A stretch of DNA of 32,073 nt, taken from assembly GCF_021556455.1 (NCBI RefSeq), contig NZ_JAKGCV010000018.1, forward strand, positions 1-32,073, written 5' to 3'. The position numbers and the translations under genes were made by a program. This DNA is from Streptomyces fuscigenes (GTDB taxonomy: Bacteria; Actinomycetota; Actinomycetes; Streptomycetales; Streptomycetaceae). The notes under the pieces are model-generated. The model had not been told where the DNA came from. It made no database searches and saw only the letters and a list, made by a program, of their open reading frames with translations. Numbering within the stretch: the first letter of the stretch is position 1; each line of letters begins with the position of its first letter. Of the stretch, positions 1 through 32,073 are shown piece by piece.

Positions 1-17
1 GGCGGCTGCGGGCAGTC

Positions 18-54
18 CCGGGCGGGCGCGGCGCCGGACGCCGCGCCCGCCCGG
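18..54. terminator. Perfect 16-bp hairpin, likely terminator
   Basis: A 16-bp perfectly paired GC stem (18-33 with 39-54) encloses a 5-nt loop and lies 15 bases after the stop codon of the minus-strand binding-protein gene. There is no U-tract, which is common for actinomycete terminators. It could act on either strand. Confidence 0.75.
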
Positions 55-68
55 CCGGCGCGGGCGCC

Positions 69-938
69 TCACATCGCGTCGGCGACCGTTTCGAAGAACG
101 CCGCGTGCGCGTGATGGCTCGCCGGCGGCTCCGGATTCCACGGCAGGATCTGCGCGCGCTCCGCGATCTCCCGCCACCCGGCGCTCCCGGCCAGCCGCTC
201 GGCGGACGCCGCGTTGGTCCGTACGTCGGCGAGCACGATGTCGGGCCGCAGCGCGGCGGCCTCCTCCCACTCGACCGTGCGCCAGTTGCCCCCGGCGTCG
301 TCCCCCGGCCCGGTCAGGGCGACTCCCAGGTCCCGCAGCGCCCGCAGGTCCGGCCAGGCGGCGGCCCGGGCGAGGTACGCCGTCTCGGCGCCCGCGGCCG
401 AGAGGGCCAGCACGCGGGGGCGCGCCGTACGTGCGGCGAGCGTACGCAACCGCTCCTGCGCCCGCGCCAGTTCGGCCTGCCCCGTCTCCGTGGCCCCGGG
501 CCGCGCGCCGAGCGCCCGGGCGAGGTCCGCGAACCGGTCTCGCAGGGCGGCCAGCGAGCGCGACGTGCCGACGTCCAGCACGACGAGGGGCACCTGCTCG
601 CCCAGGTGCTTGGCCGTGTCGGGGTCCAGGCCGTAGACCTGGTCGCCGCCGTAGGTCACGGCCACGACCAGGTCGGGCGCCGCCGCGAGCAGTCCGTCCA
701 GGTCGACCCCGCTGCCGGAGCCGAAGGACCGTATCTCCTCGAGGGGCAGGCCGCCCGCCTTGGCCGGGTCCTGGGCTGCGCCGTCGTGGTGCGAGCCGAA
801 GAGCCCCTCGGGCCGCAGCCCGTGGTCCCAGAGCGTCGCGCCGGCCTGGATGTACGCCACGAACCGCTCGGGGCGGCTCGGCGCGGTGACCCGGAGGCCG
901 CGGTCGTCCGTGAAGTCCCAGGTGTGCTGCGCATCCAT
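69..938 (-). CDS. Siderophore-type ABC substrate-binding protein, no visible signal peptide
   Basis: Predicted 289-residue protein of the periplasmic-binding (TroA/FecB-like) fold that captures iron-siderophores or related ligands for an ABC importer. What is seen: an N-terminal strand followed by APSRPERFVAYIQAGATLWDHG, then AAPDLVVAV near residue 95 and LRPDIVLADVR near residue 240, the two places where this family has its typical 'P-DLVi' segments. The ATG at 938 was chosen because GAGGCGAG lies just upstream; the frame stays open to 1055 but gains only basic, non-signal-like residues. The oddity is that neither start gives a signal peptide or lipobox, so the protein may be cytoplasmic, mis-started, or exported another way. 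Permease genes are not in the window; they could lie to the left. Ligand unknown. Confidence 0.75.
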   Translation of the reverse strand: MDAQHTWDFTDDRGLRVTAPSRPERFVAYIQAGATLWDHGLRPEGLFGSHHDGAAQDPAKAGGLPLEEIRSFGSGSGVDLDGLLAAAPDLVVAVTYGGDQVYGLDPDTAKHLGEQVPLVVLDVGTSRSLAALRDRFADLARALGARPGATETGQAELARAQERLRTLAARTARPRVLALSAAGAETAYLARAAAWPDLRALRDLGVALTGPGDDAGGNWRTVEWEEAAALRPDIVLADVRTNAASAERLAGSAGWREIAERAQILPWNPEPPASHHAHAAFFETVADAM

Positions 939-1401
939 CGTCGCACTCGCCTCGATCCCGTCGGTAGTGGTCCCTGAGCGGCGCGCCCGGCGCCTCTCAC
1001 TGACTGCCCAGCGGGGAGCGGCCGGATACCAACGGAGGCCGGGGAAAGGCGACATGCCCCCACCGGAGGCTCACAGAACCGACACGTCGCTGACGGGCCG
1101 GCGACCGCCCGGCCCCCCCCGCCCGTCACCCGGGCACGGGGCAGAGGGGCACGGGGCACGCGCGGCCGACCGCACACGTACCGGTGCCGCGTGCCACCGC
1201 CCGGTAGCGCGTGCGAAGCCGCGGGGCGTTCGCGGGGGTCGTGCTCCGCGGCGGCGCCGCCGTGCGGACTCGTGCGACGGCGTGCGCCCTCGCCCGGCTC
1301 GCCACGGAGCCGGCGACCGCCCCGGCACCGTCGCGGAACGGCGGGACCCCCGTGCGCGGCGCGGAGCGCGCACGGGGGTCCCGGGAGGGCACAGGGCCCC
1401 G
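939..1401. other. Intergenic region between the binding-protein gene and dhaM
   Basis: No convincing gene. It holds the upstream region of the binding-protein gene and, at its right end, the terminator hairpin of the dha operon. I looked for a cobalamin riboswitch and an iron box because of the siderophore-type gene and found neither. Confidence 0.5.
1342..1383. terminator. Strong 17-bp hairpin after dhaM
   Basis: Bases 1342-1358 pair perfectly with 1367-1383 around an 8-nt loop. The hairpin starts 18 bases beyond the dhaM stop and ends the dhaKLM transcript in the minus direction. It is the strongest stem noticed in the window. Confidence 0.85.
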
Positions 1402-1830
1402 TCACACCTTGCGGTAGTCGTACGCCTCCGTGGCTGCCGCCACCACCGCGTCCAGACCGGCGCCCGCCGAGGCGGTCACCGTCGCGGCGACCGCGCCCTC
1501 GACGAACGGCGCGTCCACCAGCCGCGCGTTCTCCGGCAGTTCGTCCTCGTCGAGGAGGAGCGTCTTCACCGTCAGGACGGCGCTGCCGACGTCCACCAGC
1601 AGCGCCACGCCCGCCCCGCGGTCCACCTCGGCCGCCGCAGCGACGATGAGTTCCGAACTCGTGCCGAGTCCGCCGTCCGGCGTGCCGCCCGCCGCCGCCA
1701 CCGGCGCCGTCGTGCCGCCGCCCGCGAGCCCCTTCGCCAGCTCGGCGACGGAGGACGCGACGGCGGCGCTGTGCGACACCAGCACGATTCCGACCAGCCC
1801 CGCGTCCGCCTGTGCGTCCCCCGCGCTCAC
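1402..1830 (-). CDS. dhaM: DhaM, PTS EIIA-type phosphocarrier for dihydroxyacetone kinase
   Basis: Predicted 142-residue phosphoryl-transfer subunit. It passes phosphate from HPr of the sugar phosphotransferase system to the ADP bound on DhaL. Seen: the EIIA-mannose-like start GIVLVSHS with the candidate phospho-histidine at His20, the GGLGTSSELI turn near residue 53, and VALLVDVGSAV near residue 78. It consists of the EIIA domain only; the fused HPr and EI-like domains of the E. coli protein are absent, so separate HPr and EI must supply phosphate. The GTG start at 1830 overlaps the dhaL stop by 4 nt (GTGA), indicating translational coupling. Last gene of the dhaK-dhaL-dhaM operon. Confidence 0.93.
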   Translation of the reverse strand: MSAGDAQADAGLVGIVLVSHSAAVASSVAELAKGLAGGGTTAPVAAAGGTPDGGLGTSSELIVAAAAEVDRGAGVALLVDVGSAVLTVKTLLLDEDELPENARLVDAPFVEGAVAATVTASAGAGLDAVVAAATEAYDYRKV

Positions 1831-2474
1831 TGCCCGCTCCCCGCTGCCGGGGCCTGCCCGGCGATCTCGGCCAGAGTCGTGACCAGCAGCGCCGCCGACG
1901 TGGCACCCGGGTCCTGGTGGTCGATGCTGCGCTCGCCGAGGTAGCTCGCCCGGCCCTTGCGCGCGAGCAGGGGCGTCGTCGCCACCGCGCCCTCCTCGGC
2001 GGCGCGCGCGGCCCCCTCGTACGACGTCGCCAGGGCGTCGACCGCGGGCTCCAGCGCGTCCAGCATCGTCTTGTCGCCCTTCGCGGCGCCGCCGAGCTGG
2101 GCGACCGCCGCCACGCCCTGGCCCAGGGCGTCCGCGAGCGCCGCACGGTCCACCTCGGCGGCGTCGCCCAGGGCCTTGCCCGTACGGCGCAGCAGGGTGC
2201 CGTACAGCGGACCGGACGCCCCGCCGACCGTGGAGATCAGCTGCCGACCCGCCAGCGTCAGTACGGCGCCCGGGGTGGCCGGGGCGTCCTTGGCCAGCAC
2301 CTCCGCCACGGCCCGGAAGCCGCGCTGGAGGTTGCTGCCGTGGTCCGCGTCGCCGATCGCCGCGTCGAGATCGGTCAAGCGGGACGCCTCACGCTCCACG
2401 GCGGCCGCGCAGGCGGTCAGCCACCTGATGAAGAAGGCCGCATCGAGGGCCTGCCCGGACTCTTGCTCTGCCAC
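1827..2474 (-). CDS. dhaL: DhaL, ADP-binding subunit of dihydroxyacetone kinase
   Basis: Predicted 215-residue cytoplasmic subunit that holds ADP/ATP with magnesium and phosphorylates dihydroxyacetone bound on DhaK. Seen: the metal-binding DAAIGDADHG loop near residues 38-47 with its three aspartates, STVGGASGPLYG in the middle, and GDKTMLDALEP, all hallmarks of DhaL. The length matches the family. The GTG start at 2474 was chosen over longer in-frame starts (to 2603) because GAGGAGATGAC sits just before it and because the longer form would overlap the end of dhaK. It lies between dhaK (83-nt gap) and dhaM (4-nt overlap). Confidence 0.94.
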   Translation of the reverse strand: MAEQESGQALDAAFFIRWLTACAAAVEREASRLTDLDAAIGDADHGSNLQRGFRAVAEVLAKDAPATPGAVLTLAGRQLISTVGGASGPLYGTLLRRTGKALGDAAEVDRAALADALGQGVAAVAQLGGAAKGDKTMLDALEPAVDALATSYEGAARAAEEGAVATTPLLARKGRASYLGERSIDHQDPGATSAALLVTTLAEIAGQAPAAGSGQ

Positions 2475-2557
2475 GTCATCTCCTCGCGCCCGAACTGCGT
2501 GCTGCCCCGGCCGCGCAGGCGGCCGCGCGCACCGGGACCGTACGAACCCCCGGCACG

Positions 2558-3550
2558 TCAGCGGCCCCAGCGCAGCGCGGGGGTCGAAACCGGCGCGTCC
2601 CACAGCCGCAGCAGGTCGTCGTCCACCTCGCAGAGGGTGACCGAGCAGCCCGCCATGTCCAGGGACGTCACGTAGTTGCCGACGAGCGTACGGGCCACCG
2701 TGACGCCACGCTCACCCAGCACCCGCTGCACCTCGGCATTGAACCCGTACAGCTCCAGCAGCGGGGTGGCGCCCATGCCGTTGACCAGCGCGAGCACCGG
2801 CCCGCGGGGCTGCAGGTCCTCCAGGATCGCGGCGACGGCGAAGTCCGCGATCTCCCGCGACGTCATCATGGCGCGGCGCTCGCGGCCGGGCTCGCCGTGG
2901 ATGCCGATGCCGAGCTCCAGCTCCCCCTCCGGCAGGTCGAAGGTGGGGCTGCCCTTCGCGGGGGTGCTCACGGCGGTGAGCGCGACGCCGAAGCTGCGCG
3001 ACGCCTCGCTGACCTGCCGGGCGATCGTCTCGACGCGTTCGAGCGGCATGCCCTCGTCGGCCGCGGCGCCCGCGATCTTCTCGACGAACAGGGTGCCGCC
3101 GGTGCCGCGCCGGCCCGCGGTGAACAGGCTGTCGGTGACCGCGACATCGTCGTGGACCAGCACCTTGGCGACCTGGATGCCCTCGTCCTCGGCCAGCTCG
3201 GCCGCCATGTCGAAGTTGAGCACGTCGCCGGTGTAGTTCTTCACGACGAACAGCACGCCGGACCCGCTGTCGACGGCGGCCGCCGCACGCACCATCTGGT
3301 CGGGTACGGGGCTCGTGAAGACCTCGCCGGGGCAGGCGGCGGACAGCATGCCGGGCCCGACGAACCCGCCGTGCAGGGGCTCGTGGCCGGAGCCGCCGCC
3401 GGAGACTATGCCGACCTTCCCGGCGACGGGGGCGTCCCGCCGGACCACGACGCGGTTCTCCACGTCCACGGAGAGGTCGGGATGCGCCGCGGCCATGCCG
3501 CGCAGGGCGTCGGCGACCACGGTTTCCGGCACGTTGATGAGCATCTTCAT
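2558..3550 (-). CDS. dhaK: DhaK, dihydroxyacetone-binding subunit of PTS-dependent kinase
   Basis: Predicted 330-residue subunit that binds dihydroxyacetone covalently; with DhaL and DhaM it makes dihydroxyacetone phosphate for glycolysis. Seen: the glycine-rich GIVSGGGSGHEPLHGG substrate loop near residues 48-63, VKNYTGDVLNF near residue 103, and GIHGEPG with His218, the residue that forms the hemiaminal bond to substrate in this family. Length is normal for DhaK rather than the fused ATP-dependent enzyme. The ATG at 3550 has AGGAG about 7 nt upstream. A dyad overlaps the region just before that ribosome site (3560-3575), so repression at the start of the operon is plausible. Confidence 0.95.
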   Translation of the reverse strand: MKMLINVPETVVADALRGMAAAHPDLSVDVENRVVVRRDAPVAGKVGIVSGGGSGHEPLHGGFVGPGMLSAACPGEVFTSPVPDQMVRAAAAVDSGSGVLFVVKNYTGDVLNFDMAAELAEDEGIQVAKVLVHDDVAVTDSLFTAGRRGTGGTLFVEKIAGAAADEGMPLERVETIARQVSEASRSFGVALTAVSTPAKGSPTFDLPEGELELGIGIHGEPGRERRAMMTSREIADFAVAAILEDLQPRGPVLALVNGMGATPLLELYGFNAEVQRVLGERGVTVARTLVGNYVTSLDMAGCSVTLCEVDDDLLRLWDAPVSTPALRWGR

Positions 3551-4580
3551 GCGTGTCTCCTGATCATTTTATCAGCGGAGCCAGCGACCTGCTTCTCTGC
3601 TGGTCAGAGCTATCTTGCGCTGTTCGTGATCTTGGCGATGCGTGGCGGCTCGGAGCGGCTTCCGGCGGTACTGTCGGTGACCAGTTGCTGACGTGGCTGA
3701 CGTTTCGTCAGTTCTTCCTCGGAGTGGCTGCAAGTCGCCGGGACCTCCATGCAAGCAGTATCGGCCCTGCGGGCGCGGAGGTCACCTCGACGCTGAGGAG
3801 GCGCGACCGGGTGCCCCCGCCGAGGTGTCAGACGTCAGGGGCCCTCACGGGCGGTGACGCTTACTTCGTCGACGTCGACCTGCGGTGTCGGTCGCGCAGG
3901 CCTCTCGGGCTCCTTACCGCTGGAGCCGTCCGGACGCGTCGGAGGGGGCCGGCCGCCTGCGGTACGTGGAATGTCCTCGCCCGACCTGGCCGGGCCCGAG
4001 ACCTGCGACGGGCCGCCCGACACCGGCCTCGCAGTAGAACAAATTTCCTGGTATGGCAAGAAAAGGAACCGGCTGCGTTCACGGCACGCCTTGAACCGTG
4101 CCCCGTACGTCCCGATCGTCGCCCCCGACGTGTCTCGCATCGACCGCGGCAGCAGTCCGGGGGAGTGCCGCGGCTGCCGGCGACGCGACGAAGAACGGGA
4201 GCGGAGTCGGCGGGAGGGCCACCGCCGGCCGCAGGAGGACGCAGCCGGCGCCGATCCCGAATGACCGGGATTGGCCGGCCGGCAGCCCGGGTTCGCCCGG
4301 CAGCTCCTCCGTACGGGCCCCGCAAGGGCGTGGGGTTGTGTCCCGGGCGGTGGGCAGGCCGGTCGTGCGTGAGCGATGCGCGGGCGGACCGGCGCTGTTG
4401 TGTCCCGGCGGTTGCCGCCAGGCAAGCAGGGCGACGGCCTCCGCCGTCGGCCGGCTGTGGCGGTTTGATCGGGTCCTGCCATCCGCCTCGCAGGGCCCCG
4501 TGGTGTTTTGCGCGCGGCCGTCGCCGGAGTGACCCTGGTCAGTGGGCCCCGGTAAAGGACGATGTGATGGGCGGTGTGGT
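3551..4580. other. About 1 kb without a convincing gene
   Basis: Several frames stay open but none has family similarity I recognise, a good ribosome site or normal codon bias. It contains the dhaK promoter side, an inverted repeat CTGACG-TTT-CGTCAG at 3697-3711 with a further direct copy of CTGACG at 3688-3693, and an AT-richer patch near 4030-4075. It may be a decayed region; no insertion-sequence ends were seen. Confidence 0.4.
3560..3575. promoter_or_regulatory. Dyad just upstream of dhaK, candidate operator
   Basis: CTGATCATTTTATCAG has 5-bp inverted arms (CTGAT/ATCAG) and is strikingly AT-rich for this genome. It ends immediately before the dhaK ribosome site, and on the minus strand contains TAAAAT, which could be a -10 element. 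A repressor bound here would block dhaK. No regulator gene is adjacent, so the binding protein is unknown. Confidence 0.35.
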
Positions 4581-5408
4581 GTGACCTCTTACGAGCCGGC
4601 GCACCGGGATTTCCTCGCCGTCACCGGGGACACGCTGATCTGCGTGCAGGTGGCACATCCAGCCGGCCAGGTGCGGGCGCCGGGCGAGGCGAACCGGTTC
4701 CTGCAGTCGCGTTCCATCGACGCGCTGATGATCGCCGCCGACGTGACTCCGGCGGATCTGCCGGGGTTTGTGGCAGGGCTGCGTGGCTGGGGCAACCTGT
4801 GCGGGCTCAGCGTGACCATGCCGCACAAGGTCGCGATGGCGCGCCTGGTGGACGAGCTCGCCCCGACCGCCGCGGACGCCGGGACCGTCAACGTCGTCCG
4901 GCGGGATCCGGACGGGAGGCTGACCGGGGCGACCTTCGACGGCACCGGCTACGTGGCGGGCCTTCGTGCCCAGGGACACGAGGTGGCCGACCGCAGAGTG
5001 ACCGTGGTAGGTGCCGGCGGGGTCGGCCGGGCGGTCGCGTTCGCACTGGCCCGAGGCGGGGCGGCCCGGGTGAACGTGGTGAACCGGACCCGGGCGCGCG
5101 GCGAGGAGCTGGCCGCCGACCTGGCCGACCGCACCGCACTGGCCGACGTCCACAGCGTCGAGGTTCCCGCCCCGGACGACGACATCGTCGTGAACGCCAC
5201 CTCGCTGGGCATGGACCCCTCGGACCCGCTGCCCGTCGACGTGGGCCTGCTGTCCCCGCAGACACTCGTAGGAGAGGTCGTGGCGAACCCCGACGTCACG
5301 CCGCTGCTCGCGGCCGCCGAGGCGCGCGGGCTCGCCGTCCACAAAGGGATCCAAATGATGGCGCCCCAGTTCCTGGAAGGCGCCCGATTCATGCGCCTGA
5401 TTCCCTGA
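4581..5408 (+). CDS. Shikimate-dehydrogenase-like NAD(P)-dependent oxidoreductase
   Basis: Predicted 275-residue protein of the AroE/YdiB family, which reduces dehydroshikimate or related keto-quinates in aromatic metabolism. Seen: MPHK with the catalytic lysine (Lys83), AGTVNVV with Asn104, TFDGTGY with Asp120, the nucleotide-binding GAGGVGRAVAFALA near residue 148, NRTRARGEELA after it, and NATSLGM near residue 203. The N-terminal SxS shikimate-carboxylate loop (usually H-S-x-S-P) is absent; this protein has VAHPAGQVRAPGEAN instead, so the substrate may differ. The GTG at 4581 overlaps the TGA of a six-codon open frame (4564-4584) that follows AAAGGA, a possible coupling leader. A start at GTG 4542 is also possible. 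It stands alone, with no shikimate genes nearby. Confidence 0.85.
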   Translation: MTSYEPAHRDFLAVTGDTLICVQVAHPAGQVRAPGEANRFLQSRSIDALMIAADVTPADLPGFVAGLRGWGNLCGLSVTMPHKVAMARLVDELAPTAADAGTVNVVRRDPDGRLTGATFDGTGYVAGLRAQGHEVADRRVTVVGAGGVGRAVAFALARGGAARVNVVNRTRARGEELAADLADRTALADVHSVEVPAPDDDIVVNATSLGMDPSDPLPVDVGLLSPQTLVGEVVANPDVTPLLAAAEARGLAVHKGIQMMAPQFLEGARFMRLIP

Positions 5409-5985
5409 GGCCGGGCCGCCGGCGTTGTTCGTTCCTGACCACCGCTTCGTTGGAGGGGAGGCTGCCTGGCCGGGGGCACGGCTGCGCCCGGCCGAACTGC
5501 GGACCCCGTTCCGCGGGTGCAGCGTCGAGGTACGGCATGCGAGCAGTTCACGCGCAGGCCGCGGCCGGGTGGCGGGACGCACCTGCGCCGGTCGGGCGCG
5601 AAGATCCTGATCAGCGGGATCTGCGCGCACGCCCGCGGCCGCGGTCACCAGTACATGAGCTGGGACGTGGCAGCGCACACGTTCCGGTCGCCGCCGGAAG
5701 GCTGTACCGGTGCGCATGGGCGAGCACACGGGTACGGGGCCGACCGGGCGGAACAGGGCGCGCTGCTGGAGGCGGGTGGCGGCGGCCCGCGACCCGCCTG
5801 GGCCGGCGTGGCGGCGCTCGTACGCGCCGGGCGGTCAGGACGGCCGCGCTCGTGCCCGTGACATGAGAGGCCGTCCGACTGCCGCGTTCCCAGGCCCGCC
5901 CGGGCCCGCCCCGGGACGGGACGGCCGGGAACGCCCCGGGAGGCACGGCACCCGCGACCGCGCCTCCCGGGTGGTGGCGAGGAGT
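5409..5985. other. Convergent intergenic region, no gene seen
   Basis: This lies between the oxidoreductase gene and the end of the nine-gene operon. Open frames exist on both strands but none has recognisable motifs. It contains the operon terminator hairpin at 5935-5971. Confidence 0.45.
5935..5971. terminator. 10-bp hairpin after the nine-gene operon
   Basis: CCCGGGAGGC (5935-5944) pairs with GCCTCCCGGG (5962-5971) around a 17-nt loop. It lies 14 bases beyond the stop of the last gene of the minus-strand operon. Confidence 0.7.
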
Positions 5986-6498
5986 TCAGCGCGCCCGCGC
6001 CCCGCCGAACAGCTCAGGCCGGCCTGCCGCCAGCGCGATCAGGCCCCCCGCCTCCAGCATCTCGACCAGGAAGCGGTCGGCCGGAGCGCCCGACGCCGTG
6101 GCGCCCGTCCTGGTGTTGGTGACGGCCCCCGTCGTGAGGTCCGCGCGCAGCACGTCGCCCGCGCCTGCCAGCGCCGTGACGCCGGGCACTTCGAGTGCGG
6201 GCAGGCCGACTTCGAAGCAGTTGCGGTAGAAGGTGCGGGCGAAGGACTCGGCGACGACACACCCGATACCCGTGCCCTGGAGCGCCTTCGTGGCAATGGC
6301 GCGGCCCGACGACTGGCCGAAGTGCCGTCCTGCGACCACGATGTCCCCCGGCGCGACGTTCAACGGAAAATCGGGGTCCAGGTCCTCCAGTACGTGCCGG
6401 GCCATCACCTCCACCGGTTCGAACACGTACTGGGGCTTGACCAGCCGGTCGGTGGGCACGTTGTCGCCGAAGATCCAGCACTTGCCCTCGAACCTCAC
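5986..6498 (-). CDS. Second LeuD-like (aconitase-family small subunit), degenerate loop
   Basis: Predicted 170-residue protein of the isopropylmalate-dehydratase small-subunit (swivelling domain) family. Seen: GDNVPTDRLVKPQYVF at the start, equivalent to the 'NTDxIxPxxY' opening of LeuD, then VVAGRHFGQSSGRAIATKAL near residues 57-76, and FARTFYRNCFEVGLPALE near residue 87. The active-site loop reads FGQSSGRAIA where ordinary LeuD has FGCGSSREHA, so the first Cys-Gly is gone and the Arg-Glu-His is altered. The GTG start overlaps the preceding large-subunit stop by 4 nt. It presumably pairs with the iron-sulfur-less large subunit just upstream. Whether the pair is catalytic is unknown. Confidence 0.82.
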   Translation of the reverse strand: MRFEGKCWIFGDNVPTDRLVKPQYVFEPVEVMARHVLEDLDPDFPLNVAPGDIVVAGRHFGQSSGRAIATKALQGTGIGCVVAESFARTFYRNCFEVGLPALEVPGVTALAGAGDVLRADLTTGAVTNTRTGATASGAPADRFLVEMLEAGGLIALAAGRPELFGGARAR

Positions 6499-7745
6499 GG
6501 TGTGCTCCTCTCGGCGATCTCGCCGGCCGCGGCCGACGCGGCCACGGTGCCCGCCGAGGCCAGGTACATCTCCGCGTCGGTGCTCCCGTTGCGGCCCGGG
6601 AAGTTGCGGGCGTGGGTGGAGACCATGGCTTCGCCCGCCGCCATGGCGCCCATGTTGATGGCCTGGTTGGACCCGGTGCTCGGCGGGAACCAGGTGGCGC
6701 CCGCCTCGTGCAGCGCGAGCACGAGTCCCTCCCGCACCGCCTGCGCGAAGATCTCCCGGCTCGACGGCACGATGTTGAAGCGGGTGCGGGGGTGGACCGT
6801 GCGGCCCCGCAGGACCTCGGCGGCCGTCCTGATGTCCTCGATCCTGCCGCCGCCGTGGCCGCCCAGCTCCGCGTAGTCCACAGGGCGTCCCGCGACGTCG
6901 GAGACGGCCTTGGCGTTGCCGACCGTCGGCGGACACGCGACCTGCGGCACGACGTCGCTCACGTCGAAACGCAGTACGGACGCCGCCTCGCCGCCGTCGC
7001 CGCGCGGGAAGTCGTCCGGCAGCCCACCCGGCAGCGCCCGGACGAACGCCTCGGTGACCTCGTCGGGCTCGACGTAGCTGCACTTGGCGCCGAGGTCTAC
7101 GCACAGCAGCGGGAACAGCCACCGGTCCCAGAAGCCGAGCTGCTTGACGTAGGGACCGGTGAACTCCAGGGCCTTGTAGTTCATCGCGCCCTCGCCGATC
7201 TGCGCGGTCAACCAAAGGGCCACGTCGCGAGGGGTCGTGCCGGGCCGCGGGACGCCGTGCAGCTCGATCCCCACCGTCTCCGGGACCCTGAACCACGCCT
7301 TGCTGTACGGCAGTACGGTGCCCGCGTGCGAGTCGTTGCCCAGCGCGACGGCGAGCGCCCCGAGCGCGCCGTGCACGGGGGTGTGGCTGTCGGAGCCCAC
7401 CACGATCATGCCCGGCTTGACGAAGCCGCCCCGCACCGCGGCGTGGTGCAGGTTGCCGCTTCCGCAGTCCAGCAGGTTGATCCCGGTGCGGCGGGCCCAC
7501 TCCCGGTTGTGGTGCAGGACGTCCGCCTGCTGCTCGGTGGGCGGCGAGTAGTGGTGGTCGAAGACCATCAGGGTGCGCTCGGGGTGGGGGATGGGCAGCC
7601 CGACCTTCTTGTCGTAGACGCCCGAGGTGAGATAGCCGCTCAGGTCGTGCATCAGCAGCATGTCCACCTCGGCGATGACGATCTCACCGGGTTCGACGGA
7701 CGGCTTGCCGCTCGCCCTGGCGAGGATCTTCTCGACCAGGTTCAC
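6495..7745 (-). CDS. Second LeuC-like large subunit lacking iron-sulfur cysteines
   Basis: Predicted 416-residue protein with the aconitase/isopropylmalate-dehydratase large-subunit fold. Seen: MVFDHHYSPPTEQQ near residue 65, VVGSDSHTPVHGALGALAV near residue 116, PYSKAWFRVPETV, and GSTDAEMYLAS near the end, all in family order. The three [4Fe-4S] ligand cysteines are missing: the usual GSCTN segment is replaced by LGGHGGGRIEDI, and the usual GCGxC segment by TWFPPSTGSNQAI. The GTG start at 7745 has a perfect GGAGGTGATG before it and overlaps the upstream LeuC-like stop by 4 nt. A structural or allosteric partner of the intact pair is likely; a metal-free or differently liganded enzyme is the alternative. 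Confidence 0.88.
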   Translation of the reverse strand: MNLVEKILARASGKPSVEPGEIVIAEVDMLLMHDLSGYLTSGVYDKKVGLPIPHPERTLMVFDHHYSPPTEQQADVLHHNREWARRTGINLLDCGSGNLHHAAVRGGFVKPGMIVVGSDSHTPVHGALGALAVALGNDSHAGTVLPYSKAWFRVPETVGIELHGVPRPGTTPRDVALWLTAQIGEGAMNYKALEFTGPYVKQLGFWDRWLFPLLCVDLGAKCSYVEPDEVTEAFVRALPGGLPDDFPRGDGGEAASVLRFDVSDVVPQVACPPTVGNAKAVSDVAGRPVDYAELGGHGGGRIEDIRTAAEVLRGRTVHPRTRFNIVPSSREIFAQAVREGLVLALHEAGATWFPPSTGSNQAINMGAMAAGEAMVSTHARNFPGRNGSTDAEMYLASAGTVAASAAAGEIAERSTP

Positions 7746-9022
7746 CCCATCACCTCCGCGGGGTTCGTGATGACACCGGTGATCGCGGAGGCGGCCGCGG
7801 TGGCGGGGCTGCTCAGATAGATGCGGGAGTCGTAACTCCCCATACGACCTTGGAAGTTGCGGTTGGCCGTGGAGAGGGTGGCCTCGCCGTCGGCCATCGC
7901 GCCCCCGTTGCCCGCGCACGCGCCGCAGCCCGCGTTGGTGATCATCGCGCCGGCCTCGACGAGGGTGGCGAGCACACCGGTCCTCGACGCCTTCGCCATC
8001 ACCGCGCTCGACGCCGGCGTGACCACGAGGCGCACGCCGTGGGCGACCTTGTGGCCCTTGAGGACGTCCGCCGCGATCTCCAGGTCGTCGTACTTCGCGT
8101 TGGCGCAGGACCCGATGAACACCTGGTCCAGACGCGTCCCGCTGACCTCGTCCACGTCCACGACGTTGTCCACGGTGTGCGGGACGGCGATCTTCGGGGT
8201 CAGCGTCGAACCGTCCAGTACCACCGTGTCCCGGTACTCGGCCCCCGCGTCCGGCAGCAGCACCTCGTAGCCGTCCGCACCGACGCCCGCCTCGTCCGCC
8301 AGATAGGCGCGGGTGGTCTCGTCGGGCGCCACATAGGCGTTCTTCGCACCCATCTCCATGGCCAGGTTGCAGAACGTCATGCGCTCGGACACCGAGCGCG
8401 AGCGCACGTACGAGCCGCCGAACTCGGCCGAGCAGTAAGTGAGTCCGTCAGCGCCGAGGTCCCCGATCAGCTTCAGCATCACGTCCTTCGCGTAACTGCC
8501 CACCGGCAGCTCCCCGTCGATCTCGACCCGGACCGACTCCGGCACCTTCACCCACAGCTTGCCGGTGACCCAGGCGGCGGTGATCTCGCTGAAGCCCACA
8601 CCCGTGCCGAACGCGCCCAGCGCGCCGTAGATCGTGGAGTGGGAGTCCGTGCCGATGACGAACTGCCCCGGGCGTATGAGGCCGTTCTCCATCAGCACGA
8701 TGTGCGCGATGCCCGCGTTGACGTCGTAGAAGTTCTTGATTCCCATGCGGTCGGCGAACTCGCGGCACAGCCGGTGGTCACCGGCCGTCTTCGCGTTCAT
8801 CGCGGGGGAGATGTGGTCCATGACCATCGCCACCCGGTCCGGGTCGTAGAGGGTGCTGACACCCATGCGCTCCAGCGTGCGGATGCAGCGCCAGCTCGCC
8901 GTGTGGCTCATGTACACGTCCGGGAAGGCGTCCACGATCTGTCCCGGGGCGAGGCCGCTCTCGCCGGACGCCCGCTCTATGGCCTTCTGTGCGAAGGTCC
9001 TGGGGGCCGTGAGGGTGCTCAT
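7742..9022 (-). CDS. LeuC-like aconitase-family dehydratase large subunit, iron-sulfur ligands intact
   Basis: Predicted 426-residue catalytic subunit of a hydro-lyase of the isopropylmalate dehydratase/homoaconitase group, which moves or removes water on hydroxy-di- or tricarboxylates with a [4Fe-4S] cluster. Seen: MVMDHISPAMNAKTAGDH near residue 67, VIGTDSHSTIYGALGAFGTGVG near residue 121, FIGSCANAKYDD with Cys306, and NAGCGACAGNGG with Cys366 and Cys369, the expected three ligands. The start ATG overlaps the LeuD-like stop by 4 nt (ATGA). The context (MFS transporter, M24 proteins, ornithine-cyclodeaminase family) does not fit leucine synthesis, so this is a catabolic relative such as a citraconate-, maleate- or dimethylmalate-type dehydratase. 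Substrate unknown. Confidence 0.92.
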   Translation of the reverse strand: MSTLTAPRTFAQKAIERASGESGLAPGQIVDAFPDVYMSHTASWRCIRTLERMGVSTLYDPDRVAMVMDHISPAMNAKTAGDHRLCREFADRMGIKNFYDVNAGIAHIVLMENGLIRPGQFVIGTDSHSTIYGALGAFGTGVGFSEITAAWVTGKLWVKVPESVRVEIDGELPVGSYAKDVMLKLIGDLGADGLTYCSAEFGGSYVRSRSVSERMTFCNLAMEMGAKNAYVAPDETTRAYLADEAGVGADGYEVLLPDAGAEYRDTVVLDGSTLTPKIAVPHTVDNVVDVDEVSGTRLDQVFIGSCANAKYDDLEIAADVLKGHKVAHGVRLVVTPASSAVMAKASRTGVLATLVEAGAMITNAGCGACAGNGGAMADGEATLSTANRNFQGRMGSYDSRIYLSSPATAAASAITGVITNPAEVMG

Positions 9023-9582
9023 CGGGCCGCGCGCTCCTCTCGTTGCTCGTCCCGCTCGATGCCGCGCATGAGGTGGGGGATCAGACCGCCGTCCCGCAGG
9101 ATCTCCTTGAGGCCGCTCGGATAGGGCGCGAAGCCGAACGTCCGGCCGGACGTCTCCACCGTGCCCTCGTCGTAGTCGACCCACATCTCGCCCTCGCCGC
9201 CCGCTGCCGCGAGCGCCGTGACCGCCTCGGGGCACTCGACGGCGACGAGGCCCGTGTTGATGGCGTTGCGAAAGAACACCCGCGAGAAGGAGGCCGCGAC
9301 GACGGCCTGGATCCCGGCGCCGAGCAGGCAGGTCGCGGCCTGTTCACGGGCGCTGCCGCAGCCGAAGTTGCGTCCCGCGACGACGACCCTGCTGGCGCGC
9401 AGCCGCCGCTGCACCTCGGGGCCCAGCGGCTCGAAGGCGTGCTCGGCGAGTTCCGCCGGGTCGATGCTGACGAGATAGCGCCCCGGGATGATGACGTCGG
9501 TGTTGACACTCTCGCCGAAGGTGATGGTGGGGCCGCCGATCCGGTGGCGGCCCGGTTGCTCTGCCGGTTCACGACTGCTCAT
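9019..9582 (-). CDS. LeuD-like aconitase-family small subunit, intact loop
   Basis: Predicted 187-residue small subunit forming the substrate-closing domain of the dehydratase with the adjacent LeuC-like protein. Seen: FGESVNTDVIIPGRYL near residues 22-37, VVVAGRNFGCGSAREQAATCLL near residue 66, which is the conserved substrate-phosphate/carboxylate loop of LeuD, and SRVFFRNAINTGL near residue 99. Start ATG 9582 has GAGGAGACCG upstream. A 74-nt gap separates it from the ornithine-cyclodeaminase-family gene, the longest spacer in the operon, and may carry an internal start or processing site. Confidence 0.92.
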   Translation of the reverse strand: MSSREPAEQPGRHRIGGPTITFGESVNTDVIIPGRYLVSIDPAELAEHAFEPLGPEVQRRLRASRVVVAGRNFGCGSAREQAATCLLGAGIQAVVAASFSRVFFRNAINTGLVAVECPEAVTALAAAGGEGEMWVDYDEGTVETSGRTFGFAPYPSGLKEILRDGGLIPHLMRGIERDEQREERAAR

Positions 9583-9656
9583 GTGTATCGGTCTCCTCCT
9601 GTCGTTCGGGGGCCGGGGCCCGGCCCCGCGGCGGGGCCGAGCCGTGCGGGCCGCGG

Positions 9657-10736
9657 TCAGGGGCTCGTGTCCTCCAGGAGCCAGTCCGTCGGCACCTCAT
9701 GGCCCAGTCCCTGGGCCTCGGCGAGCTGCAGGGCCCGCGCACACACCGCCGCGAACTGCACACCCATGCCGGTGTTGTTGGCGAACACCGTGATGTCGTC
9801 GGGAGACGTACGGCCGGGCGCCTCGCCCAGCAGCAGCTCACCCAGTTCGCGGATGTCCTCCCAGCCGAGCCTGCCGCGCTCGACAGGCCCGAGGATGTCG
9901 TACTGCTTGTCGTGGTGGACCTGCTCGCGGGAGAGCACGGTGATCCTGCTCGCCCGGTCGAAGGTCGTGTCGTCCAGCTCGCGCCTGGTGGCGGTCCCGT
10001 CCGGCGAGGTGATGGCGGTGACGTGCGTGCCCGGTTCGAGCCAGGCCCCGTCGAAGCAGGGCTCCATCGCGGCGGTGGCGCAGGTGACGATCCCGCAGCC
10101 CGCCACGGCATCCCTGCGCTCCGGGACCGCGACGATCCTGCGCCCGGTGCGCTCGCTCCAGGTCGCGGCGAAGCGCTCGCGGTTCTCCGGCGTCGGGCTG
10201 TAGACGCGCACCTCCTCGATGCCGGGCCGTACCAGCAGCAGTGTCTCCAGATGGGCCTGGGCCTGCCAGCCCGAGCCGAACATCCCGGCCACGGTGACGT
10301 CCTCGCGCGACAGTTCGCGGATGCCGAGTGCCGAGGTGGCTCCGACCCGCATCTTCTGCACGAAGCTGTCGTGCAGCATCGCCAGCGGCTCCAGCGTGGT
10401 CAGGCTGTACAGCGTCACCAGGCCGACGTAGCGGTTGCCCGGTGCCGCGGGGATCAGCCTGCGCCGGCGCACACCGCTCGGCAGCGTCTCCACGCCCGCC
10501 ATGTCCGAGGTGATGCGCAGGGCCCACACGCCGCTGGAGACGTTGCCGCCCTCCTGCGACTTGAAACGGAAGCCGAAGCCGGGCCACCGCTCGTCGCCCA
10601 CCGGGAAGTAGGTGTGGTTGCGCGGACGGTTGGCGCCCCGGCCGCTCGACAGCTCGCGGTACGCCGTCGTCAGCGTGTCGAGGCACTCCTCGGCCGTGAG
10701 CACCTTCTCGACGTCGGAGTTGGACAGGATCCTCAT
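9657..10736 (-). CDS. Ornithine cyclodeaminase / mu-crystallin family protein
   Basis: Predicted 359-residue NAD(P)-dependent enzyme. Family members deaminate and cyclise ornithine, oxidise alanine, or reduce cyclic imines such as pyrroline-2-carboxylate. Seen: ILSNSDVEKVLTAEECLD at the N-terminus, MRVGATSALGIRELSREDVTVAGMFGSGWQAQAHLE near residues 133-168, which combines the conserved substrate arginine with the nucleotide-binding glycine turn, and EPGTHVTAITS with the later acid patch. The nucleotide turn reads GMFGSGWQAQ instead of the usual GxGxQA. ATG start overlaps the preceding M24-like stop by 4 nt. EutC of ectoine breakdown belongs to the same family and also travels with an M24 protein, a useful but not decisive analogy. 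Confidence 0.88.
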   Translation of the reverse strand: MRILSNSDVEKVLTAEECLDTLTTAYRELSSGRGANRPRNHTYFPVGDERWPGFGFRFKSQEGGNVSSGVWALRITSDMAGVETLPSGVRRRRLIPAAPGNRYVGLVTLYSLTTLEPLAMLHDSFVQKMRVGATSALGIRELSREDVTVAGMFGSGWQAQAHLETLLLVRPGIEEVRVYSPTPENRERFAATWSERTGRRIVAVPERRDAVAGCGIVTCATAAMEPCFDGAWLEPGTHVTAITSPDGTATRRELDDTTFDRASRITVLSREQVHHDKQYDILGPVERGRLGWEDIRELGELLLGEAPGRTSPDDITVFANNTGMGVQFAAVCARALQLAEAQGLGHEVPTDWLLEDTSP

Positions 10737-11794
10737 GCGACCGCCTCCCCGGACGCGGCGGTGAGGACCTCGGCGCCGTCCCCGGTGACCAGGACGGTCT
10801 CGCCGACCGCCGCGTAGCCTCCCGCTTCGAACAGCACGTCGACGGCCACGGCGACCACCGAACCCTCCGCCATCGGTTCGTCCGCCGCCCGGTGGCGGTA
10901 CTCCCCGTCCGTCGCCAGGTCGGCCTGGTTGACCCAGCGCACCTGAGCGTCGCTCCCGGCGGGCAGCAGGGCGAGCGCGGGTCCGCCCGCCTCGGTGAGG
11001 TGGCGTGCCGTCACCCCCGGCCCGACAGCCCCCAGCGCGGCGTCGAGAGCCTCCCGCAGCGCGCCCGTCCACGAGGGCCCGTCCGTGTCCGCGAGGCGCG
11101 CCGCGTGCAGCCATCCGGTCCTGTACTGGCCCGTCACCTGCACGCACGCGACCCCGTCGGGCGCGTGCGCCACCCGGGTCGCCACGTCGAGGAACCCGGC
11201 GCCGCGCACCACGCGTTCGACGACCGCGGTACGCGCCCGGGCGTCGAGGCCGGCGGCCGCCGCGTCCCGTGCCGCGCGTCCCACCACCGTCCCGCCCTGC
11301 CGCAGCAGCGCGAGCTCCGCCCCGGAGACGACCGCGCGCCGCTCGCCGACCAGCTCCGGCAGCTCGGTGACCCGCCAGCCCGGCAGGGCCGCCGCCACCT
11401 CCTCGACCAGCGCTGCGGGCCAGCGCGCCGCACCCACCAGACCGAGCGTGCCGTGCGGCATCCCGTCCAGCAGACCGGTCACGAGCGCGCCGAAGCTCCT
11501 GCCGCTCTCGATCCGCTCCACCGTCGAGACGCGCCGCATCCACGGGTGGACGCGCGGCGACAGCTTCGTGAGGAACACCGGCTCGCCGCCCGCCGGGACC
11601 GCGAGGATGCCCTCGTTCCAGTAGATGCACAGGTTCGTCAGGTACGCGATGTCGTCCGAGGCGAAGACGTCCCCGTACACCAGGGCGACGTCCACCCCCT
11701 CCGCGACGAGCCGGGACCGCAGCGCGTCGCCGCGCTCCCGCCACTCGCCCGCCGGGACCTCGGCCTCGTCGAGCACCACCAGTCCGCGCTTCAC
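10733..11794 (-). CDS. Degenerate M24 (creatinase/prolidase-fold) protein B
   Basis: Predicted 353-residue protein. The N-terminal half resembles the creatinase N-terminal domain: WRERGDALRSRLVAEGVDVALVYGD, then DDIAYLTNLCIYWNEGILAVP near residue 48, and SGAELALLRQGG near residue 160 where the second domain begins. The C-terminal half has the length of an M24 pita-bread domain but none of the usual ligand motifs: no DGY-x-D, no GHGxG histidine, and no E-P near the end. Only VAVDVLFEAGGYAAVGETVLVTGDG keeps the closing family pattern. The GTG start overlaps the stop of M24 protein A by 4 nt. It is probably a non-catalytic partner of protein A, since M24 proteins of this type dimerise. Confidence 0.75.
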   Translation of the reverse strand: MKRGLVVLDEAEVPAGEWRERGDALRSRLVAEGVDVALVYGDVFASDDIAYLTNLCIYWNEGILAVPAGGEPVFLTKLSPRVHPWMRRVSTVERIESGRSFGALVTGLLDGMPHGTLGLVGAARWPAALVEEVAAALPGWRVTELPELVGERRAVVSGAELALLRQGGTVVGRAARDAAAAGLDARARTAVVERVVRGAGFLDVATRVAHAPDGVACVQVTGQYRTGWLHAARLADTDGPSWTGALREALDAALGAVGPGVTARHLTEAGGPALALLPAGSDAQVRWVNQADLATDGEYRHRAADEPMAEGSVVAVAVDVLFEAGGYAAVGETVLVTGDGAEVLTAASGEAVA

Positions 11795-12981
11795 GCGGCG
11801 GCTCCCTTCTCGCTGTGGAACAGCTTCCGCTCGGTGGCCACCAGGACCTCGCAGCCGTCCGCCGTCACCCGCACCGGATCGCCCAGCACGTGGTAACCGG
11901 CCAGCGGCGTATAGGTGTTGGGGTGGATGATGAAGACGGCGTTCTCCGGGAGCACCGTCTCGTTGCCCTCGATGATCGGCGTCTCGTCCAGGTGCAGGCC
12001 GTGGCCGTGGCCGCGCACCCGGGTGTAGCGGCTCGTGCAGTACTCGCCGTACCCGTACGCCCGGAAGACGTCGTTCTGCGCCTTCGCCACGTCGTGGGCG
12101 GTGACGCCCGGACGCACCGAGGCGATGCCTGCCGCCACCGCCTCGTCGAACAGGGCGAACGAGCGCCGCTGCCCCTCGTCCGGCCTGCCCACCACGGCCG
12201 AACGGCAGATCTGCAGCCAGTAGCCGTCCATCTGCGGGGTCAGCTCCGTGCGGACCATGTCGCCGGCCTCCAGCACGCGCGGGGTCGGCGCGGTCATGCC
12301 GCGCACCTCGTCCTTGCCCGAGGCGATCAGCATGAAGTTGTCCTCGGCGCCCAGCTCCTTGATGCGCGCTTCGACCTCCGCGACGATCCGGAACTCCGGG
12401 AGGCCGGGCTCCAGGACGTCCACGAACGCCTCCCAGCCGGCCGCGCAGACCGCCGCACTGCGCCGCATGCGGGCCAGCTCCCAGTCGCTCTTGACCAGCC
12501 GGACGCCGTCCAGGAGCCGAGTCGCGGAGACGATCTCCGCTCCGGGGACGGCCCGGCGCAGCGCCGCGTCGAGCATGGCGGGCAGCAGTTCCAGATGCGC
12601 CACCCCGATGCGGCGCGGGCGCAGGTCCCGCAGCCGGCCGATCAGCGGCTCCGGGTCCCACACGTCCAGGACGCCGGCGTGGTCGACCCAGCCGGTGCCC
12701 GCGAGTTCGGGCAGATCGCCGCGGCGCGTGGAGAAGGCGGACACCTCACCGGAGGCCGGGAACAGCACCATCGACGAACTGCCGGTGATACGCGCGTCGG
12801 TGAAGTACCGCACGTTCTCCCTGCGCCAGCCGGGGCCGTACGCGATGACGGCGTCGAGCCCCTCGGCCGCCATCGCGGCACGCACCTTGCGGTGCCTGAG
12901 GTCGCGCTCCGCCCCGTCGGCGTCCGGGCCGCCGGGCGGCGCCACCGTCGCCGCGGATTCCGTGTCGCTGGCCGTGGTCAT
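11791..12981 (-). CDS. M24-family protein A (creatinase/ectoine-hydrolase-like)
   Basis: Predicted 396-residue protein. Residues about 25-160 form a creatinase-type N-domain (MAAEGLDAVIAYGPGWRRENVRYFTD); the rest is the pita-bread M24 domain. Seen: ELTPQMDGYWLQICRS, RGHGHGLHLDETP with the conserved histidine, and AVFIIHPNTYTPLAGYHV. The metal ligands of true aminopeptidases are mostly lost: the second Asp of DGYxxD is Gln, and the E-P glutamate is His. This fits the metal-free branch that includes creatinase and the ectoine hydrolases DoeA/EutD, which cut non-peptide C-N bonds. The ATG is 3 nt from the transporter stop, with AGGTGAAGC before it. It likely acts first on the imported compound. 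Confidence 0.85.
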   Translation of the reverse strand: MTTASDTESAATVAPPGGPDADGAERDLRHRKVRAAMAAEGLDAVIAYGPGWRRENVRYFTDARITGSSSMVLFPASGEVSAFSTRRGDLPELAGTGWVDHAGVLDVWDPEPLIGRLRDLRPRRIGVAHLELLPAMLDAALRRAVPGAEIVSATRLLDGVRLVKSDWELARMRRSAAVCAAGWEAFVDVLEPGLPEFRIVAEVEARIKELGAEDNFMLIASGKDEVRGMTAPTPRVLEAGDMVRTELTPQMDGYWLQICRSAVVGRPDEGQRRSFALFDEAVAAGIASVRPGVTAHDVAKAQNDVFRAYGYGEYCTSRYTRVRGHGHGLHLDETPIIEGNETVLPENAVFIIHPNTYTPLAGYHVLGDPVRVTADGCEVLVATERKLFHSEKGAAA

Positions 12982-12984
12982 GCT

Positions 12985-14514
12985 TCACCTGCCTGTCTCT
13001 TGGTCCTGCGGTGATGTGAGTCCGGTGACGGGGGGCCGCGGCGACGGGATGCCGTCGGTCCTTCGCGGCGCCTCCGGGACGGCCGCGCGGGACGGTGTCA
13101 TCAGGGCGGCGATCTGCTCGATCGTCCTGCCCCTGGTCTCGAGGACGCCGAGCAGGCCGCAGCCCCCGGCGAGCAGCGAGACCACGGCGAACAGGACGAA
13201 GAAGACGTAGCCGGGGGAGTGCAGTGCCAGCACCCAGCCGATCACCGTGGGAACGACGAGTCCGCCGACCTTCTGCCAGGCGGCCGCCCAGCCGAGCCCC
13301 GTCGCCCGGTTGAAGGTCGGATAGAGCTCGCCGGCGTAGACGAACAGGGTGCTCCCTGCGATGCCGCTGCCGAAGAACGTGGCCGCGCAGCCGAGCACGA
13401 TCACTGAGGGAGTGGTCGAGGCCGCGCCCCACCACAGGCACAGTGCGCCGCTGAGCAGCAGGGGGTACGCGATCGTCGGACGCCGCCCGACGCGCCGGGC
13501 GACGAACCCGGCGAGCAGGGCGCCCAGTACACCGGCGGCCGTGATGACCGCCGTGTACGTGAGGCTGCCCAGCAGGCCGATCCCCTTCTTCTCCAGAATG
13601 GACGGCAGCCAGGTGGACAGGCCGTAGAGGAAGGCTCCCGCGCACAGCTCCATGAACCAGAGCGCGAGCGTGTGCCTGCGGTAGCGCCCGGTCAGGAGCC
13701 CGCGTACGGAGCCCGCGGACGGCTCGGCCGGCCGGCCGGTCCCGCCCGCACCGTCCGGGCGCGGGTGGGCGTGCCCGGACGCCGGAGCGGGAGCCCGGCC
13801 CGCCTGCCGCTGCCGGGGAACGAGCGCGGCGACCACGGCGAACGCCTCGGCGTGCCGCCGCCGGCGCAGCAGATAGCGGACGGACTCCGGCAGGACCGCC
13901 ACCATCACGGCGCTCACCACGACGGGCGCGACGCCGATGTAGAACATCGCACGCCACCCGAGCGACGGGACGACCGCGGCGCCCACCAGCGCGGCCACGG
14001 GAAGCCCGACGAGCCAGGCGGCCGTCGCGGCCGTGACCAGCGGAGCCCGGTGCCGGGAAGGCACGAACTCGGTGATGTACGGGAGCACCACCGCGATCTC
14101 GGCGCCCAGCCCGACACCCTGGCAGAGCCGTGCCGCCAGGAGCGACGGGTAGTTCCAGGACAGGGCGGCCAGGACCGAGAAGGCGGCGAAGACCAGGAGG
14201 CACGCGGCGAGGGGGAACTTGCGGCCGAGGCGGTCCGAGACCACTCCCGCGGTCGCGGCACCGAGCAGCATGCCGAGGAAGAGCGCGGAGCCGAGGTAGC
14301 CGGCCTGCCCGCTGCCGACGTGGTAGGAGGCGACGACCCCCGGCATGACGACGCCCGTCGTGTTGATGACGAAGCCGTCGAGGAAGTGGCCTGCGAGTGC
14401 GGTGCCGTAGATGATGCCGTGCCGCCGCGTGAACGCGGAGTCGTCCAGTGTGGTGAGGAGATCGGGCGGGGCAGCGTCCTGCGGCCCGCCGTCGGTCGTG
14501 CGTGGGTTCGTCAC
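12985..14514 (-). CDS. Major facilitator superfamily transporter
   Basis: Predicted 509-residue inner-membrane proton symporter with about 12 helices. Seen: HFLDGFVINTTGVVMPGV in helix 1, the MFS loop SDRLGRKFPL after helix 2, RLCQGVGLGAEIAVVLPYITEF in helix 4, PESVRYLLRRRR before a long, Pro/Ala-rich central loop near residues 230-265, and ARRVGRRPT as the matching loop in the second half. These features place it with the sugar/aromatic-acid/nicotinate porters. A GTG at 14526 is impossible because it overlaps the AAGGAGG ribosome site, so the GTG at 14514 is used. As first structural gene after marR it most likely imports the operon's substrate. Confidence 0.9.
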   Translation of the reverse strand: MTNPRTTDGGPQDAAPPDLLTTLDDSAFTRRHGIIYGTALAGHFLDGFVINTTGVVMPGVVASYHVGSGQAGYLGSALFLGMLLGAATAGVVSDRLGRKFPLAACLLVFAAFSVLAALSWNYPSLLAARLCQGVGLGAEIAVVLPYITEFVPSRHRAPLVTAATAAWLVGLPVAALVGAAVVPSLGWRAMFYIGVAPVVVSAVMVAVLPESVRYLLRRRRHAEAFAVVAALVPRQRQAGRAPAPASGHAHPRPDGAGGTGRPAEPSAGSVRGLLTGRYRRHTLALWFMELCAGAFLYGLSTWLPSILEKKGIGLLGSLTYTAVITAAGVLGALLAGFVARRVGRRPTIAYPLLLSGALCLWWGAASTTPSVIVLGCAATFFGSGIAGSTLFVYAGELYPTFNRATGLGWAAAWQKVGGLVVPTVIGWVLALHSPGYVFFVLFAVVSLLAGGCGLLGVLETRGRTIEQIAALMTPSRAAVPEAPRRTDGIPSPRPPVTGLTSPQDQETGR

Positions 14515-14525
14515 GAACGATGCCA

Positions 14526-14532
14526 CCTCCTT
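14526..14532 (-). promoter_or_regulatory. Ribosome binding site that fixes the MFS start
   Basis: AAGGAGG on the minus strand lies 11 nt before the GTG at 14514. It overlaps the alternative GTG at 14526 and so excludes it. Confidence 0.7.
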
Positions 14533-14551
14533 GTGTGGCTACGCCCCCGGG

Positions 14552-15022
14552 TTATCGGTCGTCGAGGCTCCCCTGGACATCGAGGAACAGCTGCCGCAGC
14601 GGGGGCAGGATCCGGTCCTGGAGCTCCTGCGGCAGGTGTGCGGTGAGTTCGGAGGTGAACTTCGCCAGCGCCTCGCTTCCCGCTGCGAGTGCCGCGGTGC
14701 CCGCCGGGGTGAGCGCGAGCTGCATGGTGCGGCGGCTGGTCTCCGAGGTCCTGCGGGTGAGCAGGCCCTGGTGGACGAGTTTGTCGACGCTCTGCGACAT
14801 CGTGGAGAGGTTTCTGCGAGCGAGCTTCGCGAGGGCCGTCAGCGACGTGTGTCCGCCGTCGACCCGGGCGAGGATGCGATATTGACGGATCGTCAGGGGC
14901 TGATCCAGTGAGGCGAGGATCTCGGTCTGCAAGCGGGTGAGCCTGCCGCCGAGTGCGACGAGGACCTCTCCCAGAGTGTGTCCGGGGTCGGGGGACGACG
15001 GTGGGGGAAGGCGCCGAGTCAT
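14552..15022 (-). CDS. MarR-family transcriptional regulator
   Basis: Predicted 156-residue winged-helix repressor. Seen: PLTIRQYRILARVDGG near residue 43, HTSLTALAKLARRNLSTMSQSVDKLVHQGLLTRR as the recognition helix and following turn, and TSETSRRTMQLALTPAGTAAL as the wing, all in MarR order. The frame remains open upstream to 15412, but the ATG at 15022 has GGAG 9 nt before it and gives the normal family length. Its stop is 37 nt from the transporter start on the same strand, so it heads the nine-gene operon and probably represses it until the substrate or an intermediate binds. Confidence 0.9.
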   Translation of the reverse strand: MTRRLPPPSSPDPGHTLGEVLVALGGRLTRLQTEILASLDQPLTIRQYRILARVDGGHTSLTALAKLARRNLSTMSQSVDKLVHQGLLTRRTSETSRRTMQLALTPAGTAALAAGSEALAKFTSELTAHLPQELQDRILPPLRQLFLDVQGSLDDR

Positions 15023-15343
15023 CAGTTGGGGCTCCGTACTGTCCGGTACCCGAAGTATCTGGCTCCTGGAAGCTACGCCCGGCCGGCGCGGGGCGGCAAG
15101 GGGTCGTACCGAAGTCGTTCGTACGCGCCGGCGGGAGCCGCCGAGGGCCCGGGCAGGACCAGGCGGCGGGGGGAAGAAGAAGTGCTCGGCACCGGAAAAC
15201 GCGCACCGGCGCATTTCCCGTGAGCGCACACGTCCCGGCCCCCGACTTCTTACGGCGGGGCCCGGTGGGGTGCAGAGTCCCCCGCTTTCGTCAAGCCTTG
15301 TCCGGCGGATCGTCACCTGAATTTCCTGTCGTACGATGGCGCC
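15023..15343. promoter_or_regulatory. Divergent promoter region, marR operon and hxlR-type gene
   Basis: About 320 bases separate two outward-facing regulator genes, so both promoters should be here. A small dyad with CCGTAC and GGTACC around 15034-15050 lies just upstream of the marR ribosome site and is a weak operator candidate. TACGAT at 15332-15337 is a possible -10 for the plus-strand gene. Confidence 0.45.
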
Positions 15344-15754
15344 ATGGAAGGCGCCGAAGAGAGGTCGTGCACGTCGATTTCTGCGGCGGGGGCGTCGGGG
15401 GATCACGGACACCGCTGTTCACGTCCCGACGATGGCACCGTTGAGGTGTTCGCCCTTCTCGGAAAACGCTGGACAGGGCTCCTGATCGCCGCACTGCTGA
15501 AGGGGCCCGGATTCTTCTCCGAGTTGCATCGCGCGGTGCCCGGCATCAGCGAACGCATGCTGGCCGACCGGCTCGCCGAACTGTCCGCCCTCGGCCTTCT
15601 CGTACGCATCGTCGACGACGGCCCGCCGGTGCGTGTCTCCTACCGACTCACCGATGCCGGCCGCGCGTTGGGGCCCGCGATGGCGGAACTGTCCCAGTGG
15701 GCACGGTCCCACCTGGCCGGCACGCGGGCGCCGGGCCCGCGGCGTGACGCCTGA
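15344..15754 (+). CDS. HxlR-family transcriptional regulator
   Basis: Predicted 136-residue winged-helix DNA-binding protein. Seen: VFALLGKRWTGLLIAALLKGPGFFSELHRAVPGISERMLADRLAELSALGLLVR around residues 33-87, the defining HxlR pattern of a W-x-x-x-I-x-x-L helix, the F-x-x-L-x-R turn and the 'IS-RML-xRL-EL' recognition helix. Then V-YRLTDAGRALGPAM closes the wing. No good ribosome site precedes the ATG, and a TACGAT hexamer ends only 6 nt before it, so a leaderless message is possible. A Cys near residue 9 and another near residue 25 could sense redox change or aldehydes as in some family members. Likely target: itself and the cupin gene downstream. Confidence 0.9.
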   Translation: MEGAEERSCTSISAAGASGDHGHRCSRPDDGTVEVFALLGKRWTGLLIAALLKGPGFFSELHRAVPGISERMLADRLAELSALGLLVRIVDDGPPVRVSYRLTDAGRALGPAMAELSQWARSHLAGTRAPGPRRDA

Positions 15755-16125
15755 GGCCGTCGAATCCGCTCGGGGCCCGGCGCCCGGTCGTACGGGCTCG
15801 CAGCGAACCCGCACGCCCGGTCGTACGGGCTCGCGGCGAACCCGCCCGTGGAACGGCCGCCTTTCTCACCTCATTCGTGCCGGGACGCCGCCGGGAGTGC
15901 CGCTGTTCCCTTCCGCGGGGGACCCTTTCGCTCCGCGCGACTCGATCCAGAGGCTTAGGTCTCCGGCCTCATGACAGCCGGGCGGATAGGCTCCAGAATG
16001 TTGCCTTGTCCGGCCGCGACGGATCCGGGAACCGGATACCGTTCGACCCCGTGGGAAAGAGGTGGGCGTTCACACCTGTTCCCTGAGGAAGTCGGCGCGG
16101 CCCTCCTTTCCAGGAAAGCGGAACG
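15755..16125. other. Intergenic region between hxlR-type and cupin genes
   Basis: No gene seen in about 370 bases. It holds the 33-bp tandem repeat at 15782-15847 and the upstream region of the cupin gene. Confidence 0.45.
15782..15847. repeat. Two tandem 33-bp units, each with a small hairpin
   Basis: Bases 15782-15814 and 15815-15847 are the same 33-bp unit with only two differences seen (one central A/G and one near the end). Each unit contains GCCCG-GTCGTA-CGGGC, an inverted repeat with a 6-nt loop. The pair begins 27 bases after the HxlR-type stop and may serve as a double weak terminator. Confidence 0.8.
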
Positions 16126-16635
16126 ATGACGTTCTTCGAAAACAATGGGGTAGCGACGACCACCGAGGCGGGAATCGTGCACGTGCCCGCCGGGGAGGGG
16201 CCGGCGCGATGGTTCGGCGCCGACCTGTACACCGTCAAACTCCGGGCCGAACAGACGGATGGCGCCATCGGCTTCGTCGAAGCGTCGGTCCCGCCGGGCG
16301 GCGGCTCCCTCGCGCACACCCACGACCGCCAGACGGAGACGTTCTACCTCGTCTCCGGCGAACTGACCTTCCTCAGCGGCGAGCGGACCTTCGTCGGCCG
16401 CGCCGGGGATCTCGTGTTCGTCCCTCCGCGCAGCCGGCACAGCTTCCACAACCACGGCCTGCGGACCGCGCAGCTGCTCTTCTTCTACACGCCGGCGGGA
16501 GGAGCGGAGGAGGTCTTCGTCGAGCACGGCGACCAGGCGGAACCGGGGGAGTTCCAGCAGCCCTGGGGGCCCGAGCGGTTCACCGCCGACGTGATGGCGG
16601 CGTTCACGCGAAGCGGGACGACCTTCCTTCCCTGA
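16126..16635 (+). CDS. Cupin-domain protein, quercetinase-like
   Basis: Predicted 169-residue single beta-barrel cupin. Seen: cupin motif 1, GGGSLAHTHDRQTETFYLVSGE, with metal-ligand candidates His64, His66 and Glu71, and motif 2, GDLVFVPPRSRHSFHNHG, with His105. A ligand set of three His and one Glu is the classic mononuclear iron, manganese or nickel site, as in dioxygenases, isomerases and some binding proteins. GGAAAGCGG lies just before the ATG. It is 371 nt downstream of the HxlR-type gene on the same strand and may be its target. The substrate cannot be read from the sequence. Confidence 0.85.
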   Translation: MTFFENNGVATTTEAGIVHVPAGEGPARWFGADLYTVKLRAEQTDGAIGFVEASVPPGGGSLAHTHDRQTETFYLVSGELTFLSGERTFVGRAGDLVFVPPRSRHSFHNHGLRTAQLLFFYTPAGGAEEVFVEHGDQAEPGEFQQPWGPERFTADVMAAFTRSGTTFLP

Positions 16636-16898
16636 CGTTCCGGTGTCCCGGCGGCGGACAGCCCCCAACCGGTCCCGGCCGTGGGCCCGTTCGACCTGCC
16701 TGTTCGACCACTTCGCCCTCGACCGGCTGGGCACCCTTTCCGCACCTCGCGACCCCGTGTTCCGTCGGCTCCTCCGGTTCGCGCGGGCGGCGCCCCGCGC
16801 CTCCCGCGCTGCGCAGCCGTCGCCGTGACGGCCCTGTCCGGCCCGGCTCCGCCCGCGGGCGGTGCGGCGCTGCCGCCGCATCCATGGCGGCCGGGACC

Positions 16899-18677
16899 TC
16901 ACGCGCCCGTAGGCGTCCCGGTACGTGACTTCCTCCGGGAGCGCGACCGCGACCGGGTGGCTGACCGTGCGGGAGTCCCCACCCGCGTCAGTTGGCCGTG
17001 TTCGCGGATCGCCGCCATGGACAGCGTGCGGTACCCCGCCTCGGCGAACAGCACGGTCACGCGGTCCTCCTCCTGGCTCATGACCTCGCCCTCGCCCCAC
17101 GTGGTGTGGAGCACCCGCGTGCCGGGCAGGAAGGCGGTGTCCGACGGGGCGGCCGGCTGCGCGGCGGGCCCCTCGGTGCCGGCGAGGACTCCCGTGTGCC
17201 GGGGACGGGCCGCTCCGTCCTGGGCGGCACGGGCACAGGTGTCGCAGCCGGTGCAGTGGCCCTCGCCCAGGTGCTCGCCGAAATAGCCGAGCAGATGGCG
17301 CCGACGGCAGCCCGTCGTCTCCGCGTACGCCCGCATCATCTCCTGTCGCGAGCGCTCCAGCCGGATGCGTGCCTCGGCCAGGCGCAGTGCCTCCTTGCCG
17401 CAGGTGTCGCGCCGGGCGCCGGGGACCGCGTGGATGCCGTCCGTCGTCCCGGTCACCAGCCCGCCGGCCTCCTCCAGCAGATGCACGTGCGAGGACAGTG
17501 CGGTCCCCGACAGGCCCGTCTCCTCCCTCAGGGCCGTCACGGTGACGCCGTCCGGATGGGCCCGCACCGCGTCCATGAGGCGGGTGAGGGTGTCGAGGTC
17601 GGGCTTGCCGCCGACCCGGTAGCGCTTCGCCGAGAGGTCTTCGGGGCGGTAGGCGAGGACGGCTGCGGCGGGCTTGCCGTCGCGGCCCGCGCGGCCGATC
17701 TCCTGGTAGTACGCGTCCAGGGAGCCGGGGACGGAGGCGTGCAGCACGAAGCGTATGTCCGCCTTGTCGATGCCCATCCCGAAGGCCGAGGTGGCGACGA
17801 CGACGTCGAGGGAGCCCGCACGGAACCGATCGTGCGTGCGGGTGCGCTCCGCCGCCGTCATCCCGGCGTGGTACGCGGCGCTGTCGAAACCGAGCGCCGA
17901 CAGCTCCCTCGCGTACTCCTCGCTCTCCCGGCGGGTGCCCGTGTAGACGATGCCGGGTTTGGCCTCGGCCGCGGCGCGTTCCAGCACCCAGCGGCGCTTG
18001 CCCGCTTCGTCCTGATGGCGCACCACCTCCAGGTGGATGTTGGGACGGTCGAAGCCCGCGACCACCTCGTGCACGTCGTCCATGCCCAGACGCTCGACGA
18101 TGTCGGCCCGCACGGGCGCGGCGGCGCTCGCGGTCAGGGCCAGCAGCGGTGGACGGCCGATCCGGTCCCGTACGCGGCCCAGCGAGAGGTAGTCGGGGCG
18201 GAAGTCGTACCCCCATGTGGAGACGCAGTGGGCCTCGTCGACGACCATGAGGGCGGGGCGCGCGGCGGCCACCTCGGCGACGACCTCGTCCTTGGCCAAC
18301 TGCTCGGGCGAGACGAAGAGGAAGTCCAGCGCGCCTTCACGCACCCGTTCCCACGCCGCCTCGTTGGCGCGCGCCCCCTGGGATGAGTTGACGGCTTCGG
18401 CGCCGGGGCTTCCGCCGGCCCTCGTCAGCGCGGCGACCTGGTCGCGCTGGAGCGCGATGAGCGGCGACACGACCACCGTGGTGCCCTCGAGGAGTACCCC
18501 CGGCACCTGGTACACGGCCGACTTCCCGGCACCGGTGGGCATCACCACCATGGTGTCCCGGCCCCGCATCACGGCGGTCATCGCCTCGACCTGCGCCGGG
18601 CGCAGACGGTCCCAGCCGAAGACGTCCCGGGCGCTGCGCCGAAGGCGCCGTCGGAGGGAGAGGTTGTGAAGAGGCAT
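16899..18677 (-). CDS. recQ: RecQ-family ATP-dependent DNA helicase with Tudor-like tail
   Basis: Predicted 592-residue 3'-to-5' DNA helicase. Seen: the Q-motif region FGWDRLRPAQVEAM near residues 20-33, Walker A MPTGAGKS with Lys52, the DEAH box VVDEAHCVSTWGYDFRPDY near residue 150, SATSAFGMGIDKADIRFV and YYQEIGRAGRDG in the second RecA domain, a winged-helix-like segment, and the zinc site CRRRHLLGYFGEH...CTGCDTC. The HRDC domain of E. coli RecQ is absent. Instead residues about 520-570 carry LPGTRVLHTTWGEGEVMSQEEDRVTVLF, resembling the Tudor/KOW-like C-terminal domain of PcrA/UvrD helicases. The tail ends in an Arg/Ser-rich stretch. ATG 18677 has AGGAG before it; longer frames to 18737 are less likely. 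Confidence 0.93.
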   Translation of the reverse strand: MPLHNLSLRRRLRRSARDVFGWDRLRPAQVEAMTAVMRGRDTMVVMPTGAGKSAVYQVPGVLLEGTTVVVSPLIALQRDQVAALTRAGGSPGAEAVNSSQGARANEAAWERVREGALDFLFVSPEQLAKDEVVAEVAAARPALMVVDEAHCVSTWGYDFRPDYLSLGRVRDRIGRPPLLALTASAAAPVRADIVERLGMDDVHEVVAGFDRPNIHLEVVRHQDEAGKRRWVLERAAAEAKPGIVYTGTRRESEEYARELSALGFDSAAYHAGMTAAERTRTHDRFRAGSLDVVVATSAFGMGIDKADIRFVLHASVPGSLDAYYQEIGRAGRDGKPAAAVLAYRPEDLSAKRYRVGGKPDLDTLTRLMDAVRAHPDGVTVTALREETGLSGTALSSHVHLLEEAGGLVTGTTDGIHAVPGARRDTCGKEALRLAEARIRLERSRQEMMRAYAETTGCRRRHLLGYFGEHLGEGHCTGCDTCARAAQDGAARPRHTGVLAGTEGPAAQPAAPSDTAFLPGTRVLHTTWGEGEVMSQEEDRVTVLFAEAGYRTLSMAAIREHGQLTRVGTPARSATRSRSRSRRKSRTGTPTGA

Positions 18678-19179
18678 GACACTCCTGAGGGCGGTTCGTG
18701 CACGGCTCGTGCGCCCTGCCTCTACCCCCTGATGCACGGATCATGGCGCGCCCGGCGGCACCGGGCCGGGGCGGCGTACGCCCGGACGCCGCGAAGACCT
18801 GGTCCCGCCCCGGAGGACACCGTGCACGACGCGCCGCCGTGGGTCCCGCCCTCCGGGCACCGAGGCCGGGTCGGCACCCGGTCGGCGCCGCACGGGCGTT
18901 CGGCCCCGGTGAACGCCGGGTACGGCTGCCGCCGGGCGGGGCCGGCGGCAGCGGACAGGACCGGGCGGGCCGGAGACCGGCCCGCGCGTGGAGCGTGTCG
19001 ACGGGGCGTGAGAGAGGCGGTCGGGCAGGGGCCATCAGTCCTCGTGGCGGAGGTCAGGAAGAGGGACTCCGGGCGACGGCCGACCTCGTGCGGGCGTCGT
19101 CAGGCCCCTCGTGTCGCTCTCCCTCCGACGGAAGCTGTCCGGGTCCGGGCGGCGTCCGCCGGACCGCCGAGGCAGGACG
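18678..19179. other. 500-base intergenic region upstream of recQ
   Basis: No convincing gene. It contains the recQ promoter side and the 3' side of the methyltransferase gene. No SOS-type box (GAAC-N4-GTTC) was seen. A short direct repeat of CGTGCNCGGCTCGTGC type lies near 18694-18711. Confidence 0.4.
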
Positions 19180-20232
19180 TCACGCGGGCACCGTCTCCAG
19201 CACGGAGACCAGCGAGGCCGACGGCGTCAGACGCTTCAGGCGCAGTCCGGCCTCGTGGAAGAGCGCCTCGAACTCGGGCCGGCTGCGCTCCCGGCCGCCA
19301 CTCGACAGTGTCAGCATGTTCAGGTCCATGAGCGGGGGCAGTCCCGTCGCGTCCTCGGTCTCGACGACGAGTTCCGCGACGAGGACGCGGCCGCCTTCGT
19401 GCAGGGACTCGCGGCATGTACGGAGGATCCGCACGGCGGACTCGTCGTCCCAGTCGTGCAGGACGTACTTCAACAGGTACACGTCTGCGGCCGGGACGGA
19501 GGCGAAGAAGTCGCCCCCGACGAATTCGAAGCGGTCGGCCACCCCCGCGGCGGCGGCGGAGCTTCCGGCGGCATCCGCGAGACGCGGAAGGTCCAGTACC
19601 GCTCCGCGCAGGGAGGGGTGGCGCACCATGAGGCTCTGTACGAACGCGCCCGCGGCGCCGCCGACGTCCACGACCCGCTCGTGCCCCCGGAAGTCGATGA
19701 CGTCTGCCAGATGCTCGGCGACGCCCTCGGTCATCGCCGACATGGCCGCCGTGAACCGGTTCCCCTCCTCGGGGTGTTCCGCGAAGTACGCGAACAGGTC
19801 CTTGCCCATGACCGCGGGGGCCTGCGCCTCGCCCGAGCGGACCGCTTCCACGAGACGGTCCCACGGGCGCCAGTGCGAGGTCATGCCACCCCAGAGGGCG
19901 AGGTCGCGCAGGGAGCCGGGACGGTCCGTGCGCAGGGTCTCCAGCAGGGGGGTGCCGGTGAAGTGCTCACCGTCGTGGCACGCGGCCAGGTCCACGGCGA
20001 CGCAGGCCCGCAGGAAGCGGAAGGCCGCGGCGGGATCGAGCGACTCGGCCCGGGCGATGTCCCGCGCCGTCGCCGGACCGGCGTGGAGGTGGTCCGCGAT
20101 GTGCAACTCGGCTGCGGTGCGCACGACTTGTGTCACCCAGTAGCCGGTGATCATCTGGAACATGCGCCCGGTCTCGCCCTGTGCGGGCTTCGCCGAGCCG
20201 GCCGGGGTCAGGGGCTCCTCGTACAGTGTCAC
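19180..20232 (-). CDS. SAM-dependent O-methyltransferase, COMT/AcnMT type
   Basis: Predicted 350-residue methyltransferase that transfers a methyl group from S-adenosylmethionine to a hydroxyl, typically on a polyketide or aromatic product. Residues about 20-110 form the dimerisation winged helix (FQMITGYWVTQVVRTAAELHIADHL). The SAM-binding core shows VVDVGGAAGAFVQSLM, LDLPRLAD, GDFFASVPAADVYLLKYVLHDWDDE with the catalytic-type His259, and LLVAELV-like strands. Motif I reads DVGGAAG rather than the more usual DVGGGTG. The GTG at 20232 has GGAGAGAG upstream; the frame is open to 20784 but the upstream part is compositionally non-coding. No biosynthetic cluster is adjacent, so its substrate is unknown. 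Confidence 0.9.
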   Translation of the reverse strand: MTLYEEPLTPAGSAKPAQGETGRMFQMITGYWVTQVVRTAAELHIADHLHAGPATARDIARAESLDPAAAFRFLRACVAVDLAACHDGEHFTGTPLLETLRTDRPGSLRDLALWGGMTSHWRPWDRLVEAVRSGEAQAPAVMGKDLFAYFAEHPEEGNRFTAAMSAMTEGVAEHLADVIDFRGHERVVDVGGAAGAFVQSLMVRHPSLRGAVLDLPRLADAAGSSAAAAGVADRFEFVGGDFFASVPAADVYLLKYVLHDWDDESAVRILRTCRESLHEGGRVLVAELVVETEDATGLPPLMDLNMLTLSSGGRERSRPEFEALFHEAGLRLKRLTPSASLVSVLETVPA

Positions 20233-21055
20233 AACTCTCTCCGATCCTGTGTCGGCCGCGGCGGGCCGGCGGGCTCGTCGCGGGAACGCGTCAGAAACAC
20301 ACGGCCGCGGCGCGGGGTGGGCCCGTCCCCGCCGGGCTCGCACCGCCGGTCCGCGACTGGAGTGCCATGCTGGCCGCGGGGCCGTCGCGGAGGTGGCGAG
20401 CCGGGCCGGGCGGATGCGGAGGCGCCGGCCGGCTCCGTGCGACCCGAGGCGGTCTCCGCCCCCTGAGTCACCCCCGCCGCGGGCGCCGAGCCGGAACACT
20501 CCCGCGAGGGCGCCCGCGCGACGAGCGCCGCACGTCCCCGAGACCGTCGTCGTCATGCGCATGCGTCTCGCCCCTTCTCGGCCTTCCATGCGTCCACATC
20601 GGTATGGGATGCGGGCCCCGCCGCGAAAGTTCACGCCGAAACGTCCGTCCAACGTGCCGGAGGGGCAGGGCATTTGGATTCGACGTTCCTCCGCTCGCCT
20701 GTGCTGCCGTACCGAGCGCTCCGACGGGCCACGGGATCGCACCGCCCCGTGGAGGCGCGCCGGACGGGCGCGTGGGGCCCGCATCGCCCCCGTGGGCGGC
20801 GCTGCCGGCCGTGATGGCCGGGCCGTGCGTGGGCGTCCTCCTCAGGTGTGACACGTGGGGGCCGAAAGACCGGTGGGGCGGCCCGCCGGACCGCCCCGGG
20901 GATGAAATGGCGATCCCGGCAGCGGCATCCTCAACCCCGGCCGTTTTCCGCCGGGTTTCGGGGGCACCGACAGATCGTTGCGGTCGCCGGCGGGCGGCCG
21001 GTTCCCGGTGAGTGTGCGCCAGGCGCGCACGTGACGACGAGACGGAGGCTGCCCG
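20233..21055. other. Divergent intergenic region of about 820 bases
   Basis: It separates the minus-strand methyltransferase gene from the plus-strand DUF805 gene and should hold both promoters. Open frames on the minus strand (for example an ATG at 20561 after GAAGGGGCGAG) run into the methyltransferase without a stop but show no domain. No gene is called. Confidence 0.4.
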
Positions 21056-21427
21056 ATGCACTGGTACGTCGAGGCTTTCAGGAAGTACGCGGTGTTCAGC
21101 GGCAGGGCCGGCCGCAGGGAGTACTGGATGTTCTTCCTCGTGAACGTGGTGGTGGGCATCGTCCTCGGGGTGCTGGACCTGGCGATCCACTCGCAGATAC
21201 CCGCCGGCGTGTACGGACTTGCGACCCTGCTGCCGAGTCTCGCCGTGGGCTGCCGGCGCCTCCACGACACCGACCGCACGGGCTGGTGGCAGTTGCTGTT
21301 GCTGATTCCGCTCCTCGGCTCGATCGCGCTGATCGTGCTGTGCGCCGTCGAGGGGACGCAGGGCTCGAACCGGCACGGGCCCCGGCCGGTGGCCTCCACC
21401 GGCCGGGCCGTCCCCTCCGGCGCCTGA
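21056..21427 (+). CDS. DUF805 small membrane protein
   Basis: Predicted 123-residue inner-membrane protein of the DUF805 (YhaH/YhaI) family, whose role is not established. Seen: the signature start YVEAFRKYAVFSGRAGRREYWMFFLVN, a GLATLLPSLAVGCRRLHDTDRTGWWQLLLLIPLLG block with the family's invariant R-LHD-x-x-GWW, and three or four hydrophobic helices. The C-terminus is a short polar tail. GGAGG lies just before the ATG. The gene precedes the two-component pair by 117 nt on the same strand and could be co-transcribed with it. Confidence 0.92.
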   Translation: MHWYVEAFRKYAVFSGRAGRREYWMFFLVNVVVGIVLGVLDLAIHSQIPAGVYGLATLLPSLAVGCRRLHDTDRTGWWQLLLLIPLLGSIALIVLCAVEGTQGSNRHGPRPVASTGRAVPSGA

Positions 21428-21544
21428 CGGCGCCGCCCGCGCGCCCGCCCGCTCCGGTTCCCGGCCCGCTGCGGTCGCCGGAGCCGGAGCGCGGCGGGGT
21501 TCCCCGCTCCGGACAGGGGCAGTCGGTCGCGAGAGGGAGGTGCC

Positions 21545-22789
21545 GTGGAGCCGTCGAGCGGGCTGTGGCGGCGAGGGCCGCTCGTCCTCGAGATCGCCGT
21601 GCTGGCGGCCGCCTCCGTGGTGGACGCCCTGCTCACGCAGGCGTGGGGCGGACCGGACCACGGGTGGCAGCAGCCGGTCGCGGCGCTGCTGCCTTCGCTG
21701 GGACCGGCCGCGGGACTCCTCGTGCTGCTGCGGCGGCGCTTCCCGGACCGGCTCGTGCGCCTCGCCCTGTGGGCGGCGGGGACGTCCCTGGTGTGCTCCG
21801 CGGTCTCCCTGCTGGCCGAGTGGCTCGGCGGGTTCGGCCACCGGTCCTGTGCCTGTGAAGTGGTGGCACTCACGCTGTTCTCCGCCGCGTCGGCCCGTCG
21901 GCTGCGGCCCCGCCCGTCCGCGGTCCTCGCGCTCGTGTGCGGTGTCGCGGCCGTATCGGCGGCGCTGTCGAACACCCAGGGCACGGCGGGCAGGTGGGCG
22001 GCGGTCGCGGCAGCGGCGCTGTGGAGCGCTTCGGTCGGCGTGGGCCTGCTCCTGCGCGACGCGGACCGCCGCCGCGACACCGACCTCGCGGCGGCCTCGG
22101 CCGCGCAACGAGCCGCGCTGGCCCGCGACCTGCACGACGTGGTCGCCCACCACGTGAGCGGGATCGTCGTCCTCGCACGGGCCGCGCGGCACGCCGGCCC
22201 GCCGGCGCCCACGACCGGTGCTTCCGGCCCGGACGAGGCGTCGGGCTACGAACAGATCGAGCGGGCCGGCGCAGAGGCCCTGAGCGCCATGCGCAAGCTC
22301 GTGAGCCTGCTGCGCACCGAGCCGGACAGCGCGCTCACCACGCTGCGGGACGCGTTGGAGGATCCCGCGCGCTCCGAACCCCGGGCGCGCCTGCGCCTCG
22401 CGGACGACCTGGACGCGGGGCCCGAGGACACGCGCGCGGTCGCTGCGGTCGTCAGGCGGGTGGCCGTCGAGGCGCTGACGAACGTGCGGCGCCACGCCCC
22501 GGACGCCACCGACGTCCTCGTCTCGGCCCAGGTCCTGCGCGTCGACGCCCGCGCCACCTTGTTGATCGACATCACGAACGACGGAGTCGCCGCCCCTGCG
22601 GCTTGGGACCCCGCCGCGGCCACCGGGCACGGGTTGGCCGGCATGGCGGAGCGGGTGACGGCCTTCGGGGGGACGTGCGAGGCGGGCAGCGCAGGCGAAG
22701 GACACTGGAGCGTGGCGATCCGCCTGCCCCTCCCGCCTCCGCGCGAGGGACCTCTTTTTCTGGGACAGCGAGCCGGAAGGCCGACATGA
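21545..22789 (+). CDS. NarL-type sensor histidine kinase
   Basis: Predicted 414-residue membrane kinase. The first 170 residues hold about five or six hydrophobic helices with no large extracellular domain, so it probably senses a membrane or cytoplasmic cue. Then come the HisKA_3 dimerisation motif ALARDLHDVVAHHVSGIV with phospho-acceptor His197, the N-box EALTNVRRHAPDA, and the G-box GHGLAGMAERVTAFGG. GTG 21545 follows GGGAGGTGCC. The stop overlaps the regulator start by 4 nt (ATGA), so the two proteins are made together. Signal unknown. Confidence 0.95.
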   Translation: MEPSSGLWRRGPLVLEIAVLAAASVVDALLTQAWGGPDHGWQQPVAALLPSLGPAAGLLVLLRRRFPDRLVRLALWAAGTSLVCSAVSLLAEWLGGFGHRSCACEVVALTLFSAASARRLRPRPSAVLALVCGVAAVSAALSNTQGTAGRWAAVAAAALWSASVGVGLLLRDADRRRDTDLAAASAAQRAALARDLHDVVAHHVSGIVVLARAARHAGPPAPTTGASGPDEASGYEQIERAGAEALSAMRKLVSLLRTEPDSALTTLRDALEDPARSEPRARLRLADDLDAGPEDTRAVAAVVRRVAVEALTNVRRHAPDATDVLVSAQVLRVDARATLLIDITNDGVAAPAAWDPAAATGHGLAGMAERVTAFGGTCEAGSAGEGHWSVAIRLPLPPPREGPLFLGQRAGRPT

Positions 22790-23436
22790 CACTGACCGTC
22801 CTCGTCGCCGACGACCAGGCGATGGTACGCACCGGGTTTCGCATGATCCTCTCCCGGGAGCACGATCTCGAGGTGGTGGGCGAAGCCGGAAACGGTGTGG
22901 AGACGGTCCGGCTGGTGCGCGAACTCCGCCCCGACGTGGCTCTCGTGGACATCCGCATGCCCGTGATGGACGGGCTGAGGGCCACGCGGTTGCTCGCGGC
23001 CGAAGGGTGCCCCACGCGCGTCGTCGTCATCACCACGTACGACGACGACGAAACCGTCGCAGCCGCCGTGGAGGCCGGCGCTCACGGCATCGTCCTCAAG
23101 GACGCCCAGCCGCAGTTCCTCCTCGACGCGGTGCGCGCCGCGGCGGGCGACGGAGCTCTCCTCTCGCCGTCGGTGGCCCTGCGGCTGCTGCGGGGGGCCG
23201 GGAGCGCATCCGGGCGGTCGCGGGCCTCCCGAACCGGTCGGCACGGACTCTCGGAGCGGGAGCTCGCCGTCGTTCGTGCCGTCGCTCGCGGCCTGACCAA
23301 CGCGGAGATCGGTTCCGACCTGGGCCTGTCACTGCCGAGCGTCAAAGCCTTGCTGACGAGTGCCCGGAGCCGGATCGGCGCGCGCAACAGGACCGAGTTG
23401 GCCGTCTGGGCCTGGGAGTCAGGTCTCGTCCGCTGA
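22786..23436 (+). CDS. NarL/FixJ-family response regulator
   Basis: Predicted 216-residue cytoplasmic regulator and partner of the overlapping kinase gene. Seen: the receiver domain starting VLVADDQAMVRTGFRMIL, the phospho-acceptor Asp55 in VALVDIRMPVMDG, the Thr-x-Tyr switch region VITTYDDDETV, and LKDA with the conserved lysine. The C-terminal LuxR-type helix-turn-helix reads GLSERELAVVRAVARGLTNAEIGSDLGLSLPSVKALLTSARSRIGARNRTEL. Targets cannot be deduced; the adjacent DUF805 gene is a simple candidate. Confidence 0.96.
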   Translation: MTLTVLVADDQAMVRTGFRMILSREHDLEVVGEAGNGVETVRLVRELRPDVALVDIRMPVMDGLRATRLLAAEGCPTRVVVITTYDDDETVAAAVEAGAHGIVLKDAQPQFLLDAVRAAAGDGALLSPSVALRLLRGAGSASGRSRASRTGRHGLSERELAVVRAVARGLTNAEIGSDLGLSLPSVKALLTSARSRIGARNRTELAVWAWESGLVR

Positions 23437-23470
23437 AGTGGTTGGATCGTCGCCGACGGCAGAGCCGGTC

Positions 23471-23533
23471 CTCGCGGCTCGCGGCTCGCGGCTCGCGGCT
23501 CGCGGCTCGTGGCTCGCGGCTCGTGGCTCGCGG
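23471..23533. repeat. Nine tandem 7-bp CTCGCGG units
   Basis: Nine consecutive heptamers (CTCGCGG, with CTCGTGG at units 6 and 8) lie in the convergent gap between the response regulator and the small exported protein. This is a simple-sequence tract whose copy number may vary between strains. Confidence 0.95.
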
Positions 23534-23601
23534 GCCCGGGACCGTCACCGCCGACGGCCGTCCCCCGGCCCTGGGGTCCCCCCGCGGCCTCGGGCGGGGT
23601 G

Positions 23602-23979
23602 TCAGCAGGCCGAGCCGAGACACTTCCGGCTGAACACCACGGTGCCGTCCACGGTCCCGACGACGCTCTCGGCCGTCACGCCGCTCCGCCGACGGGAAGA
23701 GACGTCCTTCTTGTGCTTCGCCTCGACCACCAGCGTGACCGGCCTGCCGTCGGTGTCCTTGCCCGTGCAGCTGACCCGGTAGGGTTCCCCGCCCTCGGTC
23801 CTGCAGGCCAACTCCCCGTCGATGGGGTGGTGCTGCTCCTTGAACATGCCCGCCCCCAGTGTGGCGACCAGGGTCCGCAGTGACGCGTCCCCCACGTCCT
23901 TCGCACTCACATCGCAAGTGGAGACCGCCATGAGGGCGGTGAGAGCGGCGGCCAGCGGCCATGCAGTGTGCTTCGCCAT
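23602..23979 (-). CDS. Small exported protein, DUF4333-like
   Basis: Predicted 125-residue protein. The N-terminus MAKHTAWPLAAALTALMAVSTC is a plausible export signal; Cys22 could be lipid-modified, although VSTC is a poor lipobox (Thr at -1). The mature part has two paired cysteine regions, ELACRTEGGEPYRVSCTGKDTDG and a closing SRKCLGSAC, and VTLVVEAKHKK between them, resembling the DUF4333-type small domains of actinomycete secreted proteins. The ATG at 23979 has AAGGAC before it. Function unknown. It is divergent from the RDD gene. Confidence 0.65.
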   Translation of the reverse strand: MAKHTAWPLAAALTALMAVSTCDVSAKDVGDASLRTLVATLGAGMFKEQHHPIDGELACRTEGGEPYRVSCTGKDTDGRPVTLVVEAKHKKDVSSRRRSGVTAESVVGTVDGTVVFSRKCLGSAC

Positions 23980-24358
23980 GACGGGTCCTTCTGGTCGGCA
24001 GCGGATGAGGGTCGTGAGCCCGGATGTGCCCGCGATTCCTCCGCCCACACGGACACCGGCCCCGCGGACGGCCCGCCGGGGCGGATCTCGTTCCGGAGGG
24101 GCAGGCGGGGCGTCCGGTCGGCTTCTTCCGGCCGGTGCCGTCTCCTTCCGGGGTACGACACCTCCCGGCCGGACCTGTCTCCTCGCGCGGCACAACACCA
24201 TGTCCCCAGCAGGGGGTTGGCCCGCCCGTCGTGCTCGGATGCGCGGCCGGGCGCGGCGGCCCGGGCGACCGGCCGGACCGCCACGGGGAGCCTGCCGGCT
24301 CCCCGCCGTGACACCGGTGCCTCCTGACATCGAGGTGTGCTGCTGGCATACTCGCCGC
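23980..24358. promoter_or_regulatory. Divergent promoter region between exported protein and RDD gene
   Basis: About 380 bases with no gene. The right end holds the promoter of the RDD gene (24324-24352). The promoter of the exported protein is not evident by eye. Confidence 0.45.
24324..24352 (+). promoter_or_regulatory. Sigma-70-like promoter implying a leaderless mRNA
   Basis: CTGACA (24324-24329) and CATACT (24347-24352) are separated by exactly 17 nt, a good match to the housekeeping consensus. The expected start point, about 7 nt after the -10, falls on the G of the GTG start at 24359, and no ribosome site precedes that codon. Confidence 0.6.
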
Positions 24359-24862
24359 GTGAGTGAACTCCCCGATCCCACCCGTCTCGTGGGCCGGCGA
24401 TGTGCCCAGTTCGTCCTGGACCGCGCGCTGCTCACGGCGGTGGGAGCCGCTTTGTCGGTCGTCGCGGCCGGGGGTCTGATCCTCCTGGTGCGCGCCGGGG
24501 TGTTCCCCGGCGGGCCCGGTATCGGGCGATGGCTGGCAGGCGCTCTCCTGGTGCCGTTCATGGGTGTCCCGCTGATCGGTGGTTTCTTCAACGAGGTGTG
24601 GCTCCTGCGCCGCAGGGGGAGCACGATCGCCATGCGCATGTTGCGGCTGTGCGTGGTCGACCGCTACGGCACCCGACCCACCTGGTCGGCCTGTCTGCTG
24701 CGCTGGTTGGCCTGGGTGGTGGACGGGGCGCTGTTCGGGCTCGTCGGACTCGTGCTCATGCTGTGCACACGCCACCACCAGCGCCTGGGAGATCTCGTGG
24801 CACGCACGTACGTGGTCCGCGCGGGCGCCGGCGGCGGTCAGCCGGAGGGCTCCCCCGGGTAA
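24359..24862 (+). CDS. RDD-family membrane protein
   Basis: Predicted 167-residue integral membrane protein with about four helices. Seen: the family start RLVGRRCAQFVLDRALLTAV, with an Arg and a following Asp in helix 1 as in RDD proteins, GGFFNEVWLLRRRGSTIAMRMLRLCVVDRYG, and the closing HHQRLGDLVARTYVVR, which is the typical RDD C-terminal pattern (RLGDLxAxTxVV). Some relatives act in ion or solute tolerance, but no role can be claimed here. The GTG 24359 is preferred because of the promoter just upstream; the frame is open much further but without a start signal. Confidence 0.88.
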   Translation: MSELPDPTRLVGRRCAQFVLDRALLTAVGAALSVVAAGGLILLVRAGVFPGGPGIGRWLAGALLVPFMGVPLIGGFFNEVWLLRRRGSTIAMRMLRLCVVDRYGTRPTWSACLLRWLAWVVDGALFGLVGLVLMLCTRHHQRLGDLVARTYVVRAGAGGGQPEGSPG

Positions 24863-24891
24863 CGCGTCGCCCGCCCGCGACGGACACGCGT

Positions 24892-24925
24892 TCGGCCCCC
24901 GCTCCGGGTCGGGAGCGGGGGCCGA
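24892..24925. terminator. Perfect 14-bp hairpin after the RDD gene
   Basis: Bases 24892-24905 pair perfectly with 24912-24925 around a 6-nt loop, 30 bases after the RDD stop. It lies in a convergent gap and may end transcripts from both sides. Confidence 0.8.
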
Positions 24926-25026
24926 GGGGGTCGGCGGCACCGATCAGCCGGACAGCGTCGCGGAAACCCTCGACGTGTCGGCACCGCGGGAGGCGGGCTC
25001 CCGGGTGCGGGCCGCCGGCCCACCGG

Positions 25027-25224
25027 TCAGACCAGGCCCACCGGGGCCGTGATCACGCTCGACGTGCTGACGAGCGGACCGGTCACCGTCGCCACGTCGT
25101 TGACGGTCGACACGACGCCCTGGACCGTGTCACCGAGGCTGAGGCCGCCGAGGCCGCCGGACACGCCGTCCAGCTCGTCGTCGGAGATCTCCTGGGTGTG
25201 AAGTCCCGATATCGCGTTCTGCAC
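25027..25224 (-). CDS. Double-glycine leader precursor peptide, orphan RiPP/bacteriocin-like
   Basis: Predicted 65-residue peptide. The leader (residues 1-24) ends EISDDELDGVSGG, the acidic 'ELxxVxGG' pattern of leaders cut by C39-type peptidases in lanthipeptide, microcin and class II bacteriocin systems. The 41-residue remainder has eleven Ser/Thr, no Cys, no Lys or Arg, no aromatic residue and a hydrophobic end (ITAPVGLV). The GTG at 25224 has an excellent GGAGGAGCCCC upstream, which with the leader pattern makes a real gene likely. No modifying enzyme, protease or exporter is encoded nearby. Without cysteine a normal lanthionine ring is not possible; dehydrated or unmodified products, or a non-RiPP signalling role, are alternatives. 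Confidence 0.8.
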   Translation of the reverse strand: MQNAISGLHTQEISDDELDGVSGGLGGLSLGDTVQGVVSTVNDVATVTGPLVSTSSVITAPVGLV

Positions 25225-26176
25225 GGGGCTCCTCCTTCGTTGTGTGTGGATGAGTGAAATTCCAGAACATCCCGCCGAGCAGCCGGCGCTTCCACGGCAT
25301 GAAAATTCCGGAAGCGCTCGTAGGGAAAATTCCGGTGCGCCGTGATCCCGCACCGGAACGCCGCCCATACAAGCACAGTCGCCTCACTGCCCGAATGCCG
25401 CCGGAGCTCCGGGTGCCGGCGCATCATTTTCCGGTGCACAGGTGGGCACGGAATGCATCCGTTAATTTCACACGGGGCCGATCTTTCGTCCGGGCCGGTC
25501 ATCCGCAAGCAGGAGGCCGTGCGCCGAAAGACGCGCGCTGCCGTCCCCGCGTCCGCCGGAGCGACGAGAAAGGGGTCTCGCGCGCCATGTGATGTTCCAC
25601 GGAACGCCGGACGCTGTGAAAGTTCTGCGCGCGATCCCGCACACGGGGAAATTCGGCATGTGCGGATGTCCGGGCGTCCCGCCCGTGGTGCTCGCGTGAA
25701 GGCTTCCCGGAGGGTCCGGTACGTTCGGCAGCGGCTGCCGCTGCCGCTGCCGCCCAGGCACCCGGACTTCCGGAGGCCGCTCCACCGGCGCGCGCGGTCG
25801 AGGGCCCGCGCCGGACGCCCTGGCGCCGCCGGGTCACTCCCGCCACGCTCATCCCCGTGTCCCTCGCCGACGTCCGCGCCGACGGACTCGCCCGCCGTCG
25901 CGGGCCGGACGACTCGCCGCTCGCCCGCAACGGGATCCAGCGCCCGTCAACACGCCTGTCGTCCAGCTTCTCCACGACACGGCCCACCGGCTTCTCCGTT
26001 CCCCTGGGCGACGCAGCCGCGAGGCACGGTCCCGGACGGGCCACCGCCGCCCGTGCGCCTCACGGCCCATTACGCTCCGTCATCGCCGAGGTGCGCAGTG
26101 CCACGACCTGGACTAGGGTCCTCAAGTAGTCGGGCACGACCGTGAGCAGCGGCGTCGCAACGGATAGGGAACTGCT
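25225..26176. promoter_or_regulatory. AT-richer upstream region of the peptide gene, about 950 bases
   Basis: This divergent gap serves the peptide gene (minus) and the acetate-transporter family gene (plus). It contains repeated GAAAATTCC-type motifs at 25256-25266, 25301-25312 and 25325-25336, a related CATTTTCCGGTGC at 25425-25437, and unusually low GC for this window near 25255-25480. Open frames in 25340-26145 have non-coding composition. A TAGGGT at 26114-26119 is a possible -10 for the plus-strand gene. Confidence 0.45.
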
Positions 26177-26866
26177 GTGTCGCATCCATCGTCGTCCGCG
26201 CAGGCGAAGCTGCCGCCCGGACTCACCGCCCCCGATCCCGCGCCGCTCGGTCTCTTGGCCTTCGCCCTCGGGAGCCTCATCCAGGCCTTCTTCAACGCCG
26301 GGGTCGATCCGGACATCTTTCCGGCCACCTTTCCGCTCGAATTCTTTGTCGGTGGCGTGGTCCAGATGATCGCCGGCCTCTTCGAATTCAGGCAGGGCAG
26401 CAGGCTCGGTGCGACGGCATTCACCCTGCTGGGCGCCTTCTGGGTGTGTTTCGTGGTGTATGTAAAATTCGTCCTGGATTCGTTGCCCGAGGCGCAGGTC
26501 CACTCGGCCACCGGATTCTTCCTCCTGCCCTGGGCGATCGTCCTCTTCGTGCTCACACTGGCCTCCGCGCGCACGACCCTCGTGCTCATGGCGGCCTTCT
26601 TCACCACGACCGTCACCGTCTCCGTCCTGACCGCGGGTCAGTTCACCGAGTCCACGACGCTGATCCGGGTCGGTGCCGTCTTCGGCTTCATCACCGCGGC
26701 GCTCGGCATGTACGGCGCGTTCGCGGGCCTCGTCAACGGCACGTGGGGGCGGCACATCGTCCCGACGTTCCCGGATCCCGGCAAGCGCCTGCAGCGCTTC
26801 GCCGCGAACAAGGGGCGCCCGACCTCCATCACTTCCTCGACCGCGGAGCAGTTGCCGTCGGCCTGA
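26177..26866 (+). CDS. GPR1/FUN34/YaaH family acetate-type transporter
   Basis: Predicted 229-residue membrane protein with six helices, related to the acetate/succinate uptake protein SatP (YaaH). Seen: the family opening DPAPLGLLAFALGSLIQAFFNAG near residues 19-41, FFVGGVVQMIAGLFEFRQGSRLGATAFTLLGAFW near residues 56-89, and the late LGMYGAFAGLVN segment. It probably moves small monocarboxylates such as acetate or propionate, or acts as an ammonium/acetate exporter as proposed for some fungal relatives. The GTG at 26177 has AGGGAA nearby. The C-terminal 30 residues form a polar cytoplasmic tail. It shows no obvious link to its neighbours. Confidence 0.9.
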   Translation: MSHPSSSAQAKLPPGLTAPDPAPLGLLAFALGSLIQAFFNAGVDPDIFPATFPLEFFVGGVVQMIAGLFEFRQGSRLGATAFTLLGAFWVCFVVYVKFVLDSLPEAQVHSATGFFLLPWAIVLFVLTLASARTTLVLMAAFFTTTVTVSVLTAGQFTESTTLIRVGAVFGFITAALGMYGAFAGLVNGTWGRHIVPTFPDPGKRLQRFAANKGRPTSITSSTAEQLPSA

Positions 26867-27261
26867 ACCCCTTTCCCCCGCGACCACGAATGCGGCGACG
26901 AACGAGTCGACGCCCCGGTAGTCCCGGTAGCCCCGGTAGCCCCGGTCCGCCCGGTCGACCGGGTCCACTCGGTCGGCCGGGGCCGCCGAACGGACCGGGC
27001 TGCGCTCGGACAGTGCCGAACGTGGCGCGGTACCCGTCGCGTCCGGTGGCGAGGGCGACGGCGGGGCGCGTGGGACGCGGCGGTCGCGTACCCGCTGTCA
27101 CGGCGGGCGCCGCCCGACACGGCGCGGCCGGACCGGGCTTCGCGCGAGAGGCATGTGATGACGAGAAGGCGTCGCCTCGGCGCGGACGAGCGGTGAGCAA
27201 CTCGCCGACACGGTCGCCGGGGTGGAGGAGGAGCAGTGACACCGCGCGGGGTGAAGGAGGC
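26867..27261. other. Convergent intergenic region with repeat tract
   Basis: No gene is called. The only marked structure is the 9-bp tandem repeat at 26914-26958. Open frames on both strands here translate into collagen-like Gly-Pro runs, an artefact of that repeat. Confidence 0.45.
26914..26958. repeat. Five tandem 9-bp CCCGGTAGC-type units
   Basis: Five consecutive nonamers (CCCGGTAGT, CCCGGTAGC twice, CCCGGTCCG, CCCGGTCGA) decay toward the right. They lie between two convergent genes, as do the 7-bp tracts at 23471 and 30461. Confidence 0.9.
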
Positions 27262-27606
27262 CTACCCGGTGGGGGCCTCGGCGAGCGAGAGGCTGTTCCC
27301 GTCGGGATCGAGCACGACGACGTGGCGTACGCCGTTGCTGTAGGTCTCGACCGGATCGTGGTTGATGCCGTGCGCGGCGAGTCGGGCCAGGACATCGTCG
27401 AGGTGGTCCACGCCGAGCGTGATCATCGCTCCGCCCACCCGCTCGGCTCGCACGGCTCGATCGTCGACGACGACCCACGCGTTCTCGCCGACCCGCCACA
27501 GGTGCTCCTCGCCGACGATCTCGTCTGCCGGGCGGCCGAAGAAGACCTCGAACCACTCCAGTGCCCTGATCCGGTCACTCACGCACATGACGCTGTACAG
27601 ATCCAT
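27262..27606 (-). CDS. VOC-superfamily (glyoxalase/bleomycin-resistance fold) protein
   Basis: Predicted 114-residue single-domain protein of two beta-alpha-beta-beta-beta repeats. Seen: LYSVMCVSDRIRALEWFEVFFGR at the start, the typical VOC opening, and GVRHVVVLDPDGNSLSLAEAP at the end, the classic 'F-DPDGN-x-x-x-x-E' closing strand. Family members are lyases, dioxygenases or drug-binding resistance proteins. ATG 27606 has GAGGAGCGATCC before it. It lies 163 nt downstream of the glycosyltransferase gene on the same strand, so it may belong to the resistance-like block. A substrate cannot be assigned. Confidence 0.85.
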   Translation of the reverse strand: MDLYSVMCVSDRIRALEWFEVFFGRPADEIVGEEHLWRVGENAWVVVDDRAVRAERVGGAMITLGVDHLDDVLARLAAHGINHDPVETYSNGVRHVVVLDPDGNSLSLAEAPTG

Positions 27607-27769
27607 CCGGATCGCTCCTCGGAGTCGTTTGCGACGAAGGACCACTCCCGTGTCCGGAACTCATCGGGGACGGGCGCCGCAGGCAACACCGTCACGCCCT
27701 CGGTACTCGACGGCGCCGCTTGAGCTCGGGGCGGGGGAGGAGCGGAGCAGCCTGGTGCGACGGCGGTGC

Positions 27770-28972
27770 TCAGAGCGAGCGGGGGTCCGCGGCGCCCAGC
27801 ATGTTCCCGATGAGGTCGGCGGCCCGGGCGGTGCCGCCCTCGGCCCGGCAGGCGGCCTGCAACCGCCGTGAACGCGCGATGCGTTCAGGGTCACCGAGCA
27901 GGGCGTCCAGTGCCGCACGCAGGGTTTCCGCCGTGGCGTCGGCGGTGTCCACCCGGCGGGCGACACCGAGCTCCACGAGCCGGTCGGCGTTCATGAACTG
28001 CTCGGCGCCCTGCGGCACGGCGATCATGGGTACGCCCGCCAGGAGACCCTCGCCGCAGCCGCCCATCCCGGCGTGGGTGACGAAGGCGTCGGCCTGTTCC
28101 AGGACGGCACGCTGCGGGACCCAGGAGCGCACCTCGACATTGGGCGGGACGGTGCCGAGTTCGCCCGGGTCGGTGTACTTGCCGATCTGGAGGACCACGT
28201 GCCAGCCGGGCCGGCCGCCGAAGGCTGCGACGCACCGGCGGTAGAACTCCGGTCGGCGTGTGTACGCGGAACCCAGTGAGACCAGCAGCACCCGGTCGGC
28301 GCCGGGCGGCCGGACCCAGCCGGCCCGGTCCGCGGGGGCGTCGTAGCAGGGTCCGACGAAGGTCACCCTGTCGGTGTCGACCCGGTCGGCGTGCGGCTGC
28401 ATCGCTTCCGGGATCAGGGCGAGGGCCCTGGCGGGCGGCCCGGAGAAGGCGTCCACGTCCGTGGTGGCGGCCCCGCAGCCGGCGAGCCACCGCGCGAAGC
28501 GCTCCCGGTACGCGTCGGCGCCGGGCAGTTTCCACATGTGCGCCGCGACGTCCTCCGCGTAACCGTCCCAGCCGACGAACGTCGGGGACAGCTGCACCAG
28601 GGGGCGGCCCTGGCTTTCGGCGAGGGCCCGGGCGGCGTAGGCGCCGATGTCGTAGAGGTAGAGGTCCGGCGGGTCGCCGTCGTAGGCGGCGCGCAGTTGG
28701 GGGAGGGCCTGGACCGCGTCGTCGAGGAAGAGGCTCGCCGCGGCGATCGGATCGGTGGGCCAGTTGTTGTCGGCGAAGGGCAGGGTGGAGGTGCAGGGCA
28801 CCAGTTCCGCACCGCTCGGCTCGATCAGGCCCGCCACCGAGGGGTCGTTGGCGTAGCTGACGCGGTGGCCCCGGGCCACCAGCTCGCGGACGACCGCGAG
28901 GCCGGGCAGTACGTGGCTGACGATGGGCACACCGACCATCGCGATGTGGGCACGCTGACGCTGCTGGGGCAC
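27770..28972 (-). CDS. Macrolide-type UDP-glycosyltransferase (OleD/OleI/Mgt-like)
   Basis: Predicted 400-residue GT-B glycosyltransferase of the macrolide-inactivating type, which attaches glucose to macrolide 2'-hydroxyls and often accepts other aglycones. Seen: AHIAMVGVPIVSHVLPGLAVVRELVARGHRVSY with catalytic-type His20, ALPQLRAAYDGDPPDLYLYDIGAY, IPEAMQPHADRVDTDRVTFVGPCYD, VLLVSLGSAYTRRPEFYRRCV, and the donor-binding THAGMGGCGEGLLAGVPMIAVPQGAEQFMNADRL, all in the order I recall for OleD/OleI. The first half of the usual HGH start is replaced by VSH, but the catalytic histidine position remains. The start is GTG 28972 with only a weak ribosome site, so coupling with the acetyltransferase gene 76 nt upstream is plausible. 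Confidence 0.92.
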   Translation of the reverse strand: MPQQRQRAHIAMVGVPIVSHVLPGLAVVRELVARGHRVSYANDPSVAGLIEPSGAELVPCTSTLPFADNNWPTDPIAAASLFLDDAVQALPQLRAAYDGDPPDLYLYDIGAYAARALAESQGRPLVQLSPTFVGWDGYAEDVAAHMWKLPGADAYRERFARWLAGCGAATTDVDAFSGPPARALALIPEAMQPHADRVDTDRVTFVGPCYDAPADRAGWVRPPGADRVLLVSLGSAYTRRPEFYRRCVAAFGGRPGWHVVLQIGKYTDPGELGTVPPNVEVRSWVPQRAVLEQADAFVTHAGMGGCGEGLLAGVPMIAVPQGAEQFMNADRLVELGVARRVDTADATAETLRAALDALLGDPERIARSRRLQAACRAEGGTARAADLIGNMLGAADPRSL

Positions 28973-29048
28973 GGTCGATCACTCATTTCCCGGGTGGGGG
29001 CGGAACGGCGTGACGGGACGCTGCGGAGGTGGGACGGGGGAGGCGCCG

Positions 29049-29702
29049 TCAGGACCGGCCGATGAGGGCGGCGGCCGCCTCCAGCTCGCCGACGGAGCCC
29101 GCCATGATGGTGCGCACATGCGTGGTGATGTGCTCCGCGGGCCAGTCCCACCAGGCCACGGCGAGCAGGCGGTCGACGGTCGCCGCGTCGAAGCGGGTGC
29201 GCAGAAGGCGGGCGGGATTGCCGCCGACGACGCCGTAGTCGGGCACGTCGGAGGTGACGACGGCGCCGGTGGCGACGATGGCGCCGTGCCCGATGCGGAC
29301 GCCCGGCATGACGGTGGCGCCGTGGCCGAACCACACATCGTTGCCCACGACCGTGTCGCCCCGCCCCGGCAGGTCGGTGATCAGGTCCACATGGTCGGCC
29401 CAGGACCCGCCCATGACCGGGAAGGGGAACGTGGAGGGCCCGTCCATACGGTGGTTGGCGCCGTTCATGATGAACCGGGTCCCGGTCCCGAGTGCGCAGA
29501 ACGCGCCGATGACGAGCTTCTCCGGCCCGTAGTGGTGGAGGACGTTGCGGGTCTCGAAAGCGGTCGGTTCGTCGGGGTCGTCGTAGTACGAGTACGCGCC
29601 GACCTCGATGAGGGGGGACTTCACGAGCGGCTTGAGCAGCACGACGCGCGGCTGGCCGGGTACGGGGTGGAGGACGGTGGGGTCGGCGGGAACGGGCGGC
29701 AT
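29049..29702 (-). CDS. Vat/CatB-type xenobiotic O-acetyltransferase
   Basis: Predicted 217-residue left-handed beta-helix acetyltransferase that uses acetyl-CoA. Relatives inactivate streptogramin A or chloramphenicol. Seen: [14 protein letters not shown] near residue 30, [23 protein letters not shown] with active-site His84, hexapeptide turns [37 protein letters not shown], and [14 protein letters not shown], the standard closing of this family. Length matches Vat and CatB. It is the first gene after the divergent promoter shared with the TetR gene, and the glycosyltransferase gene follows, so both should respond to the same repressor. The actual drug cannot be read from the sequence. Confidence 0.9.
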
Positions 29703-29832
29703 CCTGGTGGCGGTTCCTCTCGGCGGGGCGGACGGACGGGGAGCGGGCGGGGGGCGACGGCTAGTGCGACAATTGTTGCGTTAGGATGCTGGCACGGACC
29801 AGCCCGTCGATCAACCGGATATGGGAGTCCCG
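29703..29832. promoter_or_regulatory. Shared promoter with near-palindrome, candidate TetR operator
   Basis: GCGACAATTGTTGC (29766-29779) is a palindrome with one mismatched pair, centred between the divergent acetyltransferase and tetR-type genes. TAGGAT at 29782-29787 is a good actinomycete -10 for the tetR-type gene and begins 2 nt after the palindrome, so a bound dimer would cover the -35 region. Confidence 0.6.
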
Positions 29833-30441
29833 ATGTCAGACGCGACGACCGCGCGTGACCGCCGTCCGGGCGGCCGGACTGCCCGCATCCGCGCGCAGGT
29901 TCTCGACGCGGTGCGCGCCGAACTCGCGGAGGGCGGACACGAGGGACTTACGGTGGAGGGGGTCGCGACCCGCGCGAACGTCCACCGCACCACGGTCTAC
30001 CGGCGCTGGCGCGACGTGGGCGGACTGCTGGCCGACGTCATCGCGGCCGCCGGCGAGATCGACTGGCAGCCCCCGGACACCGGCTCCCTGAGCGGGGACC
30101 TCACGGCGCTCAACGAGGAGATCCAGGAATCCCTGCTCGTCCGGCCGTCCCTCGCCCGCGCCCTGATGGCCGCGTCCTTCCACTCCGAGCAGGCCGCGCG
30201 GGCCCAGACGCGGCTGTGGGCCGACCGGTACGCCCAGTGCGGAATCCTCGTCGAACGCGCCGTGGAGCGCGGCGAACTCCCCGCCCGCCACACGGACGCG
30301 CGGAGCCTGTTGATGGCGGCCACGGCGCCGGTCTACCACCACCTGGTCCTCCAGCGTGCCGACCCCGACCCGCGACTGCCGCGGCGGTCCGCCGTCGCGG
30401 CGGTGCTGGCGGCCGCCGCGGGCGCCTTCTCCGCCGACTGA
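29833..30441 (+). CDS. TetR-family transcriptional regulator
   Basis: Predicted 202-residue repressor. Seen: RTARIRAQVLDAVRAELAEGGHEGLTVEGVATRANVHRTTVYRRWRDVGGLLADVI (residues about 19-74), the defining TetR helix-turn-helix, followed by an alpha-helical ligand domain. ATG 29833 has GGAG 6 nt upstream; an ATG at 29821 is in frame but lacks a site. Divergent from the acetyltransferase-glycosyltransferase pair with a palindrome between them, it probably represses that pair and itself until the drug binds. Confidence 0.92.
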   Translation: MSDATTARDRRPGGRTARIRAQVLDAVRAELAEGGHEGLTVEGVATRANVHRTTVYRRWRDVGGLLADVIAAAGEIDWQPPDTGSLSGDLTALNEEIQESLLVRPSLARALMAASFHSEQAARAQTRLWADRYAQCGILVERAVERGELPARHTDARSLLMAATAPVYHHLVLQRADPDPRLPRRSAVAAVLAAAAGAFSAD

Positions 30442-30460
30442 GCGCACGCTCCCGCGTCTT

Positions 30461-30488
30461 CGCCGTCCGCCGTCCGCCGTCCGCCGTC
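30461..30488. repeat. Four tandem 7-bp CGCCGTC units with degenerate extension
   Basis: Four exact heptamers are followed to about 30540 by degenerate CCGTCCGCTTCC-type copies. The tract lies in the convergent gap between the tetR-type gene and the DJ-1/PfpI gene. Confidence 0.9.
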
Positions 30489-30604
30489 CGCTTCCGGCTG
30501 TCCGCTTCCTGCCGTCCGCTTCCCGCTTCCGGCTGCCCGTGCACCGGCCGGCCGCCCAGGCGCAGCCGAGGGCCCGGCCCCCCGGTGGACCGGCGGGCCC
30601 CGGC

Positions 30605-31360
30605 TCAGGCGGCGGAGGACTCCTCCAGCAGGGCGAGGAAGCTCCCGGCGAAGTGGTGCGCGTCGCCCGGCCAGCGCGCCGAGAGGTAGTTGCCGTCCCG
30701 GACGACGAACGCCGGGCCCGGATCGTCGGCCGTGTCGCGGCGCGACAGCACCCGGGGCCCGCGACGGAAGTCGGACGGCGTGGCGAGGGCGGCCCGGATC
30801 TCGTCCTCGACGTGCAGCGGGTACGTGCGGTAGTAGCGCCCGAGGCGCCAGGCCGTCAGCAGATGGGCCGATCTCTCCAGGTACTTGGGCAGACACGTCG
30901 TGCGGCGCCCGTGGAGCACGCTGCGCCCGGTGGCCGGGTCCTGGGCCCGGGCGAGTACCAGCGGTCCGTGGCAGATGGCCCCGACGGGCCGGCCCAGCCG
31001 CCAGAAGTCGGCCACCTTCGACTGCAGGACCCGCGAGCCCAGGTACTGCCGCATTCCGGTGGCGTGGCCGCCCGCCAGCAGAAGGCCGTCGTAATCGGCG
31101 GCGACGAGGTCCTCCCAGGCCGCGCCGCCCCGGAAGCGGGGGTCGGCCACCATGCGGTGGTACAGCCGTTTCGGTTCCTCCCGGGCCCCGAGCCTGCCGA
31201 AGAGGACGCCGTCCAGCAGCTTCGGGTCGGCCGCGGGCACGGTCCCCCGGCGCTGCGTCGAGACGACGACGTCGTGGCCGGCCGAGGTCAGCACATGCCA
31301 GGGAACGGCCACTTCGGTGACGTCGAAGTCCCGGTCGGGCAGGGGCATCAGGATCCGCAT
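30605..31360 (-). CDS. DJ-1/PfpI-family protein
   Basis: Predicted 251-residue protein of the class I glutamine-amidotransferase-like fold. Seen: RILMPLPDRDFDVTEVAVPWHVLTSAGHDVVV at the start, DYDGLLLAGGHATGMRQYLGS near residue 90, and RPVGAICHGPLVLARA with the nucleophile-elbow Cys130, the core DJ-1/PfpI pattern AxCHG. Members act as glyoxalases, isonitrile hydratases or chaperones. It is longer than simple PfpI proteins, with an added loop near residues 60-80 and a Tyr/Arg-rich segment near residues 160-190. No good ribosome site precedes ATG 31360, so a slightly different start or a leaderless message is possible. Confidence 0.85.
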   Translation of the reverse strand: MRILMPLPDRDFDVTEVAVPWHVLTSAGHDVVVSTQRRGTVPAADPKLLDGVLFGRLGAREEPKRLYHRMVADPRFRGGAAWEDLVAADYDGLLLAGGHATGMRQYLGSRVLQSKVADFWRLGRPVGAICHGPLVLARAQDPATGRSVLHGRRTTCLPKYLERSAHLLTAWRLGRYYRTYPLHVEDEIRAALATPSDFRRGPRVLSRRDTADDPGPAFVVRDGNYLSARWPGDAHHFAGSFLALLEESSAA

Positions 31361-31551
31361 GGGAGCATCGTGCGCGACCGCGCCGGGCCGATCAACACCG
31401 CTCCCGCCGGTGGCGGCCGGCGCAGCCGCCGACGCGGCCGACCCGGGCACCGGTCCGGCGGCCGGGGCCCGCGGGGAGGGCGGCCCCGCCGGCCCCGGGT
31501 CCCTCACCCGGCCCGCCGGGCCCGTCACCGGATCGCGAGGCCCCGATCAGG

Positions 31552-32073
31552 TCAGTGGCCCGCCGGAGGCTCGAAACAGCCCGTCTCGGGGTACGGGCCG
31601 TTGACCGACACCTGGTAGTTCGTCTGCTGCACGAACGCGGTGACGCAGGCGTCGTCGTGCACTCGCAGGCCGACGAGGGCGCCCTCGGGCGTGACCTCCG
31701 CGCCGTCGACGAAGCGCGCGTGCATCGCCTCGACGCGGAGCGTTCCGGCGAACCGCTTGCCCTGCGCGTCGGTGCGCTCCTCGCGGTAGCCGAGGCCGAG
31801 CATCGCGGCGCGCACCGTCTCCGGGTCCCACGTCCGGTGCTGCCACAGCCGCTTGAGCACCGGCTCGATGCGGCCGGCCTCCCGCCGGGCGTCCTTCTCG
31901 TCGGCCGCCGACATCGCGCCCGGGAGCCGGAAGCCGTTGTTCTCGCGGTAGTGCGGCGCGCCGTCCCCGGCACCCGGTTCCACGTACGGCGACGCCGGCG
32001 CGGGGCTCGCGGTGCCGTCCGCGGACGGCGGCGCGGCCGGGCGGGCACCCGGGGTACCGGCGCCGACCGCCGG
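31552..32073 (-). CDS. Partial secreted-type protein, cut at the window edge
   Basis: The frame is open to the last base, so the N-terminus lies outside. The visible start is a Pro/Ala/Gly-rich linker (about 40 residues, for example SPAPASPYVEPG), typical of the spacer after an actinomycete lipoprotein signal. A globular region of about 130 residues follows, with RENNGFRLPG, EPVLKRLWQHRTWDPETVRAAMLGLGY and VSVNGPYPETGCFEPPAGH; its two cysteines could form a disulfide. I do not recognise the domain. A GTG at 31983 could start a shorter, leaderless form but has no ribosome site. Confidence 0.65.
   Translation of the reverse strand, partial: PAVGAGTPGARPAAPPSADGTASPAPASPYVEPGAGDGAPHYRENNGFRLPGAMSAADEKDARREAGRIEPVLKRLWQHRTWDPETVRAAMLGLGYREERTDAQGKRFAGTLRVEAMHARFVDGAEVTPEGALVGLRVHDDACVTAFVQQTNYQVSVNGPYPETGCFEPPAGH

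Follow-up and report, generated by a model that had tools for sequence, protein, structure and literature searches.

The analysed window, a stretch of 32,073 nucleotides from Streptomyces fuscigenes (contig NZ_JAKGCV010000018.1), contains an operon of nine genes, all on the minus strand with a MarR gene at the head. Five overlaps of 4 nucleotides connect M24a/M24b, M24b/OCD, LeuD1/LeuC1, LeuC1/LeuC2, and LeuC2/LeuD2. This layout, proposed in an earlier sequence-only reading, is borne out by the gene calls. The first gene (14552..15022) encodes the MarR-family regulator (PF01047, 30.4 bits, cut-off 24.6) and is followed by the gene for an MFS transporter, a putative importer (12985..14526; PF07690, 173 bits), for which the GTG at 14514 is the likelier start, because position 14526 falls within AAGGAGG. 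Next come M24a (P0003, 11791..12981; PF00557, 111 bits), an M24 protein of the creatinase/ectoine-hydrolase type, M24b (P0004, 10733..11794), a degenerate M24-fold protein assigned by AF2 and Foldseek, and the OCD protein (P0005, 9657..10736; PF02423, 131 bits), an NAD(P)-dependent enzyme of the OCD/mu-crystallin family. A gap of 74 nucleotides, with AGGAGGAG upstream of LeuD1, separates OCD from two pairs of aconitase-type genes. These encode the small subunit LeuD1 (P0006, 9019..9582), the large subunit LeuC1 (P0007, 7742..9022), the aconitase-fold large subunit LeuC2 (P0008, 6495..7745) and its small-subunit partner LeuD2 (P0009, 5986..6498). The Pfam cut-offs are passed for MarR, MFS, M24 (P0003), OCD, Aconitase (P0007 and P0008), and Aconitase_C (P0006 and P0009).

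The terminal hairpin noted earlier 3′ of LeuD2 (5935..5971, minus strand; arms 5935-5948 and 5958-5971) proved real by folding and arm pairing: the surrounding 111-nucleotide stretch reaches -78.6 kcal/mol (z -3.1), and none of 200 shuffled sequences folded equally low. It lacks a T run and is absent from the terminator-scan list.

Conservation of the gene set

The sequence-only reading had suggested a search for the same neighbourhood in other genomes. Scanning 84,980 species genomes with two LeuC2 peptide patterns, an approach that favours close relatives, yielded 41 loci. All seven enzyme genes occur in the same order in 23 of these, distributed over Actinomycetota, Bacillota and Pseudomonadota, and parts of the module are likewise found in Chloroflexota and 'Deltaproteobacteria'. 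Thus, the gene set is spread beyond actinobacteria over several bacterial phyla, and since one order is shared by so many loci, the grouping is not due to chance. The MarR and MFS genes accompany the seven enzyme genes in 11/41 loci, and a MarR-like gene is present in 18/41. In other loci the place of the MFS protein is taken by an ABC importer of the SsuA type or by a TRAP importer, with an SsuA-type binding protein in 10/41. These results uphold the earlier view of a co-inherited unit comprising a transporter, a creatinase-like candidate C-N hydrolase, a dinucleotide enzyme of the OCD family and aconitase-type enzymes, and we regard the operon as very probably a conserved catabolic unit. In agreement with the sequence-only reading, we found no description of a pathway with this gene set in the open-access literature searched, nor is the gene order assigned there to a known pathway.

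Two aconitase-type pairs, one with cluster cysteines

LeuC1 carries Cys at all three cluster sites in 35/35 aligned rows and scores above the cut-offs of NF001614, TIGR01343 and TIGR02086; for the hacA/IPMI_arch subfamilies of NCBIfam it reaches 500.8, 470.9 and 466.8 bits against cut-offs of 385, 385.7 and 410.15, which makes it a member. Its partner LeuD1 (TIGR02087, 150.3 bits, cut-off 108.95) shows the motif GCGSAREQA in 28 of 29 copies. Leucine-biosynthetic subunits were considered and rejected: LeuC1 (224.4 bits) and LeuC2 (126.8 bits) fail the TIGR00170 cut-off of 560.25, as do LeuD1 (51.6 bits) and LeuD2 (31.8 bits) the TIGR00171 cut-off of 116.25. The genome's own LeuC scores 740.9. 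Because this housekeeping LeuC and AcnA are encoded elsewhere in the same genome, roles of the operon in leucine biosynthesis or the TCA cycle are unlikely.

The second pair likewise belongs to the aconitase fold, with a large and a small subunit (PF00330, 197.8 bits for LeuC2; PF00694, 40.4 bits for LeuD2). The AF2 model of LeuC2 (pLDDT 92) superimposes on 4kp2 with 1.7 A over 408 residues (VIA Z 55.6), and its fold is accordingly predicted to be intact. However, none of the 42 loci (the 41 relatives and the window) has a Cys at any of the three cluster ligand sites. The first site, His297 in the motif ELGGHGGGRI (residues 293-302; 6840..6869, minus strand), occupies the position of aconitase Cys358 and is His in 42/42 loci. 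Thr357 and Asn360, within WFPPSTGSNQA (residues 352-362; 6660..6692, minus strand), take the positions of Cys421 and Cys424; here, Thr is found in 39, Ser in 2 and Ala in 1 of the loci, and Asn in all 42. In three loci (L033, L037 and L047) a Cys stands one position upstream of the second site. The earlier description as two aconitase-type pairs holds for the families, which pass Pfam, but conceals the loss of the cluster cysteines in LeuC2. The hydration or dehydration step proposed along with it cannot be assumed for both pairs, because LeuC2 lacks the Fe-S ligands at all three sites.

Of the remaining active-site positions compared, LeuC2 preserves most. In an alignment of 40 rows (the window and 39 loci), D63, H64, H100, D119, S120, H121, R380 and R385 are retained throughout. 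The substrate-side set, Asp100, His101, His147, Asp165, Ser166, His167, Glu262, Asn446, Arg447 and Arg452, is kept at 8 of the 10 positions in 40/40 rows, while Glu262 is present in 28/40 and Asn446 in 0/40. Moreover, C94, E185, E293, H297 and N360 are invariant in these rows and differ from LeuC1. LeuD2 (TIGR02087, 134.5 bits, cut-off 108.95; closest solved structure 3vba) carries FGQSSGRA (6298..6321, minus strand), extended to FGQSSGRA[IV]A in 43/43 copies with more than 45% identity to the window's protein. LeuC2 forms one clade with support of 100/100, recovered in 200/200 bootstrap trees. Its stem measures 1.84 changes per column, and the group placed as its sister joins long branches.

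Compared with LeuC/LeuD of the hacA/IPMI_arch/DmdB group, LeuC2-LeuD2 thus shares the fold, the two-subunit layout and most substrate-side residues. The subfamily cut-offs are passed by LeuC1 and both LeuD proteins, whereas LeuC2 passes none of the NCBIfam cut-offs listed, has an invariant non-Cys replacement site and is paired with a LeuD in which FGQSSGRA stands for FGCGSSRE. Aconitase X, which includes cis-3-hydroxyproline dehydratase and phosphomevalonate dehydratase, is likewise a branch of the superfamily with an altered cofactor site. It retains an Fe-S cluster, held in part by different cysteines (PMC8184944, PMC10040528). LeuC2 shares 31-38% identity with four ordinary LeuC proteins and 12-14% with Aconitase X structures; the Aconitase X model PF04412 gave no match to LeuC2 at E 0.001 and 20.6 bits for LeuC1, below the cut-off of 31.5.

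In four anaerobe-type loci the tree places the Fe-S partner in a different LeuC lineage, and yet identity to the window's proteins is 58-63% for LeuC2 and 52-57% for LeuD2. This conservation indicates that LeuC2-LeuD2 is the constant part of the set. One locus (L052) contains LeuC2-LeuD2 without LeuC1: in the whole genome the LeuC2 profile has a single match at E 1e-60, LeuC2 itself, a search in which LeuC1 copies of five other genomes score 1e-90 to 1e-94.

Judged from these residue patterns, LeuC2-LeuD2 is likely to be an active aconitase-fold enzyme that works without a [4Fe-4S] cluster. That it may be an isomerase or C-N lyase and not a hydratase is a tentative suggestion. An alternative, possible though rather doubtful, is a metal-dependent hydro-lyase with a mononuclear metal held, for example, by His297 together with His100/Asp119/His121, or by Cys94. 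The replacement of a cluster ligand by His297 in all 42 loci and the invariance of His100, Asp119, His121, Cys94 and Glu293 in 40/40 rows would fit such a site, as would mitochondrial aconitase, in which His147, Asp165 and His167 are grouped around the fourth iron (PMC8184944). However, the cluster-bearing LeuC1 shows no variation at His100, Asp119 and His121 either, and these residues are therefore uninformative on a new metal; in addition, Thr and Asn bind metals poorly.

M24a, M24b, OCD and the transporter

M24a was aligned with metal prolidases and, separately, with its counterparts from seven loci and Neorhizobium galegae; by these alignments, neither M24a nor M24b has Asp-Asp-His-Glu-Glu, the metal-ligand pattern of M24 metallopeptidases. 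Where these ligands usually stand, M24a has TELTP, QICR, RVRGHxHGL and HPNTY-type motifs, suggesting a conserved non-metal site. It has the pita-bread fold of the metal-free M24 enzymes DoeA/EutD and creatinase and, like these, a Glu in place of the first Asp of the metal enzymes, with the other metal ligands missing. In contrast, its identity to plasmid-borne doeA products is about 25%, and RVRGHxHGL and HPNTY are its own.

M24b has no Pfam or NCBIfam match at E 0.001. Its AF2 model (pLDDT 92; best Foldseek match 5giu, E 1.4e-17, probability 1.00) nevertheless has the M24 pita-bread fold in degenerate form. The earlier count of two M24 proteins does not reveal that M24b has lost the usual active-site residues. 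A role as a normal M24 hydrolase is unlikely. In the loci compared, M24b lies directly 3′ of M24a wherever both are seen, and it is probably the partner of M24a; in L031, L033 and L039 its identity is 36-38%, as against 63-65% for LeuC2.

The OCD protein belongs to the PF02423 superfamily, reaches no NCBIfam cut-off and has 136 invariant residues in 31 rows (the window and copies above 60% identity). EutC, SbnB, BhcD and alanine dehydrogenase were rejected as identities (best of 13 models 135.7 bits, cut-off 409.15). OCD was not found in the four anaerobe-type loci, which carry a PreA-like gene. The MFS protein, probably an importer, is nearest in NCBIfam to aromatic acid/H+ symporters (TIGR00895, 252 bits, under the cut-off of 418.55).

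A putative catabolic pathway and its alternatives

We lean towards reading the operon as a MarR-regulated catabolic unit for a small nitrogen-containing, carboxylate-rich compound with a cluster-independent LeuC2-LeuD2. The MFS protein would import this compound, M24a would hydrolyse a C-N bond at a metal-free site resembling that of creatinase and ectoine hydrolase, with M24b as non-catalytic partner, and the OCD protein may perform an NAD(P)-dependent imine or amine step. LeuC1-LeuD1 would then use its cluster to hydrate or dehydrate a substituted malate- or maleate-type acid, whereas LeuC2-LeuD2 would convert a near analogue of that acid through acid-base catalysis without a cluster, conceivably by double-bond or cis/trans isomerisation or by elimination of an amine instead of water, and its product would feed central metabolism.

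Neighbouring genes fit the import and breakdown of a compact nitrogen-containing acid: besides the solute importers, HyuA, HyuB and MmgE/PrpD co-occur in 4/41 loci. In the window's own genome HyuA is under the cut-off, and a lactam step carried out by HyuA is therefore not general. In L052, LeuC2-LeuD2 adjoins a fumarate-lyase-family protein whose top solved matches include carboxymuconate cycloisomerase and trans-aconitate decarboxylase, a PrpD-family protein (matches to 2-methylcitrate dehydratase, IDS-epimerase and IRG1), and, under cut-offs, a CoA-transferase of the CaiB type and a member of the enoyl-CoA hydratase family; this points to aconitate-like substrates. UbiD, HpaB, Rieske, IlvD and a TPP enzyme are extra partners that vary from locus to locus and thus may be unrelated neighbours.

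That LeuC2-LeuD2 and M24b are pseudoenzymes, with no function beyond stabilising or regulating LeuC1-LeuD1 and M24a, is unlikely. The missing cluster ligands and the fast-evolving M24b without recognisable active site would suit this explanation, and for M24b an inactive partner subunit is indeed the favoured reading; for LeuC2, however, the invariant catalytic His, Asp, Ser and Arg residues, the new invariant pocket, the occurrence without LeuC1 and the retention beside a LeuC1 of another lineage argue against it. It appears improbable that the operon is biosynthetic and makes an uncommon amino acid or hydroxy acid, such as one used in a natural product, which the MFS protein would export. 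LeuCD and OCD enzymes are found in amino-acid building-block pathways, the setting is Streptomyces, and in L022 the neighbour of LeuD2 is a TPP enzyme from the acetolactate-synthase superfamily; against this stand the sharing of the module with Bacillota and Pseudomonadota, its parts in Chloroflexota and 'Deltaproteobacteria', and the binding-protein-dependent importers at many loci. A variant of ectoine/hydroxyectoine catabolism (DoeA-M24 and EutC-OCD) is very improbable: M24 and OCD do share one operon, but the scores of M24a, 68.1 and 58.8 bits with the DoeA models NF038259 and TIGR02993, lie far below the cut-offs of 575 and 613, and OCD reaches 109.9 bits with EutC, far below 471.65; the DoeB deacetylase is missing from the operon by Pfam and NCBIfam, the active-site stretches of M24a are unlike DoeA, and LeuC/LeuD are not known to have a role in that pathway.

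Returning to the catabolic unit, LeuC2-LeuD2 may conceivably be the first cluster-free enzyme of the aconitase superfamily and the core of a patchy, undescribed pathway for lactams, amides or N-substituted polycarboxylates of the aconitate/succinate type, opine-like compounds included, in which it would eliminate an amine or shift a double bond while LeuC1-LeuD1 hydrates. The superfamily is described as Fe-S enzymes, and one research group has proposed a cluster-less common ancestor for it (PMC8184944). If true, the LeuC2 clade would show what an old aconitase scaffold can do without a metal cofactor, and it might yield an oxygen-tolerant lyase or isomerase; it would also mark a whole catabolic pathway shared by actinobacteria of soil, by bacilli and anaerobes, and by lineages from groundwater.

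A related arrangement occurs on a plasmid of N. galegae (L057), where HyuA-HyuB-M24-M24-MmgE/PrpD includes M24a (40%) immediately followed by M24b (28% over 237 residues); the 19-kb stretch contains no LeuC/LeuD and no OCD match, and its HyuAB and PrpD families recur in L018, L019, L030 and L033. For opine-lactam catabolism on pTiEU6, HyuA/HyuB are proposed to open opine lactams, with mmgE nearby (PMC6733357); that text makes no mention of isopropylmalate or ornithine cyclodeaminase, and the parallel serves as a lead only. Automatic annotation of the operon would probably read 3-isopropylmalate dehydratase and Xaa-Pro peptidase, as for plasmid relatives of its genes, and would be misleading.

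The operon and its conserved module

The nine-gene operon claimed from the sequence alone is borne out by the gene calls, which place it on the minus strand (15022-5986) and likewise count five 4-nt overlaps, and the terminal hairpin attributed to it corresponds to a strong hairpin at 5935-5971, directly past the last stop codon. The protein family assignments also hold in Pfam and NCBIfam profile searches. The MarR and MFS genes are separated by 25 nt, or by 37 nt with an MFS start at 14514, which is in better agreement with its ribosome-binding site; the MFS and M24a genes lie 3 nt apart, and the 74-nt gap between the OCD and LeuD1 genes contains a ribosome-binding site of its own.

Genomes of 84,980 species were scanned with an alignment of two LeuC2 sequences. 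Among the 150 matching stretches, 42 encode relatives and represent 41 distinct loci; these were picked by two LeuC2 peptides, and intermediate LeuC2 forms could have escaped the scan. M24a, M24b, OCD, LeuD1, LeuC1, LeuC2 and LeuD2 occur in the order of the operon in 23 of the 41 loci, namely in 19 loci from actinobacteria, two from Bacillota (L031, L039) and two from Pseudomonadota (L033, L037), and contig ends account for part of the incomplete sets. The module is thus a conserved unit. MarR and MFS are additionally present in 11 of the 23 complete loci, and seven loci with MarR lack this MFS, all of which carry SsuA- and/or SsuC-type ABC genes. The hosts comprise Streptomyces, Amycolatopsis, Saccharopolyspora, Pseudonocardia, Actinomadura, Geodermatophilus, Alicyclobacillus and Halalkalibacter as well as Burkholderiales, Sterolibacterium, 'Deltaproteobacteria', Acidimicrobiales, Clostridia, Flexilinea and Xaviernesmea. 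Within each sampled group the gene set is rare and patchy, since among the matches listed, with no more than 4 candidates scored per genome and misses therefore possible, a match at E <= 1e-90 was found in one of 396 genomes of the window's phylum (its own) and at E <= 1e-110 in one of 398 genomes from the phylum to which locus L052 belongs (L052 itself), and M24b was present in two of 100 relatives, own genome counted.

A shikimate dehydrogenase-like (AroE-like) gene at 4542-5408 on the plus strand, convergent with the operon and under the AroE cut-offs listed, was considered as a member and placed outside the set because none of the 41 loci contains a relative at E 1e-8. The operon region is flanked by genes for a DhaK dihydroxyacetone kinase subunit (2558-3550, minus strand, over cut-off) and a RecQ-family helicase (16899-18737, minus strand), and no link of either gene to the operon was seen. 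Frame breaks in module genes, due to sequencing error or decay, were observed in two Pseudonocardia assemblies and one Actinophytocola assembly (L023, L046, L055).

LeuC2 and LeuD2 at the cluster sites

According to PMC8184944, the [4Fe-4S] cluster of aconitase is held by Cys358, Cys421 and Cys424, and its fourth iron is surrounded by His147, Asp165 and His167. Alignment with solved relatives places His297, Thr357 and Asn360 of LeuC2 at the three cysteine sites. In the window and the 41 loci, the first site is His and the third Asn in 42 of 42 LeuC2 sequences, the second being Thr in 39, Ser in two and Ala in one; a Cys stands one position ahead of the second site in three loci (L033, L037, L047). 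LeuC1 of the same loci has Cys wherever the site is readable, i.e., in 38, 39 and 39 of 42 cases, there being no LeuC1 stretch at the remaining positions.

For the remaining residues we counted 40 LeuC2 rows, the window and 39 loci, with L046 and L055 excluded for their frame breaks. Asp63, His64, His100, Asp119, Ser120, His121, Arg380 and Arg385 are invariant and common to LeuC1, and Cys94, Glu185, Glu293, His297 and Asn360 are equally invariant and differ in LeuC1. Because both the shared and the LeuC2-specific residues are retained throughout these rows, the loss of the cysteines does not look like decay. The positions that we take to be equivalent to aconitase Glu262 and Asn446 (the labels Asp100, His101, Ser166, Arg447 and Arg452 are assumed likewise) are Glu in only 28 of 40 rows and Asn in none, respectively, which counts against a fully preserved site.

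LeuD2 reads FGQSSGRA[IV]A in all 43 copies over 45% identity, so that the counterparts of Ser642 and Arg644 are kept and the remainder of FGCGSSRE is lost. The motif is FGCNSSREWA in three more copies of under 36% identity, which adjoin the Fe-S large subunit of the anaerobe-type loci L041, L043 and L049; these loci contain one LeuC2 with two tandem LeuD2 copies, and at L047 a second LeuD2 copy begins at the contig end.

The LeuC2 structure predicted from 36 sequences (mean pLDDT 92) is nearest to the large subunits of methanogen homoaconitase and isopropylmalate isomerase (Foldseek query TM 0.88-0.93), and superposition with 4kp2 covered 408 residues at 1.7 A (VIA Z 55.6). A tree of 83 rows (38 LeuC2, 33 LeuC1 and 12 plasmid-borne reference LeuC) places LeuC2 on one side of a single branch with support of 100/100 (200/200 bootstrap trees) and a stem length of 1.84 changes per column; its sister group is unsure, because long branches meet there, LeuC2 and the nearest references among them. 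Of the LeuC1 rows, 29 of 33 fall into one clade and those of L041, L043, L047 and L049 into another, indicating a different Fe-S partner in these loci with LeuC2-LeuD2 retained.

The references derive from a tblastn search of LeuC2 against plasmids, which yielded 444 records, every one below 60% identity. Twelve of these were fetched, five with 9-kb and seven with 1.5-kb flanks, and 11 supplied the reference LeuC, the Streptantibioticus record being unused. Among these 12 reference LeuC, to which the cysteine check refers, all have the C-x-x-C pair and 11 match the first-Cys-site pattern, the exception being that of Natrinema. The Skermanella mucosa plasmid pSM-2 (L012, 7673-11323) carries a tandem LeuC-LeuC-LeuD-LeuD arrangement with the cysteines kept in both LeuC.

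PMC8184944 and PMC10040528 describe the aconitase superfamily as Fe-S enzymes, including aconitase X with partly other cysteines, and the former proposes a superfamily ancestor without a cluster. Searches of an open-access library yielded neither a pathway with this gene set nor an account of the LeuC2 clade.

The M24 pair, OCD and the candidate substrate

Relative to the usual M24 metal-ligand pattern, M24a has Glu for the first Asp (TELTP), Gln for the second (QICR) and His for the Glu in the IEP motif (HPNTY). In lacking the usual metal ligands M24a resembles the metal-free creatinase and ectoine hydrolase, but all cut-offs for the ectoine hydrolase DoeA failed. M24b matched nothing in Pfam or NCBIfam; structure prediction from 24 sequences (mean pLDDT 92) gave it a pita-bread fold of the M24 type, and it keeps no more than this fold. 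OCD was not found in L041, L043, L047 and L049, which carry a PreA-like gene (dihydropyrimidine dehydrogenase family), suggesting that OCD catalyzes a redox reaction. In the 'Deltaproteobacteria' loci L032 (498-12421), L029 and L034, LeuC2-LeuD2 is surrounded by two to four paralogues of OCD, and L034 has three UbiD-type genes as well.

A Neorhizobium galegae plasmid (L057) encodes relatives of M24a (40% identical) and M24b (28% over 237 residues) in the order HyuA, HyuB, M24a, M24b, MmgE/PrpD, ABC importer and amidohydrolase, and no LeuC, LeuD or OCD match was found in its 19-kb stretch. This HyuA-HyuB-M24a-M24b-PrpD-ABC-Amidohydro_2 operon (5177-16962), a pathway relative without a LeuC match, recurs in L056 (strain VafX2), where the annotation splits several of its genes into two or more shorter ones.

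Neighbours were counted in the 41 loci by tblastn with representatives, which detected an SsuA-type binding protein in ten, HyuB and MmgE/PrpD in five each, HyuA in four, UbiD in three, IlvD with an FAD enzyme and Rieske in two each, and HpaB in one. In locus L030, caprolactamase models were nearest to HyuA and HyuB with scores under cut-off, and the sole match of PrpD among solved chains at E 0.001 was IDS-epimerase (37 bits). LeuC2-LeuD2 of L052 is adjoined by a fumarate-lyase-family protein (best solved matches: 'fumarate lyase', carboxymuconate cycloisomerases and trans-aconitate decarboxylase) and a PrpD-family protein (2-methylcitrate dehydratase first, then IDS-epimerase and IRG1), with a CaiB-type CoA-transferase and an enoyl-CoA hydratase family protein also nearby. 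The only literature lead on the substrate within the open-access library, where citrazinate/isonicotinate and aconitate isomerase gave nothing useful, was a paper on the Ti plasmid pTiEU6 (PMC6733357), which proposes that HyuA/HyuB open opine lactams and places an mmgE gene close by. Taken together, HyuA/HyuB, PrpD, the L052 neighbours and pTiEU6 suggest that the substrate is a lactam, amide or N-substituted form of an aconitate- or succinate-type polycarboxylate; no single gene fixes it, and in the window's own genome HyuA was not over cut-off.

Proposed pathway and alternatives

A role in leucine or lysine synthesis or in the TCA cycle is rejected, because the equivalog cut-offs fail and the own genome encodes ordinary LeuC and AcnA outside the operon, scoring 740.9 bits (cut-off 560.25) and 1303.5 bits (cut-off 945), respectively. 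The ectoine route likewise failed its cut-offs, and for an AcnX-type hydroxyproline route LeuC2 (P0008) gave no AcnX match.

In the pathway that we propose, the compound would be imported and hydrolysed at a C-N bond by M24a, partnered by M24b; OCD would carry out an NAD(P)-linked reaction of an imine or amine, LeuC1-LeuD1 a hydration or dehydration, and LeuC2-LeuD2 would convert a similar acid without the need for a cluster. In a site that keeps the Ser base, the substrate arginines and the His/Asp set but has no Lewis-acid cluster, proton transfer (isomerisation) or amine loss would be chemically easier than hydroxide loss; LeuC2-LeuD2 is therefore tentatively, and with rather low confidence, regarded as an isomerase or C-N lyase. 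A serious rival is that LeuC2-LeuD2 employs a mononuclear metal using His297. A biosynthetic role of the operon as a whole is a less probable alternative; in locus L022, LeuD2 is adjoined by a TPP enzyme belonging to the acetolactate-synthase superfamily. A pure pseudoenzyme role of LeuC2-LeuD2 is less likely, since the pair occurs in L052, in whose genome LeuC1 was not seen at E 1e-60, and stays in the anaerobe-type loci where LeuC1 is exchanged.
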